A DNA stretch of 64,000 nt from positions 71,175 through 135,174 of the forward strand of contig MGUA01000008.1 of assembly GCA_001799735.1 (NCBI GenBank), in the 5' to 3' direction. Positions 1 to 64,000 of the stretch are shown piece after piece. Origin of the DNA: Elusimicrobia bacterium GWB2_63_22. GTDB lineage: Bacteria > Elusimicrobiota > Elusimicrobia > Elusimicrobiales > UBA9959. Under the pieces are notes generated by a model. It saw only the letters and a list, made by a program, of their open reading frames with translations, did no database searches and was not told the origin of the DNA. Every line of letters begins with the position of its first letter. Positions within the stretch are counted from its first letter, which is position 1. Made by a program: the position numbers and the translations under genes.

Positions 1-167
1 GCCGTGCGGAACAGCAGCGTCAGCAGGTCGCGGTTGAGCTGCTGGGCGAAAAGGCAGTCGTAGAGGCGGCCGTCGTTGGAGAAGAAGGGGGTCTTTTCGG
101 AGATGGGGCGGGGATAGAAATTCTCCCAGTCCGGCTGCACGCTGGTCATTTCCTGTGTTCTCTGCAT
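1..167 (-). CDS. N-terminal fragment, possibly aspartate carbamoyltransferase
   Basis: Only the first 55 codons are inside the window; the gene continues past base 1. The ATG at 167 is preceded by a strong Shine-Dalgarno sequence (AAAGGAGA at about 172-179) at good spacing, which decides this start over the in-frame ATG at 149. The visible protein begins MQRTQEMTSVQPDWENF and contains DCLFAQQLNRDLLTLLF, which resembles the first helix of aspartate carbamoyltransferases (pattern QQFxRDLLxxLF) after an N-terminal extension of about 35 residues. That would place it in pyrimidine synthesis, condensing carbamoyl phosphate with aspartate. The catalytic motifs lie outside the window, so the gene is certain but the product name is a guess. 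Confidence 0.55.
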   Translation of the reverse strand, partial: MQRTQEMTSVQPDWENFYPRPISEKTPFFSNDGRLYDCLFAQQLNRDLLTLLFRT

Positions 168-188
168 GTGGTCTCCTTTTTTTAGGCG

Positions 189-245
189 AACCGCCCGGGG
201 GCGGTTGGCGCCAGCGGGCGGGGGACGGCGGCGTCGCCGGCTGGC
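189..245. other. Pair of intergenic hairpins
   Basis: Two stem-loops fill the 81-base gap between two leftward genes. The first pairs 189-195 with 200-206 (AACCGCC/GGCGGTT); the second pairs CGCCAGC at about 209-215 with GCTGGCG at 240-246. Neither is followed by a T-run in the leftward direction, so they are not clear terminators. They may act in mRNA processing or simply reflect GC-rich DNA. Confidence 0.3.
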
Positions 246-248
246 GGA

Positions 249-755
249 CTAAATTTTCTTTACCAGGTCCAACAGGTCAAGGCGTCGGCCGTGGCCTATT
301 TTTACTTTGGCTATCACCGACCCGCTGCGGGCGTCCTTGAGCGGGTTGTTCTCGTTTACGAAAAATTTCTCTATACCGTACAGGGCCGACATGCCCCTGA
401 AATTGTACTGCAGGCTGGCGCCTACCCAGCCCGGCTCCTGCGGCGGGGTGGCCGAGCAGTCCGTGGCCTCGTACACCGGCACCGGGCCGGCCTCGGTATT
501 GGCGGTGCGGCCGCGGTCCTCCAGTTTTACGAAGACGGGGCCGAACCGGTTGAAAGAGGGGCAGCGGCCGCCCTTGGGCTGGGAGATCTCGTAGGTCAGC
601 GCCACGTAGGTGCCGCTGAGCAGGTCGCGCGGGTCCACCGGGGTGGTTTCCAGGTAGAACTCCGGCGACGCGGAATTGCGGGAGGACAGCAGCCAGCCTC
701 CCCAGACCGCGAAGAAGAGGAGCTGCAGGCCGAGGACTATGCGGAGTTTGCTCAT
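249..755 (-). CDS. GDYXXLXY-domain exported/membrane protein
   Basis: This 168-residue protein has one N-terminal hydrophobic segment (residues about 5-24) and then a soluble domain carrying SGTYVALTYEIS (residues about 47-58), the family signature written as GDYxxLxY, here with Thr for Asp. Such proteins are usually found beside DUF2157 membrane proteins, and that is the case here: its ATG overlaps the stop of the upstream DUF2157 gene by four bases (ATGA), so the two are translationally coupled. The domain follows the membrane anchor and probably sits in the periplasm. The biochemical role of the family is unknown. Family assignment is firm; function is not. Confidence 0.85.
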   Translation of the reverse strand: MSKLRIVLGLQLLFFAVWGGWLLSSRNSASPEFYLETTPVDPRDLLSGTYVALTYEISQPKGGRCPSFNRFGPVFVKLEDRGRTANTEAGPVPVYEATDCSATPPQEPGWVGASLQYNFRGMSALYGIEKFFVNENNPLKDARSGSVIAKVKIGHGRRLDLLDLVKKI

Positions 756-2074
756 CGCTTCACCGACTCGATAAGGGCTTTTCTTCCCTTATTAACAAAG
801 TAGGCCAGCGCCGCGAAGGCCAGGCCCGTAACTATGAAGGCCAGCCCGCTCTTTAGCAGGCCGCCGAAAAGGTCCATAAAGCGGGTGATCGCGGTGAGCG
901 CTATTACCAGCACGCCGCGGTTTATAAGTTTCTCGTCGGAATTCCTGGCGCCGCTGACTATGCAGCCGGCGCCGAAGGCGGCCAGCATCAGGTTGGCGAG
1001 CACGGCCAGGAGCTTGGCCGAGGCCTCGTTGGCGTCGAACAGCAGGAAGGCGCCCAGCATGGAGGCGGCCAGCAGGCTCTTGGCCAGGTAGGTCTCCATC
1101 CTGCCTTCTGGCAGCAGGCGCTGTTTTTTAAACAATACCGTTATCAGGGCGCCTGCGAAGAGGACCCAGGTGAGTGCGCCGCCGGCTACGGTGTCTTCTC
1201 CGGCGTAGCGGGAATAGTCGTGCGTCCGGTAATGCCAGAAGAAGGTCATGGCGTAGACCGCGGCGGTCCAGGCGATCAGCGGCAGCCCGGCCCTGTCTTC
1301 TTCCGGTTCGCGGCCGAAGGACAGCCACAGTACGGCCAACGACATGCCGGCCAGCAGCATCAGCGCCGGCGTGCGTACCTTTATTGCCGTTACGTTCACG
1401 AGCATGAGGAACAGCCAGATCACTCCGGCGGCCAGCGGCCGGCCGGTCTTTCTGCCGGGATAGATGAGGACGCCGGCGGCGAGCACGGCCAGCGCCAGCG
1501 CCCAGTGCCACAGCGGCTGCGCGTCGCCGACGCCCCGGTAGGAGGCCAGCGAGAGCATGCTCTTGCCGCCCAGGGTGCCCCAGTAGAGCGTCGCGATCAA
1601 GAGGGCGGCCGTCAGATAGGCTGCCAGCGGCCTCTTTGAAAACAGGGCCAGCGGCGCGGCCAGGGCGGCCCAGACCAGGTAGGGCTTTACCGGGTCGCCG
1701 CTGAGGTTGAATATCTGCGCGTACAGGCCTATGCCCAGCACCGGCATGAAGAACCAGAGTGTTTCCAGCGGTATGGCGGCGGCGGGTTTGTCTTCGAGGC
1801 GCAGGCTGGCCTCGGCCGCGCCGGCGAACAGGAGCAGGTAGGCGCCCATCTTGGCTATCGCGCCGATCTTGTCCCAGTTGCTGGCTACTACGAGGATTAT
1901 GCCCAGCGCCACGAACAGCCCGGCGGCCGCGGCTATCCAGTGCGCGGCCTTGAAAGAGGCGAAGGTCCGGCGGGCGTAGGCCTTCTCCCAGACGGCGCCG
2001 GCCTGTTCGGGCGTAATAATGCCCTCGGACGCCGCCGCGGCGAGATCCGCTTTAAGTTTTTTGTAGTAGGCCAT
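752..2074 (-). CDS. DUF2157 polytopic membrane protein
   Basis: The 440-residue protein starts with a cytosolic helical segment (residues 1-35, with EGIITPEQAGAVWEKAYARR) typical of the DUF2157 N-terminus, followed by about a dozen hydrophobic segments to the C-terminus. Length and layout fit DUF2157 proteins. It is first in a two-gene leftward unit with the GDYXXLXY protein, a pairing seen across many bacteria and suggesting that the two work together in the envelope. No catalytic motif is visible. An AT-rich promoter region lies about 30 bases upstream, shared with the divergent gene at 2140. The function of the family has not been established as far as I know. Confidence 0.85.
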   Translation of the reverse strand: MAYYKKLKADLAAAASEGIITPEQAGAVWEKAYARRTFASFKAAHWIAAAAGLFVALGIILVVASNWDKIGAIAKMGAYLLLFAGAAEASLRLEDKPAAAIPLETLWFFMPVLGIGLYAQIFNLSGDPVKPYLVWAALAAPLALFSKRPLAAYLTAALLIATLYWGTLGGKSMLSLASYRGVGDAQPLWHWALALAVLAAGVLIYPGRKTGRPLAAGVIWLFLMLVNVTAIKVRTPALMLLAGMSLAVLWLSFGREPEEDRAGLPLIAWTAAVYAMTFFWHYRTHDYSRYAGEDTVAGGALTWVLFAGALITVLFKKQRLLPEGRMETYLAKSLLAASMLGAFLLFDANEASAKLLAVLANLMLAAFGAGCIVSGARNSDEKLINRGVLVIALTAITRFMDLFGGLLKSGLAFIVTGLAFAALAYFVNKGRKALIESVKR

Positions 2075-2101
2075 TATGATCGCCGAACTGTCCCCGCGAT
2101 A

Positions 2102-2109
2102 ATTATAAT
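2102..2109. promoter_or_regulatory. Overlapping divergent -10 elements
   Basis: In a GC-rich genome the AT-rich island at 2098-2137 stands out. TATAAT reads rightward at 2104-2109, toward the GT-C-like gene, and leftward from 2107 to 2102, toward DUF2157. No good -35 was found for either, so transcription is plausible but not proven, and the two promoters would compete for polymerase. Confidence 0.4.
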
Positions 2110-2139
2110 AAATACGCGCGCATATTATAAAATTGAACC

Positions 2140-3894
2140 ATGGAGCAAAAGGACAGGCTTATCGCTATAGCGGGCTGGGCGGCTTTCGCCTTCGCCTGCT
2201 CGGCTTTCTTCCTGCCGGTGATAAACCCGGATGTTTTCTGGCACCTGTCCGCCGGCAAATACGCGCTGGCCCACCTGGGGCCGCCGCGCGCCGACTTCCT
2301 GTCCTGGACCCTGCCCGGGGCGGAGTGGCACGACTTCGAGTGGCTGCCGCAGATCTTCTATTACCTTATTCATAAGGCGGGCGGCTTCAAGGCGCTGCTG
2401 CTCTTCAAGGCGGCGCTGCTGGCGCTGACGCTGCTGGCGTTCCGCGCCATCGTCCTGCTCTACGGCCGGCGCGGGGCGCTGCCGCTGGCGCTGCCCTTCT
2501 TCGCGGCCGCCATTATAACCAACAGCGACCTGCGCCCGGAGAACTTCAGCCTGCTGTTTTTTACGCTGGAGCTCTACTTCCTGGAGCGCCGCCGCCTGGG
2601 CCTGCTCCCGGGGGGGCGGTCCCTGCTGGCCGCCGCCGCCGTTTTCTTCTGCGTCTGGGCCAATATCCACGCCGGGTACATGTACGGCCTGGCCCTGGCG
2701 GGCCTTTACGCCGCCGGGGAATTCTTCGCCGAGGAGCTGCCTTACATCTACGGCAAATCCGGCTTCGTCCGCCCGACGGGCAGCACCTTCTACCTCTGGG
2801 TCTTCTGCGCCGGCTTCGCCGCCAGCCTGGTCAACCCTTACGGCTGGAAGATCTACGCCGTGATCGCCAACCACCAGAAGCACATCAACACCCTGCAGGA
2901 GTACATCCAGGAGTGGAACACCTTCGACCTGATGAACGTCTACCAGTGGCCCTACGTGCTGGCGCTGGCCGGGGTGATGGGCAGCTTCGTCTTCTTCGTG
3001 CTCAGGCGCCGCCACGCCGTGTACTCGCATTTCGCCTGCCTGCTGTTCTTCGTCTGGGCTTCGGCCAACCACGCGCGCCACATCCCCTTCTTCATCATTA
3101 CCGGCCTCACCTTCACGCTGGCCCTGCCCTGGCAGGACATAAAGGTGGGCGGCCGCCGGCTGGCGCAGGCCGCCGGGGCCGCCGCCATCCTCATCCTCTG
3201 GTTCTACGGCGCCAGCGTCTGGACGCAGTACACCGGCAAGGCCACCGGCTTCCGGTGGGGGTCGGACGGGCTGGCCTCCTTCCTGCGGGTCAATAAGGGA
3301 GAGCTCTCGGGGCTGCGCGTTTTTAACCCCTGGGGCTGGGGCGGCTGGCTGGGCTGGACGCTGGCCCCGGACTACAAGGTTTTTGTGGACGGCCGCTACC
3401 TGTTCCACGACAAGATAGCCGAAGTGGTGGACGTGCGCGAAAGTCCCGCCAAGTGGACTGAGCTGATAACCAAATACCGCTTCGACCTCATGCTCATCCA
3501 GCTCGACGAGCCGAAGGTGCCGGTGAAGCAGCGGCTGGCGGACGGCAGGGCGATCATGTTCTGGCGGCCCGCGTACATGTACTACCTGCCGCGCCGGGAG
3601 TGGGCGGTGGTCTACTGGGACAACGGCGCGGCCGCCATGGTGCGCCGGGGCGCGGTGGCCCCGCGCTGGCTGGCCGAGCACGAATACCGCTACCTGCGGC
3701 CCGGCGACACGCTTAACCTGGTGGAACCCACGCTCGCCGGCCAGGTGCCGCTCAAGGACCTGCGCGCCGAAATGGCGCGCTACCTCAAGAACCACGAGGC
3801 GGGCCACGAAACCTCTCTTAATTCGGGCGTCATAAGTTTCATGCGCGGCATGGAAGAGCTGTGCTCGCGCAAGGGGGCCAGATGCGCAGATTGA
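2140..3894 (+). CDS. GT-C-like polytopic membrane protein
   Basis: A 584-residue protein with many membrane segments in residues about 8-360 and a soluble C-terminal domain. Near the N-terminus it carries NPDVFWHLSAGKYAL and later WHDFEWLPQIFYY, matching the pattern (DPDxWWHLxxG ... WxDxEWL) seen in bacterial GT-C-fold membrane proteins; the C-terminal part carries NPWGWGGWLGWTL followed by FVDGR, another hallmark of that group (WGGYLxW ... xDGR). Members are thought to handle lipid-linked sugars, but the substrate and activity here are unknown. It overlaps the following MFS gene by 13 bases, so the two are probably co-expressed. The start is the ATG right after an AT-rich promoter. Confidence 0.75.
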   Translation: MEQKDRLIAIAGWAAFAFACSAFFLPVINPDVFWHLSAGKYALAHLGPPRADFLSWTLPGAEWHDFEWLPQIFYYLIHKAGGFKALLLFKAALLALTLLAFRAIVLLYGRRGALPLALPFFAAAIITNSDLRPENFSLLFFTLELYFLERRRLGLLPGGRSLLAAAAVFFCVWANIHAGYMYGLALAGLYAAGEFFAEELPYIYGKSGFVRPTGSTFYLWVFCAGFAASLVNPYGWKIYAVIANHQKHINTLQEYIQEWNTFDLMNVYQWPYVLALAGVMGSFVFFVLRRRHAVYSHFACLLFFVWASANHARHIPFFIITGLTFTLALPWQDIKVGGRRLAQAAGAAAILILWFYGASVWTQYTGKATGFRWGSDGLASFLRVNKGELSGLRVFNPWGWGGWLGWTLAPDYKVFVDGRYLFHDKIAEVVDVRESPAKWTELITKYRFDLMLIQLDEPKVPVKQRLADGRAIMFWRPAYMYYLPRREWAVVYWDNGAAAMVRRGAVAPRWLAEHEYRYLRPGDTLNLVEPTLAGQVPLKDLRAEMARYLKNHEAGHETSLNSGVISFMRGMEELCSRKGARCAD

Positions 3895-5117
3895 TAGACG
3901 CGGCCAAGGGGCACCCGCTGGCGCTGTTTCCGGATTTCCGCAGGCTCTTCGTCGGGCGCGTCATCTCCGCCGTCGGCGACAAGTTCTTCTCTATAGCCAT
4001 CGCCTGGTGGGTGCTGTCCTCGGCGGGGCAGAATTCCAAATTCCACCTCGGCCTCATCATGGCCGTCAACGTGCTGCCGGTGATAATCTTCGGCCCGCTG
4101 CTGGGCACGCTGTCCGACAGGTCCGACAAGCGGCGCGTCATGCTGGGCGCCGACGCGGCGCGCGCGGGGCTGGTGCTGGCCCTGGGGCTGCTGCTGTGGA
4201 GCGGCCGGCTGAACCTGGTCTGGCTGTATTCCATCTGTTTCCTGATTTCCGGCTTCGGGCCGCTGTTCGAGTCGGCGGTGGCGGCCTCTATCCTGCGCCT
4301 GACCTCCCCGGAGAAAATGCCGCAGGCGGTGGCGGCCGACGCCTCGGTGCTGCAGCTTTCCAACGTGGTGGGCTCGGCGCTGGGCAGCGTGCTGATGGCG
4401 GCGGCCGGCGTGGCCGGCGCCTTCCTGTTCAACGCCGGCGGCTACGCGGCGTCCTTCGCGGCGGTGTGGGGGATAAGGACCGGGCTGGAGCCGGAAGCGC
4501 GGGCTGACAGTTCCTTCATGGCCGAGTTCCAGGAAGGGCTGGCGTATACTTTCGGCAACAAGCCGCTGCTGTGGCTGATCCTTACTTTCGCGGCTTTTAA
4601 TTTCTTCGTCTCGCCGATCCTTATACTTATCCCGATGATAGTGAAGTTCACCCTCAACGAGTCGGTGACCTGGCTGGCGGTGTTCGAGACTTTCTTCGCG
4701 CTGGGTTCGGCGGCGCTGGCGGGGCTGCTGAGTTTCAGGAGCCTGGGCGGCAATATCTACCGCTGGCTGTTCCTGTCGCTGCTGCTGATGGGCGGCTGCT
4801 TTGCGGGGCTGTATTTCTCGCCGAATAAATACCTGGTGTGCGCGCTGCTGTTCATGGGCGGCGCGGCGCTGGGCGGCGGCAACACGCTGGCCATCACCCT
4901 GTTCCAGTCCACGGTGCCCGACGAGATGAAGGGGCGGTTCTTCTCGGTGCTGACCACGCTGGCCTACGCGGTGATGCCGCTGGCTTTCATGACCAACGGC
5001 ATCCTGGCGGAGAAATTCTCGGTGGGGTTCTGCCTGGCCATGAACGCCGCCGCCATCCTGGCCCTCTCAGCCGTTATCCTGCTCATCCCCCGGGTGCCTT
5101 TGGCCGCGGAAGAGTAA
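3882..5117 (+). CDS. MFS transporter
   Basis: A 411-residue major facilitator protein with about 12 hydrophobic segments and the conserved loop after helix 2, LGTLSDRSDKRRVM, the classical DRxxRR signature. It most resembles the EntS/MFS_3-type exporters of small molecules, but the substrate cannot be read from sequence. The ATG at 3882 is preferred because AAGGGGGC at 3871-3878 is a fair ribosome binding site; an upstream GTG at 3861 would add seven residues and is possible. The gene starts inside the end of the GT-C-like gene, arguing for a two-gene unit. A bidirectional terminator follows at 5273-5307 after an unusual inverted repeat. Confidence 0.85.
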   Translation: MRRLIDAAKGHPLALFPDFRRLFVGRVISAVGDKFFSIAIAWWVLSSAGQNSKFHLGLIMAVNVLPVIIFGPLLGTLSDRSDKRRVMLGADAARAGLVLALGLLLWSGRLNLVWLYSICFLISGFGPLFESAVAASILRLTSPEKMPQAVAADASVLQLSNVVGSALGSVLMAAAGVAGAFLFNAGGYAASFAAVWGIRTGLEPEARADSSFMAEFQEGLAYTFGNKPLLWLILTFAAFNFFVSPILILIPMIVKFTLNESVTWLAVFETFFALGSAALAGLLSFRSLGGNIYRWLFLSLLLMGGCFAGLYFSPNKYLVCALLFMGGAALGGGNTLAITLFQSTVPDEMKGRFFSVLTTLAYAVMPLAFMTNGILAEKFSVGFCLAMNAAAILALSAVILLIPRVPLAAEE

Positions 5118-5126
5118 TCGTTGCCG

Positions 5127-5263
5127 GCCCGTCGGCCAGGGGGATGGATAAGCAAAACCGTCTCGGAGGCCGAGGCTTGCGCAAGCGACGAGGCCGAGAG
5201 ACGAGGCGCGCGCACGGTGTGCGCGACGCCGTGTTTTGTGTTCCATCCCCCTGGCCGACGGGC
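5127..5263. repeat. Long inverted repeat with inner hairpins (REP/MITE-like or structured RNA)
   Basis: Two perfect 22-base arms, 5127-5148 and 5242-5263 (beginning GCCCGTCGGCCAGGGGG), are separated by 93 bases. Pairing extends inward as GCAAAAC (5152-5158) with GTTTTGT (5233-5239). The interior holds two more hairpins: a palindrome GCTTGCGCAAGC at 5175-5186 and CGCGCAC/GTGCGCG at 5209-5215/5219-5225. Folded, this gives a long stem closing a multi-branched loop. It lies between the MFS stop codon and the terminator, and no open frame in it looks coding. It may be a non-autonomous repeat or a structured 3' UTR. Confidence 0.7.
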
Positions 5264-5272
5264 TACAGGGAT

Positions 5273-5307
5273 AAAAAAACCGCGGGAGGGCCCGCGGTTC
5301 TTTTTTT
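5273..5307. terminator. Bidirectional intrinsic terminator
   Basis: A stem of ACCGCGGG (5279-5286) with CCCGCGGT (5291-5298) is flanked by seven A on the left and seven T on the right, so it can stop transcription of both the rightward MFS gene and the leftward Nif3-like gene. Confidence 0.9.
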
Positions 5308-5319
5308 GCCGGATTGTGC

Positions 5320-6075
5320 TCAGGCCGGGTTGGGGATGTCGATGAATTCGGTCTTTACCTTGAATTTCTTTTCCAGCAGGCCGGCCAGGGCCTGGACGCC
5401 CGGCTTTTCGCTGTTGTAGTGGCCGGCCGAGATGAAGTTGGAACGGGTTTCGCGGGCGTATTCCTGGGTGGTCTCGTGCACCTCGCCGGTGACGTAGAGG
5501 TCCAGACCGGCCGTGACCGCCTGTTTGAACATGTTCGCCGCGCCGCCGCTTATCGCGCCCACGGTCCGTATTTTCTCGGTACCGAAGCGGAAGCAGAGGG
5601 GTTCCGCGTCCAGCTTGATGGCCAGGGCGGCGGCTATGTCACCGATGGGGACGGGTTTGGGGAAAACGCCGCGCCAGCCGATGGTCTCGCCGTCGTATGT
5701 GCCGAAAGGCTTTATGGCCTTGGCGCCGAGCAGGGCCAGCAGGCGGGCGTTGTTGCCCACTACGGGGTGCTTGTCGAGCGGCAGGTGCCAGGCGCACAGG
5801 GAGAGACCGCTGCGCACCAGCGCGTCGAGCTTGCGCTTGAAGGGGCCGGTGAAGGGCTGGGACGCGCCCCAGAGCAGGCCGTGGTGCACTATCAGCATGT
5901 CGGCGCCGCAGGCCGCCGCGCGCTCGATGCAGGCCAGGGAGGCCGAAACGCCGAAGGCTATTTTCTTTACTTCGGGCCGGCCCTCGTACTGCAGGCCGTT
6001 CTGGGAGGAATCTTTTATCTTCTCCGAACCCAGGTAGGCGTTAACGAAAGCGACTATCTTATCCCTGTCGGCCAT
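5320..6075 (-). CDS. Nif3-like dinuclear metal-centre protein
   Basis: A 251-residue protein of the Nif3/YbgI family. The expected metal ligands are visible: the HH pair in LIVHHGLLW (residues about 61-69), an H/D in CAWHLPLDKHP, and the C-terminal VTGEVHETT and AGHYNSE motifs. These ligands bind two metal ions; family members form toroidal hexamers and are annotated as GTP cyclohydrolase I type 2, although the physiological reaction is uncertain. Length matches the single-domain form without the inserted PII-like domain. It is the last gene of a leftward run, 9 bases after the stop of the glucodextranase-C-like gene, and ends at a bidirectional terminator. Confidence 0.93.
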   Translation of the reverse strand: MADRDKIVAFVNAYLGSEKIKDSSQNGLQYEGRPEVKKIAFGVSASLACIERAAACGADMLIVHHGLLWGASQPFTGPFKRKLDALVRSGLSLCAWHLPLDKHPVVGNNARLLALLGAKAIKPFGTYDGETIGWRGVFPKPVPIGDIAAALAIKLDAEPLCFRFGTEKIRTVGAISGGAANMFKQAVTAGLDLYVTGEVHETTQEYARETRSNFISAGHYNSEKPGVQALAGLLEKKFKVKTEFIDIPNPA

Positions 6076-6084
6076 ATGTTCTCC

Positions 6085-7758
6085 CTATTTCTTTCCCGGT
6101 CTGACCGCGTAGATGTAGCCGCCCGAGATGTTGGAGGCTATGTAGTCGGTCAGCGTAAGATCTTCGCTGCCATTCGGGGACAGCAGCAGCGCCGCGTAGC
6201 CCCACAGCCGCGGGTTGCCTGGCAGCAGGCGGCGGGGGACGCGCACATGCACCGCGCCGTTCTCCACCGTTGGCTTAAAGGTCCCGGCCTGGGCGGAGCC
6301 CCGCGGGGTGACCTTGTAGAGCACGGCTTTGGCGGGGGAAACTTCCAGCGCGTATTCCCAGGCGTTCTCCGGGAACAGCCGCAGCGGGCGGCCCGCCAGC
6401 GGCTTGCCCATGCCGGCGCGCGGCCGGTGGTTGATGTCAATATAGAGGTCCAGGCGGATATGGGAGAAGCCGGAGGCCAGGCCCAGCGCGTTGTCCAGCT
6501 GCAGCGTGGAGAAAGAAAAGTCCACGGCCTCTGCGGAGGCGGTCACCGCGAAAGAGGCCAGTTTCCAGACCCGGTAGGGGTCCGCGCCTTTAGCGAGCGG
6601 CGCCGCCGCGGCCGGCAGGTCCGGCTTGCGGCCGGTGTTGACGATCTCGAAGCCGCCGGGCGTGGTCTTTATCTGGAGGGTGTCCTCCGCGGCGCCGGAG
6701 GCCGCGTCGGAGAGCGTGGAGAAAACCCAGGGCGGGGGCTGCTTCTGCATCAGGCGGTAAACGTTGCCGAGGGCGTTCTGCAGTTCTATCTCCGCCTCGC
6801 GGGCCGCGTCCGGGTCGGGGTAGGCCAGCGCGGCCAGCTTGCGGCCGCCTTCGAGGTTGAAATACTCGTCGAAGGCCGGCTTGGCCGCCTTGTAGTCGCC
6901 CTGGCAGGCGTTGAGGTGCAGCATCAGGTCCGCCCTGGTGCGGGCGAAGGCCGCCAGCGCCCCGGCCTGCTGCGGCGCGGAGGCCCAGGGGGTGTAGTCG
7001 CCGCTCCACGGGCCGGTCAGGAACGGCAGCTGCTCGGCGGGAGCCGCGGTGGAGGACGCCAGCTTGAGCGCGGCCGTCACCGTCTCCCGCCGCTGCGGCA
7101 CGGAGGCCGTCAGCTCCGCGGCCAGCAGCTCGCGCAGCGCCTCCGGGTCCGGCGCTGAAGTTTCGTCGAAAACCAGGAAAGGGGCGGCGGCCGCGGCGGA
7201 AGAGAACAGGACGAAAGGCACGGCGTAAACGCCGTCGAAATCCAGCACGGCCGCGGCGGTGGAGGCGGAGGGGCCGGAGGCTATCCACTTTATGCCCAGG
7301 GCCCTGGCCAGCGGGAAATAATCCGGCACCAGGCCGCCCGGCGTGGAGACCAGCCCTTCGGGGTTCTTCTTAAGGGTTTTATGGGCGGCCTCTTTGGCCA
7401 TGCCCAGGCGCGCCGCCAGGAAATACCTGTCGCTGGTGAGGGCGGCCGTGGAACCTTTGCCCTGCCAGGCCACCTCGGCGGCCGCCGGGTAGTAAAGCAG
7501 CGGCAGCGGCGGGTCGCCGGCCGGGCGCAGGGCCAGCTCCAGGCGGCCCTCCTGCTCCAGTTTCTTTATGCGGTCTTCCAAACCTTTGGGGAGTTCGTCA
7601 AAAGCGGCCGTCAGCCGCAGGTCGCTCCCGGCTTCCAGCAGCCATATTATCTTTTCGGCGCCCTGGCCCGACAGGGGGATCCAGAGCAGGGCTTGTTCCG
7701 CCCGGCAGGGCGGGGCCAAAAGGAGGAGCAGCGAAAAAAGCGCCGTGGGTCTGAGCAT
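6085..7758 (-). CDS. Exported GH57-like / glucodextranase domain C-like protein
   Basis: A 557-residue protein with a signal peptide (MLRPTALFSLLLLLAPPCRA). Residues about 25-330 look like a reduced glycoside hydrolase family 57 or polysaccharide deacetylase-like barrel, with PGGLVPDYFPLARALGIKW resembling the GH57 segment that follows the catalytic region; I cannot find convincing catalytic acids. Residues about 340-555 resemble the C-terminal domain of glucodextranase, a beta-sandwich (for example FSHIRLDLYIDINHRPRAG). The upstream gene carries a CBM48 starch/glycogen-binding domain, so alpha-glucan binding is a reasonable inference. It may be a binding protein rather than an enzyme. Domain calls are moderately certain. 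Confidence 0.65.
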   Translation of the reverse strand: MLRPTALFSLLLLLAPPCRAEQALLWIPLSGQGAEKIIWLLEAGSDLRLTAAFDELPKGLEDRIKKLEQEGRLELALRPAGDPPLPLLYYPAAAEVAWQGKGSTAALTSDRYFLAARLGMAKEAAHKTLKKNPEGLVSTPGGLVPDYFPLARALGIKWIASGPSASTAAAVLDFDGVYAVPFVLFSSAAAAAPFLVFDETSAPDPEALRELLAAELTASVPQRRETVTAALKLASSTAAPAEQLPFLTGPWSGDYTPWASAPQQAGALAAFARTRADLMLHLNACQGDYKAAKPAFDEYFNLEGGRKLAALAYPDPDAAREAEIELQNALGNVYRLMQKQPPPWVFSTLSDAASGAAEDTLQIKTTPGGFEIVNTGRKPDLPAAAAPLAKGADPYRVWKLASFAVTASAEAVDFSFSTLQLDNALGLASGFSHIRLDLYIDINHRPRAGMGKPLAGRPLRLFPENAWEYALEVSPAKAVLYKVTPRGSAQAGTFKPTVENGAVHVRVPRRLLPGNPRLWGYAALLLSPNGSEDLTLTDYIASNISGGYIYAVRPGKK

Positions 7759-7766
7759 CTTTGCCT

Positions 7767-8231
7767 TTATTTAACGGTGAGAAGCGAAACTTTGCGCCCG
7801 CTTTCCATGTCGGTGTCCGGGTTGAGCGGGTCCAGCACGTCCTGCCCGTCCACGCGGCACAGGTACTTGTACCGGCCGGGCGGCAGCGGGACCAGGGCTT
7901 CCCAGAGCCCCTTGCCGCGGCTGGTCAGCGGCAGGGCGTCGGGGTTCCATTTGTTGAAGTCGCCGGCTATCTTTACGTCCTTGGCGCCTTTGATCCTGAC
8001 CGAAAATTTAACGAACCGGATCTCCGGCTGCGGCGGCTCGTCCGGCCTTTCGGCGCGGGCCCGCGCCGGCGGGATGGTGGCGGTCCGTGAGGGTTTTACA
8101 CTGGCCACGTCCCAGTGGCCGACGAAGTTGAAATATTTTTTTATCGCGTTGTTAAACAGCACGCTCGGCACGCTCACCAGCGCCAGGGCGGCGGCCGCGG
8201 CCAGCATCAGCAGGGCCTTCCTCTCCATCAT
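7767..8231 (-). CDS. Membrane-anchored CBM48 (glycogen-binding) protein
   Basis: A 154-residue protein with one N-terminal membrane segment (residues about 5-24), a linker rich in Ala, Arg and Pro, and a C-terminal domain (residues about 72-154) with the CBM48/AMPK-beta pattern: VKIAGDFNKWNP, then LWEALVPLPPGRYKYLCRVDG. This fold binds alpha-glucans. The ATG overlaps the stop of the radical SAM gene (ATGA at 8228-8231), so they are coupled, and nine bases separate it from the next gene, itself a glucan-related exported protein. Anchoring to the envelope with the domain outside the cytoplasm is inferred. No enzyme domain is present. Confidence 0.82.
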   Translation of the reverse strand: MMERKALLMLAAAAALALVSVPSVLFNNAIKKYFNFVGHWDVASVKPSRTATIPPARARAERPDEPPQPEIRFVKFSVRIKGAKDVKIAGDFNKWNPDALPLTSRGKGLWEALVPLPPGRYKYLCRVDGQDVLDPLNPDTDMESGRKVSLLTVK

Positions 8232-8884
8232 TTGCCGCCCTCTCCGTCCAGAAGCGGGCGCACGCGCGGGTCCGCGCCGAGCTGCAGCGCGAGGGTCTTG
8301 AATTTTTCTATGTCCACGCCTTCGGACGCCACCGCGGTGGCGAAAGCCTCCGGCAGCAGCAGGGACGCTTCCCGGATGAACTCCTTGACCTTGTCAAAGC
8401 CGTCGGTCTTCCAGGGGTCCATCGGCCTCATCAGGGCGGCCCACTGCGCCGGGTCGGAGGTGTTGAGGCTGACGTGCACGGAATCGATGAGGCCCTTCAT
8501 CTCGGGCACTACGTTGCGGCCCCAGACGGCGTTGGCCAGGCCGTTGGTGTTAAGGCGGATGCGCACGTTCCTGGGGATCGGTTCGGCGCGGCCGTTGCGG
8601 ATCATGCGCGCGCAGGCCAGCAGCGCCTCCAGGCGCATGGTCGGCTCGCCGAAGCCGCAGAAAACCAGTTCCTCAAAGGGCTGCGCCGTCCACTGCTCCT
8701 TGGCCAGGGCGATGACCTCGCCCGGGGACGGCTCGGCGCCGCGCAGGTCCAGGTCGCTGCCGCGGTAATCCATCTTCCACGTGTGCTTGACGCAGAAAGA
8801 GCACGCCGTGGGGCAGCGGTTCGTCAGGTTGACGTAGAGCCCCTTGTGGTAGCGGTAGACGATAACGGGTTTTTGTGTTTCCAT
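8228..8884 (-). CDS. TatD-associated-type radical SAM protein
   Basis: A 218-residue compact radical SAM protein. The cluster-binding motif CPTACSFC uses Cys24, Cys28 and Cys31, and FCGFGEPTMR is the typical glycine-rich SAM-binding segment. N-terminal YLYVNLTNRC-like sequence (here GLYVNLTNRC) and the short length fit the family usually found beside TatD nucleases, but no tatD gene is in this window. The reaction is unknown. It begins a four-gene leftward unit with the CBM48 protein, the glucodextranase-C-like protein and the Nif3-like protein, all at overlaps or gaps below 10 bases. Family placement is good; the context is not the usual one. Confidence 0.8.
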   Translation of the reverse strand: METQKPVIVYRYHKGLYVNLTNRCPTACSFCVKHTWKMDYRGSDLDLRGAEPSPGEVIALAKEQWTAQPFEELVFCGFGEPTMRLEALLACARMIRNGRAEPIPRNVRIRLNTNGLANAVWGRNVVPEMKGLIDSVHVSLNTSDPAQWAALMRPMDPWKTDGFDKVKEFIREASLLLPEAFATAVASEGVDIEKFKTLALQLGADPRVRPLLDGEGGK

Positions 8885-8931
8885 CGCTTGAAAGTTAGCC
8901 AGCGCTTACCTGATTATTCTATCATTTAGGA

Positions 8932-10023
8932 ATGCGGATTTTGATAGCCTCCAACGCGTTCAAGGGCACGCTTACGGCCGGGCGGGCCTGCGGCGCCATC
9001 GCGGCCGGCGTCCGGACGGCTTTCCCCGGCGCCCGCGTGGAGGAGCTGCCTGTGGCAGACGGCGGCGACGGCCTGCTGGAGGCCCTGGCCCCCGCGCTGG
9101 GCGGGAGCATAATGCGGACCCGGGTCTCCGGACCGCTGGGGCGCCCCGTGGCGGCCCGCTGGCTGCTGGCCGGGCGCACGGCGGTGATAGAAATGGCCGA
9201 GGCCTCCGGCCTGAGGCTTCTGGGCGGGGGCGCCCTGCGGCCGCTGGACGCTTCCACCCGCGGCGTCGGCCAGCTGCTGCTGGCCGCGGCCGCCTCCGGC
9301 GCGAAAGAGATCGTGGTCGGGCTGGGCGGCAGCGCCTCCAACGACGGCGGGGCCGGCTGCGCGCAGGCTTTTGGTTTTTCGCTGGTCGACGCCGCCGGTC
9401 GTCCCATCGCCCCCGGCGCCCGCGGCCTGGCGGCCCTGGCCGCCGTGTTCCCCGGGGAGGCCAGGCGGCGCCTGCGCGGGATAAAGGTGGTCGGCCTGGC
9501 CGATGTGAAGAACCGGCTCTGCGGCCGGCTGGGCTCGGCCCGGGTTTTCGGCCCGCAGAAGGGCGCGGGCCCGCGGGAAGTGGCTTTCATGGAACGCGCC
9601 CTGCTGCGCTACGCGCGGGTAGTCCGGACCTGTCTAGGGGTGCCCGTGGCCGGCCTGCGCGGCGGCGCCGCCGCGGGGGGGCTGGGCGCCGGCCTGGCCG
9701 GCTTCTTCGGGGCGGAACTGGACGACGGGTCGTCCTACGTGCTGGACCGCCTCGGTTTTGAGGCGCGCCTGGCCCGGGCGGACCTGGTGATAACCGGCGA
9801 GGGGTGCTTTGACGCGCAAACCTTCTACGGCAAGGCCCCAGGCGCGGTGATAGCGGCCGCGCGCCGGCTCGGCAAGCCGGCTGTCGTGGTCTGCGGCCGC
9901 TCGCTGCTGGCTCACGCCAGGGGGGTGGTCAGGATAATAGAGGCGGGCCGCGAACCTTCCCCTTATGCCGCCCTGCGGCGCGCCGCGGCCGGCCTGGCCG
10001 GGCTGCGCCTGCCCCACGGTTGA
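8932..10023 (+). CDS. Glycerate kinase
   Basis: A 363-residue member of the GlxK/GarK glycerate kinase family, which phosphorylates D-glycerate with ATP to give 2-phosphoglycerate (or 3-phosphoglycerate in some members). The N-terminal SNAFKGTLTA and PVADGGDGLLEAL motifs and the central VGLGGSASNDGGAGC nucleotide/substrate motif are intact, and the length is normal. The gene is divergent from the radical SAM operon with only 47 bases between; a weak promoter (TTGAAA at 8888-8893, GATTAT 18 bases later) leaves almost no leader, so translation may start close to the mRNA end. The pairing with downstream phosphohexomutase is not obviously functional. Confidence 0.93.
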   Translation: MRILIASNAFKGTLTAGRACGAIAAGVRTAFPGARVEELPVADGGDGLLEALAPALGGSIMRTRVSGPLGRPVAARWLLAGRTAVIEMAEASGLRLLGGGALRPLDASTRGVGQLLLAAAASGAKEIVVGLGGSASNDGGAGCAQAFGFSLVDAAGRPIAPGARGLAALAAVFPGEARRRLRGIKVVGLADVKNRLCGRLGSARVFGPQKGAGPREVAFMERALLRYARVVRTCLGVPVAGLRGGAAAGGLGAGLAGFFGAELDDGSSYVLDRLGFEARLARADLVITGEGCFDAQTFYGKAPGAVIAAARRLGKPAVVVCGRSLLAHARGVVRIIEAGREPSPYAALRRAAAGLAGLRLPHG

Positions 10024-10049
10024 ACCCCACCCCTTATTTTTAATATTAT
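10020..10049 (+). promoter_or_regulatory. Promoter of the phosphohexomutase gene
   Basis: TTGAAC at 10020-10025 and TATTAT at 10044-10049 are separated by 18 bases, a good match to a housekeeping promoter. It overlaps the glycerate kinase stop codon. The predicted leader holds a hairpin, GGCGAC (10070-10075) with GTCGCC (10082-10087), and a strong AAGGAG at 10103-10108 before the ATG at 10114. Confidence 0.6.
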
Positions 10050-10113
10050 ATAGGTTCTGTTTTCAGCCAGGCGACCCGGGAGTCGCCATGGCGGCGTATG
10101 TTAAGGAGAAAAG

Positions 10114-11526
10114 ATGAGTTCCCACCAGGCAAACCATATTTCTTTCGGCACGGACGGTTTCCGCGGCATCATAGCCAGGGATTTCACCTATGACGTGGTC
10201 AGGAAGACCGCACAGGGCATGGCCGACTATATCGCCTACAAGTACATGCGCACCGAGAAGCCCACGGTGGCCGTAGGCTACGACAGGCGCTTCATGTCCG
10301 ACCGCTTCGCCCGCACGGTGGCCGAGATCCTGGCCGCCAACGGCCTTAACGTCACCCTGAGCTCCACCCCGCTGCCCACCCCCGCCGTCAGCCTGCTGAC
10401 CGCCAAGGGCTACGGCATAGGCGTGGTCATAACCGCCAGCCACAACAAGCATTACTATAACGGCATAAAGGTCAAGCAGAACGGCCGCTCCGCTCCGCCC
10501 GCCGTGACCGCGGAGATCGAGAACTATGTGGCCAAGGCCACCCCCATGAAGCCTTCCGGCGCGCCGCTCGCGGTAAAGGATTTCCGGCCCGCCTACGTGG
10601 ATTATCTCAATTCCAAGGTGCCGGCCTCCAAGGTGCTCTCCAAACTGCCGGGCAAGGTGGTGGTGGACTTCATGCACGGCGTCGGCGCCGAGACCGCCGG
10701 GGAAGTGTTCAATTCCAAGAACGTCATAACGCTGCGCTCCCGGCACGACCCGCTGTTCGGCGGCATGGCTCCGGAGCCGGTGGAGAAGAACCTGCTGGAG
10801 CTGGTGGAGGCCGTTAAAAAGAACAAGGCCATGTTCGGCGCGGCGCTCGACGGCGACGCCGACCGCTTCGCGCTGGTCTCCGACAAGGGCGTCTACATGA
10901 CCCCCTGCCAGATCGCGCCGCTGCTGCTGACCTACCTGCTTACCAAGGGGGCCTATAAGGGCAAGATCGTGCAGGCCGTCTCCATGGGCTTCCTCACCAA
11001 GCGCATCGCGCGCGCGGCCAATCTCGCTTTCGACGAGGTCCCGGTGGGCTTCAAATATATAGCCGAGAAAATGCTTTCCGAGGACGTCACTTTCGGCGTC
11101 GAGGAATCCGGCGGCTACGCCTGGAAGGGCAACCTGCCGGAGCGCGACGGCGCGCTGACGGCGCTGTTCGTGATGGAGATGGTGGTGAAGACCGGCAAGA
11201 CGGTCTCGGCCCTGTACGCCGAGATAGAGAAGAAGTACGGCAAGTCCTGCTTCATCCGCCGCGATTTCACCCTGGAGAAGGCCATCCCCAACAAGCACTC
11301 CTTCGCGGTGAAGATCAAGAAGAAGCTGCCGAAGATCCTGCTCGGCCACAAGATCACCGAGACCAACACCATAGACGGCCTCAAGATCGTGCTGGACAAC
11401 GACTGGTGGGTGCTCATGCGCCCGTCGGGCACCGAGCCGCTGCTGCGCACCTACGCGGAGACGGATTCCCAGGAGAACACCAGGAAGTTCCTGGACCTGG
11501 CCTTCAAGCTGGTGGAGCATAAATAA
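10114..11526 (+). CDS. Phosphoglucomutase/phosphomannomutase family protein
   Basis: A 470-residue alpha-D-phosphohexomutase. The four family motifs are present in order: the catalytic serine loop VVITASHNKHYYNGIK (Ser about residue 110), the metal loop LDGDADRFALV (about 247-257), the sugar-binding segment GVEESGGY (about 329-336), and the phosphate-binding loop RPSGTEPLLRTYAE near the C-terminus. The enzyme moves phosphate between C1 and C6 of hexoses; whether glucose, mannose or glucosamine is preferred cannot be told here, though the ESGG sugar motif fits glucose/mannose-type enzymes. It has its own promoter and leader, and is followed by metK after 52 bases. Confidence 0.94.
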   Translation: MSSHQANHISFGTDGFRGIIARDFTYDVVRKTAQGMADYIAYKYMRTEKPTVAVGYDRRFMSDRFARTVAEILAANGLNVTLSSTPLPTPAVSLLTAKGYGIGVVITASHNKHYYNGIKVKQNGRSAPPAVTAEIENYVAKATPMKPSGAPLAVKDFRPAYVDYLNSKVPASKVLSKLPGKVVVDFMHGVGAETAGEVFNSKNVITLRSRHDPLFGGMAPEPVEKNLLELVEAVKKNKAMFGAALDGDADRFALVSDKGVYMTPCQIAPLLLTYLLTKGAYKGKIVQAVSMGFLTKRIARAANLAFDEVPVGFKYIAEKMLSEDVTFGVEESGGYAWKGNLPERDGALTALFVMEMVVKTGKTVSALYAEIEKKYGKSCFIRRDFTLEKAIPNKHSFAVKIKKKLPKILLGHKITETNTIDGLKIVLDNDWWVLMRPSGTEPLLRTYAETDSQENTRKFLDLAFKLVEHK

Positions 11527-11546
11527 GCCCGGGCGGGCTAAGTTTG

Positions 11547-11552
11547 TATAAT
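11547..11552 (+). promoter_or_regulatory. -10 element upstream of metK
   Basis: A perfect TATAAT preceded by TTTG sits 27 bases before the metK ATG; no good -35 is visible. The strong AGGAGGAAG ribosome binding site starts at 11567. There is no room for a SAM riboswitch between this element and the gene. Confidence 0.45.
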
Positions 11553-11578
11553 TTTGGGTAAATAACAGGAGGAAGAAC

Positions 11579-12778
11579 ATGAACTTCAAGGGTAAAAGGT
11601 ATGTCAGCTCAGAATCGGTGACCGAGGGTCACCCCGACAAGGTCTGCGACCAGATTTCGGACGCGGTGCTTGACGAGATAATGAGGAAGGACCCCGCCGG
11701 CCGCGTCGCCTGCGAGACCTTCATCACCCGCGGCATGGTGGTCGTGGGCGGCGAGATCACCACCAAGACCTATGTCGACGTGGACGAGCTGGTCCGCAAA
11801 GTCGTCAAAGACATCGGCTACACCCATTCCAAGTACGGCTTCAACTACGAGACCTGCGCGGTGATCAACGTGATCGGCCGCCAGAGCCCCGACATCGCCC
11901 AGGGCGTGGACACCGGCGGCGCCGGCGACCAGGGCCTGATGGTCGGCTACGCTTCCGACGAGACCCCGGAGCTGATGCCCCTGCCCCTGCAGCTGGCCCA
12001 GCGCCTCTCCATGCGCCTGGCCGAAGTGCGCAAGAAGAACATCCTCCCCTACCTCGGCCCCGACGGCAAGAGCCAGGTGACCGTGGAGTACAACGACGGC
12101 GTGCCCACCCGCATAGAGACCATCGTGGTCTCCTCGCAGCACACCGTGGAGATCCTCGACAAGACCGGCCACCAGATCACCGAGAAGTCCCGCAAGGAGA
12201 TCATCGACGCCGTCATCACCCCGGTGATAGACAAGAAGCTCATCGACAAGAACACCAAGATCTACATCAACCCCACCGGCAAGTTCGTCGTCGGCGGCCC
12301 GCAGTCGGACGCCGGCGTGACCGGCCGCAAGATCATAGTGGATACCTACGGCGGCGTGGCCCCGCACGGCGGCGGCGCGTTCTCCGGCAAGGACTGCACC
12401 AAGGTGGACCGCTCCGCGGCCTACATGGCCCGCTATATCGCCAAGAACATCGTGGCGGCCAAGCTGGCCCACGAAGTGACCGTGCAGCTGGCCTACGCCA
12501 TCGGCGTGGCCGAGCCCGTCGGCCTGTACGTGGACACCCACGGCACCGGCAAGATAGCCGACGAGAAGCTGTCCAAGATCGTGCGCGCCAGCTTCGACCT
12601 GACGCCCCGCGGCATCATAAAGACGCTGAGCCTGCGCTCGCCCGTGTACCGCAAGACCGCCGCCTATGGCCATTTCGGCCGGGCCGGTTTCGCCTGGGAA
12701 AAGACCAACGCGGCCGCCATGCTGGCCAAGAAGGCCGCCGGCGCGCCCAAGAACGAGTGCGCCTGCTGCTGCGGCTGA
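11579..12778 (+). CDS. metK: S-adenosylmethionine synthetase
   Basis: A 399-residue methionine adenosyltransferase, making SAM from methionine and ATP. Signature sequences are intact: [20 protein letters not shown] at the N-terminus, [12 protein letters not shown] in the middle, and the P-loop-like [19 protein letters not shown]. Length and order match the bacterial enzyme. The C-terminus ends in an unusual cysteine cluster, ECACCCG, which is not part of the catalytic fold. The gene supplies the cofactor for the radical SAM enzymes and methylthiotransferase elsewhere in the window, but lies in its own unit with a strong ribosome binding site. Confidence 0.98.
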
Positions 12779-12855
12779 AGAACTGAAAGCGGAACGCGTC
12801 CGGCGGGCGGGGGTCCGGCCGGGCGCGCTACCAGCGGTAAATAGGGGGAGAGTTT

Positions 12856-13209
12856 ATGAGAGTTCTGCTCGTAGAAGATAACGCCCTTACCCGGTTCACC
12901 ATAAAGTCCCTGCTGGATAAGCTGGGGCATGAAGTGGTGGCCGAGGCCGAGGACGGGCCCAGCGCGGTGAAGTTCTTCACGGAGCTGAGGCCCGACGTGG
13001 TGTTCCTGGACCTGATCCTGCCCGGCAAGTCGGGGGTGGAGATCCTGGAGGACCTGCGGGCGGTGGACCCGGCCGCGCGCGTGGTAGTGGTGACCGCGGT
13101 GGAACAGGACGAGATAGACCGGCGCCTGGCCGACAAAGGCGTGAACGCCATCCTGCGCAAGCCGTTCTCGTTCGAAGACTTCAAGGCGCTGATGAAAGAC
13201 CTAGCCTGA
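12856..13209 (+). CDS. CheY-like single-domain response regulator
   Basis: A 117-residue receiver domain without an output domain. The acidic pair Glu7/Asp8, the phosphorylation site Asp52 (VVFLDLILPG), Thr80 and Lys102 (ILRKPF) are all in place. It is followed after two bases by a CheC-like gene, so the two are surely co-transcribed; the pair suggests a phosphorylation switch with its own phosphatase or a phosphorylation-dependent partner. No histidine kinase or other chemotaxis gene is nearby, so the input signal is unknown. A clear ribosome binding site (GGGGGAGAG) precedes the ATG. Confidence 0.93.
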   Translation: MRVLLVEDNALTRFTIKSLLDKLGHEVVAEAEDGPSAVKFFTELRPDVVFLDLILPGKSGVEILEDLRAVDPAARVVVVTAVEQDEIDRRLADKGVNAILRKPFSFEDFKALMKDLA

Positions 13210-13211
13210 AT

Positions 13212-13811
13212 ATGGACGCAAAAGCCAGCCGGATACTTGAAAGCATAGCCCTGCTCAGCCTCGAGAAATGCGCGGTCAAGCTGTCGCGCATCTCCGCGGG
13301 CAAGTGGTCGGTTTCCGACGTGCGCGTATCTACGCGCAGCATGGAAGAGACCATAAAGGACCACGCCTCGGAGCGCGGGCCCGGCGCCGCCGTCTACTTC
13401 GAGATAGCCGGCGAGCACCCGTTCACGGCCATGATCGTCTTCAGGCCGGAGGATATAGACACCATCTCGCGCGGCTTTCTCGGTTTCTCCTTCTCCAAGC
13501 TGCCCAGCCTCAGTCAGGCCCAGGAGCTGCTGCTCTCCGAGCTCGGCAACATCATCCTCAATTCCATCGTCAGTTCTCTTTCCAACGCCCTCAAGCGCGC
13601 CTTCCTGCCGTCGGCGCCGAAATGCGTGCAGGGCGAGCCCCGGTTCCTCCTAGAGGCCCTCTGGACTTCCCTGGGCTCCGAAAAGCCGCACCGCCTGGTG
13701 ACCGTGGCGCTCGACCTGGATTTCGACAAATCCGTTACCCGCAGCGAAGTGCTGGTCCTGATACCCGAAAGCATGGAGAAAGCGCTTACCGGCGCCTCCG
13801 AACCCTACTAG
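13212..13811 (+). CDS. CheC/CheX-like phosphatase family protein
   Basis: A 199-residue protein whose central helix SELGNIILNSIVSSLSNAL (residues about 113-131) carries the ExxN signature of the CheC/CheX/FliY phosphatases, which remove phosphate from CheY-type regulators. CheC has two such helices; here I see one clear copy, closer to CheX. It overlaps nothing but starts two bases after the stop of the CheY-like gene, its probable substrate. The N-terminal part (ILESIALLSLEKCAVKLSRI) is helical and unlike CheC and may be an added interaction segment. Family call is moderately sure, enzymatic activity inferred. Confidence 0.72.
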   Translation: MDAKASRILESIALLSLEKCAVKLSRISAGKWSVSDVRVSTRSMEETIKDHASERGPGAAVYFEIAGEHPFTAMIVFRPEDIDTISRGFLGFSFSKLPSLSQAQELLLSELGNIILNSIVSSLSNALKRAFLPSAPKCVQGEPRFLLEALWTSLGSEKPHRLVTVALDLDFDKSVTRSEVLVLIPESMEKALTGASEPY

Positions 13812-13823
13812 GAGACATCACCG

Positions 13824-14351
13824 ATGAAAACCGCCTGCCTGTCCGCTCTTTTAGCCGGCGCCGCGCTGATCAGCGCCGCCGCCGCTTACGCCCAGACGGA
13901 GATAGTAGGAGTGGATTGGGAGCTGTCCCGCCTCAACGGCAAGACCCGGGCGCCCTTCGCCCGCGTGTCGGAGCTGCGGGCCTCCCCCGACGTCAATTTC
14001 CAGGACCGTCTGCGCGCCATAGTCACGCTGCGCAACCCCGCGGCCAAGGCCGTGGAGGGCGTGGTGCTGCGCTACGCGGTCAGTCTGCGCCTGCTCAGGA
14101 AGGGCGACGCGCCCGAAAAAGCCTTCTGGGGCGTGCCTTTCTACGTGGAGGAAGTGCGCGTCACCAAGATAAACCCTTCGGCCGAAAAGCAGGCCAGGGT
14201 CATCCACTTCGAACTGCAGACCCAGCTGCGCAAGCTGCGCAGCAGCGGCTTCACGCCGCTGGCCCTTAAAATGGAAGTCATGGTCGGCCCGCGCCAGGGC
14301 GACGAACCCGCCCAGATAATGCGCGAGGCGGTCATCGAAATTAAACCGTAA
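13824..14351 (+). CDS. Exported protein of unknown function
   Basis: A 175-residue protein with a signal peptide (MKTACLSALLAGAALISAAAAYAQ, cleavage after YAQ or AYA). The mature part is predicted as a single beta-rich domain with alternating hydrophobic strands (AIVTLRNPAAKAVEGVVLRY, then VIHFELQTQLRKL). I do not recognise the family. It stands between the CheY/CheC pair and serS, with gaps of 12 and 16 bases, so it is likely co-transcribed with them. A beta-sandwich periplasmic or outer-membrane-associated role is possible but unproven. Confidence 0.75.
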   Translation: MKTACLSALLAGAALISAAAAYAQTEIVGVDWELSRLNGKTRAPFARVSELRASPDVNFQDRLRAIVTLRNPAAKAVEGVVLRYAVSLRLLRKGDAPEKAFWGVPFYVEEVRVTKINPSAEKQARVIHFELQTQLRKLRSSGFTPLALKMEVMVGPRQGDEPAQIMREAVIEIKP

Positions 14352-14367
14352 ACTCCCCGGAGCCCCC

Positions 14368-15636
14368 ATGCTTGACATCAATCTCATCAGGACCGACGCC
14401 GAAAAAGTCAGGCGCGCCCTGCTTAAAAGGCTCGACTCCGTGGACCTGGAGCCGGTGCTCGCCCTCGACCGCAAAAGAAGGGACCTTATTGTGGAGGCGG
14501 ACGGCCTCAAGATGAAGAAGAACGCCGCCTCGGCTACCGTCAAAAAGCTCGACCAGGCGGCCCAGCAGGCGGTCTTCGCCGAGATGAAGGAAATTTCAGC
14601 GAAGGTGAAGGCGCTGGACGCCGAAGCCTCCGCCGTGGAAGCGGAGCTGGCCAAACTTATGGCCGGGCTGCCCAATCTGCCCGCCGAAGACGTGGTGGCG
14701 GGCGGCAAGGAGAACAACGCCATCCTGCGCGAGTGGGGCAAAAAGCCGGAGTTCGGCTTTGCGGCCAAGGACCACCTGGCGCTTTGCAAGGACCTCGGCC
14801 TGGTGGACTACGAGCGCGGCGTAAAGCTGGGCGGCACGGGCTTCTGGCTTTACCGCGACCTGGGCGCGCGCCTGGAATGGGCGCTGATGAACCTTTTTGT
14901 GGAGACGCACCTGGCCAACGGCTACTCCTTCACGCTGCCGCCGCACATCCTCAACTATGAGTGCGGCTACACCGCGGGCCAGTTCCCCAAGTTCAAGGAC
15001 GACGTGTTCCTGCTCGCCGGCGCCGAGGAGAAGACGCAGTTCCTGCTGCCGACCTCCGAGACCGCGCTGGTCAGCCTGCACCGCGACGAGATCCTGAAAG
15101 AGGACGAGCTGCCGAAAAAATATTTCGCCTACAGCCCCTGCTACCGCAAGGAAGCCGGCGGCTACGGCGCCAACGAGCGCGGCATGATCCGCGGCCACCA
15201 GTTCAACAAGGTGGAGCTTATCCAGTTCGCCAAGCCCGAGGAGTCGCAGGCCGCCTTCGACGAGATGGTCGGGCACGTGGAAGCCGTCATGCAGCGGCTG
15301 GGCCTGCACTACCGCCTGGTAAAGCTGGCCGCCAAAGACTGCAGCGCCTCGATGGCGCGCACCTACGATATAGAAGTCTGGATCCCCAGCATGAAGGGCT
15401 ACAAAGAGGTCAGCTCGGTCTCCAACGCGCACGACTACCAGGCCCGGCGCGGCAACATGCGCTTCAAGCGCGCCGCCACCGGCAAGAACGAGTTCGTCCA
15501 CACCCTCAACGGCTCCTGCCTGGCCACCAGCCGGCTGTTCCCGGCCCTGCTGGAGCAGTTCCAACAGGCCGACGGCTCGGTGCTGGTGCCCGAAGCCCTG
15601 CGCAAATTCATGGGGGCCGACGTAATAAAATTATGA
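14368..15636 (+). CDS. serS: Serine--tRNA ligase
   Basis: A 422-residue class II aminoacyl-tRNA synthetase. Residues 1-105 form the expected tRNA-binding coiled coil (long Lys/Glu/Ala-rich helices), followed by the catalytic domain with motif 2 in YSPCYRKEAGGYGANERG and motif 3 in LNGSCLATSRLFPALLE. The length is that of bacterial SerRS. The enzyme charges tRNA-Ser and tRNA-Sec. Its stop overlaps the start of the downstream TPR gene (ATGA, 15633-15636). No tRNA gene is nearby. Confidence 0.97.
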   Translation: MLDINLIRTDAEKVRRALLKRLDSVDLEPVLALDRKRRDLIVEADGLKMKKNAASATVKKLDQAAQQAVFAEMKEISAKVKALDAEASAVEAELAKLMAGLPNLPAEDVVAGGKENNAILREWGKKPEFGFAAKDHLALCKDLGLVDYERGVKLGGTGFWLYRDLGARLEWALMNLFVETHLANGYSFTLPPHILNYECGYTAGQFPKFKDDVFLLAGAEEKTQFLLPTSETALVSLHRDEILKEDELPKKYFAYSPCYRKEAGGYGANERGMIRGHQFNKVELIQFAKPEESQAAFDEMVGHVEAVMQRLGLHYRLVKLAAKDCSASMARTYDIEVWIPSMKGYKEVSSVSNAHDYQARRGNMRFKRAATGKNEFVHTLNGSCLATSRLFPALLEQFQQADGSVLVPEALRKFMGADVIKL

Positions 15637-16829
15637 AGAAACTACTGCTGCCGGCGCTGCTCTTTTTCTGCGCCGCCGCCGCGCAAGCCGCGACGCCCAA
15701 GAGCGAGCCGCTGCCTGAAGAGCTCCGGCTGCTGTCTAAAAAAGGCATCGAAGCCATTTACGCCGTGGACATCCCCGAGGCCGTAAAGAATTTTTCCGCG
15801 GCCCTGGAGAAATACCCCGAGCACCCGTATCCCCATTTCGGCCTGGCGATGGCCAAGTGGGCCACCCTGGAATACCTAGAGGACGAGTCCGACCCCAAGC
15901 TTGAGAAAGAGTACGAGGCCATGACCGACCGTGCCATCGACACCGGCAAGGCCTGGCTGAAGAAGCACCCGGGCGACGCCAACGCCAACCTGTGCCTCGG
16001 CGGCCTGTACGGCCTGCGCGCGCGCCTGGCCGTGCTGCAGCACCGCTGGATAAAAGCCTATTTCGACGGCCGCAAGGCGCTGGCCTACATGCACCGCTCG
16101 CTCAAGATAGAGCCGGAGCTCTACGACGCCTACCTGGGCCTCGGCATGTACGAGTACTACGCCGGCACGCTGCACGGCGCCATCAAGGTGCTGGCCAGCA
16201 TCCTGATGAAGGGCGACGCGGCCAAGGGCATAGAGATGCTGACCCTGTGCAAGGAGAAGGGCTATTTTAACGCGCTCGCGGCCAAGCTGCTGCTGATAGA
16301 GATCTACACCACCACCGGCAGCCCGTATGTAAATTCGAAGCTGGCCGTGAAATGGTCCAAGGAACTGCGCGCCGTCTATCACAACCACCCGCAGATGCAT
16401 TTTGTGGAGATCGTGTCCCTTTACGAGGACAGGCAGTACGGGGAGTCCAGGAAGGAGGCGCTGGCCTACCTGGCCGCCGTCAACGAAGGCAAGCCCGCCT
16501 ACCGCCGGCGCTACCTGCCGCGCGTGCTGACCGCCATCGGGACCACCTACCTGGTGGAAAACAAATACGACGAGGCCGCCGACTATTTCGGCCGCGCCGC
16601 CGCGACCCTCAAAGAGGACCCCAAGGCCCATCCCGCCCGCTGGGGCGTCTGGGCCATAGTGAGGCTCGGCAACGTGCACGACCTGAAAGGCCTGCGCGCC
16701 AAAGCGCTGGGGTATTATAAAGAGGCGAAGACCTACAAGGACGAATGGGGCTTCTCCGAGGCTATCTCGATCTACCTGAAGCAGCCCTTCGCAGCCCGGG
16801 AGCTGCCGGGGCAGATGCCCCCGCCGTAA
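15633..16829 (+). CDS. Exported tetratricopeptide-repeat protein
   Basis: A 398-residue protein with a signal peptide (MKKLLLPALLFFCAAAAQAA) and helical TPR-like repeats through residues about 30-390, for example YAVDIPEAVKNFSAALEKYP near the start and KYDEAADYFGRAAATLKEDP near the end. The start was placed at the ATG overlapping the serS stop because the signal peptide begins exactly there; the frame is open far upstream but without a reason to use it. TPR proteins of this kind act as scaffolds in the periplasm. No enzymatic domain is visible and the partner is unknown. Confidence 0.85.
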   Translation: MKKLLLPALLFFCAAAAQAATPKSEPLPEELRLLSKKGIEAIYAVDIPEAVKNFSAALEKYPEHPYPHFGLAMAKWATLEYLEDESDPKLEKEYEAMTDRAIDTGKAWLKKHPGDANANLCLGGLYGLRARLAVLQHRWIKAYFDGRKALAYMHRSLKIEPELYDAYLGLGMYEYYAGTLHGAIKVLASILMKGDAAKGIEMLTLCKEKGYFNALAAKLLLIEIYTTTGSPYVNSKLAVKWSKELRAVYHNHPQMHFVEIVSLYEDRQYGESRKEALAYLAAVNEGKPAYRRRYLPRVLTAIGTTYLVENKYDEAADYFGRAAATLKEDPKAHPARWGVWAIVRLGNVHDLKGLRAKALGYYKEAKTYKDEWGFSEAISIYLKQPFAARELPGQMPPP

Positions 16830-16834
16830 AAAGC

Positions 16835-17263
16835 ATGGAACTCTCCACCGTCATTTTCCTCCTGCTCGCCATCCTCGGCTGGGGCCTCGGCGCCTTCTTC
16901 GACAAGGCCTGCCTCAAGCACATGGACCCGTCCGGCGCTTTCTACGTGCGGACGCTGTTCATGATCTTCCTCTTCGTTCCGCTGGTGCTCTGGAAGTACG
17001 ACCAGACCAAGCAGGCGCTGCTGGGCTCCGACAAGCTGGGCCCTATCTTCGTTATCTCTAGCGCGGTGGTTTCCATGGCCGGCGTCTTCTTCTACCTGAA
17101 GGCGCTTTCCGGCGGCGAGGCCATGAAGATCGTGCCGCTTTCCTCCACCTACCCGTTCGTCACCTTCGTGATGGCGGTGCTGTTCCTCGGTGAGAGCTTT
17201 ACCGTCAACAAGCTGTTCGGCACGCTGCTGCTTACCGGCGGCATCTATTTTATCTCCAAGTAG
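16835..17263 (+). CDS. Small EamA-type membrane protein
   Basis: A 142-residue protein with five hydrophobic segments and a single EamA (drug/metabolite transporter) domain, half the usual ten-helix length. Typical features are GWGLGAFFDKACLKHMDPSG after the first helix and PLSSTYPFVTFVMAVLFLGE before the last. Half-size members work as dimers. The ATG at 16835 follows the TPR gene stop by five bases; the first residues MELSTVIFLLLAILGWG start directly in helix 1. The substrate is unknown. Confidence 0.85.
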   Translation: MELSTVIFLLLAILGWGLGAFFDKACLKHMDPSGAFYVRTLFMIFLFVPLVLWKYDQTKQALLGSDKLGPIFVISSAVVSMAGVFFYLKALSGGEAMKIVPLSSTYPFVTFVMAVLFLGESFTVNKLFGTLLLTGGIYFISK

Positions 17264-17281
17264 CGGGCGGGGGCCTGCCTC

Positions 17282-17638
17282 ATGACCATAGAAGAATTCG
17301 AGGTGCTCGCGGCCAAGGCGCTCAGGCGTCTGCCGCGCCAGTTCCGCGCGCGCCTGGACAACGTGATCCTGACGGTGCAGGCCGCGCCCAGCAGGGCGCA
17401 GGCCCGCCGCTTCGGCGCGGGACTGCTCGGGCTCTACGAGGGCGTGCCTAATACCGAGCGCGGCACCTGGTACAGCGGCGCCATGCCGGACAAGATCACG
17501 CTGTTCATGAAGAATATCGAGAAGGCCGCAGGCGGGGACGGCCGGGTGGAAGCGCAGATCCGCCACGTGGTGATGCACGAGATCGCCCACTATTTCGGAA
17601 TGGACGACGACGAGCTTATAGAGAAAGGTCTTTACTAG
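17282..17638 (+). CDS. Small zincin-like metallopeptidase family protein
   Basis: A 118-residue protein ending in VVMHEIAHYFGMDDDELIEKGLY, where HExxH plus the downstream Asp form the zinc site of the small minimal metallopeptidase family (PF06262-type). The N-terminal helix FEVLAAKALRRLPRQFRARL and the middle segment LGLYEGVP also match that family. Activity and substrate are not established for most members. It follows the EamA gene by 18 bases and its stop overlaps the convergent rimO stop by four bases, so there is no space for a separate terminator. Confidence 0.9.
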   Translation: MTIEEFEVLAAKALRRLPRQFRARLDNVILTVQAAPSRAQARRFGAGLLGLYEGVPNTERGTWYSGAMPDKITLFMKNIEKAAGGDGRVEAQIRHVVMHEIAHYFGMDDDELIEKGLY

Positions 17639-18942
17639 GCCAGCCGGACGGCTTTAGCCTTGCGCAGGTAGCCTACCGCGCCCACCAGTTTTGTCTTTAC
17701 CATGTCCCCTGCCTTCAGCGTCTGGCCCTCCGGGGCTTCCACTTCCACCCTGCCGTCTATCTCCGGCGCGTCGCGGTAGGTGCGGCCGAAAACGGGGGAA
17801 TCCATCAGCACGTCGAATTTCTTGCCCTTCAGTTCCAGGTTGATGGCGTCCAGCACGCGGCTCTGGGCCTGGATCAGCGCCCCCGCCCGCTCTTCTTTCA
17901 CGTCCTCCGGGACCTGCCCGGGGAAACCCGCCGCCGGGGTGCCCGGCTCCCTGGAATATTTAAACACGCCCACGCCGTCCAGGCGCGCCTTCTTGACGAA
18001 GCCCAGCAGCCGGTTGAAATCCTCCTGGGTCTCCCCGGGAAAGCCGACTATGAAATTGGTGCGGAGGGCGATGTCCGGCATGGCGCGGCGCAGTTCCGCT
18101 ATCTTGTTCTTGATGGATTTTTCCGTGGAGGAGCGGTTCATGCGCTTGAGGATGCGGTCCGAGACGTGCTGCAGCGGCATGTCCAGGTAGCGGACTATGC
18201 TCTTGTTGGCCCGCATTACCTCTATCACCTCGCTGCTGAGGCGCTCGGGGTACACGTACATCAGCCGCCACCACTTCACGCTTTTTATCTGCAGCAGCGT
18301 GTTGAGCAGCCACGCCAGGCGGGGGCGGCCGTAGATGTCCGCCCCGTAGGAGGTGGTGTCCTGCGCTATCAGGGAGATCTCCACGGCCCCGCTCTCCGCC
18401 AGGCCGCGCGCCTCCTCGGCCAGGGCCTCCACGGGCTTGGACCGGAAATTCCCGCGGATGGAGGGGATAAGGCAGTAGGCGCAGCGGTTGTCGCAGCCGT
18501 CGGCGATCTTGAGGTAGGCGCTGTGGCGGGCCGTCAGCCGCGCCTTTATGCGCGGCGAGGCCAGGGGGCCTTCGGCGGGCAGGATATAGTTGCGGCCTTC
18601 TTCTATGGCTTTGGCCGCCTTGGCCAGGGCGTGTATGCCCACCAGGGCGTCCAGGTCCGGGAAGCGCGCCAGAAGCCCTTCCTTCTCCCTCTCGACGAGG
18701 CAGCCGGCTACCATCACCTTGGCGAGCTTGCCCCGCGCCTTCAGGCGCAGCAGGCGCTTTATCTCGCCCTCCGACTCCTCCACGGCCGAGCCCAGGAAGG
18801 CGCAGGTGTTTACCAGCGCCGCGTCGGCGCCGGCCTCGTCGGGAGTGATCTCCCAGCCGGCCGCGGCCAGCTCGCCCGCCATCACCTCGGCGTCGGAAAG
18901 ATTCTTCGGGCAGCCTAAAGAAACGATGAACAGTTTGGGCAT
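17635..18942 (-). CDS. rimO: Ribosomal protein S12 methylthiotransferase RimO
   Basis: A 435-residue methylthiotransferase that adds a methylthio group to an aspartate of ribosomal protein S12. The N-terminal UPF0004 domain shows its three cluster cysteines in SLGCPKNLSDAE, VNTCAFLG and VAGCLVER; the radical SAM motif is DGCDNRCAYCLIPSIRG; and a C-terminal TRAM domain covers about residues 370-435. SLGCPKNLSDAE is specific to RimO rather than MiaB. The start has a normal length and is followed upstream by a 43-base gap from the CorA-like gene, which reads in the same direction. Confidence 0.96.
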   Translation of the reverse strand: MPKLFIVSLGCPKNLSDAEVMAGELAAAGWEITPDEAGADAALVNTCAFLGSAVEESEGEIKRLLRLKARGKLAKVMVAGCLVEREKEGLLARFPDLDALVGIHALAKAAKAIEEGRNYILPAEGPLASPRIKARLTARHSAYLKIADGCDNRCAYCLIPSIRGNFRSKPVEALAEEARGLAESGAVEISLIAQDTTSYGADIYGRPRLAWLLNTLLQIKSVKWWRLMYVYPERLSSEVIEVMRANKSIVRYLDMPLQHVSDRILKRMNRSSTEKSIKNKIAELRRAMPDIALRTNFIVGFPGETQEDFNRLLGFVKKARLDGVGVFKYSREPGTPAAGFPGQVPEDVKEERAGALIQAQSRVLDAINLELKGKKFDVLMDSPVFGRTYRDAPEIDGRVEVEAPEGQTLKAGDMVKTKLVGAVGYLRKAKAVRLA

Positions 18943-18985
18943 AATAGAGGCGGGCGGGAGACTGCCCCGCGCCGGCGCGGAGGGC

Positions 18986-19912
18986 TTAATGCTTTTCGAG
19001 GCGCTTGATGAGGATGAACGTGGACGCGCCGAGGCCCAGCATCGCGGTCAGGAACAGCGCGTAGGCCAGGGCGGTGTGCTGCACGCCTATGATGGACTTC
19101 AGCTCGGACATGCCGCCTACCCCGGCGAAGAAGCTGGGCACCGCCACGGCGATGACGATGGCGTTGAGGTTCTTCATCAGGATGTTGAGGTTGTTGGCCA
19201 CGATGGAGGCGCGCGCGCCGACCAGCGAGGAGAAGATGTTGGAATAGATCTCGGCCTGGCGGTAGCACTGGTTGTTCTCGATGATGATGTCGTCGAGGAA
19301 CTCTATGCTCTTCTGCGTGAGCTCCATTTTTTCCGTGTTGTGCTTGAGGCGGTCGATCACGTAGGAGTTGGCGTTGATGGCGTTGAGGTAATAGACCAGG
19401 CTCTTCTCCAGGGTGAAGAGGTTGAGCAGGTGGCGGTTCTCCATCGAGTGGGTGATCTTGCTCTCTATCTCGTCGGCGATCATGTTGATGACCTTGAGAT
19501 GCTCCATGAAATGGAAAATGGAATTGTAGATGAGCTTGAGGAACACCTCGCGGATGCCGGCGACCTGCTTGAAGTACTTGCCGGAGAACATGTTGATGTC
19601 CTCGGACAGCGCCAGGATGAGCTTGTCCTTGAACAGGAACAGGCCCATCGAGGAGACCTTGAACATGAAGTGATCTTTGGAGGAATAGTTCTTGGGCCGC
19701 TTGAAGATGAGCGCAAGGTGGTCCGGTTCGAACTCCATGCGGGCGGGCTCTTCGGGGTCGAAGGCGGAAGTGAAGTTGTGCTCGTCGAGGTTGAACTGCT
19801 CGGTCAGCCACTTTTTCTCGTCGTCGGTGGGGCTGACGACCACCCAGATATCGGGGGTTTCGGCCTCGACCTGCTTTATCTGGTGGTTGTCTATTTTATA
19901 GCGCTTTATCAT
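18986..19912 (-). CDS. CorA-like divalent cation transporter family protein, variant signature
   Basis: A 308-residue protein with the CorA layout: an N-terminal alpha/beta cytosolic domain, a long helix region (residues about 130-245) and two C-terminal membrane helices. The expected YGMN pore signature between them is replaced by FFAGVGGMSELK, so the canonical Asn is missing. CorA proteins move magnesium, cobalt or nickel and work as pentamers; variants without GMN may have altered ion selection or another role. It lies between rimO and sucD in a leftward series, with gaps of 43 and 35 bases. Fold assignment is firm, cation specificity is not. Confidence 0.88.
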   Translation of the reverse strand: MIKRYKIDNHQIKQVEAETPDIWVVVSPTDDEKKWLTEQFNLDEHNFTSAFDPEEPARMEFEPDHLALIFKRPKNYSSKDHFMFKVSSMGLFLFKDKLILALSEDINMFSGKYFKQVAGIREVFLKLIYNSIFHFMEHLKVINMIADEIESKITHSMENRHLLNLFTLEKSLVYYLNAINANSYVIDRLKHNTEKMELTQKSIEFLDDIIIENNQCYRQAEIYSNIFSSLVGARASIVANNLNILMKNLNAIVIAVAVPSFFAGVGGMSELKSIIGVQHTALAYALFLTAMLGLGASTFILIKRLEKH

Positions 19913-19947
19913 GCTCTCGTTCCGGTCCGTCCGCTACCCTTATTCTA

Positions 19948-20859
19948 CTATTTCCGCGCGGCCTTTGCCTTGGACGGTTTCAGGCGCCTGGCCACGGCCG
20001 CGCCTATCTCCGAAAGATTGTCCACCACGGTGGCGCCGGCCTTCTTAAGGGCCTCCACCTTGGAGGCGTGCGTGCCAGCGTTCCCCTCCACTATGGCCCC
20101 GGCGTGGCCCATGCGGCGGCCGGGGGGGGCCGTCTTGCCCGCCACGAAGCAGAACACCGGCTTGGTCATCTCTTTCTTTATGTAGCGGGCCGCGTCCTCT
20201 TCGGCCGCGCCGCCGATCTCGCCTATCATGATGACGGCCTTGGTAGCCGGGTCGGCCTGGAACAGCCGCAGCGCGTCCACGAAATTCATGCCCTGCACCG
20301 GGTCGCCGCCTATGCCCACCACCGAACTCTGGCCCAGCCCCTGCGAGGTGACCTGCCAGACGGCCTCGTAGGTAAGCGTGCCGGAGCGCGACACCACGCC
20401 CACGGAGCCCTTCTTGTGGATATAGCCGGGCATGATGCCGGCCTTGCACTCGCCCGGGGTGATGACGCCGGGACAGTTGGGCCCCACCAGCGTGACCCGG
20501 GGGCCGCAGGCGTTGACCGCCGCGAGGCGCTTTTTTACCCTCACCATGTCCATCACGGGGATGCCCTCGGTGATGCAGATGATCACGGAGACGCCGGCGT
20601 CGGCGGCTTCCAGGATGGAGTCGGCCGCGTAGGGCGGCGGCACGAAGATCAGGGAGGCGTTGGCCCCGGTGGCTTTTACGGCGTCCTTGGCGGTGTTGAA
20701 CACCGGCAGGCCGAGGTGCGACGTGCCGCCCTTGCCGGGCGTGACCCCGCCTACCACTTTGGAGCCGTAATCGATGCACTGCTGGGCGTGGAAAGAGCCC
20801 TGCGCCCCCGTGAAGCCGTGTACCAGCAGTTTGGTCTTCTTGTTCAAAAGTATGGACAT
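19948..20859 (-). CDS. sucD: Succinate--CoA ligase (ADP/GDP-forming), alpha subunit
   Basis: A 303-residue alpha subunit. The CoA-binding Rossmann domain begins [32 protein letters not shown] and [16 protein letters not shown] are conserved; the phosphohistidine lies in [13 protein letters not shown]. With SucC it converts succinyl-CoA to succinate with formation of ATP or GTP, or runs in reverse. The gene follows sucC after 16 bases, so they form one transcript. The divergent korAB genes encode the enzyme that makes or uses succinyl-CoA, giving a two-step module. Confidence 0.97.
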
Positions 20860-20875
20860 AGGTTCTCCGTGAAAA

Positions 20876-22036
20876 TTATTTCCGTGCCGCGGCCACGGCC
20901 TTCTGCGCGGCTTCCCACAGCGAGTCGGCCTGCTCCAGCTTGAGGCCGGATTTCGCCAGGATCTCTTTGCCTTCCTTTACGTTGGTGCCTTCGAGCCGCA
21001 CTATCAGCGGCACTTTGATGCTCACTTTCTTGGAGGCCTCCACCACGCCGGCGGCGATATTGTCGCACTTCATGATGCCGCCGAAAATGTTGACCAGCAC
21101 GGCCTTCACCTTGGGGTCCTTGAGGATGATCTGGAAGGCCTTCGTGACCTGGTCCACGTTGGCGCCGCCGCCCACGTCCAGGAAGTTGGCCGCGTCGCCG
21201 CCGGCCATCTTTACGGTGTCGAGCGTGGCCATGGCCAGGCCCGCGCCGTTGACCATGCAGCCGATGTCGCCGTCGAGGCCGATATAGTTGATGCCGATGG
21301 CCTTTGCTTCTTTCTCTATCTCCGAAGCCTCGTGGTCCGGTTTTGCCGCCTGGTCCTTATGGCGGAACAGCGCGTTGTCATCGGTGACTATCTTGGAATC
21401 TATCGCCAGCAGGCGGCCGTCCCTGGAAATTATAAGGGGGTTCACCTCCACCAGGCTGGCGTCCATCTCGACAAAGCACTTCACCAGCTGGCGGGCGAAA
21501 GCGGTGAACTCGCAGAAATTTTTCTGGGGGATGCGCAGGTCGAAGGCCAGCTGGCGCGCCTGGAAGTCCAGCAGCCCGGCCTCCGCGTCCACCGCCACCT
21601 TCAGGATCTTTTCCGGCTGGGTGGCGGCCAGCTCCTCTATGCTCATGCCGCCCTCGGCCGAGGCTATGATGGCGGGGCAGCCGGCCTTGCGGTCGAGCAC
21701 CACCGAGATATAGATCTCCCGGTCTATGGCGGCCGCGTGCTCCACCAGCACCTCTTCCACCGTCAGGGCCTTGCCCTGCGTCTGGTGGGTGACGATCTTC
21801 ATGCCCAGCATCTGCCCGGCCAGCTCGCGCGCTTCGGCGGCGGTCTTGGCCAGCTTTACGCCGCCGGCCTTGCCGCGGCCGCCGGCCAGCACCTGCGCCT
21901 TCACCACCCAGGGGCCGGCGCCGTCTATAACGAGCCCGTCCATGCTGTCGCCGATCCTGATCACGCCGCAGCGGGGCAGCATGGGGATGCCGTAACGCTC
22001 AAAAACTTCCTTGCCTTCATATTCGAGAAGCTTCAT
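20876..22036 (-). CDS. sucC: Succinate--CoA ligase, beta subunit
   Basis: A 386-residue beta subunit with an N-terminal ATP-grasp domain ([18 protein letters not shown], and [20 protein letters not shown] for nucleotide binding) and a C-terminal flavodoxin-like CoA ligase domain ([29 protein letters not shown]). The ATG at 22036 is chosen because it has a GGAGG site six to seven bases upstream and gives the standard length; an ATG at 22087 would add 17 Pro/Ala/Gly-rich residues that do not belong to the family. It shares a 157-base divergent control region with korA. Confidence 0.97.
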
Positions 22037-22085
22037 TAAAATCCTCCAAAAACCGGGGGCCGCGCCCGCGGGCGGCGGCTGAATC

Positions 22086-22110
22086 ATTATAAGACAATTT
22101 GTAGTATAAT
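22086..22110. promoter_or_regulatory. Divergent -10 elements for sucCD and korAB
   Basis: TATAAT reads rightward at 22105-22110 (before korA) and leftward from 22091 to 22086 (before sucC). They are only 13 bases apart in an AT-rich island, so transcription of the two operons must be coordinated or competitive. I found no convincing -35 boxes. Confidence 0.5.
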
Positions 22111-22136
22111 TTTGGCATCAAGGTAAAGCCGAAAAA

Positions 22137-22157
22137 AAGGGGCCTTTCCGGCCCCTT
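22137..22157. other. Hairpin in the korA leader; leftward terminator geometry
   Basis: AAGGGGCC (22137-22144) pairs with GGCCCCTT (22150-22157). In the leftward direction the stem is followed by seven or more T, the shape of an intrinsic terminator; in the rightward direction it would be a 5' UTR hairpin about 37 bases before korA. Confidence 0.5.
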
Positions 22158-22193
22158 CCGCCGCGTCTCCGGCGCGGCCCCAGAGGTGCGGAA

Positions 22194-24047
<1,854 letters not shown>

Positions 24048-24048
24048 T

Positions 24049-25047
24049 ATGGAACTCAAACTTACAGCCAAGGATTTTTCCTCCGGTCTGCCCGTGAAGT
24101 GGTGCCCCGGCTGCGGGGACTTCGCCATCCTGAACATGATGCAGAAAGTGTTCGCCGGGATGGGCCTGCCGCACGAGAAGTACGCGGTCATCTCCGGCAT
24201 CGGCTGCTCCAGCCGCTTCCCGTATTACGTCAACACCTACGGCTTTCACTCCATCCACGGCCGCGCGGCCGCGGTGGCCTCCGGCGTGAAGCTCTCCAAC
24301 CCGGACCTGGCGGTCTGGGTGATCACCGGCGACGGCGACGGCCTGTCTATCGGCGGCAACCACATGATGCACGCCATCCGCCGCAACATCGGCCTCAAGA
24401 TCGTGCTGTTCAACAACCGCATCTACGCGCTCACCAAGGGCCAAGCCTCGCCCACCACCCAGCCCGGCACCAAGACCAAGAGCACGCCGGCGGGCTCTAT
24501 CGATTACCCGTTCAACCCGGCCCGCTTCGCGGTGGGCCTGGACTGCACCTTCGTCGCGCGCGGCCTGGACAACGATATCCCCGGCACCACGGCCATCCTG
24601 GAGCGCGCCGCCAGGCATAACGGCACCACTTTCGTGGAGATCTTCCAGAAATGCGTGCCGTTCTCCGACAAGGAGTTCGACCCGCTCAAGGACCCGGCCA
24701 CCCGCGAGGACGTGCTGCTGCGCGTGGAGCACGGCAAGCCGCTGGTGTTCGGGACCAGGAAGGACAGGGGCATAGTGTTCAAGAACTTCAGGCCCGAGGT
24801 GGTTTCTTTCGAGCCCGGCCTGCCGCCGGCCGATATCGCCGTCTACGACGAGGCCAACGCCGAGATGGCCTACCTGATCAGCGGCTTCTCCCAGCCGGAG
24901 TTCCCTGTGCCGGTGGGCGTTTTCCGCTCCACCGACAAGCCGTCCTTCGAGGAGCTGTATTACGAGCAGGTCAGGCATATCGGCGACACCAAGGAGCACG
25001 AGCTGGAAACCCTGCTCGCCGGCCCCGACGCCTGGGAAATAAAATAG
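24049..25047 (+). CDS. korB: 2-oxoacid:ferredoxin oxidoreductase, beta subunit
   Basis: A 332-residue thiamine pyrophosphate subunit. The TPP/magnesium motif is visible as ITGDGDGLSIGGNHMMHA followed by NNRIYALTKGQASPTT, and the cluster-ligating cysteines begin at PVKWCPGCGDFAILNM with another in SGIGCSSRFPYY. The length is that of archaeal-type and bacterial KorB. It follows korA after a single base and ends just before a bidirectional terminator. No separate ferredoxin or delta subunit gene is in the window, so the electron acceptor must be encoded elsewhere. Confidence 0.94.
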   Translation: MELKLTAKDFSSGLPVKWCPGCGDFAILNMMQKVFAGMGLPHEKYAVISGIGCSSRFPYYVNTYGFHSIHGRAAAVASGVKLSNPDLAVWVITGDGDGLSIGGNHMMHAIRRNIGLKIVLFNNRIYALTKGQASPTTQPGTKTKSTPAGSIDYPFNPARFAVGLDCTFVARGLDNDIPGTTAILERAARHNGTTFVEIFQKCVPFSDKEFDPLKDPATREDVLLRVEHGKPLVFGTRKDRGIVFKNFRPEVVSFEPGLPPADIAVYDEANAEMAYLISGFSQPEFPVPVGVFRSTDKPSFEELYYEQVRHIGDTKEHELETLLAGPDAWEIK

Positions 25048-25068
25048 GCGGCCCCGGCCTCCCGTAAA

Positions 25069-25098
25069 AAAGCCCCGCGGACCGCCGCGGGGTTTTTT
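25069..25098. terminator. Bidirectional intrinsic terminator after korB
   Basis: Stem CCCCGCGG (25073-25080) with CCGCGGGG (25085-25092), preceded by six A and followed by six T. It separates the rightward korAB unit from the leftward gene that ends at 25113. Confidence 0.9.
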
Positions 25099-25112
25099 GT
25101 CGGCCGTGGCCG

Positions 25113-26009
25113 TTAGCGCGGGGGGAAGACCAGCCGGGTGGTCTCGCCGCCGTTGACGAAGGAGCCTTTTGAAACGCTTCCTTTGCGGGAGAAGCCCCAT
25201 CTTACGTAGTACTGCCGGCCGGCTTCCAGCGGGCGCCTGAATTCCGCGGCCAGGGCGGAGAAGTCCAGCCGGTACAGCTCCGCCGGCTCCAGCTCCAGTT
25301 CTTTTTCCAGGATCACGCCGTCGAACCAGTGCGGGTTGTCCTGCTTGAGCGTAAATTTAATGACGGTGCGCTCGGCTCCCGGTAGCCCCCTGTAAAACTC
25401 CGCCCACTTGTCCTTGAGCTCCAGTACCGGCGCCTCCCCTCCGGCGGGCAGCTCCCAGAGCCGGGCCGTTATCCCGGAGGGGTCGGGGTTTTCCGCTATC
25501 TTCCCCTGCGCCAGGGCTTCCACGCGGTATACCGGGCGCCCGGGCTTCTTTATAATCTTGTAGTCATGCGAGGCCTCCGCCACCTCTACCGTCAGCGTGG
25601 TATCCTCCAGGCATAAGCCGAAGACCTCCCGCTCCCAGGGCAGCGGGGTTCTTTCTCCGGTAAGCTCAACTGTGACTTTCCGGGTCTCCCTGCGCAGGAG
25701 TTTTTCGTAGCAATGCCGGCCGTCCTGGTAGTCTTCGCAGACCGTCTCGAAGACGTGGCTCGTAAGGGTGACCGGGGAGGAGACTGCCGGGGCCCCGGCC
25801 CGGAACGAGACGAATTTGCAGCCCTTGGTGGCGCGCAGTTTATTGAAGAAGTCCAGCTTGGCCGGGCTGGCTTCGGGCGCGGGGGGCGCCGCTTCCATAA
25901 AGGCTCCAAGTTCGAAGCCCTGCGTGAAATCCGCTGCCGGCCGGGCCGCGGCCGGGGAGATGAGCGCCGCCGCGAGCGCGGCTCCTAAGAGATCTTTCAA
26001 TTTGACCAT
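25113..26009 (-). CDS. Exported protein of unknown function
   Basis: A 298-residue protein with an N-terminal signal peptide (MVKLKDLLGAALAAALISPA, cleavage near AAA-RPA). The mature part is beta-rich and contains four cysteines in the first half (TKGCKFVSF, ETVCEDYQDGRHCYEK, FGLCLEDTT), which could form disulfides in the periplasm. I do not recognise the family. The gene stands alone: a terminator at its end is shared with korB, and an AT-rich stretch with a palindrome (26061-26075) lies upstream. It is divergent from the beta-barrel gene at 26216, so a shared control region is possible. Confidence 0.75.
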   Translation of the reverse strand: MVKLKDLLGAALAAALISPAAARPAADFTQGFELGAFMEAAPPAPEASPAKLDFFNKLRATKGCKFVSFRAGAPAVSSPVTLTSHVFETVCEDYQDGRHCYEKLLRRETRKVTVELTGERTPLPWEREVFGLCLEDTTLTVEVAEASHDYKIIKKPGRPVYRVEALAQGKIAENPDPSGITARLWELPAGGEAPVLELKDKWAEFYRGLPGAERTVIKFTLKQDNPHWFDGVILEKELELEPAELYRLDFSALAAEFRRPLEAGRQYYVRWGFSRKGSVSKGSFVNGGETTRLVFPPR

Positions 26010-26060
26010 TGTTTCGTCCTTTTACTCCCTGATTGAGCGCAATACGCCGCCAAAACAGCG

Positions 26061-26075
26061 TAATACATTGTATTA
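26061..26075. promoter_or_regulatory. Perfect palindrome in divergent control region
   Basis: TAATACATTGTATTA is a perfect 7-bp inverted repeat around a central base, in the 206-base gap between two divergent genes and inside an AT-rich patch that may also supply -10 elements. It has the shape of a dimeric repressor site, but no cognate regulator is evident. Confidence 0.35.
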
Positions 26076-26165
26076 TCCGGCGGCCCTTTCCACAAGGGCC
26101 CAAGGGCCCGTCAGCCGCCTGGGCCCCGCGGCCCGACCCGGGAGCATTTCCCTGGCGGAATGTAA

Positions 26166-26171
26166 TATAAT
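26166..26171 (+). promoter_or_regulatory. -10 element before the beta-barrel gene
   Basis: TATAAT lies 44 bases before the ATG at 26216. A small stem (CGGAC/GTCCG, about 26178-26192) occupies the leader. No good -35 was found. Confidence 0.4.
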
Positions 26172-26215
26172 TTGCGGACGGACCTTTGTCCGATATTCAG
26201 AAGTGGGGGGGATAG

Positions 26216-27559
26216 ATGAAGAAAACAATAAGCCTTTTAGCGCTGGCCTGCTGTTTCGCCGCCGCCGACGCCGGGGCGCAGACGTACCAATTGATGGAGA
26301 TGATCGTGGTGGGCGCGCCCCTGACGAAGGGCAACGCTTTTCAGCGCCTGGTGCGCCCGTACCGGGACCGCACCGAGCGCTTTTCCAGCGCCCGGCTGGA
26401 CGCCCTGCAGATGTCCATAGCCGTGGGCGACCCCGCCGACGAGCTGACGCTGGAAGGCTGGGGCGACAACCGCGCCGACCTGCGCAAGGGCGCCTCCCGG
26501 GTAAAGGCGGAGTACGGCAAACTCTCCGGGGACGGCTACACCGGCAACACCAACGACGAGGATTATCCCGGCGACAGGCTGGGCGCCTACGGCCGTTTCG
26601 GCTCTTTCGAGGCGGAGCTCTCCCGCTTCGGCCAGGATGAGAAGACCGTGGCTTCCGGCGCCAGCGAAACTTACAACGAGACCGGCGCCGGGGCCGGCCT
26701 GGCTTTCGGCGCGGAAAACGTCAGGCTGGGCCTGCACGGCAATTTCAACAAGCGGGAGTATACCGACAACGACCAGGAGTATGCCAATAACGCCGCCGGC
26801 GGCGCGCTGGCGGTGAGCGCCGGGATCTTCGAGCTGGGCGCTACCGCCGATTATGTGGACCGCGGCACCAGGAACGCTACTTTTGAGGAGACGCGCAGTG
26901 GCCCCCTGCTGGGGGCGCAGGCCTTGATAAAGCCTTTTGGCGGGCTGCGGGCCGCCCTGCGGGCTTCCGTGGCCAAGCTGTCCGGAGAACTTGAGGGCGG
27001 CGGCAACACCTACGACTTCGAGGGTAACAATAACGAGCTCGGCGCGAGGGCCGAGTGGGCTTTTGAGGCGTTCCCGCTCACCATAGCGGCCAGCGCCGAA
27101 AAACTCTTCATGGACCCCGGGTATAGCGGCCCCGGCATTTCTGCCTCGGCCGAGGTCAACAATATCTCCAAGGCCCTGGGCGCCGTGCTGCGGCCTTTCG
27201 GCGGCCGCCTCCTGCTGGGCGCGGAGATCAAGGACGTTGTCATGGAGTACGACCAGCATCTTAACGGCGCCCTTGCCAGCGCCAGCGAGATAAAGGCCAA
27301 TACCGCCACGGCCGGCGCCGAGGTGTGGCTGCTGCCCGGCCTGGCCCTGCGCGCCTCTTTCCAGCGGCTGGAGTTGGATACCAGCGGCAACATGGGGAAC
27401 AGCGAGACGCTCTACAATGTAATGGGGGGCGGCGTCGGCCTGAAGGGCGAGCACTATACGCTGGACGCCTCCGTCCGGCGCCTGGAGGAGGACCCCGACG
27501 ACGGCGGGATGGGGGACAGGCTGATGGAAATACGGCTGATGTACGGCTACCGGTTCTAA
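26216..27559 (+). CDS. Outer-membrane beta-barrel protein, unknown function
   Basis: A 447-residue protein with a signal peptide (MKKTISLLALACCFAAADAG AQ cleavage region) and a mature chain dominated by alternating hydrophobic/polar strands rich in Gly, Ala and aromatic residues (for example VRLGLHGNFNKREYTDND), ending in LMYGYRF. A terminal Phe with alternating residues is the signal recognised by the BAM machinery, so outer-membrane insertion is likely. Spacing suggests about 16-18 strands. No substrate motif is visible and I do not assign a porin family. The gene has its own promoter-like element and a strong terminator. Confidence 0.75.
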   Translation: MKKTISLLALACCFAAADAGAQTYQLMEMIVVGAPLTKGNAFQRLVRPYRDRTERFSSARLDALQMSIAVGDPADELTLEGWGDNRADLRKGASRVKAEYGKLSGDGYTGNTNDEDYPGDRLGAYGRFGSFEAELSRFGQDEKTVASGASETYNETGAGAGLAFGAENVRLGLHGNFNKREYTDNDQEYANNAAGGALAVSAGIFELGATADYVDRGTRNATFEETRSGPLLGAQALIKPFGGLRAALRASVAKLSGELEGGGNTYDFEGNNNELGARAEWAFEAFPLTIAASAEKLFMDPGYSGPGISASAEVNNISKALGAVLRPFGGRLLLGAEIKDVVMEYDQHLNGALASASEIKANTATAGAEVWLLPGLALRASFQRLELDTSGNMGNSETLYNVMGGGVGLKGEHYTLDASVRRLEEDPDDGGMGDRLMEIRLMYGYRF

Positions 27560-27577
27560 ACCGCGCGGCCGTAAAAG

Positions 27578-27605
27578 AAAAGCCCCGCTCCGGCGGGGCT
27601 TTTTA
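27578..27605. terminator. Bidirectional intrinsic terminator
   Basis: AGCCCCGC (27581-27588) pairs with GCGGGGCT (27593-27600), with A-rich sequence to the left and TTTTT to the right. It serves the beta-barrel gene and the convergent acetyltransferase gene. Confidence 0.9.
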
Positions 27606-27615
27606 TTTGAGCTTT

Positions 27616-28476
27616 TTAGAGGGGTTTGAGCATCTCGTACTGGCCGGCGAAAGTTTGCAGGCCGTGCTTTTTAAAGAAGCTGACGGCCGCGTCGTCGGCG
27701 CTCTCCACGTTCAGGCAGGTCATCCTGTCGCAGTCCGGCGGCAGGGCGGCCGCGAGTCCCCGCAGCAGCAGGGAGCCCAGGCCGCGCCGCCTGAAGTCTT
27801 TGGCGACGGCCAGCTGGGGAATGTCGCCGTTGGGCTTTATCGCCCCGCAGCCGGCCAGCGCGCCGTCCAGGAAGACGCCGAGCAGCGTCAGCTCCCCCGG
27901 GTAGCGCAACAGCGCGTCGTCGGAATTCTGCCAGGAGGGCGCCCAGTCGCGGAAAGCCGCTCCCTCCTTAAGCTCTGCCCGCTCCAGCGGGCGCAGTTCA
28001 ACCCCGGCCGGCGCCTGGCTTTCCGCCAGGGCGGCGCGGCTCCCCTTGAAGCAGTCGAACTCGCGCGTTATGGTAAAGCCTTTCTTCCTGTACAAGTTCA
28101 GCGCCGGGGCGTTGGTCTTTATGACCTCCAGCAGGTATTGCGCCAGGCCGGCGCGCCTGAGCAGGGAGAAACTTTCAGCCGCCAGCGCCCCGGCCAGGCC
28201 GTAGCCGCGGCGTTCGGGGATCACGCCGGTGCCCAGGTCGTAGGCCGTCGGCAGGCCGCTCCACTCCCCGCGGCCGTTGAGGACGAAACCCACCAGGCGC
28301 CCGTCGTCGAAAGCCCCGGTGGAGACGGCCGGGTCGAAGCCACGGAGCGCGTTATTGTCGCGGAAGCCTTCCAGGGTCAGCCTGACCGGGACCTGGTAGT
28401 CGGAGAAGGCCTCGAGGAAGCAGGCCAGGATCTCTTCGTCCGGCACCCCGGACAGCGTGCGGTATTCTGCGCTCAT
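27616..28476 (-). CDS. Double-domain GNAT acetyltransferase
   Basis: A 286-residue protein with two GNAT folds. The first has VIPERRGYGLAGALAAE (residues about 92-108) and NLYRKKGF, the second VAKDFRRRGLGSLLLRG (about 225-241) and FFKKHGL; both contain the RxxGxG/A loop that binds acetyl-CoA. Two-domain GNAT proteins acetylate small molecules or peptides, but the substrate cannot be told. The ATG at 28476 overlaps the stop of the SpoIID gene (ATGA), which decides the start although the frame is open further upstream. Confidence 0.85.
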   Translation of the reverse strand: MSAEYRTLSGVPDEEILACFLEAFSDYQVPVRLTLEGFRDNNALRGFDPAVSTGAFDDGRLVGFVLNGRGEWSGLPTAYDLGTGVIPERRGYGLAGALAAESFSLLRRAGLAQYLLEVIKTNAPALNLYRKKGFTITREFDCFKGSRAALAESQAPAGVELRPLERAELKEGAAFRDWAPSWQNSDDALLRYPGELTLLGVFLDGALAGCGAIKPNGDIPQLAVAKDFRRRGLGSLLLRGLAAALPPDCDRMTCLNVESADDAAVSFFKKHGLQTFAGQYEMLKPL

Positions 28477-30539
28477 TTTTTCTTTACGTACTTGATGTGG
28501 CGGACGCTGGTGCCGGGGAAGTAGAACTCCATTATGGCCTTGTAGTCCAGGTCGTACTTGCCGGCCAGGCCCGCCGCGCCGCTCTGGCAGAGGCCGATGG
28601 CGTGGCCCCAGCCGCCGCCGTAGATCCAGTAGTTGCGCACATGGCCGTTCTTGAAGCGGTTTATCTCTATCTCGAACAGCGTGCTCTTGAGCGAGCTGAA
28701 TCCCAGCAGGTTGCGTATCAGGTGCTCCCGGGTCACGGTCACGGTCTTTTTTTTGCCCACCACACGGAGCGTGTTGACGTTGCCGGAAGGGCTGCGCCGC
28801 AGCGGCACGATGTCGATGATCTCCCCGACGCTGTAATCTTTGTTTATCCTGAAGGTCATGTCCTTCTGGCGGATGATCTTCATCCAGCGGTACTCCGAGG
28901 CGCGCACGCGCCCGGGGTAATTGCAGTTGGCAGCCGGGTTGCCGGTCAGCCACAAATGCCAGTCCCAGGGGTCCATGGGTTCCTCGGGTTTATCCGGGTG
29001 CACGTCGGCCTTGGTCACCAGGTAGGGCGAGTCGCCCCAGCCGGTGACCTCTTTGGAGGCCTGGATCCAGCCGCCGCAGTTGGAGTGGAAGAAAGTGTAG
29101 GCGGGGCGGCCGTGGTAGGTCAATATTTCGCCTTCGGTATCCACCACGGCCCGGCTGGTAGTGTTGGCCTCGTTGGATTTGCCTTTGTAGGCCTGGCAAT
29201 GCTGGCCGTCGCAGAGATGGTAGCCTTCCTTCTTGTGCTGGCCGCCGCGGGCGCGGCGGATAAGCACCTGCGTGCGGGCTATGACGGCCTGGGCCTTGAG
29301 CGATTCGTAGGGCCATTGCGGGGCCACTTCGCTGGGCACCACGCCCAGCAGGTACAGCTCGCTCTCTATCACGTTTACGGCTTTTATGCCGCGGGTGCCG
29401 TTGGGGGAGAGTTCTATGTAGCCGCGGTACTGCCGGTCCGCGCCGCGGAACCACGGGTTCTTTATCTTGGCGGAAGCCTCGAAAATTATCGAGCCGTTCT
29501 TGCGCGCGGGCTTGAGCTGCAGCGTGCCGGTAAAGCGGCCATAGACCATGCCCTTTGGGTCCTTAAGCACCACCGCGCCGCCCTCGTAGAGCGCGTACCA
29601 GATCTGGTCGGGCGGTATATTGGCGAAGTTCTTGCCGCTGGCCTTGCCGGTAACGGTTATGCCCTCGTAAGACCTGAACAGCAGCAGGTTGTTGGCGCCC
29701 TGTTTGCCGGTGACCCCGGTGCCTATGCCCACCCGGATCTTCACCGAGTCTGAAAGATTTTCCAGCGCGTCCAGCGGCTCCATCACCAGCGGTTTGGTTA
29801 TCTTGAACGGCGGGCGGATCTCCTCGGGCTGCTTGGTAAGCTTGCCCTCCAGCACCTTCATCATCTTGGAGGCGATGGGGTGGCCCGGCGCGTAGTCGAG
29901 CACCCGGTAATACTGGTTCCAGGCCTCGTTGAACTTGCCCTGCCGGGCGTAGATGCCGGCCAGCGGCAGGCGCGCCTCGGTGAAGGAGGGGTCCTTGCGC
30001 AGGGCCTCTATCAGCGCCTCCTCGGCCTCACGGTGCATCTTGAAATTCATGTAGTTCCAGGCCAGGATATAGTCCACGCCGGCGAAGTCCGGGCGGAGCT
30101 GGCGGTATTTGTCCAGGTGCTCCAGCGCCAGGGGCTTGTCCTCCAGGTTGGCGTAGACGCTGGCCAGGCCCAGCTCGGCGCGGGCGTGCAGGGCCTGCAC
30201 CCGTATGGCCGCCTCGAAGGCAGAGCGCGCGCCGGCGTAATCCGCCTGGTGGAAGCGCAGCCAGCCGAGCTCGGAATAAATATCGGGATTATGGGGGTCC
30301 CGCTCCAGCGCCCGCACCAGGTAGGTGGCCGCGTCGTGGTAGCGGCCGGCCTGCTTAAGCGCCGCCGCGGCGTTGAGCAGGGGCTTGGCCTGGTCCGGCC
30401 GTTCCGCCGCCAGCGCGGCGTAGGCGGAAGCGGCCTGCAGCAGGTCGCCTTTAAGGTAAAGTTCGTACGGCCCGGCCGCCGCTTGAGCGGCGCGGGATTG
30501 AAAGAGGGAGAATAAAAGAATAAGATAAACTCTTCGCAC
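28473..30539 (-). CDS. TPR-SpoIID/LytB fusion protein
   Basis: A 688-residue exported protein. After a signal peptide (MRRVYLILLFSLFQSRAAQA), residues about 25-245 form TPR repeats (LVRALERDPHNPDIYSELGW, AFEAAIRVQALHARAELGLA), and residues about 380-685 form a SpoIID domain (ESELYLLGVVPSEVAPQWPY, LKAQAVIARTQVLIRR, FFHSNCGGWI). SpoIID proteins cut glycan strands of peptidoglycan that have lost their peptides; related LytB domains regulate amidases. The TPR part probably docks the enzyme to a partner. It is the first gene of a two-gene leftward unit and is divergent from the ECF sigma gene 67 bases away. Confidence 0.92.
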   Translation of the reverse strand: MRRVYLILLFSLFQSRAAQAAAGPYELYLKGDLLQAASAYAALAAERPDQAKPLLNAAAALKQAGRYHDAATYLVRALERDPHNPDIYSELGWLRFHQADYAGARSAFEAAIRVQALHARAELGLASVYANLEDKPLALEHLDKYRQLRPDFAGVDYILAWNYMNFKMHREAEEALIEALRKDPSFTEARLPLAGIYARQGKFNEAWNQYYRVLDYAPGHPIASKMMKVLEGKLTKQPEEIRPPFKITKPLVMEPLDALENLSDSVKIRVGIGTGVTGKQGANNLLLFRSYEGITVTGKASGKNFANIPPDQIWYALYEGGAVVLKDPKGMVYGRFTGTLQLKPARKNGSIIFEASAKIKNPWFRGADRQYRGYIELSPNGTRGIKAVNVIESELYLLGVVPSEVAPQWPYESLKAQAVIARTQVLIRRARGGQHKKEGYHLCDGQHCQAYKGKSNEANTTSRAVVDTEGEILTYHGRPAYTFFHSNCGGWIQASKEVTGWGDSPYLVTKADVHPDKPEEPMDPWDWHLWLTGNPAANCNYPGRVRASEYRWMKIIRQKDMTFRINKDYSVGEIIDIVPLRRSPSGNVNTLRVVGKKKTVTVTREHLIRNLLGFSSLKSTLFEIEINRFKNGHVRNYWIYGGGWGHAIGLCQSGAAGLAGKYDLDYKAIMEFYFPGTSVRHIKYVKKK

Positions 30540-30606
30540 CGTACATTATCGTATGAAATTATTAGTGGCGTGCGAATAGGGCACCGCCCGGGAAACCCGC
30601 GAAAAC

Positions 30607-31179
30607 ATGGAAGAAGAACAAGCTGACGCCGCGCTGGTCGCCGCCTACAAGGCCGGCGACGCGGAGGCGCTTGGCGTGCTGATGGAGCGGCACAAGGCGC
30701 CCGTGTACGGCTACCTGCTGCGCCTGACCGGCCGGCCCGACGCCGCCGACGACCTGTTCCAGGAAGTGTTCCTCAAGCTCGTAAAGAATCCCGGCGCCTA
30801 CAACGAGCGGGAAAAGCTCCGGGCCTGGCTGTTCACGGTGGCCAGGAACGCCGCGATGGATTATTTCAGGCGCGAGACCGCCCGGAGCGAGACCCCGCTG
30901 GAGGGCGACGCTGATAAGCCCGGCCCCGCGGATTTTATCGCCTCCTCGGAACCGGGGCCGGAGCAGGCCCTCTACAATAAAACTTTGGGCGAGCGCATAG
31001 ACGCCGCCATGGGCTGCCTGTCGGCCGACCAGCGCGAGGTCTTCTACCTGCGCCAGTATTCCGAACTGTCTTTCAGGGAGATCGCGGACATGCTGGGGCT
31101 GCCCATCGGCACGGTGCTGGCCCGCATGAGCCGGGCCGCCGCCCTGCTGCGGGAAAAACTGGAAAAAGAGACGCAATAA
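30607..31179 (+). CDS. ECF-family RNA polymerase sigma factor
   Basis: A 190-residue sigma-70 family ECF factor. Region 2 contains DAADDLFQEVFLKLVKNPG and the DNA-melting segment LRAWLFTVARNAAMDYFRRE; region 4 contains FREIADMLGLPIGTVLARMS, a typical helix-turn-helix. It would redirect RNA polymerase to a small set of genes, likely including its own operon. The next gene is a zinc-finger anti-sigma factor, the usual partner, and then a Met-rich exported protein, the probable effector or target. I see no clear ECF -35 in the 67-base divergent region. Confidence 0.95.
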   Translation: MEEEQADAALVAAYKAGDAEALGVLMERHKAPVYGYLLRLTGRPDAADDLFQEVFLKLVKNPGAYNEREKLRAWLFTVARNAAMDYFRRETARSETPLEGDADKPGPADFIASSEPGPEQALYNKTLGERIDAAMGCLSADQREVFYLRQYSELSFREIADMLGLPIGTVLARMSRAAALLREKLEKETQ

Positions 31180-31217
31180 AGCCCGGCCCCGCTGCGTTGT
31201 ATGGATAGGAACTGGTT

Positions 31218-31691
31218 ATGAACTGCGAATACGGAGAGAAACTCATACTTTACTTCTACGGCGAAGCCGGGGAAGCTCTGCGGGCCGAGACCGAAAGCCA
31301 CCTCGCCGCCTGCGGGGTCTGCCGCGCCTCGCTGGCTGCCCTTAAGCAGGCGGGGGACCGGCTGTCCGTTCCGCAGGCCGGGCCTTCCCGCGCCGCCCAG
31401 GCGGCGGTGATGGTGGCCGCGCGCGCCCAGGCCGCCAAACGCAGGGGCTTCGGTTTCAGCTGGCGGCCGGCGCTGCTCAGCGGGGCGCTGTCGGCAGTGA
31501 TGGGCGTGGTGTTCGCCGTTTCGGCGCGCAACTCCGCGGCCGACCTGGCCTGGAACAGCGGCATAGACGCCAAACTGGATTCGGTGGAGTACTCGGTGTA
31601 CCAGGCGGAGTCCGACCTGGCCCAGGCGTCCGGCGACTGGGAGTACGGCTACAGCGTTCTTGAAGACGAGCGTTCGATGGTTGAGGTTTAA
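31218..31691 (+). CDS. Membrane anti-sigma factor (zinc-binding)
   Basis: A 157-residue protein with an N-terminal cytosolic zinc-finger of the zf-HC2 type (Cys3, then HLAACGVC) that binds the sigma factor, one membrane segment (residues about 78-95, ALLSGALSAVMGVVFAV) and a short periplasmic tail rich in acidic and aromatic residues. It starts 38 bases after the sigma gene. Signal reception by the periplasmic part would release the sigma factor. The tail is short, so a partner such as the next gene product may be the true sensor. Confidence 0.88.
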   Translation: MNCEYGEKLILYFYGEAGEALRAETESHLAACGVCRASLAALKQAGDRLSVPQAGPSRAAQAAVMVAARAQAAKRRGFGFSWRPALLSGALSAVMGVVFAVSARNSAADLAWNSGIDAKLDSVEYSVYQAESDLAQASGDWEYGYSVLEDERSMVEV

Positions 31692-31710
31692 AGACTAAGG
31701 AGGCAGTATT

Positions 31711-32454
31711 ATGAACAAGAAGATCACATTTTGGCTGATGACCCTGGCGCTGGCGGCCGTGCCCGCTTTAAACGCGGCGGCCCAGGATGAGCAGGGGCCC
31801 GGCCCCGGGGATGAAATGGAGATGTCCGAAGACGGACCCGACAGGCCCGATTTCGAGCCGGGCATGGGCCAGGGCATGGGCCCCCGTGGCCAGATGGGCG
31901 GCCCCGGCATGAAGCAGGGGATGAAGCAGCGCGGCGGCATGGACGAGGAGCGGATGATCGTCAAGAAGCGGAAGATGATGAAGCAGGGGATGGGTGGTCC
32001 CGGTTTCGTGTCGGAAGAGGACACGCTGGGCATCATTAAAAAGCACGACGCCGCTTTCGCCAAGAAGGTGGGTGAACTGCGCGAGATAGCCCCGGCCAAG
32101 TACAAGATGATCCTGCAGATGTCCGGCAAGCTGTTCGCCATGGCGAGGATGCAGCAGGACGAGAGCATAGAGAAGGACGCCGTGCGCACGCTGGCGCTGG
32201 AGTTCGAGAGCAAGGAACTGTCGCTCAAATACAACAAGGCCTCCGACGCGGACAAAAAGTCCATTAAGGACAAGCTCAAGGGCGTGCTGTCCGAGCTCTT
32301 CGACCTGAAGTCCAAAGGTCAGGAACTGCGGGCCAGGCACATGGAGAAAGAGATAGCCAGGCTCAAGAAGAACCTCGAGGCGCGCAAGGCCAACAAGGCC
32401 AAGATCGTGGAGCAGCGCCTGGAGCAGCTGACCGGCGAAGGCTACGGCTGGTAG
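31711..32454 (+). CDS. Met-rich exported protein, Spy/CpxP-like
   Basis: A 247-residue protein with a signal peptide (MNKKITFWLMTLALAAVPAL, cleavage near NAAA-QDE). Residues about 30-95 are acidic and then rich in Met, Gly and Gln (MGQGMGPRGQMGGPGMKQGM), and the rest forms charged amphipathic helices, like periplasmic Spy/CpxP chaperones. Met-rich tracts commonly bind copper(I) or protect against oxidation. As third gene of the sigma/anti-sigma operon it is probably either the regulated effector or the sensor. Metal binding is an inference from composition only. Confidence 0.7.
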   Translation: MNKKITFWLMTLALAAVPALNAAAQDEQGPGPGDEMEMSEDGPDRPDFEPGMGQGMGPRGQMGGPGMKQGMKQRGGMDEERMIVKKRKMMKQGMGGPGFVSEEDTLGIIKKHDAAFAKKVGELREIAPAKYKMILQMSGKLFAMARMQQDESIEKDAVRTLALEFESKELSLKYNKASDADKKSIKDKLKGVLSELFDLKSKGQELRARHMEKEIARLKKNLEARKANKAKIVEQRLEQLTGEGYGW

Positions 32455-32462
32455 TTGACGGC

Positions 32463-32507
32463 AGGTCCCCCGGGGCATTCCCCTTCACCCCACACCCCGG
32501 GGAACCT
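32463..32507. other. Inverted repeat downstream of the sigma operon
   Basis: AGGTCCCCCGGGG (32463-32475) and CCCCGGGGAACCT (32495-32507) are complementary with one mismatch, around a 19-base loop. No T-run follows, so this is not an intrinsic terminator; the true one lies 20 bases further on. It may stabilise the mRNA 3' end. Confidence 0.45.
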
Positions 32508-32526
32508 GGCGGTGGTATGAATGTGA

Positions 32527-32562
32527 AAAGAAGCAGGCTCAAAAGGGCCTGCTTCTTTTTTT
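32527..32562. terminator. Bidirectional intrinsic terminator
   Basis: AAGAAGCAGGC (about 32528-32538) pairs with GCCTGCTTCTT (32547-32557), followed by T-rich sequence on the right and A-rich on the left. It ends the sigma operon and the convergent subtilase gene. Confidence 0.88.
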
Positions 32563-32573
32563 GTAAGGGTGGT

Positions 32574-33812
32574 TTAGTTGCCGGCCTGGAACTGTTCTAC
32601 AAGCTTTGCGGGGAGAGGCACGCCGGCGCCCTGCTGCTCGGGCGGCAAACCTATATTGAAGGAAGCCTTCACCAGGGCCGCGCGCAGGGCGGCCTCGCCC
32701 TTGATGCCCAACCCCACGGCCAGAGCCGCCACGGCGGACACGTGCGGCGCCGCCTGCGAGGTGCCGTCGGCCAGCAGGAAGGAGTTAACGGGGTAGGAAG
32801 AATAGATGCGCACGCCCGGCGCCGTGAAGTCGGTGGCCGGGCCGCTGCAGGAGAACTTGGCCAGCTTGTTGGAATAATCGACGGCGGTAACGGCCACCGA
32901 ATCCTCGTAGCCCGCCGGGTAGCCCACATCGCCGGCGAAGTTGCCGGCCGCGCAGACCACCAGCACGCCGGCCTTGCGGGCCGCCTTTACTGCCCTGGCC
33001 TGCGCCGCTATGTAGCCCGGCGCGCCCAGGCTCATATTGATGATGTCCACGCCCTGGGCCACGGCCCATTCCATGCCCGCTATCACCTGGGAAACCTTGC
33101 CGGTGCCGCTGCTGTTGAGCACCTTTACCGGGATGATGGTGGCTTCCGGCGCCAGGCCGGCCATGCCGCTCCAGTTGAGCGCCCCGGCGATGATGCCCGC
33201 CACGTGCGTGCCGTGGCCGGTGCCGTCTTCGGGGAGCGTGCCGGGCGCGAAGACGTTATAGCCCGGGGCGCAGTTGGCCGCCAGGTCGGGGTGGGTGCAT
33301 TCCACGCCTCCGTCCAGCACGGCTACGCGCGCGCCCTTGCCTTTGGTGTGGGCCCAGGCTTTAGGCGCGCCCATCCGTACCGAGCTCCAGGGCAGGCGTT
33401 CTGTTTTCCCCTCGGCGTTAGCGGTGGTTAGATAAACTGGGGAGATAGGCGCCGGGGTCGTGGCCTGCGGCGGCTGTGTGCCCGCGGCCTCGCCGCGCAG
33501 CAGGGCGGCTACCTCCGCCTGCGCCGCCTGCAGGGGCGACGGCTGTTCGGAGGCCAGCCAGTAAATTTCCCTGTCGTCTTCGGCCGAGTCCACGCCGGGA
33601 ACGCGGGAAATGTCGGCGGTCCTGACGTCTTCCGGGAAGTCGGCCAGCACGCCGTTGATAAAAGGGAACGCCTGCACTATGCGGCCGCCCTTGCCCTGTA
33701 CCAGGCGCGCTTGCGCCGCAGGGGAGACGTCCTCGGCGAAGGTGATTACCGTCTGCCCGGCGCTGGCGGGGCCGGCGGCCAGCAGGAGCAGGGTCAGGAA
33801 GGCGGTTTTCAT
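32574..33812 (-). CDS. Subtilisin-like S8 protease (second copy)
   Basis: A 412-residue exported serine protease with a signal peptide (MKTAFLTLLLLAAGPASAGQ), an inhibitor I9-like propeptide (residues about 20-85) and a catalytic S8 domain. The triad is complete: Asp167 (in VAVLDGGVE, with Gly where Thr is usual), His200 (HGTHVAG) and Ser352 (GTSQAAPHV). A Pro/Thr-rich linker lies near residues 110-130. It lies just downstream of a paralogous subtilase on the same strand and seems to be a diverged duplicate. A bidirectional terminator separates it from that copy, so it is probably transcribed on its own. Secreted proteolysis or maturation of surface proteins is the likely role. Confidence 0.93.
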   Translation of the reverse strand: MKTAFLTLLLLAAGPASAGQTVITFAEDVSPAAQARLVQGKGGRIVQAFPFINGVLADFPEDVRTADISRVPGVDSAEDDREIYWLASEQPSPLQAAQAEVAALLRGEAAGTQPPQATTPAPISPVYLTTANAEGKTERLPWSSVRMGAPKAWAHTKGKGARVAVLDGGVECTHPDLAANCAPGYNVFAPGTLPEDGTGHGTHVAGIIAGALNWSGMAGLAPEATIIPVKVLNSSGTGKVSQVIAGMEWAVAQGVDIINMSLGAPGYIAAQARAVKAARKAGVLVVCAAGNFAGDVGYPAGYEDSVAVTAVDYSNKLAKFSCSGPATDFTAPGVRIYSSYPVNSFLLADGTSQAAPHVSAVAALAVGLGIKGEAALRAALVKASFNIGLPPEQQGAGVPLPAKLVEQFQAGN

Positions 33813-33837
33813 AAGGTAAATACGATTTTACCAAATA

Positions 33838-33870
33838 AAAAACCCCGCGGAGATCTTCCGCGGGGTTTTT
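33838..33870. terminator. Intrinsic terminator between the subtilases
   Basis: AACCCCGCGGA (33841-33851) pairs with TCCGCGGGGTT (33856-33866), flanked by A6 on the left and T5 on the right. In the leftward direction it ends transcription of the upstream subtilase. Confidence 0.88.
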
Positions 33871-33884
33871 CTGCGCTTCAACTG

Positions 33885-35090
33885 TTAGCGCACCAGTTTG
33901 AAGGCGTCCACAAGGCCCGCGCCCTGCTGTACGGGGGTAAGACCCGGCAGCGGGGTGGCCGCGTTCTTAAGGGCCGCGCGCACGGCTTCCGCGCCGTTGG
34001 CGCCGGCGCCCACGGCGAGGGCCGCCAGGCCGGCCGCGTGCGGGCAGGCCATGGAGGTGCCGGACATGCTGGTGTAGCCGCCGCCCTTCTTGGTGGAGTA
34101 GACGCTGACGCCGGGCGCGATGATCACTATCTCGGCGCCGCGGGAGGAGAAGGAGGCTATTTTATCGCCGGAATCCGAGGCCGAGATGGCGATGGCCTGC
34201 GGGTACTTGGCGGGATAGTTGACGGGGCCGGAGTCGTTGCCGGCCGCGCAGACTATGGCTATGCCGGCCTCGTGGGCCTTTTCCATGATAAGCTTCAGGG
34301 CTTCCGTGCCGGAACCGCCGCCGAGGCTCATGTTGATGACGTCCATGCCGTTGTTGACGGCCCACTCTATGCCCGCCACGATCCAGGAGTACTGGCCCGA
34401 GCCGTTCTTATCGAGCACTTTTACGGCGTACAGGTCGGCCTCGGGGGCCACGCCTACCACGCCTTTAAGGTCTTTTATCGCGCCAATGGTGCCGGACACG
34501 TGCGTGCCGTGGCCCTGGTCGTCCATCGGGGTGGCGCCCGGGGTGACCGCGTTCCAGCCGCCCTTATAGTGGGGAGCGAGGTCGGGGTGGGTGAAGTCCA
34601 TGCCGGTGTCGATGATGGCCACTTTAACGCCTTTGCCGGCGCCGTAATCCCAGGCGGCGGCCGCGTTGACGCGCTTTACGCCCCAGGGGATTTCCTTAAC
34701 GGCAGGGTCCACTTCGGCCCGTATCTCGGCGAAAATGGGAGCCTCCCAGCCTTCGCCGGTGCGGATCATGTTAAGGGCGTTCTCCACGGAGGGGAGGGGT
34801 ACGGAATTCATGGAGGCGGGGGCGGCTTCTATCCAGCGGATATACCGGTCCTCGTCCACGCTTTTGACGCCTTTGAGGGAATAGATGCTGGCGTCTTTAA
34901 CGTCGTCAGGGAAAGAGGCCACGAGGGCGTCTATGACCTGGAACTTGCGGGTAACTTTGCCGCCTACGCTCTCTATGCTTTTGTCGATGGCGCCCTTGTA
35001 GGCGTGATCGAAGGTGATTATTTTCTGCGAAGCCTGCGCGGTAGCTGCCGCCAGCATCAGGCCTGCGAACAACGTGACGAGTTTTTTCAT
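33885..35090 (-). CDS. Subtilisin-like S8 protease
   Basis: A 401-residue exported serine protease with a signal peptide (MKKLVTLFAGLMLAAATAQA), an I9-like propeptide (residues about 22-80, KIITFDHAYKGAIDKSIESV) and an S8 domain with the full triad: Asp161 (VAIIDTGMD), His194 (HGTHVSGT) and Ser346 (GTSMACPHAAG). The oxyanion Asn lies in CAAGNDSGP. It has a strong promoter (35132-35161) with an overlapping inverted repeat and a TTGACA box; GGAGGAA precedes the ATG. The mature enzyme probably acts outside the inner membrane. It is paralogous to the gene at 32574. Confidence 0.95.
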   Translation of the reverse strand: MKKLVTLFAGLMLAAATAQASQKIITFDHAYKGAIDKSIESVGGKVTRKFQVIDALVASFPDDVKDASIYSLKGVKSVDEDRYIRWIEAAPASMNSVPLPSVENALNMIRTGEGWEAPIFAEIRAEVDPAVKEIPWGVKRVNAAAAWDYGAGKGVKVAIIDTGMDFTHPDLAPHYKGGWNAVTPGATPMDDQGHGTHVSGTIGAIKDLKGVVGVAPEADLYAVKVLDKNGSGQYSWIVAGIEWAVNNGMDVINMSLGGGSGTEALKLIMEKAHEAGIAIVCAAGNDSGPVNYPAKYPQAIAISASDSGDKIASFSSRGAEIVIIAPGVSVYSTKKGGGYTSMSGTSMACPHAAGLAALAVGAGANGAEAVRAALKNAATPLPGLTPVQQGAGLVDAFKLVR

Positions 35091-35113
35091 TCTTCCTCCA
35101 GAATAACGGGGGT

Positions 35114-35148
35114 ACCAAAAGACCTACTTGGAATATAGGACTTTTGGT
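35114..35148. promoter_or_regulatory. Inverted repeat at the subtilase start region (possible operator)
   Basis: ACCAAAAGACCTA (35114-35126) and TAGGACTTTTGGT (35136-35148) are complementary with one mismatch, around a nine-base loop. The repeat overlaps the -10 element and predicted start point of the leftward subtilase, so it could be a repressor site or a hairpin at the mRNA 5' end. Confidence 0.5.
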
Positions 35149-35161
35149 TGATTTGTGTCAA
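35132..35161 (-). promoter_or_regulatory. Promoter of the S8 protease at 33885
   Basis: Reading leftward, a perfect TTGACA (35161-35156) and TATATT (35137-35132) are 18 bases apart. It gives a leader of about 35 bases before the ATG at 35090. Confidence 0.7.
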
Positions 35162-35165
35162 GCCG

Positions 35166-35265
35166 AGGGGACGCTGATTCCTAAATTCCTAATTAAAAAA
35201 TCGCACTGCGGTGTAAAGTGCGTGCGGAAACGGATTATTTAGGAATTTAGGAATCAGCGTCCCCT
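35166..35265. repeat. Perfect 27-bp inverted repeat, REP/MITE-like
   Basis: Arms 35166-35192 and 35239-35265 are perfect reverse complements of 27 bases, starting AGGGGACGCTGATTCC and separated by 46 AT-rich bases that hold a minor CGCAC/GTGCG pair. The AT content of the arms (repeated TTCCTAAAT units) is unlike the surrounding DNA. The GGGGAC ... GTCCCC ends resemble small repeats associated with REP-type transposases; no transposase is present. It sits between the NP-repeat gene and the subtilase promoter. Confidence 0.75.
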
Positions 35266-35276
35266 ACAGGGAGCGG

Positions 35277-36164
35277 TTAATAGCCGGTTTTTACTTTGCT
35301 GGTGTCGAACTTGCCCACTATGCCGGACACTTCCGGGTTGCTCATCAGCATGGTCATGGTCTGCGGGTTCTGCATGGCCAGCGCCAGCAGTTCGGGATTG
35401 GAATCCACCAGCTTGGCCAGCTGGTCCGGGTTGCTCATCAGGCCCTGGGCTGCCGGGGTGTTCAGCAGGGCGCTCACTATGGCGCTGCCGGCCACGGCGC
35501 TTACCACGGCGGGATTGTTCATGGCGGCTTTAACCACCGGGTTATTAAGGAAATTCGTGGGCCCGCTGCCCTTGAGATAGTTGGCCAGGCCTTCCGGGCT
35601 GGCGGTGGCGGCCTTCACCGTGCCGCGCGACATGAAGCCGTTGACCACGTGCTTGTTGTTGAGCAGGGCGCCCACGGCCTTGGGGTTGTTCATCACCTTG
35701 CCGACCGCGTAGCTCAGGTAGCCTTTCTGCGCGCCCAGGCCCGCCTGGGTCTTGGCGTTGGTGTCGGCTGACTCCAGGGCGGCCTGGCCGCCTGTGCGGG
35801 CCCGGTACTGCCCGGCGTCGGCGGCCTTCTTGCGGCGGGCCTGCTCCTGTGCCGCCGCCACTTCGCGCTCTTCCTGGCGCTCTTCGGGACTGCGGGCCTC
35901 CTCGATATTGCCCTCTTTGCCGGAGCGGTAGCGGATGCTGTAGCCGCCGTCGTGCAGGCCGGGGTCGTAGTCGCCGTCCCCGCCTTTCTTTATGGTGCCT
36001 TCCTCGGCGTTGAAGGCGCTGTATTCGTCCTTGGACAGCGCCACGTCGCTGGAATTAACTTTCACCACCCACTTGTACAGCGGTATGGCCAGGATGATGT
36101 AGACCGGAGTAAGGTAGACCCAGATCTTCCAGGGGGATTTTTTGTTCTCGCCTTCCATAGCCAT
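35277..36164 (-). CDS. Membrane-anchored protein with NP-type helical repeats
   Basis: A 295-residue protein with one membrane segment near the N-terminus (residues about 12-30, KIWVYLTPVYIILAIPLYKW), a charged, Ala/Glu/Arg-rich stretch (residues about 80-130) and a C-terminal region (residues about 150-290) built of short repeats with Asn-Pro or Ser-Pro at each start: KVMNNPKAVGALL, NFLNNPVVKAAMNNPAVV, LMSNPDQLAKLVDSNPELL, LAMQNPQTMTMLMSNPEVSG. The pattern resembles STI1/XPC-type NP repeats, which bind hydrophobic peptides, but this could be convergent. Function unknown. No obvious ribosome binding site is seen; the ATG at 36158 is an alternative start. Confidence 0.75.
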   Translation of the reverse strand: MAMEGENKKSPWKIWVYLTPVYIILAIPLYKWVVKVNSSDVALSKDEYSAFNAEEGTIKKGGDGDYDPGLHDGGYSIRYRSGKEGNIEEARSPEERQEEREVAAAQEQARRKKAADAGQYRARTGGQAALESADTNAKTQAGLGAQKGYLSYAVGKVMNNPKAVGALLNNKHVVNGFMSRGTVKAATASPEGLANYLKGSGPTNFLNNPVVKAAMNNPAVVSAVAGSAIVSALLNTPAAQGLMSNPDQLAKLVDSNPELLALAMQNPQTMTMLMSNPEVSGIVGKFDTSKVKTGY

Positions 36165-36202
36165 AATATAACAACGAAAAGGCGTCTAGTCAACAGCCGC
36201 CC

Positions 36203-36231
36203 TTGATTTCCGTCGCTTCAGTTGGTATTAT
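36203..36231 (+). promoter_or_regulatory. Promoter of the GT2 gene
   Basis: TTGATT (36203-36208) and TATTAT (36226-36231) with a 17-base spacer form a good housekeeping promoter. A GCCGGC hairpin (about 36246-36266) follows in the leader. Confidence 0.65.
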
Positions 36232-36276
36232 TATCGATATCCATAGCCGGCCCTAAAAGAGCCGGCAGGGTCGTTA

Positions 36277-37512
36277 ATGGGAAACTACATTTTAATAATA
36301 CTTTCCAACCTGGCGCAGGCCTTCCTGTTCCTGACCGGCCTTTTTTACCTGCTGCTCAGTTTCAGGGGGTTCTGGTCCCTGCCCCGCCCCGCCCGGGCCG
36401 CCCCGCGCCGCCGCTTCGCCCTGCTGGTCCCGGCCCATGACGAAGAGGGCGTGATCGGTCTGGCGGTAGAGAGCCTGGCCCGGCTGAAATATCCGCGCGA
36501 ACTTTTTACTATTTTCCTGGTCGCGGACCATTGCACCGACGGCACGGCCAGGGCCGGCGCGGCCGCCGGCGCGGAAGTGCTGGACCACTCCGGCCCGGGG
36601 CTCAAGCCCGGCAAGGGCCGCGCGCTCCGGTGGGCCACTCAGAAAGTTTTCGACTGGGGCGACTACGACGCCCTGTGTTATTTCGACGCCGATTCCCTGG
36701 CCCACCCCGATTTCCTGGAGGCCATGAACGCCGAGCTGGAGGCCGGGGGCCAGGCCGTGCAGGGGCGGCAGCTCGCCAAGAACACCGGCAACCTGCTGGC
36801 CCTGATCCTGGCCGCCGGGCACGTGGTTTCCAACCGCTTCTTCCAGCTGCCCAAGCAGGCGCTGGGCCTGTCCGCCACGCTGCACGGCAAGGGCATGTGC
36901 TTTACCCGCGCCGTGGCCGAAAAATTCCCCTGGGACGAAACCTGCCTCACCGAGGACCTGGAGATGCAGATGCGCCTGATCCGCCACGGCGTGCGCATCA
37001 CCTGGTCCCGCGACGCGGTGGTTTACGACGAGGAACCGGAAACGCTGCGGCAGTACCTCTGCCGCACCATCCGCTGGACCCGCGGCTCCCTGGACACCGC
37101 CCGCCGCCACCTGGCCGGGCTTTGCCTGCGCGCTCTGAAGCGCGCCGACCCCAAAGCCTTCGAAGGCGCCCTCTACTGCGCGCAGACCTACCGCTTCGTC
37201 ATCGTGGCGCTGGGCGCCGGCCTGGTCTGGCTGAGCCGCGACTCCTTTAATATCGTGCTCTGGTTCTACCACGTGCTGCCTGGCGCCGAGGCGGCGATGA
37301 AGGCCGCGGTGCTGCTGCCGCTGGTGCTCTACCCCGCCGCGGCGCTGCTGCTGGAGAAGGCCCCGCCCGCGCTGGTGGCCGCCTACTTCCTGCAGCCCCT
37401 GCTCGGGATCCTGCGGCTGCCGGTCTTTGTGGCCGGGGTGCTGCGCGGCAGGGACTTCTGGGGCCGCACCGAGCACACCAGCCGCGTGGCCATAGCGGAC
37501 CTGGTGGATTGA
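36277..37512 (+). CDS. Family 2 glycosyltransferase, membrane-bound
   Basis: A 411-residue processive-type glycosyltransferase with an N-terminal membrane helix (residues about 4-27), a cytosolic catalytic domain and C-terminal helices (from about residue 320). Catalytic landmarks are LLVPAHDEEGVIGLAVESLA, the DxD motif in CYFDADSLAHPDF, the acid in CLTEDLEMQMRL and RTIRWTRGSL at the QxxRW position. The layout fits cellulose synthase/poly-GlcNAc synthase-like enzymes that build surface polysaccharides. No partner biosynthesis genes are adjacent, so the sugar is unknown. Confidence 0.9.
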   Translation: MGNYILIILSNLAQAFLFLTGLFYLLLSFRGFWSLPRPARAAPRRRFALLVPAHDEEGVIGLAVESLARLKYPRELFTIFLVADHCTDGTARAGAAAGAEVLDHSGPGLKPGKGRALRWATQKVFDWGDYDALCYFDADSLAHPDFLEAMNAELEAGGQAVQGRQLAKNTGNLLALILAAGHVVSNRFFQLPKQALGLSATLHGKGMCFTRAVAEKFPWDETCLTEDLEMQMRLIRHGVRITWSRDAVVYDEEPETLRQYLCRTIRWTRGSLDTARRHLAGLCLRALKRADPKAFEGALYCAQTYRFVIVALGAGLVWLSRDSFNIVLWFYHVLPGAEAAMKAAVLLPLVLYPAAALLLEKAPPALVAAYFLQPLLGILRLPVFVAGVLRGRDFWGRTEHTSRVAIADLVD

Positions 37513-37550
37513 ATTTAGTGACCCGTCAGCGATCGAATTGGAGGAATACG

Positions 37551-38303
37551 ATGAAAAGACTGCTTATCCTGACACTGCTCGCCCTGCCGGCCGCCGCCGG
37601 GGCCCAGGAGCTTAACGAGGCCGACCTCGACGCCGTGCCCGCCCAGAAAACCGAAGAGCCCGCCGGAGCGACTTTAAAACGCCCGGACTCGCCGGCCATC
37701 CTTGCCGAGCTTTCCACGGCCCTGCGCCTGAGCTCCAAGCAGGAGGAGCGCATTTCGGCCGCGGTCGAAAAAAAGACCAAAGAGTTCGACAAGTTGATGA
37801 AGGAGTACGAGAAGAACCTGGCCGAAGAGAAAAAATGGCTTTACAGGACCAACGAGAGCCGGCACGGCATGGTGAAGATAAACAGGGGCATGCCCGACCT
37901 GGTGCGCGAATTCCTGGACGATGAACAGCGGGATTCTTTTGACAGGCTGCTGGAGGCCAAGCGCAAGCCCGCCCCCGCCGTCGCCGAGGCCGCGCCCGCG
38001 CCGGCCGCCGGCAAGCCGGTCAGGAAGCGCCGGCTGGTGAGGCGCAAGAAAGTTGCCGGGCGGGCACCCGCCGCCGCTGCCGCTCCCGCCGCCCCCGCCC
38101 CGGAAGAGCCGGGCCAGGTGCTGGTGGACAAAGATTCCTCCGCCGTCCCTCCCGCTCCGCCCAAGAAAAAGCGCGTGCTGAAAAAGAGGCCGATCACCAA
38201 GAGCGAGCCCCCCGCCTCTGAATATTCCGAGGAGCTGCAGGGCTCAAAGCCCGGGGACGAGGAGCCCGAACCGGACGAAGCCGACGCCGGGTCCTACCCG
38301 TAG
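37551..38303 (+). CDS. Exported helical protein with Lys/Ala/Pro-rich tail
   Basis: A 250-residue protein with a signal peptide (MKRLLILTLLALPAAAGAQE). Residues about 50-140 form charged amphipathic helices (LRLSSKQEERISAAVEKKTK, then LVREFLDDEQRDSFDRLLEA), recalling Spy/LTxxQ-type chaperones; the remainder is low-complexity with RKRRLVRRKK and long Ala/Pro runs and an acidic end. The ATG at 37551 has GGAGG ten bases upstream and starts the signal peptide exactly, so earlier frame extension is ignored. I do not recognise the family. It precedes the pilin-like operon by 73 bases. Confidence 0.75.
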   Translation: MKRLLILTLLALPAAAGAQELNEADLDAVPAQKTEEPAGATLKRPDSPAILAELSTALRLSSKQEERISAAVEKKTKEFDKLMKEYEKNLAEEKKWLYRTNESRHGMVKINRGMPDLVREFLDDEQRDSFDRLLEAKRKPAPAVAEAAPAPAAGKPVRKRRLVRRKKVAGRAPAAAAAPAAPAPEEPGQVLVDKDSSAVPPAPPKKKRVLKKRPITKSEPPASEYSEELQGSKPGDEEPEPDEADAGSYP

Positions 38304-38312
38304 GGCGCGGCC

Positions 38313-38345
38313 GGATTTGACCAGGATTTGACTGATTTTTGACGG
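38313..38345 (+). repeat. Three TTGAC repeats with 11-base period upstream of the pilin operon
   Basis: TTGAC occurs at 38317-38321, 38328-38332 and 38339-38343, exactly 11 bases apart, the first two within GGATTTGAC. This places all copies on nearly the same face of the helix, as for direct-repeat response-regulator or activator sites. The copies lie 34-60 bases before the ATG at 38377. Confidence 0.5.
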
Positions 38346-38376
38346 ATATCTTCAGCCCGGAGGGTAGAGTATAAGC

Positions 38377-40884
38377 ATGGGTTTAATGTCCCGCGTTCTG
38401 AAAGCGTACCGAGCGGCGGCCGGCGGCGTAAGCCGCGCGGCCGGTTCCCCGCGCCCCGGCGTCACGCTGGTGGAGCTGATGGTGGCCACGGCGATAATCT
38501 CCATCGGCGTGCTCGGCATGGTGGGTTCCTTCAATTACATCAACCGGGGCATACAGGGGCCCAAAGGCAAGTCCCTGGCCAATAACCTGGCCCAGGAAAA
38601 GATAGAAGTTTTAAAGAACAAGTCCTACTTCCGCGTGCTGGTGTCCACCGCTACCGATTTCGACCACAACTTCGACCCGAACGCCTACGAATACGACGTC
38701 GCCCCTAACGGCTCCGAAACTATGAACGTCGGCGGCATCAACTTCACCCGCCGCGTCCTGATAAAGAAGGTGACCGAAGTTTCCGGCGGCGGCCTGGCCC
38801 GGTTCGCCTATACGGTCCCGGACACGGGGCTTAAGGAAGTGGTGGTCTATGTGTCCTGGCTGGAAGGGAGCTCCTGGAAGAAGGTGGAGCTGCGCAATCT
38901 TCTCGGGAACCCGAACCGCACCAACCTGGGCGCCGCTTTCTCGGGCACGGTGCTGGAAGCCGGCACCGGCATTCCTATCGAGGGCGCCATAATCAGGGCC
39001 CAGGAGAACCCCGCCCGGTACGATATTACCGACGCCGCCGGGGTGTACAGTTTTGCCTGTGAGCCGGGCCAGTATACCCTGCAGGCGACCAAACCCGGTT
39101 ATTTCCAGTCGGTTTCCCCGCTCTACACTATAGAAACCACGCAGGTGCATGATTTTACCCTGACCCGGATGGTCAGCGGAACTGTGACCGGCTCGGCCTG
39201 GCTGCGCGACCACCTGGTGATAAGCCGCATAGTAGGAAGTTCGGTCAACAATTCCGGCTATTATCAGGAGTACGTGGAGATCTACAATCCCACCACCTGG
39301 ACCTGGACGGTCAACGGGGATATCGGCCTTAAGTTCCAGAAAGCGGGCGGGGAGAAGGCCGCCATCGGAATCGATCTCTACATACGCGACACTATTCCCA
39401 GCCAGGGCTATTACCTTTTCGCCAACACCGGCACCGTGAGCGCGGTGGGAGCCAATGTGGACGCGGACGCGACCTGGGACGAAAATATTATCCCCGTCGT
39501 AGAGGACGGGGGCGGGGAAGGTTCCGCCGCCGTGGAACTTTACCGCATCTCCGACGGGCGCATCCTGGACCAGGTAGGCTGGGACAGGAACAATGAAGGA
39601 AAAACGGCCCCTTTCTACGAGACGGACGGCTACGACCAGGATATAGGCCTTCAAATGGGCGAAACTTTTGTCCGGCATCCCAGCGCGGCGGGGGCAAACT
39701 CCTTCTACGGCCCCGCCTACGACACCAACGACAACGACGAGGATATAGAAGGCGTTACTTCGGCCGCCATCGGGACTCCCCCGAGCAATTCCCTTTCGGC
39801 CGCCAAGCCCGTGCTCACCGGCACCCCGGCGGCCGGGGCGCTGGTCTTCGCCAACGACAGCCTCTCCAGTTCCACCCAGGCCGCGCTCTCGGGCAGCTTC
39901 TCGCTGGCCAGCGTAGCTACGGGCTATTGGACCCTCTACATTTCCAGCGGCGTCAGCCTGAGCACCGGCGGGGTGTACGGCGGCACCGCCTCCGGGTTCT
40001 CGGTCTCGGCCGGCAGCGTCCTGCTCAGCAGCGACACCGCTTTCGGTTTTGTTTCAGGCCGGGTCACGGGCACCGACGGCGCCGGGCTGCCGGGCATAAA
40101 GGTAGCGGCCGGCGGCCGCCAGACCAGCACCCTCGCCGACGGCAGATATATACTTCCCGCCGACCCGGGCGAACAGACCGTGTTCGCCAATTACCAGACC
40201 GACAACCCCGACTATATCGAGATCTCCTCCGCCGGCGTCGTCGCCAGCCTCGGGGCGCTGACGCCCGACGTGGACTTTGTCCTGGTGACGGGCGGGAAGC
40301 TGCGCGGCTGGGTTACCACCAACGGCACGGACCCCCTGCCCAATGTGCCGGTTTCCGCTTTCAAGTACGGCATCGAACAGGGCAACAGCATCAGCGGCAA
40401 CGACGGTTATTACCTGATCTGGGGGTCCGGTATCTCCACCGGCACGTACGAAGTGGTGCCGCAGCTGGAGGCCGGGGAAACGCCCTTGCCTTCCACCCAC
40501 ACCGTCACCTTGTCGGCGGGCGAGGACTTGTTTGTCGGCACGTTCACGGTCAGCGGGGCGATGGGAAACCTGACCGGCTCGGTAAAAGCCGGCACTGCCG
40601 GCATAACCACGGGCGTGCTGGTGTACGCCACCTCCTCCACCATAACAGGCTCGCCCGTAATGCCCCCCACTATAGATGCGGCGGCCAGGGCCGGCAGCGT
40701 TATCTACTACGCCGTCTCCAGCAACGCGCAGGGAATGTACACGCTGCCGGTGCGCGGCGGCTACACCTATAACGTCTACGCCTGGTATACGACCTGGCCC
40801 AACGATACCCCGACCGTTACTCCCCGGCAAACTACCGCCACGGTGGCCGCGGGCGAAACGGTGGTTAAGGATTTCTCATGGTAA
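38377..40884 (+). CDS. Giant PilV-like prepilin with carboxypeptidase-regulatory and lamin-tail domains
   Basis: An 835-residue protein with a type IV prepilin leader: cleavage between Gly and Val in RPGVTLVELMVATAIISI (residues about 27-44) with Glu at +5. A carboxypeptidase regulatory-like beta domain follows (about 185-255, SGTVLEAGTGIPIEGAIIRA), then a lamin-tail-like domain (about 270-470, EYVEIYNPTTWTWTVNGDIG) and three more regulatory-like domains (about 557, 639 and 729 onward, such as SGRVTGTDGAGLPGIKV). Minor pilins are usually below 250 residues, so this would display a large adhesive or binding region at a pilus tip. It heads an eight-gene cluster; the next ATG overlaps its stop by seven bases. 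Confidence 0.88.
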   Translation: MGLMSRVLKAYRAAAGGVSRAAGSPRPGVTLVELMVATAIISIGVLGMVGSFNYINRGIQGPKGKSLANNLAQEKIEVLKNKSYFRVLVSTATDFDHNFDPNAYEYDVAPNGSETMNVGGINFTRRVLIKKVTEVSGGGLARFAYTVPDTGLKEVVVYVSWLEGSSWKKVELRNLLGNPNRTNLGAAFSGTVLEAGTGIPIEGAIIRAQENPARYDITDAAGVYSFACEPGQYTLQATKPGYFQSVSPLYTIETTQVHDFTLTRMVSGTVTGSAWLRDHLVISRIVGSSVNNSGYYQEYVEIYNPTTWTWTVNGDIGLKFQKAGGEKAAIGIDLYIRDTIPSQGYYLFANTGTVSAVGANVDADATWDENIIPVVEDGGGEGSAAVELYRISDGRILDQVGWDRNNEGKTAPFYETDGYDQDIGLQMGETFVRHPSAAGANSFYGPAYDTNDNDEDIEGVTSAAIGTPPSNSLSAAKPVLTGTPAAGALVFANDSLSSSTQAALSGSFSLASVATGYWTLYISSGVSLSTGGVYGGTASGFSVSAGSVLLSSDTAFGFVSGRVTGTDGAGLPGIKVAAGGRQTSTLADGRYILPADPGEQTVFANYQTDNPDYIEISSAGVVASLGALTPDVDFVLVTGGKLRGWVTTNGTDPLPNVPVSAFKYGIEQGNSISGNDGYYLIWGSGISTGTYEVVPQLEAGETPLPSTHTVTLSAGEDLFVGTFTVSGAMGNLTGSVKAGTAGITTGVLVYATSSTITGSPVMPPTIDAAARAGSVIYYAVSSNAQGMYTLPVRGGYTYNVYAWYTTWPNDTPTVTPRQTTATVAAGETVVKDFSW

Positions 40885-41390
40885 CCCCGCGCCGCAGGAA
40901 AGGCTACACGCTCATGGAGCTTATGGTCGTAGTGGCCATACTGGGGGTCATAGTTTCGGCCGCCCCCAGGCTCCTCAACGGCATCTACCGGTTCAGCCGC
41001 CTGTCCACGGCCAGGCTGGAGATACAGAAGAACGCCCGGGCCGCCCTCTCCAACATCAACCGCGGCCTGCGGCAGGCGCAGGCTTCCTCCGTGGTCATAG
41101 ACCAGCTCAGCGGCATGCCGCCGCATTCCAGGATAACCTTCGACCGCTACAAACCCGACGGTTCTATAGAGACGGTTTCTTATTATCAGGCCGGGAAGGT
41201 GCTTTATCTCTCTTCGCAAGGGGCCACCGGCAAGAAGGTGGCCGACGATCTGCGCTACCTGGCTTTTACCTATCCCAAAAGCGATGACGAGTCCATTATC
41301 TCCATCTCCGTGACCTTTGAAAGGGCCACCTACGAAGGCGGCGCCAAGGCGCTGCAGATGGCCGTGGAGAAGGTGAGGGTAATGAATTAG
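40878..41390 (+). CDS. Prepilin-like protein (PilW/GspJ-type minor pilin)
   Basis: A 170-residue protein with a class III signal RRKGYTLMELMVVVAILGVI (cleavage after Gly, Tyr at +1, Glu at +5), one hydrophobic helix and a beta-rich C-terminal domain. Such minor (pseudo)pilins initiate fibre assembly in type IV pili or type II secretion. The ATG lies inside the end of the preceding prepilin gene, so translation is coupled. PilW, GspH and GspJ are all possible relatives; the short length favours a minor pilin. Confidence 0.85.
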   Translation: MVTPRRRKGYTLMELMVVVAILGVIVSAAPRLLNGIYRFSRLSTARLEIQKNARAALSNINRGLRQAQASSVVIDQLSGMPPHSRITFDRYKPDGSIETVSYYQAGKVLYLSSQGATGKKVADDLRYLAFTYPKSDDESIISISVTFERATYEGGAKALQMAVEKVRVMN

Positions 41391-41404
41391 CCCGGCTCCA
41401 TTTT

Positions 41405-42859
41405 ATGTCTAAACTTGCGCGCCTTAAGATAAAATTCGGCCCGAGACCGGGGCAGATGGCCATAACCATGGTCATCACCTCCCTGCTGCTGCTGCTGATC
41501 CTTATCCCCATGCTGGACCATTACGTGAAGAACGAGGCCAAATGGTCGGTAAAAGAGCGGAAGAGCACCCTGGCCTTCCACCTGGCCGAGGCCGGCCTGG
41601 ACCGGGCCTACTGGAAGCTCAAGGAGAATGCCTCCAACTGGACCACGGTGGCCGGTGGCGATGTTATAGCCGGTTACAATGACGACGTGGCGTATGAGGA
41701 CATCCCTGGCGGCAAATATAAGGTGAAAATGGAACAGGGGGAGACCAACCTCCAGATCGTTATAACGGCCACCGGCAAAGACATAAGCGAGAACGAATAC
41801 CGCGCCATAAAAGCGATCTATACCAAGGAAGGCGTGACGGCCGCCCTGCAGGCCGGGTCGGTGGGCGCCGGCGGCAATGCCAACATCCATTGGGGCCCCA
41901 TGATGTCAGTGAGCGGCATGGTGCTCAAGGGCGGGTCCAACGAACTTTACCCCAGGAAATACGCCCGCGGCTCCATAACCAAGGGTGCCGGCGGCGGCGC
42001 CGGCAACTACGGCAACAGGGACGCCGACCCCAACCAGGCCAACAAAGGGCCGCATACCACGGGCGATCATATCGAGTGGTGGAGTTACAATGAACCGCCC
42101 GGCGTGCCGGACGTGCTGACCCCGGATACCTCCTATTACATGGAGCTGGCAAAAACGCAGACCTGCACTCCGGCCGGGACCATAGGCTGCTATTATGAGG
42201 GCAACCGCACCGGCGGTTCGGCTATCAACGGCCTGGTGGACACCACCTGTACGGTGGGCGCGGACCCTAAGGTCAGGTTCTTCACCGGCAATGCGGAATT
42301 CAAGAGCAATAAGTATTTCTGCGGGGTGCTTATAGTCCTGGGCAACCTTAGCTTCGGCGCCGGCGGCAAATCCCCGGAAGGGGATATTACGGCGGACCCG
42401 CCGCCTACGGCCTGGAAAGAATACCAGTGCAATGTCCCCACTCATAACGGGGAGACGGAGTCCGGAGACATGAGTACCTGGGCATACGAGGCGGACGGAG
42501 CTCATCCCGGCACCTGCAGCGGCCCGCATGGAGATACTGACGCCGTGGACGAATACCCCGGCGACGCCGGCTATCATGCCGTAAGTCCCTATAATTTCAA
42601 GACCGGCCGGGTGGCTACGGGCCATACGGGGTTTACAACCGGTACAGGTACGGAGCTCAGCTACAAAGGCTACATCTACGCCGGCGGCACTTTCGACAAT
42701 TCCGGCGGCGGCCGCATCTTCGGTTCCGTGCAGGTAGCCGGCGCGGGCGGCATGAGCGGCGGCGGCGATATTTTCTACGACAGCGGCCTGAATATCAAGT
42801 TCCTCAGCAACAATATAACCCGCTCGTCCTGGTACGAGGTGATAGCGGAGCCTTTCTGA
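41405..42859 (+). CDS. PilX-like membrane-anchored protein
   Basis: A 484-residue protein with a hydrophobic N-terminal segment (QMAITMVITSLLLLLILIPM, about residues 18-37) followed by the long charged helix characteristic of PilX (VKERKSTLAFHLAEAGLDRA), then a large beta-rich, Gly/Tyr-rich region with nine cysteines. The usual Glu at +5 is absent, as in many PilX-type proteins. It follows the small prepilin gene by 14 bases and its stop overlaps the ATG of the HprK-like kinase (TGATG). Together the three genes look like a minor-pilin complex. Confidence 0.75.
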   Translation: MSKLARLKIKFGPRPGQMAITMVITSLLLLLILIPMLDHYVKNEAKWSVKERKSTLAFHLAEAGLDRAYWKLKENASNWTTVAGGDVIAGYNDDVAYEDIPGGKYKVKMEQGETNLQIVITATGKDISENEYRAIKAIYTKEGVTAALQAGSVGAGGNANIHWGPMMSVSGMVLKGGSNELYPRKYARGSITKGAGGGAGNYGNRDADPNQANKGPHTTGDHIEWWSYNEPPGVPDVLTPDTSYYMELAKTQTCTPAGTIGCYYEGNRTGGSAINGLVDTTCTVGADPKVRFFTGNAEFKSNKYFCGVLIVLGNLSFGAGGKSPEGDITADPPPTAWKEYQCNVPTHNGETESGDMSTWAYEADGAHPGTCSGPHGDTDAVDEYPGDAGYHAVSPYNFKTGRVATGHTGFTTGTGTELSYKGYIYAGGTFDNSGGGRIFGSVQVAGAGGMSGGGDIFYDSGLNIKFLSNNITRSSWYEVIAEPF

Positions 42860-43638
42860 TGCGGATCGGCCTGGCGATAGCTGGTTTTGGGTTGAATTTT
42901 AAACAAGACCGCCCTGGTATCATTTCGGTTTTAAAGCGCAGGTACGGTCCTTTTGCGGGGCGGAGCCCCGGGACGTACCGGTTTTCGGCGGTCAGCCTCC
43001 CGGCCGCGCAAAATCCGTTCAAACCGGCCGTGCTCTTTGACGGGGAGGCCCTCAGCCTGGGCCGGGGCGACTTTAAGGCGGCGCTGCACCTGGCCTCTGG
43101 CGCCGGCACGCTGGCGGCGGCGCCTAACGAACAGTGCCTGGACGCTTTTTTGCGCTCTTTGTTGAGCGCCCTGCTTATCCGCTGCGGCGGTTTTATGCTG
43201 CATTCGGCCGGGCTGGTGAAGAACGGCAAGGCCTGGCTTTTTTTGGGCCGTTCCGGCGCCGGTAAGTCCACGCTGGCCAGGCTGGCCGCCGCCGCCGGCT
43301 GCAAAGTGCTCAGCGACGAGATAAACCTGCTGCGCCCGGAGGGGGGGCGGTTCATGGCGTACGGTTCTCCTTTCTGGGGCGAGATGCGGGCGGACGGCCG
43401 CCCCGGGCGCTGGCCGCTGGGCGGGATCTACCTCCTTAAAAAGGCGCGGGCCAACGCGGTCTCCCCCTGCGGGAGCGCCGAAGCCCTGAAGCTGCTACTG
43501 CGCTGCCTGCTGAATTTCGAAAAGGGCCCCGGGATTTCCGGGCTGGTGCTGGCCAACGCGGCCGCGCTGCTGAAAAAAAATAAATTCGCGCGGCTGGAGT
43601 TTTCAAAAAAGGACGCCTCTTTCCTGGACTGCGTATGA
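42859..43638 (+). CDS. HprK-like kinase of a peptide-modification cassette
   Basis: A 259-residue protein related to HPr kinase/phosphorylase. The Walker A loop is GRSGAGKST (130-138), followed by an acidic motif SDEINLL (from 152) and GSPFWGE (169-175), the arrangement seen in HprK-related proteins next to PqqD genes. It lacks the HPr-specific phosphatase region. In characterised lasso-peptide systems a related kinase phosphorylates a serine of the precursor, so phosphorylation of the peptide encoded at 43905 is a reasonable hypothesis. Its ATG overlaps the stop of the PilX-like gene and its end overlaps the PqqD gene. Confidence 0.85.
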   Translation: MRIGLAIAGFGLNFKQDRPGIISVLKRRYGPFAGRSPGTYRFSAVSLPAAQNPFKPAVLFDGEALSLGRGDFKAALHLASGAGTLAAAPNEQCLDAFLRSLLSALLIRCGGFMLHSAGLVKNGKAWLFLGRSGAGKSTLARLAAAAGCKVLSDEINLLRPEGGRFMAYGSPFWGEMRADGRPGRWPLGGIYLLKKARANAVSPCGSAEALKLLLRCLLNFEKGPGISGLVLANAAALLKKNKFARLEFSKKDASFLDCV

Positions 43639-43901
43639 CGCTGAAGATAAAAAAGGACCTGGCCTGCAGGCGCATAGCCGGCGAGCTGTTCATAGTGGAC
43701 GCCGCGGGTTCCCGCCTGCACGAGCTGAACGCGACCGGCGCCTTGCTCTGGGACTGCCTGGCCGCCGGCAAGTCTCCCGCCGCCGCCGCCGCCGCGCTGG
43801 CCGCGGAGTTCCAGGTAGACGGTGAGATCGCGGTTAAAGACGCAGACGGGTTCATTAAAGAGCTGCTTAAGGCGGGCCTGCTGTCCGAGTCCGGAGATTA
43901 A
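43635..43901 (+). CDS. PqqD-like peptide chaperone (RiPP recognition element)
   Basis: An 88-residue winged-helix protein. The motifs LHELNATGALLWDCLAAG and DADGFIKELLKAGLLS are typical of PqqD, which binds the leader of a precursor peptide and presents it to a radical SAM enzyme. It overlaps the kinase gene by four bases (ATGA) and is followed after three bases by the small precursor gene. Its presence here is the main clue that the cluster modifies a ribosomal peptide. Confidence 0.9.
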   Translation: MTLKIKKDLACRRIAGELFIVDAAGSRLHELNATGALLWDCLAAGKSPAAAAAALAAEFQVDGEIAVKDADGFIKELLKAGLLSESGD

Positions 43902-43904
43902 CCT

Positions 43905-44042
43905 GTGAAAAAGAAAAAGACCTACGAAAAACCCAAGCTGAAGACCGAGAAGATCTTTGAGACCGCGGCCCTGGCCTGCGGCAAATGTCTCACCGGCCCT
44001 ATCAGCCAGCTGGCCTGCAAGACGCTTAAAAAGTTCTCCTGA
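43905..44042 (+). CDS. Putative RiPP precursor peptide
   Basis: A 45-residue peptide starting at a GTG, with GGAG at 43893-43896 as ribosome binding site. It begins with a very basic KKKK run and then has YEKPKLKTEKIFETAALA (residues 7-24), a leader-like amphipathic segment, followed by CGKC and one more Cys (Cys25, Cys28, Cys38) and a C-terminal KKFS. Cys25 is directly preceded by Ala22-Leu23-Ala24, an AxA-like cleavage motif. It lies exactly between the PqqD-like gene (3-base gap) and the peptidase gene (3-base gap), so it is the likely substrate of all four neighbouring proteins. The product class (thioether, other crosslink) is unknown. Confidence 0.85.
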   Translation: MKKKKTYEKPKLKTEKIFETAALACGKCLTGPISQLACKTLKKFS

Positions 44043-44045
44043 ACC

Positions 44046-44369
44046 ATGAAGGCTTTCCGGCTTGAAGGCTCCAGCATGCTGCCCGTGTTCCGTCCCGGGC
44101 AGGCCGTGCTGGTCTCCCCGGAGCGCACCCGCCCCGGGGACTGCGCTGTCTACGTTTATCTGGGCCGCACCCTGCTGCACAGGGTGCTCGCCGTTTCGCC
44201 GGCCGGGGCCACCCTGGCCGACGACGCCGGCCGCCTGGAACCGCACTTTGTTCCCTGGGGCGACGTGCAGGGCCGCGTCCTGGGCGGCCCTCCCCTGTCC
44301 GCCGGCGCCCCCGGCCTTCTCTATTCCCGCGCCCGCCGGCTGTTCGGCCGGCTGTTCCTGAATGTCTGA
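44046..44369 (+). CDS. Miniature S26/S24-type peptidase
   Basis: A 107-residue protein with GSSMLPVFRPGQAVLVSPE (residues 8-26), the signature around the catalytic serine of signal peptidases (Ser10), and LLHRVLAV (His45), where the bacterial lysine would be and where eukaryal/archaeal-type signal peptidases have histidine. It has no membrane segment, unlike true signal peptidases. It begins three bases after the precursor stop and overlaps the radical SAM gene. Its likely job is to remove the leader, perhaps at the Ala-Leu-Ala site before Cys25. Non-proteolytic descendants exist, so activity is not certain. Confidence 0.8.
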   Translation: MKAFRLEGSSMLPVFRPGQAVLVSPERTRPGDCAVYVYLGRTLLHRVLAVSPAGATLADDAGRLEPHFVPWGDVQGRVLGGPPLSAGAPGLLYSRARRLFGRLFLNV

Positions 44370-45420
44370 CACTTCCGTCTCCGCGAAGCTCAACACCCTG
44401 TCGCTGGCCGGCAACATCCCCGTTTCGGTCACTATAGAACTGACCCGCCGCTGCCCGCTGGCTTGCCGGCATTGCTATCTGCCGGAGACGCGGGGCCGCG
44501 CCCCCGCGGGCAAAGAGCTGTCCGCCGGGGAGTGGGCGGGGATACTGCGCGGGCTGGCGCGCGCCGGGGGCATGTTCCTGGTGTTCACCGGCGGCGAGCC
44601 GCTGCTGCGGCCGGACCTGCCGGAGCTTTGCCGGTTCGCAAAAAGGCTAAATTTCGACGTGCGGATCTTTTCTACCGGCCTGGGCCTTACTTCCGCCCTG
44701 GCGGGGGAGTTTAAAACGGCGGGGGTGTCCTCCTTCGAGATGAGCTTTTACGGGCGCCCCGCCGCGCATGACCGGGTCACCGGCCTGAAGGGCTCCTTCA
44801 GCCGCAGCCTCGCCGCCGCCCGGCTGCTGCGGCGCGCCGGCCTGCGCGTAAAGATAAAAACGCCGTTGATGAGTTTAAATTCCGGGCAGGCCGCCTGGCT
44901 GAAAGAACTGGCGGCCCGGGAGGGCTTCGGCATAGCTTTCGACCCTGTGGTGGCCCCGGCCAACGACGGCGACAGGTCGGCCCTTGAATACCGGCTCTCC
45001 GGCTCCCGGCTGGCTGCAGCGGTGGAGCCTCTTGCCGGCGTACCGGTTCCGGTACGGCAGGGGGCGGGGGCACCCGACTTCCTCTGCGGCGCCGGCCGCA
45101 ATGTCTGCGCGGTGGGGCCTGACGGGGGGCTCTATCCCTGCCTGCAGATACCGGTAAGACTTGGGAACCTGGCTGTACGGTCTTTCGGTGATATCTGGAA
45201 AAACTCCCCCTGGCTTAAAAAGTGGCGCGCGGCCGGCAGCAAAGACCTGAAGGGCTGCGCCGGCTGCCGGGACCTGGACTTTTGCAGCCTCTGCCCGGGC
45301 ATAAGCCTGGTGGAAACAGGCGACATTTTCGCCCCCAACGCGGCGGCCTGCGCCATGGCCGGGCTGCAGCGGGCGCGGGTGAAGAAAACAAGCCGCGGTC
45401 AGGCCAAAAACTGCCCTTGA
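44362..45420 (+). CDS. Radical SAM/SPASM peptide maturase
   Basis: A 352-residue radical SAM enzyme. The 4Fe-4S motif is CPLACRHC (Cys31, Cys35, Cys38) and the SAM-binding segment follows with FTGGEPLLRPDL. The C-terminal SPASM region has its expected cysteines: CGAGRNVC, then GPDGGLYPC, then CAGCRDLDFCSLC and a last one in AAACAM. Such enzymes install crosslinks on peptides guided by a PqqD-type protein. Here the substrate is probably the peptide at 43905, with Cys residues as possible bridge points. The gene overlaps the peptidase gene by eight bases and ends the tight cluster. Confidence 0.93.
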   Translation: MSDTSVSAKLNTLSLAGNIPVSVTIELTRRCPLACRHCYLPETRGRAPAGKELSAGEWAGILRGLARAGGMFLVFTGGEPLLRPDLPELCRFAKRLNFDVRIFSTGLGLTSALAGEFKTAGVSSFEMSFYGRPAAHDRVTGLKGSFSRSLAAARLLRRAGLRVKIKTPLMSLNSGQAAWLKELAAREGFGIAFDPVVAPANDGDRSALEYRLSGSRLAAAVEPLAGVPVPVRQGAGAPDFLCGAGRNVCAVGPDGGLYPCLQIPVRLGNLAVRSFGDIWKNSPWLKKWRAAGSKDLKGCAGCRDLDFCSLCPGISLVETGDIFAPNAAACAMAGLQRARVKKTSRGQAKNCP

Positions 45421-45444
45421 CTGCGGCAATAGGCCTGCTATACT
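45417..45444 (+). promoter_or_regulatory. Promoter upstream of the Rrf2 gene
   Basis: TTGACT (45417-45422) and TATACT (45439-45444) with a 16-base spacer; it overlaps the radical SAM stop codon. The transcript would begin near 45451 and run through the hairpin at 45462-45486 before reaching the regulator. Confidence 0.55.
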
Positions 45445-45461
45445 ATATGGACATCGATAGG

Positions 45462-45486
45462 CGGCTCGCGTAGCCGTTTATTTTTT
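45462..45486 (+). terminator. Terminator or attenuator hairpin
   Basis: CGGCT (45462-45466) pairs with AGCCG (45472-45476) and is followed by TTTATTTTTT. The short stem makes it weak. It could end the peptide cassette operon or act as attenuator of the promoter just upstream. Confidence 0.5.
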
Positions 45487-45493
45487 CGTCCAC

Positions 45494-45516
45494 CATTGGA
45501 TAAGTTTTATCCAATG
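45494..45516. promoter_or_regulatory. Perfect palindromic operator candidate
   Basis: CATTGGATAA (45494-45503) and TTATCCAATG (45507-45516) are perfect inverted repeats around a three-base spacer. The site lies 12 bases before the Rrf2 start codon and has the length expected for a dimeric Rrf2-type repressor, so autoregulation is likely. Confidence 0.7.
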
Positions 45517-45527
45517 ACGAGAAAAAT

Positions 45528-45938
45528 ATGAGAATGAACCGCACCTTGGCTTACGGATTGGCCTGCCTGCATTACCTGGGGCAGAACTGCGGCGGCTGCT
45601 GGAACCAGGTCGCCGATATCTCGCGCTTCCAGGGCCTGCCCGCGCCCTACTGCAACAAGGTGCTGCAGGCGCTGGTGCACGCCGGTTTTGTGGAATCGCA
45701 GAAGGGCAAGGGCTACCGCCTGCGCAAGGACCTCGACAAGATCAGCGTCTGGGAACTGATGGAAGCTTTTACCTTTAACCACGCGCCCGAGGCGCAGCGG
45801 GAAGAGATCCCCGGCAAGCTTTATAAAAAATTGCGGGAAGAGGTTAACCACTGGCTGGTCGGCCTCACGGTGCAGGATATTGTGGAGATGATGAAGGAAG
45901 AAGAGAGGGGCAAGGCCGAGCGGCCGGCTGAAGAATAG
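45528..45938 (+). CDS. Rrf2-family transcriptional regulator
   Basis: A 136-residue winged-helix regulator of the Rrf2 family. The family pattern is visible in LAYGLACLHYLGQN and GLPAPYCNKVLQALVHAGFV followed by GKGYRLRKDLDKISVWELMEA. Known members sense iron-sulfur clusters or nitric oxide through three cysteines in the C-terminal half. Here the four cysteines (13, 21, 24, 42) are all in the DNA-binding half and none in the usual sensor region, so sensing must differ or be absent. A palindrome lies just upstream, and the giant exported protein starts 46 bases downstream, which makes it a possible target. Confidence 0.85.
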   Translation: MRMNRTLAYGLACLHYLGQNCGGCWNQVADISRFQGLPAPYCNKVLQALVHAGFVESQKGKGYRLRKDLDKISVWELMEAFTFNHAPEAQREEIPGKLYKKLREEVNHWLVGLTVQDIVEMMKEEERGKAERPAEE

Positions 45939-45983
45939 GTTGGCGCGGCGGAGGACTGGCGCCTCTACCGAGGCGGATATAAT

Positions 45984-48900
45984 ATGAGCGTGCACGGGAC
46001 GGGAAAAACACACCGGCGCGGCGGCCTTAAGGGCCTGCCGGGCGTCCTCCTGTCTTTGCTGCTGCCGGCCCTGTTGTCCGTGGGTGTTCCCGCCGCGCGG
46101 GCGGCTACCGCGGTATATCTGGGCGATACGGTCTCTTCCGTCAACCCGGGAGACGACGACGAGCGGCGCCTGAACCGCCTGCGCGGGTCGTCTGCGGTAG
46201 TCTATGCCAAGAATACCCTGGCCGGTCCGGTTACCCCGCCTACCACCGGCACCCAGATCACGCGTACGGCCGGGGGCACGGCCATGGTATGGTATTCAGA
46301 CCCGCTCGACGAGGTCACCATCAGCGGTAATGTCACTTTCAATATCTGGTCCATGGAGAGTTCCAACTCGGCTAACGCCGCCATAACCGGCGAGCTGCTT
46401 CGGGCCGACGCTTCGGGAACTCTCCTCTCCACCATAGCTACTGTTCGCACTACCACCACTGAGTTAAGCAAGTTCTCCCTCACCCTCTACAACTGGGTAA
46501 GGACGCCGGTGCCCACCGCCCTGGCCAACGGCGACAGGCTGGCCGTGAGGCTGTATGTGGACGACGCCAGCACCCTGTCCGCCGGCTTTACCGTGACCGT
46601 CTCTCTCGACGGCCCCACCGCCGGGGCCAGCGGCGACACCTGGGTGAGCATGGTGGAGACACTGGCGCCGGCCCGGCCCGTGATCGGTTCCATAACCGGC
46701 CTCACCCAGACCCAGTTCGGGGCCTCCTGGACGCTGGTGGAGGGGGCCACCGGCTATACGCTGGCCGCCTCGGTGAACCCGGGCGCCGCCCCGTCTCCGA
46801 TCTACGCCTCGGTAACTTCCGCTGACAGTCCGGCCCTGCTGAGCAGCCCCGCGCTCAGCCCCAACACTACCTATTATCCCTTTATCCGCACCGACGGGCC
46901 CGGCGCCTCCAGCTCCTGGGCCGCCTACCCGGTGCAGGTCACGCCGGCCTACGCCCCGTCCTTCTCCAATTTCACCAATATTTCCACCGGTTCCGCGCGG
47001 TTCAACTGGGCCGCCAACGGCAATCACGCGGCCACGCTCTACCACGTGGTCATGTCCACGGCGGCCGACCCCCTGTCCCCTTTCGGGGCGCCGGTCACCT
47101 CTTCTTTCACCTATAACACCTTCCTTTCTTCGGCCGGCCTCACGGCGAACACCGCCTACGCCTTCCGCGTGGCCGCCATAAACCATGCCGGGGTCTACAC
47201 GGAGTACACCCCGGTGGTCTCCGCCTATACGCTGGCGGCCCTGCCGGCGGCCGGCGCTTTTTCCGATGTTTCCGGGGCCGGCATAACGACGGCCTGGGCC
47301 GGCGGCGGCAACCCGGCCGGCACGCTGTACCGCCTGCTGGTCTCCACTGCGCCCGACCCGCTTTCTCCCGGCGGCGCGCCGGTCAGCCAGCATGAGACCT
47401 ATAACCTCGCTTTCAGCACCGCCGGCCTCTCCTTCAATACCACCTATTATTTCCGCGCGGCCGGCGTGAACGGGGACGGGATGACCGGGGATTATTTCTC
47501 CCCCGTAGCCACCGCTACGCTGGCGGGCCAGCCGGCCTTCTCCGCTTTCAGCGAGGAGACCTGGGCCTCCCTGCGTTTCGCCTGGACCAGTGGCAATCCG
47601 GCGGGCACTCTGTACCGGGTGCTCTCGTCCACCGCCCCGGACCCGCTCGCTCCTGCCGGCGCCGCGGTGGCGTCTTCCGACACCTATAATCTTTCTCTTT
47701 CCTCAACCGGGCTCTCGCCGGACACCCGCTATTATTTCCGCGCCGCCGCCGTCAACCATAACGGCTTGCTCACGGCCTATACCGCGCCCGAAAATCGGGC
47801 CACCCTGCTGGAGTTCGCACCCGCTTTCAGCGGTTTCTCCGGCGTGACCGAGACCGGCATCCCCTTCTCCTTCTCGGCCGGAGGCAACGCCTACCCGGGC
47901 ACGCTCTTCAGGGTAGTCTCGTCCACGGCCCCCGACCCGCTGGTCCCGGGCGGGGCGGCGGTGGTTTCCTCTGACACCTACAACAGTTCGCTGAATTTGT
48001 CCGGCCTCGCCCCGAACACCACCTATTATTTCAGCGCGGCCGGAGTAAACAAGGACGGCGTTCTGACGGCTTATACCGCCCCGGCAGGTACCTCTACGCT
48101 GGCCGCGCTGCCTTTCGGGCTGGATTTCACCAAGATCAGTTCCCAGACGATAAGGCTGGACTGGGCCGAGTCTAACGCTCCGGGCACGCGGTATCAGGTG
48201 CTGGTCTCCACGGCGCCCGACCCGCTCTCTCCTGCCGGGGCCGTGGTGACCAGTTCGGATACCTACAACCTTTACCTTTCCTCTACCGGCCTGGTGTACA
48301 CCACCGAGTACTTCTTCAGGGCCCGGGCCGTGAACAATAACGGCATGTTCACGGCCTGGAGCGCCATTGTCTCTACCACAACGCTCGCGCCGGGCACGCT
48401 GGCCGCCCCGCTGGCCGGCGCGCTGACGCCGCATATCTCTTCGATGACGGCCCTTTGGCAATTGTCGAACGGCGCTACCGGCTATACCCTGGCGGCCTCC
48501 CTCTACGCCGACGACCCGCCCGTCAGCATTTTCGCCTCCAGCACCACGGTGGGCAGCCTTGACTTGAGCGCCACCGTGCCCGGCCTTTCTCCTGACACCG
48601 TCTATTACCTCTTTGTGAGGGCGAACGGCGCGGGCGTGGTCAGCGCCTGGAACAAGTACGCCCCGGCCGCCACCCTGCTGCAGTATGCCCCGGCCTTCGG
48701 TTCTTTCGGCGCCATAACCGCGGCTTCCGCCGGTTTGTCCTGGTCCGGCGGCGGCAATCCGGGAGGCACGCTGTACCGGGTATTGTCCTCTACCGCGGCC
48801 GACCCGCTGACCCCCTCCGGCGCGGCGGTAGTTTCTTCCGATACGTATAACCTGTCGCTGACCTCTTCGTCCCTGGCCGCCAATACCGCCTATTACTTCA

Positions 48901-51900
48901 GGATAGCGGGCGTAAACAAGGACGGCGCGGTCACGGCCTATACGGCCGCGCGCGGCACCTCCACCCTGGCGGACCAGCCGGTTTTCTCCGGCTTCTCCGG
49001 CACCGGCACCGGGGCCATGACCTTCGCTTGGACCGCCGCCGGCAACCCGGCCGGCACGCTGTACCGCGTCCTCTCTTCCGCAGCTCCGGACCCGCTCTCG
49101 CCCGGCGGCGCGCCGGCGGCGTCCTCGGATACCTATAACGTTTCGCTGTCCACCGCCGGCCTGCTGCCCAATACCAGCTATTATTTCAGGGCCGCGGCGG
49201 TTAACAACGACGGGGTCCTGACCGCCTGGTCGGCGCCCCAGGTCAATCCCACGCTGCCGGAGGCGCCGTCGTTCCCCGCTTTCGGCACGGTGACGGATAC
49301 TTCCGCGGATTTCATGTGGGCGGCCAGCGGCAACCCGGCCGACACCCTGTACCGCGTGCTGGCTTCGCCGGCTCCCGACCCGCTGGACCCCGGCAGCGAA
49401 CCGGTCAGCTCTTCCGATACCTATAACCTCTACCTCAGCTCCTCCGGCCTGGCCCTGGACAAGGCCTACTATTTTGTCGTCGCGGCGCTGGGGCGCGATG
49501 GCCAGCCCGGCGCCTATACCGCGGCCCAGCGCGCCCGTACCCTGGTCCGCGCCCCGACATTCTCCGGTTTCAGCGAGGTGACGGCCGGTTCCGTAAGGGG
49601 CAACTGGACGGACAACGGCAACCCGTCCGGCACGCTGTACCGGGCGGCCGTCTCCGCGGCGCCCGATCCCCTTAACCCGGGCGCCGAGGCGGCCACGCTG
49701 ATAGATTCCTACGGCCTCTACGCCAGCAGCGCCGGCCTGGCCGCGGACACCACCTATTACTTCAGGGTGGCGGCGGTGAACGGCGACGCCGTGGAGACGG
49801 CGTATACCGCGGCCCTCGGCACCGCCACGCTTGCGGCCTACCCGCCGCTCTTCTCGGGCTTCAGCGATATCATGACCGAGTCCATCAGGGTGCTGTGGTC
49901 CCCGAACGGCAACGCCGACGGCACGCTGTACCGGGTGGCGGTCTCCACCGCGGCCGACCCGCTTAACCCGGCGGGCGCCAGGGTTTCCTATTCCGATACC
50001 TATGAACTCTCGCTGGCCACGGCCGGCCTGACCAGCAATACCCTCTATTATTTCCGCCTGGCCGCCGTGAACAAGAACGGCATCGCCACCGCGTATACCG
50101 AGGCGCAGTCGGAGCGCACGCTGCAGACCGTCACCAAGCTCTATCTGCTCGACAGCGTTTCCACGGCCAACCCGCCCGCCGACACTGGCGAGGAGCGGCG
50201 GCTCTCCCTGCAGCGCGGCTCCGCCGCGGTGACCTATACCAAAAGCACGATATCCGGCTCCGTTATCCCGCCTACCAGCGCCACGCAGATCACCAAAGTC
50301 GCCGGCTCGCTGGTGCAGACCTGGTACACCATGCCGCTGGACGCCGTTACCATAGTCAGCAGCGTTACCTACAATATCCGGGCCTATGAGAGCGCTACCG
50401 GGGCCAACGCCGCCGTGACGGCCGTGCTCTACCGCACCGACGGCTCCGGCGTGGTGATCTCCACCATTGCCACTGCCCTCGGCGGGCGCGCGGAACTGAC
50501 CGTGGCGGACTCGGCGCAGACCTGGACCACCCAGCCCGTGCCTACCACGCTCAATAACGGCGACAGGCTGGCGCTGCGCCTCTATATCGACGACTACAGC
50601 AACCTGGGTACGATGAGCGCCAACAGGAGCGTTTATGTTACGGTCGGCGGCGCCACGGCCAACGCCGCCGGCGACAGCTGGCTGCAGATCCTGGAGGCCC
50701 TGCGCCCGGCCAGGCCGGCCTCGGTCGCCATGGCCGGGGTGACGGCGTCCCAGATGTCCGCTTCCTGGTCGCTGGTGAACGAGACCACCGGTTATACGCT
50801 GGCCTCTTCCGTAAATCCCGGCGCGGAGCCGCAGCCGGTCTACTCCTCCAGCGAGACGCTCGGCAACCTGTCGGCCGTGCTGTCGGTGCCGGCCCTCTCG
50901 CCCAATACCACCTATTACCTTTACGTGAAGAGCAACGTTTTCGGCGCCTCCAGCGGCTGGCAGGTCTATCCCGGCACGGCCACGCTGCTGGCCAACGACC
51001 CGGCGTTCTCCGGCTTCGGCGAGGTGGCCTCCGGTTCCATCCTGTTCGACTGGTCGGCCAACGGCAACGCCGAGCCGGGCACGCTGTACCGGGTGCTGTC
51101 ATCCACGGCCCCCGATCCGCTCGTTCCTGCCGGGGCCGCCGTGGCTTCTTCTCACACTTACAACACTTTCCTGAGTTCCGCCGGGCTGGCCGCGGATACC
51201 AACTACTATTTCCGGGTGGCCGGCCTGAACCATAACAATGTGGCCACCGCCTATACCGCGGCGGCCGGCACGGCCACGCTGCTGGCTTTTCCGCCGGTTT
51301 TCTCCGGTTTCAGCGGTATCGCTACGGGCGCCATGCAGTTCAACTGGTCGGCCAACGGCAATGCCGGCGGCACGCTTTACCGCGTGGTCTCGTCCACGGC
51401 GGCGGACCCGCTGAACCCGGCCGGCGCGGTGGCGGTGTCTTCCGACACCTATAACCTGTACCTGGCGTCCGCGGGGCTGCTTGCGAACACCACCTACTAT
51501 TTTAAAGTGGCCGGGGTAAACAAGAACGGCGTGAGCACGGCCTACACCGCGGCGGCCGGCACGGCCACGCTGGCCTACGCCCCGGCGTTCAGCTCTTTTT
51601 CCGGGGTTTCCGCCGCGGCCGTCGGCCTGGCCTGGACTTCCGGCGGCAATCCCGGCGGCACGGTCTTCCGCGTTCTTTCTTCCACCGCGCCGGACCCGGC
51701 CAGCCCCGGCGGCGCGGCGGTCGCGGCCGCGGACACCTACGACCTGGCCTTGAGCTCGGCCGGGCTGGCTCCCGACACCACCTATTATTTCCGCGTGGCG
51801 GCCCTTAACCATAACGGCGCGGCCACGGCCTATACGGCGGCGGCGGGCACGGCGACGCTGCTGGGCTTCGCTCCGGCCTTCGCTGATTTCACCGAGGTGG

Positions 51901-54900
51901 CGGCCGCCTCCATGCGGTTTAATTTCTCGGCCAACGGCAACGCCGCCGGCACGCTGTACAGGGTGCTGTCGTCCACCGCGGCTGACCCGCTGAACCCGGC
52001 CGGGGCGGCCGTGGTTTCTTCCAGCACCTATAACCTGTCTCTTTCGTCCTCCGGGCTGGCGCCGGATACTACCCATTACTTTGTGGTGGCCGGCGTGAAC
52101 AAGAGCGGCGTCGCCACGGCCTATACGGCGGCGGCGGGCACGGCGACGCTGCTGGGCTTCGCCCCGGCCTTCACTAATTTCAGCGGGGTGGCCGAAGGGG
52201 CGCTGCAGTTTAATTTCTCGGCCAACGGCAACGCCGCGGGCACCCTTTACCGCGTGGTCTCTTCCACCGCGCCGGACCCGTTCTCGCCCGGCGGGGCCGC
52301 GGTGGTATCCTCTGACACCTACAACGCTTTCCTGGCTTCGTCCTCGCTGGCGGCCAATACCACCCATTATTTCGCGGCGGCCGGCGTGAACAAGAACGGC
52401 GTCCTCACCGCCTATACGGCCGCCGCCGGCACCTCCACGCTGGCCAGTACGCCCTCGGGCCTCTACGCCACCGGCGTAACGGTCAACTCCATGCAGGTTA
52501 ACTGGTCCGCCGCCGGCAACAGAACCCCCGGCACCTTATACAGGGTGATCGCCTCTACGGCCGCCGACCCCCTGGTGCCAGCCGGGGCGCCCGTGTCCTC
52601 TTCCGACACGTACAACCTCGACCTCAGCACGACGGGGCTTTCGCCCAGCAAGGGATATTATTTCCGGGCCCGGGCCATAAATAATAACGGCGTCCTGTCG
52701 GCCTGGACCGACCCGCCTTTCCACACCGCCACCCTGAACCCGGGCGAGATAGGCAGCCCGGCTTCAGGCTATGTCCCCGGCGTGCACGTCAGTTCGCTGG
52801 CCGCCAGCTGGGACCTGGTGACCTCCGCCACCGGCTATACGCTGGCGGCCTCGCTCAGCGCCGTTTACCCGCCGGTCTCGTTCGCGGCCTCCAGCGTGAC
52901 CATTAACGGCCAGGCGCAGGCCTACGTGTACGGCCTCGCCGCGGATACCGTCTATCACCTCTTCGTCCGGGCCAATGGCGAATACGTGTCGGGGGACTGG
53001 TACGCCTTCGCGCCCAGGGCCACGCTGCTGGAATTCGCCCCGGCTTTCACGGGTTTCTCCGGAGTGGTTTCCGATTCCGCGCAATTTAATTTCTCGGCCA
53101 ACGCCAACGTGTACCCGGGCACCAGGTTCAGGGTGCTGGTCTCCACCGCCCAGGAGCCGCTGTCGCCCGGCGGTGCCGTAGTCTCTTCTTCCGACACCTA
53201 TAATATAGCCCTGACCACCGCCGGCCTGGCGGCAGATACCACCTATTATTTCAGCGCGGCCGGCGTGAACAAGGACGGGGTGCTTACCGCCTATACGGCG
53301 GCCCAGGCCACGGCCACCTGGGCCAATAGCCCGGTCTTCTCGGGCTTCACGGGCGTGGCGCCCGGGGCCATGCAGTTCAACTGGACCCACAACGGCAACC
53401 GCGCCCCCGGCACCCTCTACCGGGTGCTGGTCTCCACCGCGCCCGATCCCGCGTCTCCGGGCAGCGCGGTGGTCAGCAGTTCGGAGACCTACAACCTCTA
53501 CCTGAGCACCGCCGGCTTGGCCGCTGATACCACCTATTATTTCCGGGCCGCGGCGGTAGGCGTCAGCGGCGTGACCACCGCCTATACCGCGCCGGCCGGT
53601 ACGGCCACGCTGGCGGCCTACCCGCCCGTTTTCACGGGGTTTACCGGCGTGGGTACGGGGGAGATACAGTTCAACTGGTCGGCCAACGGCAACCGTTCTC
53701 CCGGCACCCGCTACCGCGTGCTCGTCTCTACCGCGGCCGACCCGCTCTCGCCCGGCGGCGCCCTGGTGACCAGCTCGGATACCTATAACCTGTACCTGAG
53801 CAGCGCCGCGCTGACACCCAACGCCACGCGGTACTTTACCGTCTCCGCCGTCAACCAGAACGGCGTGCTCACGGATTATACCGCCGCGGCCGGCACGGCC
53901 ACGCTGGCCGCCATCCCGCTGACCGTGGTTTCTACTTTCAGCGCGGTGACGTCCGGCGGCTTCACTGCGGCCTGGAGCGCCAATTCAAATCCGGCCGGCA
54001 CGCTCTACTGGGTGCAGGTTTCCACGGCGCAGGACTTTAACGGCGGCGCGGCCGGGCAGGCGGCCTCCACGGCGCCGCTCAGCGGAGAGTCCTACTCCTT
54101 CTCGGGCCTGCTGTCCAACCGCGACTATTATTTCCGGGCCAGGGCGCAGAACTATAACGGGGTTTACAGCTCCTACGCCGAGCTTGGCTCCACCCGCACG
54201 CTGGGGCTGGCCGCGCCGTCGCCGCTGCCGGTGACGCAGGTCTCCACCTACTCTATAACGGCCTCCTGGTCTCTGGTGGACGGGGCCACCGGCTATACCC
54301 TGGCGGCCTCGGTTAACTCCGGCGTCGCCCCGTCTCCGGTTTACGCCTCCAGCGCCACCTCCGGCGCTTCCGCCGCCGTGTTCAGCCCCGCCCTGGCGCT
54401 GAACGCCACCTATTACCTCTTCGTGAAAGCGGGCGGCCCCGGAGACGAGAGCCCCTGGGCGGCGTATCCCGCCACCTCCACGCTGGCCAATGTTCCCGTG
54501 GCGCCCGGCAGCCCGTTCAGCGCCGTCAGCGACAACGGCTTCATCCTGTCCTGGGACGCCAATTCCAATCCGCTCGGGGCCACCAGGTACACGGTGCAGG
54601 TCTCTACAGCCCTGGATTTCAATTCCGGAGTCACAGACCAGGTGATCCTCGCCACGGCCCCGGCCGCCGGGCCCGGCGCCACGTTCAGCGGTCTGGCCAG
54701 CGACACCTATTATTACGCCAGGGTGCGCGCCGAGCATAACAACGGGAATTCCACTCCCTGGGTCAGCCTGGGCGTGGCCAAGACGCTGATCCTGGCCTCC
54801 CTGCACGAGTCCGGCGACGGCGTCCTGGTCTACGCGCAGTCCGGCAACAGCATGCCGCAGTTCCGCGACTACGACAGTTCCGCCAACTCCTTCAGCGCGG

Positions 54901-57900
54901 TGCGCAATACCATCGCCGGGGCGGCCGGCATGCTGTTCGCCGTGCGCACCAACCCGCTGACCACCAAGCAGGAGGCCGTCGCCGCTTACGTCAAGAGCGG
55001 CACCCTGCGCGTGCTCTGCACCGACGGCGCCAACTGGTACGAGGAATGGACGCAGACCGTGGGCGGCACGGACCTTACGCGGCGCTTCGATATCGCTTTC
55101 GAGACCAACAGCGGCGACGTGATGGTCCTCTACTCGCGCAACGCCTCCGGCACCAGCGAACTGGGCTACCGCACCAAGCCGGGCGCGGCAGGCTGCGGTT
55201 CGGCCAACTGGTCGGCCGCCGCCGTGCTGGACCCCGTCCGCACCGCCGGCGTGGTGCACTGGGTGAAGATGGCTCCTGACCGCCGCGCGGATCACAACAA
55301 TATCGCCGCGATCTGGACCGACGCCGCTTCCGACCTGTCGGCCATGGTCTGGAACGGCTCCTCCTGGGAGAACGAGCCCGCCGCCGCGCTGGAGACCTCG
55401 CTGGAGATCGTCAGCGCCTCGCAGGACGTGGAGAGCTTCGCCGTGGAGACCGAATCCCTGTCGGGCGATATCATGGTGACCTGGGGCCATTCCGGCGGCT
55501 CGGACGGCGTCAACGGCGTGCGCTACGCGACGGCCACCTGGACCGGCCTCACCCCGGAGCACACCTGGGGCACCGCCGTCAACGCGCCCAATTTCCTCGA
55601 CGACGCCACCAACCTGGACCTGGCCGCCAACCCCGCCTCGGACGAAATGGTCTTCGCCTCCATCGGCAATGCCGGCGCGGACCTGCAGGCCGGCTACTGG
55701 AACGGCCTGGTCTGGGCCAATTCGCGGAACCTGGATATCACGGCCCAGGCGCCGCTGGCTGGCACCAAGCTTGTGGCCGCCGCCTGGATAAGCGCTGGCG
55801 CCACCACGCGCAGCGTGTTCACCTATAACGACGCCGCGGCCACTAACATCGGCTGGTATGCCGGCAACGGGAGCACGTTTACCGCCCAGACCGACTTTGC
55901 GCCGGCGCCGGCCTTTGCCAACCCGCAGCGCTATTACGACCTCGAGCAGGACCCGGTGAACCGGGACAGGCTCATCTTCACGCTGGCCGATTCCAACGCC
56001 GACCTGTTCGCCAAGCGGCTGGTGATGACCTCCGTGCCGGGCTTCACCTGGACCAACGCCGACGGCGGCGCCGCGCTTGAGGCCAACCTTGGTTCCGCCA
56101 TAGGCGGAGGCCACTCTTTCGTCTTCTGGCCCGCCCCGCCGACCACCACCTTCGGCGCCAGCGCCTACCGGTTCTTCGCCAACACGGCCACCACCGACGT
56201 CGGCGCGCCGCTGGCGGCCCAGGACGCGCTGGCGGTGCTGCCGGCCGCCGGCGCGGCTTTCCGGCTGAGGGCCCTGGTTACCATAGGCCAGGTGGACCTG
56301 CCCGTCTCGGGGCAGGATTTCAAGCTGCAGTTCGCCGGCCAGGGCGACGGCACCTGCGCCGAGCCGTCCAACGGAACCCCGGCCGCCTACACCGACGTAA
56401 GCGCCGTTACGGCCATCGCCTTTAATAACGAGGCCCCGGCCGACCGCGCGGCCCTGACGCCCAATGCCGCCGACCCGCTCTACGGCGTGCAGGCCAATAT
56501 CAACCAGGTCTACGCCGAGTCCAACGGTTTCTTCAACTCGGCGGCCGGCATCAGCCGCAACCGCTCGGGCATGTGGGACCTGGCGCTGAAGGACAACGGG
56601 ATGTCCCCCGGCGCCGTGTACTGCCTGCGCCTGGTGAAGAACGATGGCCTCCCGCTGGAATACTATACCGTCTATCCCCGGGTCGTCTCCCCGTCGGCCC
56701 TGGTCCTCAACGAGGCCTATCCTTCCGGCACCGCGGCCGCCGACGACTGGGTGGAACTCTATAACAACACCCAGAGCACCGTGCCGCTGACCGGCTGGAA
56801 GCTGGATTACGTCGAGAATACCATCGCCCTGGGAGGTTCGGCCAATACGGTCTGGACCGGCCAGGCCGGCGATTATGTCAACGCCATGTCCACCTTCCTC
56901 GTCGCCGGTCTGCCGCTGGACCTCAACGGCGCGCAGAGCTACCACGTGCGGCTGCTGGACGCCGCCGGCGGGCTGGTGGACAGGGTGCAGTGGCCCGGCC
57001 CCGGCGCCTTGTCGCCGGGCCAGTCCTTCGCGCGCATCAGCGACGGCCACCCGGATTATTTCGAGATAGATCCCACGCCCACGCGCGGTTACGCGAATTC
57101 CGTTTCTACCGACGCGCTGACGATAAACGAGGCGGCCTACGGCGCCCTCGAGACCGAATTTGTGGAGCTCTACAGTTCCGAAGCGGTCAATACCCGCACC
57201 CTTACCGGTTACGCGCTGCGCAACGCGGCCGCCTCGGCCGCCGGAACCAGGTTCCGTTTCAGCAGGAAGGTCTACCCGCAGGATTTCACGGCGCTGGACG
57301 GTTCATCGGCGGACGATGAGGCCCGCGCCTACGCCTCCGTCTTCGGCGCTCAGGGCCTCTCCGAGGCCGGGGACTTCCTGGCCCTTGAGAATTCCAGCGG
57401 CTCCACGGTCAGCCAGCTGACCTGGCAGTCGGGCACCGCCTACACCCGGTACAATTACGCCGCGCAGCTGGTGTCCTACTCCAACCCCGCCCCGGCCCAG
57501 GCGGCCTATTCCATAGTCCGCGGCCCGGCCGACGGTTCGCACACCGGCGTGGACTCGGCCGATTTCTCGGTCTCCACCGGCACCACCCTGGGGGCACGAA
57601 ATAATAACGCCGGGAGCGCCCCCGCCAATACCCTGCTTTACCCGGACCCGGCCGCCGCTCCGCGCTACCTGTCGCGGCGCTTCCCGCTGCGGCTGACGCC
57701 GGGTTCGGATACCTCCGCGGGGCGCGGCAATACTATCGTGTTCTCGCGCCGCGGCGGCACCCCTGACCCCGGTTCGCCGCATATCTACCGGCTGCAGGAC
57801 ATCGGGTTCAGCCTGTCCTCCCTGGCGCCGCAGGCCACGGAGCAGTTCGGCCTGCAGTTCTACGACCAGGACGGCCTGGCGCTGGTTTCAGGCGCCTATT

Positions 57901-59669
57901 ACAAATTCATAGTCAATTCCGATAACGGCACAGCCTCAGCTCCGCAGGTGGTGATAGACTCCGCCGCCTATGACGCGGCCCTGCATTCCGCCTCGGCTTC
58001 CGGGCCGCTCTCGCCCGCCTGGATCAACAACGATACCCGCACCGGGGCCGTGCGCCTGGACCTTTCCAACAACAGCCCCGCCGGCTTCAACGGCGTGGAG
58101 GTGGCGACCGTGGCCTTCACCCTGCTGAAGTCCGATCTCGCCACCCCGTTCACTACGGCGGAGGCCCGGGAGCTCTTCGACGCGGTGATGCTGGTGGGAG
58201 ACTCCACCTCTACGGGTTTGTCCGGGACCTATGAGCCGGCCATAGACGTGGCCACCGCCGCCTACGTGCCGATGGCCGCCATCTCGCTGGACGCGGCGGG
58301 CCGCTCCACCCTGACCGTGGAGACCTCCGGCCTGGCCGCCGCCTTCGTGGCGGCGGGTTCGACGCGGCCCTTCTACATGGTCTTCGTCTCCACGCGCGAC
58401 GCCTCGGCCAAGACGCCCAACATCTTCCGCGTGCGTTTCGATCCCGCCGGAGGGGTCATGCTGCGCGACGCCTCCGCCCTGCTCGCCCAGGGGTTCATTG
58501 CGGGCGCTCAGGTGGAGACCGGTTCTTTTACCGTGATAGCTCCCACGCTGCCGCCGCCTGACACGGATTGGCCCTACGTCACCCCGTCGTCGGCCCCCAT
58601 AACGGGCGCCGTCACCATGTACGAGGCCACGCTGCTGCCGGAGACCCGGGTCTACCTGCCGTCCTCCGCAGGCACGCTGGTCTCGCTCAGCACTACCGGG
58701 GCCATGCTGTGGACCTACGCTACCGATCCGCTGACCGCGCTCAGCGTGCCTCCCTCTTTCCCGCAGGAGGAAGGCGGTGCGGTCTATCTCTACTTTGCCG
58801 GCGCCAACGGCGACGTTTACAAGATCCGCGACGGGGGGGACGTCCCCGTCGACGAATGGAAGGTGTCCCTGAATTCCGCGGTAAAGTCCATGCTCGACAC
58901 GGACACCCGTATCTACGTGGCCGTCGCGGAGAATAAAGTGCATTGCCTGAACAAAACCGACGGCCAGACCTGCGCCAACTGGAACTTCGCCTCCGCGATC
59001 ACGTCGCCGGTGGCGGGGCTGCCCACGGTGGACGAGCGGGCCAGCGTGGCCACGGCCTGGGTCGGGCTGGAGGACGGCGGGGTGGTCAGCCTCAAGACGG
59101 GGGACGGGACCTCCAATACCACTTTCCCCACCGGCGGCCCGGTTAAATCCTCGCCGTACTTCGACGCCTACGTGGCCAGCCTGGACAACGCGCTGTACGT
59201 GACTTCCACCGACGGGAAGATCTACGCTATAAACTCCGGCAATATGACCGCGATGAACGGCTGGACCGACTTCGACGCGGGCGCCCCCATCTACACTTCG
59301 CCTTTCCTGCAGGTCGTGGGCGGCACGAAGTACGTGTTCTTCGGGGCAGATAACGGCAGGCTGTACAAGCTCAACGCGGCCACCGGCGCCCTGGCCTGGT
59401 CCTTCCAGGCCGGCGGGGCGATCAGGTCTTCGCCGGTAGTGGTGCCGGCCGGGTACTTTACCCCGGCCGCGGACGGGGATTACGTCTATTTTGGCAGCGA
59501 CGACGGGAAGATCTACGGGGTTAACGCCGCTACCGGGCAGCTGCGCACGGGCTGGCCCGTGACTACCGGGGGGGCGGTGCGCGCCGACCCGGTGGCCGAC
59601 CAGACTACCAAAACCGTCTCCGTCGGTTCCGGAGACGGGCGGCTGTACACGATTTATATAGGCCAGTAG
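45984..59669 (+). CDS. Giant exported FN3-repeat protein with lamin-tail and PQQ-propeller domains
   Basis: A 4561-residue protein with a signal peptide (cleavage after PAARA, near residue 40). A jelly-roll-like domain (about 41-228, YLGDTVSSVNPGDDDERRL) recurs at about 1383-1578 (YLLDSVSTANPPADTGEERR). About 26 fibronectin-III-like repeats cover 231-2936, most carrying GTLYRVLSSTAPDPL-like strands; five differ and carry TGYTLAAS. A repetitive region with propeller-like blocks follows (about 2938-3350), two lamin-tail domains (about 3570-3704 and 3711-3873) and a PQQ-type propeller (about 4196-4561, for example VYFGSDDGKIYGVNAATGQL). It is probably a surface-exposed adhesin or fibre. The GAGGCGG site at 45970-45976 supports the start. 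No C-terminal sorting domain is visible. Confidence 0.92.
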   Translation: MSVHGTGKTHRRGGLKGLPGVLLSLLLPALLSVGVPAARAATAVYLGDTVSSVNPGDDDERRLNRLRGSSAVVYAKNTLAGPVTPPTTGTQITRTAGGTAMVWYSDPLDEVTISGNVTFNIWSMESSNSANAAITGELLRADASGTLLSTIATVRTTTTELSKFSLTLYNWVRTPVPTALANGDRLAVRLYVDDASTLSAGFTVTVSLDGPTAGASGDTWVSMVETLAPARPVIGSITGLTQTQFGASWTLVEGATGYTLAASVNPGAAPSPIYASVTSADSPALLSSPALSPNTTYYPFIRTDGPGASSSWAAYPVQVTPAYAPSFSNFTNISTGSARFNWAANGNHAATLYHVVMSTAADPLSPFGAPVTSSFTYNTFLSSAGLTANTAYAFRVAAINHAGVYTEYTPVVSAYTLAALPAAGAFSDVSGAGITTAWAGGGNPAGTLYRLLVSTAPDPLSPGGAPVSQHETYNLAFSTAGLSFNTTYYFRAAGVNGDGMTGDYFSPVATATLAGQPAFSAFSEETWASLRFAWTSGNPAGTLYRVLSSTAPDPLAPAGAAVASSDTYNLSLSSTGLSPDTRYYFRAAAVNHNGLLTAYTAPENRATLLEFAPAFSGFSGVTETGIPFSFSAGGNAYPGTLFRVVSSTAPDPLVPGGAAVVSSDTYNSSLNLSGLAPNTTYYFSAAGVNKDGVLTAYTAPAGTSTLAALPFGLDFTKISSQTIRLDWAESNAPGTRYQVLVSTAPDPLSPAGAVVTSSDTYNLYLSSTGLVYTTEYFFRARAVNNNGMFTAWSAIVSTTTLAPGTLAAPLAGALTPHISSMTALWQLSNGATGYTLAASLYADDPPVSIFASSTTVGSLDLSATVPGLSPDTVYYLFVRANGAGVVSAWNKYAPAATLLQYAPAFGSFGAITAASAGLSWSGGGNPGGTLYRVLSSTAADPLTPSGAAVVSSDTYNLSLTSSSLAANTAYYFRIAGVNKDGAVTAYTAARGTSTLADQPVFSGFSGTGTGAMTFAWTAAGNPAGTLYRVLSSAAPDPLSPGGAPAASSDTYNVSLSTAGLLPNTSYYFRAAAVNNDGVLTAWSAPQVNPTLPEAPSFPAFGTVTDTSADFMWAASGNPADTLYRVLASPAPDPLDPGSEPVSSSDTYNLYLSSSGLALDKAYYFVVAALGRDGQPGAYTAAQRARTLVRAPTFSGFSEVTAGSVRGNWTDNGNPSGTLYRAAVSAAPDPLNPGAEAATLIDSYGLYASSAGLAADTTYYFRVAAVNGDAVETAYTAALGTATLAAYPPLFSGFSDIMTESIRVLWSPNGNADGTLYRVAVSTAADPLNPAGARVSYSDTYELSLATAGLTSNTLYYFRLAAVNKNGIATAYTEAQSERTLQTVTKLYLLDSVSTANPPADTGEERRLSLQRGSAAVTYTKSTISGSVIPPTSATQITKVAGSLVQTWYTMPLDAVTIVSSVTYNIRAYESATGANAAVTAVLYRTDGSGVVISTIATALGGRAELTVADSAQTWTTQPVPTTLNNGDRLALRLYIDDYSNLGTMSANRSVYVTVGGATANAAGDSWLQILEALRPARPASVAMAGVTASQMSASWSLVNETTGYTLASSVNPGAEPQPVYSSSETLGNLSAVLSVPALSPNTTYYLYVKSNVFGASSGWQVYPGTATLLANDPAFSGFGEVASGSILFDWSANGNAEPGTLYRVLSSTAPDPLVPAGAAVASSHTYNTFLSSAGLAADTNYYFRVAGLNHNNVATAYTAAAGTATLLAFPPVFSGFSGIATGAMQFNWSANGNAGGTLYRVVSSTAADPLNPAGAVAVSSDTYNLYLASAGLLANTTYYFKVAGVNKNGVSTAYTAAAGTATLAYAPAFSSFSGVSAAAVGLAWTSGGNPGGTVFRVLSSTAPDPASPGGAAVAAADTYDLALSSAGLAPDTTYYFRVAALNHNGAATAYTAAAGTATLLGFAPAFADFTEVAAASMRFNFSANGNAAGTLYRVLSSTAADPLNPAGAAVVSSSTYNLSLSSSGLAPDTTHYFVVAGVNKSGVATAYTAAAGTATLLGFAPAFTNFSGVAEGALQFNFSANGNAAGTLYRVVSSTAPDPFSPGGAAVVSSDTYNAFLASSSLAANTTHYFAAAGVNKNGVLTAYTAAAGTSTLASTPSGLYATGVTVNSMQVNWSAAGNRTPGTLYRVIASTAADPLVPAGAPVSSSDTYNLDLSTTGLSPSKGYYFRARAINNNGVLSAWTDPPFHTATLNPGEIGSPASGYVPGVHVSSLAASWDLVTSATGYTLAASLSAVYPPVSFAASSVTINGQAQAYVYGLAADTVYHLFVRANGEYVSGDWYAFAPRATLLEFAPAFTGFSGVVSDSAQFNFSANANVYPGTRFRVLVSTAQEPLSPGGAVVSSSDTYNIALTTAGLAADTTYYFSAAGVNKDGVLTAYTAAQATATWANSPVFSGFTGVAPGAMQFNWTHNGNRAPGTLYRVLVSTAPDPASPGSAVVSSSETYNLYLSTAGLAADTTYYFRAAAVGVSGVTTAYTAPAGTATLAAYPPVFTGFTGVGTGEIQFNWSANGNRSPGTRYRVLVSTAADPLSPGGALVTSSDTYNLYLSSAALTPNATRYFTVSAVNQNGVLTDYTAAAGTATLAAIPLTVVSTFSAVTSGGFTAAWSANSNPAGTLYWVQVSTAQDFNGGAAGQAASTAPLSGESYSFSGLLSNRDYYFRARAQNYNGVYSSYAELGSTRTLGLAAPSPLPVTQVSTYSITASWSLVDGATGYTLAASVNSGVAPSPVYASSATSGASAAVFSPALALNATYYLFVKAGGPGDESPWAAYPATSTLANVPVAPGSPFSAVSDNGFILSWDANSNPLGATRYTVQVSTALDFNSGVTDQVILATAPAAGPGATFSGLASDTYYYARVRAEHNNGNSTPWVSLGVAKTLILASLHESGDGVLVYAQSGNSMPQFRDYDSSANSFSAVRNTIAGAAGMLFAVRTNPLTTKQEAVAAYVKSGTLRVLCTDGANWYEEWTQTVGGTDLTRRFDIAFETNSGDVMVLYSRNASGTSELGYRTKPGAAGCGSANWSAAAVLDPVRTAGVVHWVKMAPDRRADHNNIAAIWTDAASDLSAMVWNGSSWENEPAAALETSLEIVSASQDVESFAVETESLSGDIMVTWGHSGGSDGVNGVRYATATWTGLTPEHTWGTAVNAPNFLDDATNLDLAANPASDEMVFASIGNAGADLQAGYWNGLVWANSRNLDITAQAPLAGTKLVAAAWISAGATTRSVFTYNDAAATNIGWYAGNGSTFTAQTDFAPAPAFANPQRYYDLEQDPVNRDRLIFTLADSNADLFAKRLVMTSVPGFTWTNADGGAALEANLGSAIGGGHSFVFWPAPPTTTFGASAYRFFANTATTDVGAPLAAQDALAVLPAAGAAFRLRALVTIGQVDLPVSGQDFKLQFAGQGDGTCAEPSNGTPAAYTDVSAVTAIAFNNEAPADRAALTPNAADPLYGVQANINQVYAESNGFFNSAAGISRNRSGMWDLALKDNGMSPGAVYCLRLVKNDGLPLEYYTVYPRVVSPSALVLNEAYPSGTAAADDWVELYNNTQSTVPLTGWKLDYVENTIALGGSANTVWTGQAGDYVNAMSTFLVAGLPLDLNGAQSYHVRLLDAAGGLVDRVQWPGPGALSPGQSFARISDGHPDYFEIDPTPTRGYANSVSTDALTINEAAYGALETEFVELYSSEAVNTRTLTGYALRNAAASAAGTRFRFSRKVYPQDFTALDGSSADDEARAYASVFGAQGLSEAGDFLALENSSGSTVSQLTWQSGTAYTRYNYAAQLVSYSNPAPAQAAYSIVRGPADGSHTGVDSADFSVSTGTTLGARNNNAGSAPANTLLYPDPAAAPRYLSRRFPLRLTPGSDTSAGRGNTIVFSRRGGTPDPGSPHIYRLQDIGFSLSSLAPQATEQFGLQFYDQDGLALVSGAYYKFIVNSDNGTASAPQVVIDSAAYDAALHSASASGPLSPAWINNDTRTGAVRLDLSNNSPAGFNGVEVATVAFTLLKSDLATPFTTAEARELFDAVMLVGDSTSTGLSGTYEPAIDVATAAYVPMAAISLDAAGRSTLTVETSGLAAAFVAAGSTRPFYMVFVSTRDASAKTPNIFRVRFDPAGGVMLRDASALLAQGFIAGAQVETGSFTVIAPTLPPPDTDWPYVTPSSAPITGAVTMYEATLLPETRVYLPSSAGTLVSLSTTGAMLWTYATDPLTALSVPPSFPQEEGGAVYLYFAGANGDVYKIRDGGDVPVDEWKVSLNSAVKSMLDTDTRIYVAVAENKVHCLNKTDGQTCANWNFASAITSPVAGLPTVDERASVATAWVGLEDGGVVSLKTGDGTSNTTFPTGGPVKSSPYFDAYVASLDNALYVTSTDGKIYAINSGNMTAMNGWTDFDAGAPIYTSPFLQVVGGTKYVFFGADNGRLYKLNAATGALAWSFQAGGAIRSSPVVVPAGYFTPAADGDYVYFGSDDGKIYGVNAATGQLRTGWPVTTGGAVRADPVADQTTKTVSVGSGDGRLYTIYIGQ
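46674..54790 (+). repeat. Coding array of about 26 FN3-like modules
   Basis: About 26 related modules of roughly 275-300 bases run through the giant gene, with near-identical stretches between neighbours (for example around 51840-51870 and 52130-52160). The similarity at DNA level suggests expansion by recombination. Five modules of a second type (TGYTLAAS) are spaced among the main type. Confidence 0.85.
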
Positions 59670-59714
59670 AACGGGAGCCGGATGTCTTTATCCGGCGGCA
59701 TGGGAGAGAACGTT

Positions 59715-62700
59715 ATGGCAAGAGAGAGCGCGGTATCGACGGGGATCAGCGTGCGCCGGAGGGCGTCGGCGCTGCTTTCCCTCTTTGCGCTTTGCGCGCT
59801 CGGCCCCGCGGCGCGGGCCGCCGATTGGCCCATGTTCAGGGGCAACCAGGAGAGGACGGGCTATGCCCGGGAACAGGCCGCTCCGCCCCTCGCCAAGGCC
59901 TGGGAATTCAACGCGGCCGGGGGGATAGTATCCAGCCCCGCCGTTTATGACGGCAGGGTCTACATCGGTTCCCGCGCTAAGATGATCTACGCCCTGGACG
60001 CCGCTACCGGGGCCCTTATCTGGCAGCGCCTGACCGCGGGGTGGGTGGACTCCTCTCCCGCCGTTTCCAGCACGGCCGTATACGCGGCCTGCCTGGGCGG
60101 GCGCCTGTACGCCCTCGACAGGTTCAACGGAGACGTCCTCTGGATAACGGATCTCGGCGCCGCCTCGGTCTCCTCGCCGCTGCTCCTGGGCGGCAGGGTC
60201 TACGTCGGCACGGGTTCGCCGGAGAACAGGCTGAAGGTCTACGACGCGGTTACCGGCGCCCCGCTGGCCTCTTTCCAGGCCGGGCAGCCGGTGGACGCCG
60301 CCCCGGCCACCGACGGGACCTATGTGTATTTCGGCGCCAACGACGGGCAGATCTACGCCCTGGACGCCGCCACGCTGCTGCCGCGCTGGCCGGCCTATCC
60401 CACGCTGGGGGCGTTCGGCATGGGCGCCGTCGCCGTTTCCAGCGGCAGCCTGTACGCGCTGCCGGGCCGGGACGAAAAAAAGGCGCTGCGGCTGTCGCTT
60501 TCCGACGGGGCGCTGCTGGCCTCCTCCCCGGCGCTCACAAAATCCGGGCCGTGGACCCAGGCCGCTTCCCCGGCCGTGGACGGCGGGGGAGTTTATTTCG
60601 CCGCGGGCGCGGCGGAGGCCTCCGAAGCCGGAACGCAGCTGGCCGCGCTGTCCTCCGGCACGCTGGCGGCCGTCTGGCCTTCCTCCCATTCGCTGGGCGG
60701 CGTTTCAGGCATAGGCGTCCTGGCTTCGCCGGCCCTGGCCAACGAAATAATATATTCCGCTACTCCCGGCGGCAAGCTGGTGGCGGTGAGTTCCTCGGGG
60801 GTCCTGCTGCCCCCGGAGATAGACATCTCCAGCCCGGCCTACTCCTCGCCGGCCGTCGCCAACGGCATGGTGATAGTCGCCAATTACGGCGGAAAGGTCT
60901 TCGGCTACAGGGCCGGCCGCCATGCCGCCATCTCACGGCCCGCGGCCGGGGCCGTGGTTAGCGGCACGGTGGAAGTCAGGGGAAATTTTGCCAACCCGGA
61001 CCTGGCCGGTTACGAGCTCGAGTACAGCACCGGCGGGAGCGCGCCGCAGTGGACCCGCATCAGCTCCGCCGCCGCGTCCTCCTCCGCCGCGGACGCCTCG
61101 CTGGCCGCCTGGGACGTCTCGGGGCTGGCCAACGGCCTCTACACCCTGCGGCTCCGGGTCCTGGAGAGTTCTCCGTCCGGTTATGACGGCTCGGCCTCGC
61201 TGGACGTGCGGGTGAACGCCGTCCCGCTGCCGCCCTCCGGCCTGACGGCCGCGGACGCGCCGGACGACGCGGGCAATACCGTGGCGCTGGCCTGGGCTGC
61301 TTCCCCTTCGGCCGGGGTTACGGCCTACAGGATCTACAGGGACGGCGGCTACGGCTTCTCCATGCTGGCCTCCGTCGGCGGTCTTTCCTATGCGGACGCC
61401 GCGGCGGTCACCGGTTCCACCTTCACTTACGCCGTAAGCGCCTTCGACGGCTGGCTTGAGTCCGGCTGGTCCGCCGAGGCCGAGGCCTTCTCGATAAACA
61501 ACTCCGCCGACAATGCCCCGCCCTCCCCTGTCGGAGACCTGGCGGCCGAAACCGGCTCGGCGCCCGGCATGGCCGCCCTGGCCTGGACGGCCCCGGGCGG
61601 CGACGGCGATGTGGGCACGGCGGCCCACTATATTATCAAGCGTTCCACGGACCCTGCCCAGGACTGGGGGGCTTTCGCTGTTCTTTCCGGCAGCACCAAG
61701 ACCGCGGATGGCCCGGCCGGCATGGGCGAATCTGACGATATTGGAGGGCTTTACGGCGGGGTCACCTACTACTTCACCATAAAAGCCGTGGACCAGGCGG
61801 GGAATATCTCCGGGCTCTCCAATACTGCCACCACCTGGGCCTCACTGGATACGGTCCCTCCCTCCCCTCCTTCCGGCCTGTCGGTCGCAGATAGCCCCGG
61901 CGACGAGGGCGGCAGCCTCAGCCTTTCCTGGACTCCCTCTCCCGACGATGGCGGCGGGGCTGGCGATGTGTACGGCTACAGGGTCTACCGGCGCCCGGCC
62001 AGCGGCGTCTATGTTTCCAGCGCTCCTTATGCCTCCGTCGGTGCGGGGGTGCTGTCCTACGCGGACCCGGCCGCCCCGCTCAATGTCCGCTATTACTACG
62101 CCGTGGCCGCTTTCGACAGCACGCTCGGTTCCGCCCTTTCCGGGGAAGCCTCAGGGGTGTCGTCCGATAACTGGCGGTTCTTCGACTCTTCCAACGGCGG
62201 CGTGGTGCGGCTCGCCGACGGCATGGAGGTGGCGGTGCCGGCGGCTTCGGCCTCCCAGAACGACAAGATCCTGGTCACGCGGCTGGACCCGCGCAGCTAC
62301 CAGCCGCTCTCCAGGGTGCGCTCGGCGGCGCAGGCCAACCCGACGAACATAGTCTACGAGGTCAGGTTCCAGAACGCGGCTACGCGCCTGGTGGCCCCGG
62401 CCCTGGTGACCCTGCCTTACACCGATGCCGACGTGGCCGGCATGGAGACGGAGAACCTGCGCCTCTATACCCTTTCCGGCGGGGCCTGGGTCATGCTGAA
62501 CACTTCCGCCGTGGACGCGGCCGCCAAAAAAGTGAGTGCCGAGGTGTCGCACTTCTCTATCTTCAGCGTGATGGAATACGTGCCCTCCGGGGTGCTGCTC
62601 AGCGGCAGCGAAGTCTATACCTATCCGAACCCGGCCAAGGGCGACACCGTAACCTTCAAGTTCAAGCCGGCCTACAAAGCTCACGTGAGCCTGGAGGTCT

Positions 62701-62879
62701 TTAACGTGGCCGGAGAAAAGGTGGCCAAGTTCGAGCGGGCGGATTGCCCCGCCGGGCAGGCTTCCGAGATAGTCTGGAACGTAAAGAACATCGCCAGCGG
62801 GGTGTATGTCTTCAGGCTCACGGCCGCCAGCTCGGCGGGCAGCGGTACCGTGACCAAGAAATTTGCGATAGCGCATTGA
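59715..62879 (+). CDS. Exported PQQ-propeller/FN3 protein with C-terminal sorting-like domain
   Basis: A 1054-residue protein with a signal peptide that ends after AARA near residue 35. Residues about 38-400 form a PQQ-type propeller (ADWPMFRGNQERTGYAREQA, then FGANDGQIYALDAATLLPRW), followed by an Ig-like domain, three FN3 domains (about 500-800), a ZU5-like stretch and a C-terminal domain of about 85 residues with VYTYPNPAKGDTVTFKF and GVYVFRLTAASSAGSG, a close match to FlgD-Ig-like/type A sorting domains of type IX secretion. The ATG at 59715 is preferred for GGGAGAG upstream, as in the next gene; an earlier ATG at 59682 is possible. It follows the giant gene by 45 bases. Confidence 0.85.
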   Translation: MARESAVSTGISVRRRASALLSLFALCALGPAARAADWPMFRGNQERTGYAREQAAPPLAKAWEFNAAGGIVSSPAVYDGRVYIGSRAKMIYALDAATGALIWQRLTAGWVDSSPAVSSTAVYAACLGGRLYALDRFNGDVLWITDLGAASVSSPLLLGGRVYVGTGSPENRLKVYDAVTGAPLASFQAGQPVDAAPATDGTYVYFGANDGQIYALDAATLLPRWPAYPTLGAFGMGAVAVSSGSLYALPGRDEKKALRLSLSDGALLASSPALTKSGPWTQAASPAVDGGGVYFAAGAAEASEAGTQLAALSSGTLAAVWPSSHSLGGVSGIGVLASPALANEIIYSATPGGKLVAVSSSGVLLPPEIDISSPAYSSPAVANGMVIVANYGGKVFGYRAGRHAAISRPAAGAVVSGTVEVRGNFANPDLAGYELEYSTGGSAPQWTRISSAAASSSAADASLAAWDVSGLANGLYTLRLRVLESSPSGYDGSASLDVRVNAVPLPPSGLTAADAPDDAGNTVALAWAASPSAGVTAYRIYRDGGYGFSMLASVGGLSYADAAAVTGSTFTYAVSAFDGWLESGWSAEAEAFSINNSADNAPPSPVGDLAAETGSAPGMAALAWTAPGGDGDVGTAAHYIIKRSTDPAQDWGAFAVLSGSTKTADGPAGMGESDDIGGLYGGVTYYFTIKAVDQAGNISGLSNTATTWASLDTVPPSPPSGLSVADSPGDEGGSLSLSWTPSPDDGGGAGDVYGYRVYRRPASGVYVSSAPYASVGAGVLSYADPAAPLNVRYYYAVAAFDSTLGSALSGEASGVSSDNWRFFDSSNGGVVRLADGMEVAVPAASASQNDKILVTRLDPRSYQPLSRVRSAAQANPTNIVYEVRFQNAATRLVAPALVTLPYTDADVAGMETENLRLYTLSGGAWVMLNTSAVDAAAKKVSAEVSHFSIFSVMEYVPSGVLLSGSEVYTYPNPAKGDTVTFKFKPAYKAHVSLEVFNVAGEKVAKFERADCPAGQASEIVWNVKNIASGVYVFRLTAASSAGSGTVTKKFAIAH

Positions 62880-62894
62880 CGGGAGAGGATGTTT

Positions 62895-64000
62895 ATGAGA
62901 GAAGAGCGCGAGGTGAAAAATTCTGGGGGCGCGGCCGGGGCCCTGTCCCGGGCGCTGGCCTGCGCCCTGGCCCTCGCCGTCCTGGCTCCCGGGGCGGCGG
63001 CCGCGGCCGCCATGTATCCGTCGGCGGGCAGCACCTCCGCGGCCTTCCTCAAGCTCGGCGTCGGCGCGCGGGCCGTGGCCATGGGCGGGGCTTTCTCCGG
63101 CGTGCCCGGCGATCCCTACGCCATTTACTGGAACCCGGCCGGCCTGGCCTGGCTGGAGGGGGAAAAGAACGCCGGGCTGTTTCACAACGAATATTTCCAG
63201 GGCCTCGGCCAGGAGTTCCTGTTCTATACTGTGCCGGCGTCGGAAGTTAAGCTGCCGCTGGCGGGCCGGGCCCGCTCCGGCGTTTACGGCCTGGGGCTGA
63301 ACTACTTCTACACTCCCAGGGATATGGAGCGGCGCAGCGGCCTCTACGAGGCCGACCCCGTAAATCCGATCTCTCCCGTGGAGGGGAAATTCGGCGCCTA
63401 CGACCTGGCCTTCTCGGCGGGCTACGGCTGGCGGGCCAGGGAGGACCTGGCCCTCGGCGCGGCGCTGAAAGTCATCCGCCAGAGCATAGACGACGAGTCC
63501 GGCAGCTCCCTGGCGCTGGACCTCGGCCTGCTGAAAGAATTTACCCGCGGCGGAGTCCCGTACACGGCGGGCTTCACCGTGCAGAACCTGGGCCCCGGCA
63601 TAAAGTTCGTCTCGCGCCGCTACGGCCTGCCGCTGGTCTTCAAGGCCGGGCTCAGCCGGCCGCTGCCCAGCCCCGGCGGGCTGCTCGCCCTGGAGCTGTC
63701 CAAGCCGGTGGATAATTATCCGTCGGTGGCGGTCGGCGTGGAGTACCCGCTGACCGGGCGGCTGGCGCTCCGGAGCGGCTACCGCCTGCGCCAGCACGGC
63801 AACGAGCTGGGCGCCTGGTCCGGCTTCTCGGCCGGCGCCGGCGTGGCCTTCGACAAGGTTTCTCTGGATTACGCTTTCTCGCCTTTCGGCGAGCTCGGCA
63901 ACTCCCACCGCTTCTCGGTAAACGTCCGGTTCGGCGCGCTCCCGCTCCCGGCCGCGGTCCGGGCAGCTCCCGCGTCCGCGCCGCTCCCGGCCGGGGCCGT
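62895..64000 (+). CDS. PorV/PorQ-family outer-membrane protein (partial)
   Basis: The first 368 codons lie in the window and the gene continues past base 64000. After a signal peptide-like hydrophobic segment (residues about 18-38) comes AFLKLGVGARAVAMGGAFSG and DPYAIYWNPAGLAWL, the typical beginning of PorV/PorQ proteins, which are barrel shuttle components of type IX secretion. Further barrel strands follow to the window edge. GGGAGAGG at 62881-62888 supports the ATG at 62895. It is 15 bases downstream of the protein with the sorting-like C-terminus, so the two are co-transcribed. Whether a complete type IX system exists cannot be seen here. Confidence 0.9.
   Translation, partial: MREEREVKNSGGAAGALSRALACALALAVLAPGAAAAAAMYPSAGSTSAAFLKLGVGARAVAMGGAFSGVPGDPYAIYWNPAGLAWLEGEKNAGLFHNEYFQGLGQEFLFYTVPASEVKLPLAGRARSGVYGLGLNYFYTPRDMERRSGLYEADPVNPISPVEGKFGAYDLAFSAGYGWRAREDLALGAALKVIRQSIDDESGSSLALDLGLLKEFTRGGVPYTAGFTVQNLGPGIKFVSRRYGLPLVFKAGLSRPLPSPGGLLALELSKPVDNYPSVAVGVEYPLTGRLALRSGYRLRQHGNELGAWSGFSAGAGVAFDKVSLDYAFSPFGELGNSHRFSVNVRFGALPLPAAVRAAPASAPLPAGA

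Follow-up and report, generated by a model that had tools for sequence, protein, structure and literature searches.

The closest described systems are the LPPs, linear polyphosphorylated peptide RiPPs known from the lpp cluster of Paenibacillus alginolyticus, reported in 2026 (PMC13381572). The LPP family is characterized by a trio of a RiPP recognition element (RRE), an HprK-like kinase and an SpI-like peptidase, with the triad S29/H68/D93 in the peptidase LppS; the RRE-binding motif is [Y/W]xxPx[LVIAFY], and the leader, with the consensus YxxPxVLxHQxIxFETxxS, is cut at FET (PMC13381572). The phosphate acceptor is Ser3 of the core, the cluster also includes an NTP transferase and an MsbA-like transporter, and no radical SAM enzyme was found in the family as described (PMC13381572). 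In paeninodin-type clusters, with the kinases PadeK/ThcoK, the phosphorylated residue is the C-terminal Ser (PMC9266682). We found no described RiPP family that joins a radical SAM/SPASM maturase to the trio of RRE, HprK-like kinase and signal-peptidase-like protein, and a literature search yielded no relevant paper on RiPPs of Elusimicrobia.

A five-gene cassette with a conserved small peptide

The window, that is, the whole stretch of 64,000 nucleotides from Elusimicrobia bacterium GWB2_63_22 that was analysed, contains at positions 42859-45420 five ORFs, each separated from the next by 3 bases or overlapping it slightly:

42859-43638, + strand: HprK/PEPCK-fold kinase, 259 aa
43635-43901, + strand: PqqD-type discrete RRE, 88 aa, overlapping the kinase gene by 4 nt
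43905-44042, + strand: precursor peptide, 45 aa, after a 3-nt gap, with a GTG start and GGAG 8 nt upstream
44046-44369, + strand: small S26B-type (Sec11/archaeal-like) peptidase, the proposed leader peptidase, 107 aa, after a 3-nt gap
44362-45420, + strand: radical SAM/SPASM peptide maturase, 352 aa, with an 8-nt overlap

A preceding sequence-only reading had proposed these overlapping or 3-base-spaced genes as a RiPP-type cassette with a GTG-initiated precursor of 45 residues. All five ORFs and the GTG start were confirmed, and the overall proposal is supported by the occurrence of the same genes in other genomes, the retention of the small ORF and the conservation of its codons. Homologues of the peptide were detected by profile search in 54 of the 341 Elusimicrobiota genomes (E about 1e-24 per genome), usually in a single copy, and adjoin the same cassette genes in nearly every locus examined. 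The recurrence that the sequence-only reading had named as a check was found in about 50 loci, in which cassette and peptide are kept together, and the small ORF, the loss of which would have spoken against a precursor role, is retained in nearly all intact relatives. Its codons are likewise conserved, with purifying selection apparent from a median pN/pS of 0.16 (153 pairs, mean pS 0.61). Given the profile E values, the presence in 54 genomes and the pN/pS ratio, the peptide is real and not a chance ORF. Most relatives start it with ATG, so that the GTG of the window is the exception. No homologous precursor was found in genomes G158 and G226, and the G082 contig ends at the locus. These counts cover the 341 Elusimicrobiota genomes, plasmids (no match) and IMG/VR viral contigs (no confirmed match), and do not imply restriction to the phylum; a single scan of genome contigs with the maturase yielded 15 loci titled Elusimicrobia or unassigned bacterium.

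The leader of the peptide includes YEKPKL (Y7-P10-L12), which fits the published RRE motif (PMC13381572), and FET (18-20); the core contains C25-G-K-C28...C38 and the C-terminal Ser45. The YxxP motif, the three core cysteines (CxKC...C) and the C-terminal Ser are present in all 50 distinct homologous peptides, the hydrophobic position of YxxPx[hydrophobic] is conserved as well, and CGKC is near-invariant. Conserved positions of the alignment are Y, P, E19, L23, the three cysteines, K27 and the terminal Ser; the third residue after FET is Leu in 50/50 peptides, and Cys-x6-Ser-stop closes 49 of the 50, with varying residues between and beside the last Cys and Ser. The homologues share about 50-93% identity, a higher conservation than that of the maturase. 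The expectation of a conserved leader followed by a variable C-terminus thus did not hold, the three cysteines and the terminal Ser in the C-terminal part being invariant. As judged from the alignment, such a core suggests a single conserved product and not an antimicrobial under diversification, and the idea of a variable-core antimicrobial was dropped. Pfam and NCBIfam searches with the peptide detected no family above chance.

Predicted modifying enzymes and their known relatives

In the kinase, the P-loop (G130-x-SGAGKST), SDE (152-154) and PFWGE (171-175) motifs are all conserved. Its AF2 model (pLDDT 94) superposes on the PEPCK fold with Z 13.1 and 4.4 A across 230 residues, its Foldseek matches include HprK structures as well, and NCBIfam HprK_rel_A is matched at E 4e-9, under the cut-off of that model. 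Homologous kinases are encoded in a plasmid lasso-type locus (profile E 3.6e-11), where the likely precursor also ends in Ser, and in a Bacillota cluster without a radical SAM enzyme. Two sister loci with radical SAM and kinase genes (L075 and L077) encode YxKP precursors with a terminal Ser; at a sister kinase locus (L073), the candidate peptide ends in Leu, so the presence of a kinase does not force a C-terminal Ser. The PqqD-type protein, the sole PqqD of this genome, matches Pfam PqqD above the cut-off (E 2.6e-14) and lasso_PqqD under it (44 bits), and its nearest solved chains are the lasso RREs TbiB1 and TfuB1. The cassette resembles paeninodin-type lasso clusters in the kinase, the PqqD-type RRE and the conserved C-terminal Ser of the precursor, but contains a radical SAM enzyme and an S26-type peptidase instead of the C macrolactam synthetase and the B2 leader peptidase. 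Taken together, the locus combines a PqqD-type RRE, an adjoining precursor that carries an RRE-binding motif, and a putative modifying enzyme of the radical SAM/SPASM type, the arrangement expected of RiPPs with a discrete RRE.

The peptidase matches the SEC11A/C profiles (E 6e-8 and 1e-7), and its AF2 model (pLDDT 91.5) aligns with SipA (Z 9.0) and LepB (Z 8.0) in VIA-align. Foldseek on this model gave nothing at E under 0.001, so the fold assignment is based on the SEC11 sequence profile, the motifs and VIA-align. Among the predicted catalytic residues S10, H45 and D60, His45 is kept in 49/49 homologues and Asp60 is invariant across 31 alignment rows; Ser10 is replaced by Cys in some families, which makes natural Ser-to-Cys nucleophile swaps available in a Sec11-like fold.

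The maturase matches Pfam Radical_SAM (1.3e-19) and SPASM (8e-9) and carries CxxxCxxC at 31-38 and SPASM-region cysteines at 242, 260, 299, 302, 308, 311 and 330, the motif cysteines being near-invariant among 54 homologues. The nearest solved maturases in the PDB are SkfB (3e-17, top match) and PqqE (9e-16). The adjacency of such a maturase to a Cys-containing precursor recalls sactipeptides and ranthipeptides (SkfA/SkfB); to our knowledge, the kinase and the S26-type peptidase are absent from the classical systems of this kind. The combination of HprK-like, PqqD-like and radical SAM/SPASM proteins is shared with SynChlorMet (NCBIfam ScmC/ScmD/ScmE/ScmF), but the Elusimicrobiota cassette has one radical SAM enzyme; membership was rejected, with scores far under the curated cut-offs (ScmC 29.7 versus 125, ScmE 93.8 versus 400); a family search likewise stayed under the cut-off. 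Similarly, PqqD, a radical SAM/SPASM enzyme and a small conserved peptide are common to the cassette and PQQ biosynthesis (PqqA/D/E), to which the cassette adds the kinase and the peptidase. Membership was rejected here too: PqqE, the best NCBIfam score of the maturase, is under the cut-off (111.5 versus 381.35 bits), the PQQ_PqqD model is unmatched, and the peptides have no Glu-x3-Tyr core.

LPP is the nearest known system, and the cassette is a distinct variant that lacks several LPP features. The two share a discrete RRE, an HprK-like kinase, a predicted Ser-His-Asp peptidase of the SpI/archaeal type (at the motif level) and a YxxP leader ending in FET. Unlike LPP, the cassette has a radical SAM/SPASM enzyme, a short, conserved, three-Cys core with Leu at position 3 and Ser at the C-terminus, and a host in a different phylum; its leader lacks VLxHQ and a Ser at +3, with a Y-to-F distance of 11 rather than 13, and the genes directly around the cassette in the window include no NTP transferase or MsbA-like transporter. 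The kinase and peptidase, considered an unusual addition in the sequence-only reading, have a precedent in the LPP trio (PMC13381572); the unusual element is the radical SAM enzyme.

Linkage to giant exported proteins

The cassette is flanked by genes for exported proteins and a regulator:

38377-40884, + strand: large prepilin-type protein with CarboxypepD_reg domains (Pfam), upstream in relatives too
40878-41390, + strand: prepilin-type protein with an N-terminal methylation motif (Pfam N_methyl, 1.4e-8), upstream in relatives too
41405-42859, + strand: PilX/pseudopilin-like exported protein, no Pfam match, neighbours with N_methyl prepilin motifs
45494-45516, no strand: perfect inverted repeat with 10-bp arms, CATTGGATAA-GTT-TTATCCAATG, a putative Rrf2 operator
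45528-45938, + strand: Rrf2-family transcriptional regulator (Pfam Rrf2, 3e-17), between cassette and giant protein
45984-59669, + strand: giant exported FN3/LTD/beta-propeller protein (Pfam), 4561 aa, companion of the cassette

Because the kinase ATG overlaps the stop codon of the 41405-42859 gene (TGATG), the operon start probably lies upstream of position 42859, where it had originally been placed. The 41405-42859 gene, whose arrangement upstream of the kinase is kept in the family of the window, probably belongs to the same operon. Many relatives likewise have a palindrome like this inverted repeat ahead of their Rrf2 gene.

Adjacency, peptidase fusions and co-occurrence all connect the cassette with giant exported proteins. 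Where the flank is long enough, a gene for a giant protein with a signal peptide follows the cassette in most loci, four in-frame fusions join the peptidase to exported proteins, and one split locus holds the peptide, the peptidase and the giant together without the other cassette enzymes. Giants and cassette co-occur in 23/25 genomes versus 54/341, in a test that used the giant-protein domain 'ATRIKTVEW', which the window genome itself lacks, and with a P-value that ignores shared ancestry.

Proposed pathway and competing explanations

From the genes, their conservation, catalytic motifs, predicted folds and linkage, we infer the chemistry and the role of the product. The cassette is likely a RiPP pathway for one conserved small peptide, with crosslinking, Ser phosphorylation, leader removal and, probably, service to the giant protein. 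The Lys-rich 45-aa precursor would be translated first, and the stand-alone PqqD protein would bind its YxKPxh leader motif and hand it to the enzymes. The radical SAM/SPASM enzyme would modify the CxKC...C core, most likely forming thioether or other crosslinks with the invariant cysteines, perhaps with the participation of the invariant Lys27, although a CxxC...C peptide could bind metal rather than be crosslinked. The kinase would phosphorylate the invariant Ser45, as PadeK does on paeninodin, and the Sec11-like peptidase (Ser10/His45/Asp60) would cut off the leader. The analogy with LPP places this cut after FET20, the small-x-small rule of signal peptidases after ALA24; because of the LPP cleavage data, the ALA|C site is only an alternative. 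The mature peptide would probably serve the co-encoded giant exported protein in maturation, docking or regulation.

An LPP-like linear phosphopeptide, with phosphorylation as the main modification and a minor role of the radical SAM enzyme (epimerisation or a non-Cys C-C bond), appears unlikely. The trio and the FET leader end are the same (PMC13381572), and the Bacillota kinase homologue does without a radical SAM enzyme, but this enzyme is present in every complete cassette, three cysteines are invariant, CGKC is near-invariant, and core position 3, the LPP acceptor, is not Ser. Somewhat less probable still is a peptide-derived redox cofactor, similar to PQQ or mycofactocin, for beta-propeller or other exported enzymes. 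The peptide is conserved rather than diversifying, PqqE is the top NCBIfam score, and PQQ_2-type propellers adjoin the cassette in the window; nevertheless, the two partner giants scanned lack such a propeller, there is no Glu-x3-Tyr core, the cassette includes no PqqB/PqqC-like genes, and the kinase and terminal Ser would be left unexplained.

The combination of radical SAM/SPASM enzyme, PqqD and small peptide is typical of sactipeptide and ranthipeptide loci, and would fit a secreted antimicrobial or signalling RiPP. This we hold to be improbable: the core is nearly invariant across the phylum, usually with one copy per genome, and no transporter gene lies directly beside the cassette in the window, the linkage being instead to giant exported proteins. 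Least plausible is an unmodified small metal- or Fe-S-binding protein whose neighbours act on other substrates: CxKC...C could ligate metal and the peptide shows weak, chance-level similarity to ferredoxin-type models, but a YxxP RRE motif stands beside the only PqqD of the genome, and for the loci examined, the genome that encodes the peptide also has maturase genes.

For the RiPP pathway that we favour, the invariant core and the genetic tie to the giants argue for a housekeeping function more than for an antibiotic; such a function would, if true, be unusual for a RiPP. With this cassette, phosphorylation of a C-terminal Ser could also be tested cleanly in a peptide that is not a lasso. More tentatively, a phosphorylated, crosslinked peptide, fixed across the phylum, might be part of giant exported proteins of up to about 10,000 residues, which it could mature, cap, anchor or switch, the leader peptidase being sometimes fused to the giant. 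Elusimicrobiota encode many huge proteins whose function is unknown (PMC11573180), and the cassette is a first testable handle on the maturation of these giants.

Organization and conservation of the cassette

The cassette belongs to a 3.06-Mb Elusimicrobiota MAG. The sequence-only reading had delineated five ORFs here, with the GTG-started peptide as a RiPP precursor, and all of their coordinates were exactly reproduced:

42859-43638, kinase
43635-43901, PqqD
43905-44042, 45-aa peptide (GTG start, GGAG 8 nt upstream)
44046-44369, peptidase
44362-45420, radical SAM/SPASM maturase

Adjacent genes are spaced by 3-nt gaps or overlap by 4-8 nt. The kinase ATG overlaps the stop codon of the gene at 41405-42859, the third in a row of three exported/prepilin-type genes, and therefore, the cassette is probably the distal portion of a longer operon. 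In distant families (L048, L052, L066, L069, L071, and other loci), the prepilin genes 5' of the kinase are replaced by a conserved, HD-GYP-like HD-domain protein of ~370 aa (MRLSDILKK...).

The peptide ORF is a real gene. In tblastn searches with each of the window proteins, nearly every fetched locus had a peptide homologue where one was expected, and the codons of the peptide are conserved (median pN/pS of 0.16 at a mean pS of 0.61 among 18 same-length homologues). Among the five cassette proteins, the peptide is usually the most conserved across the fetched loci: identity to the window peptide and maturase is, respectively, 91% and 67% in locus L003, and 84% and 41% in L040. None of the Pfam and NCBIfam models matched the window peptide. 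An iterated profile yielded 50 distinct peptides, mostly of 44-53 aa, including a copy from the split locus of genome G041 and one from L081 with an uncertain start position. The genome search detected the peptide in 54 of 341 Elusimicrobiota genomes, that is, in 25 genera and about 14 families.

The gene order is kinase-PqqD-peptide-peptidase-rSAM in the window's family and kinase-PqqD-rSAM-peptide-peptidase in other families. The maturase tree, in which the two orders fall into separate parts and family groups stay together, is consistent with old, mainly vertical inheritance within the phylum. Fragmentation of MAGs accounts for some of the absent cassette parts, not necessarily for all.

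Precursor anatomy and a proposed maturation scheme

The peptides start with a Lys-rich segment followed by the consensus YxKPxhK(S/T)EK(V/I)FETAALACGKCxxGxPxxxxxCxxxxxxS-stop. In all 50, the Tyr-to-Glu19 distance is 12, the L-x-C-x-K-C motif is kept and the C-terminal residue is Ser; the third Cys varies in spacing (9-11), and Cys-x6-Ser-stop is found in 49. Because the stretch that separates the terminal Ser from the last Cys varies widely in sequence, this Ser itself appears to be under selection. YxxPx-hydrophobic is the motif bound by the RiPP recognition element (RRE) in leaders of lasso peptides and linear polyphosphorylated peptides (LPPs) (PMC13381572). The cassette PqqD is the sole PqqD in this genome, and the lasso RREs TbiB1 and TfuB1 are its closest solved chains.

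The simplest scheme giving each part a role would have PqqD bind the precursor leader, the radical SAM enzyme modify the core, the kinase phosphorylate Ser45 and the peptidase take off the leader. Ser45 is thus a putative phosphosite. The kinase step is backed by PadeK, the kinase of paeninodin-type lasso peptides, which phosphorylates its precursor at the C-terminal Ser, a residue conserved in kinase-bearing lasso clusters (PMC9266682); by an unannotated lasso-type locus on a Paenibacillus plasmid, with a homologous kinase (hhalign 3.6e-11) and a likely precursor terminating in Ser; and by YxKP precursors with terminal Ser at sister radical SAM and kinase loci of other Elusimicrobiota (L075, L077). 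Locus L073 is a counter-example, with a kinase present, yet a terminal Leu in the candidate peptide.

The leader may be cut after Phe-Glu-Thr (FET, residues 18-20), by analogy with LPPs, where mutations at F-3, E-2 and T-1 reduce cleavage (PMC13381572); FET is found in 36 of the 50 peptides, and its Glu is invariant. An alternative motif-based candidate is ALA|C or ALG|C, because small residues fit signal-peptidase sites. For the core, Cys thioethers are the leading guess, and the invariant Lys27 is another candidate partner.

The kinase retains the P-loop, SDE and PFWGE motifs, and its AlphaFold model (pLDDT 94) shows a PEPCK fold (Z 13.1; 4.4 A across 230 residues), with HprK structures in the Foldseek list. 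The peptidase profile matches SEC11A (6e-8) and SEC11C (1e-7) ahead of bacterial SPase I, and the predicted model (pLDDT 91.5) resembles SipA (Z 9.0) and LepB (Z 8.0). Its invariant base is His45 (49/49), not Lys, and Asp60 is invariant in a 31-row alignment, the same His and Asp pattern as in the LPP peptidase LppS (S29/H68/D93; PMC13381572). The window peptidase has Ser as its proposed nucleophile, whereas several distant families have Cys at this position ('GGCM'), and this natural swap suggests that the position is catalytic. The change from GSSM to GGCM is seen in L058, L064, L066, L069, L070 and L119 (alignment A2). In the maturase, CxxxCxxC and seven SPASM-region Cys are near-invariant among 54 homologues; SkfB and PqqE are the nearest solved relatives.

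Relation to described systems

LPPs are the closest described system, comprising an RRE, an HprK-like kinase, an SpI-like peptidase, an NTP transferase and an MsbA-like transporter; the term 'radical SAM' is absent from the main text of that paper (PMC13381572). We do not assign the cassette to the LPPs because the leader consensus is shared only in part, the peptides lack Ser3, and neither a transporter nor an NTP transferase adjoins the cassette in the window. Membership in the SynChlorMet, PQQ and lasso groups was rejected, the defining tests having failed for each.

The Butyrivibrio plasmid pNP243 (L125:6572-8595) encodes a kinase (hhalign 1.2e-14 to the cassette kinase), a PqqD and an S24/S26 peptidase (3.2e-6) with a 57-aa Cys-rich YVKP peptide and without a radical SAM enzyme, so the trio occurs elsewhere without the maturase. 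This plasmid set is LPP-like, although not annotated so, and adjoins ABC transporter and glycosyltransferase genes. The sister cassettes L075:9165-9752 and L077:8498-8794 (minus strand) combine kinase, radical SAM, PqqD and S26-like genes with multi-Cys precursors, and seem to form a related family matched to no described one.

Association with giant exported proteins

In most loci with sufficient flank, a very large signal-peptide protein is encoded 3' of the cassette; in the window, it consists of 4561 aa. An Rrf2-family gene sits between the two, preceded by a perfect palindrome, CATTGGATAA-GTT-TTATCCAATG (45494-45516), a likely operator; many relatives have a similar palindrome ahead of their Rrf2 gene.

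Four loci carry an in-frame fusion in which a hydrophobic segment links the peptidase to an exported protein: giant 'RIKTVEWN' proteins in L050, L051 and L054, with the peptidase domain at the ORF start, and a BNR/sortilin-type protein in L061:9857-12571. In genome G041, the cassette is split, with kinase-PqqD-rSAM at one locus and, on another contig (L119:6965-17999), the peptide and peptidase beside a giant of at least 3462 aa.

A profile of a giant N-terminal domain (ATRIKTVEWNFGG...) matched 25 of the 341 genomes, in about ten families and in ORFs of up to 10,482 aa. The peptide is present in 23 of these 25 genomes, compared with 54 of 341 overall (Fisher 8e-19, uncorrected for ancestry). 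Domain and peptide share a contig in 19 of the 23, within 5 kb in 18, and lie on separate contigs in G030, G123, G215 and G027; the two genomes without the peptide are G310, a partial genome, and G082, where the cassette reaches the contig end. Exported ORFs of ~9,000-10,500 aa that have this N-terminal domain in common occur on G122:C38, G078:C3, G318:C217, G123:C11 and other contigs. The window's giant has a different N-terminal domain, and therefore, the partner giants seem exchangeable. Huge proteins are known in Elusimicrobiota (PMC11573180), and a role of the peptide in their maturation, docking, capping or regulation would fit these observations.
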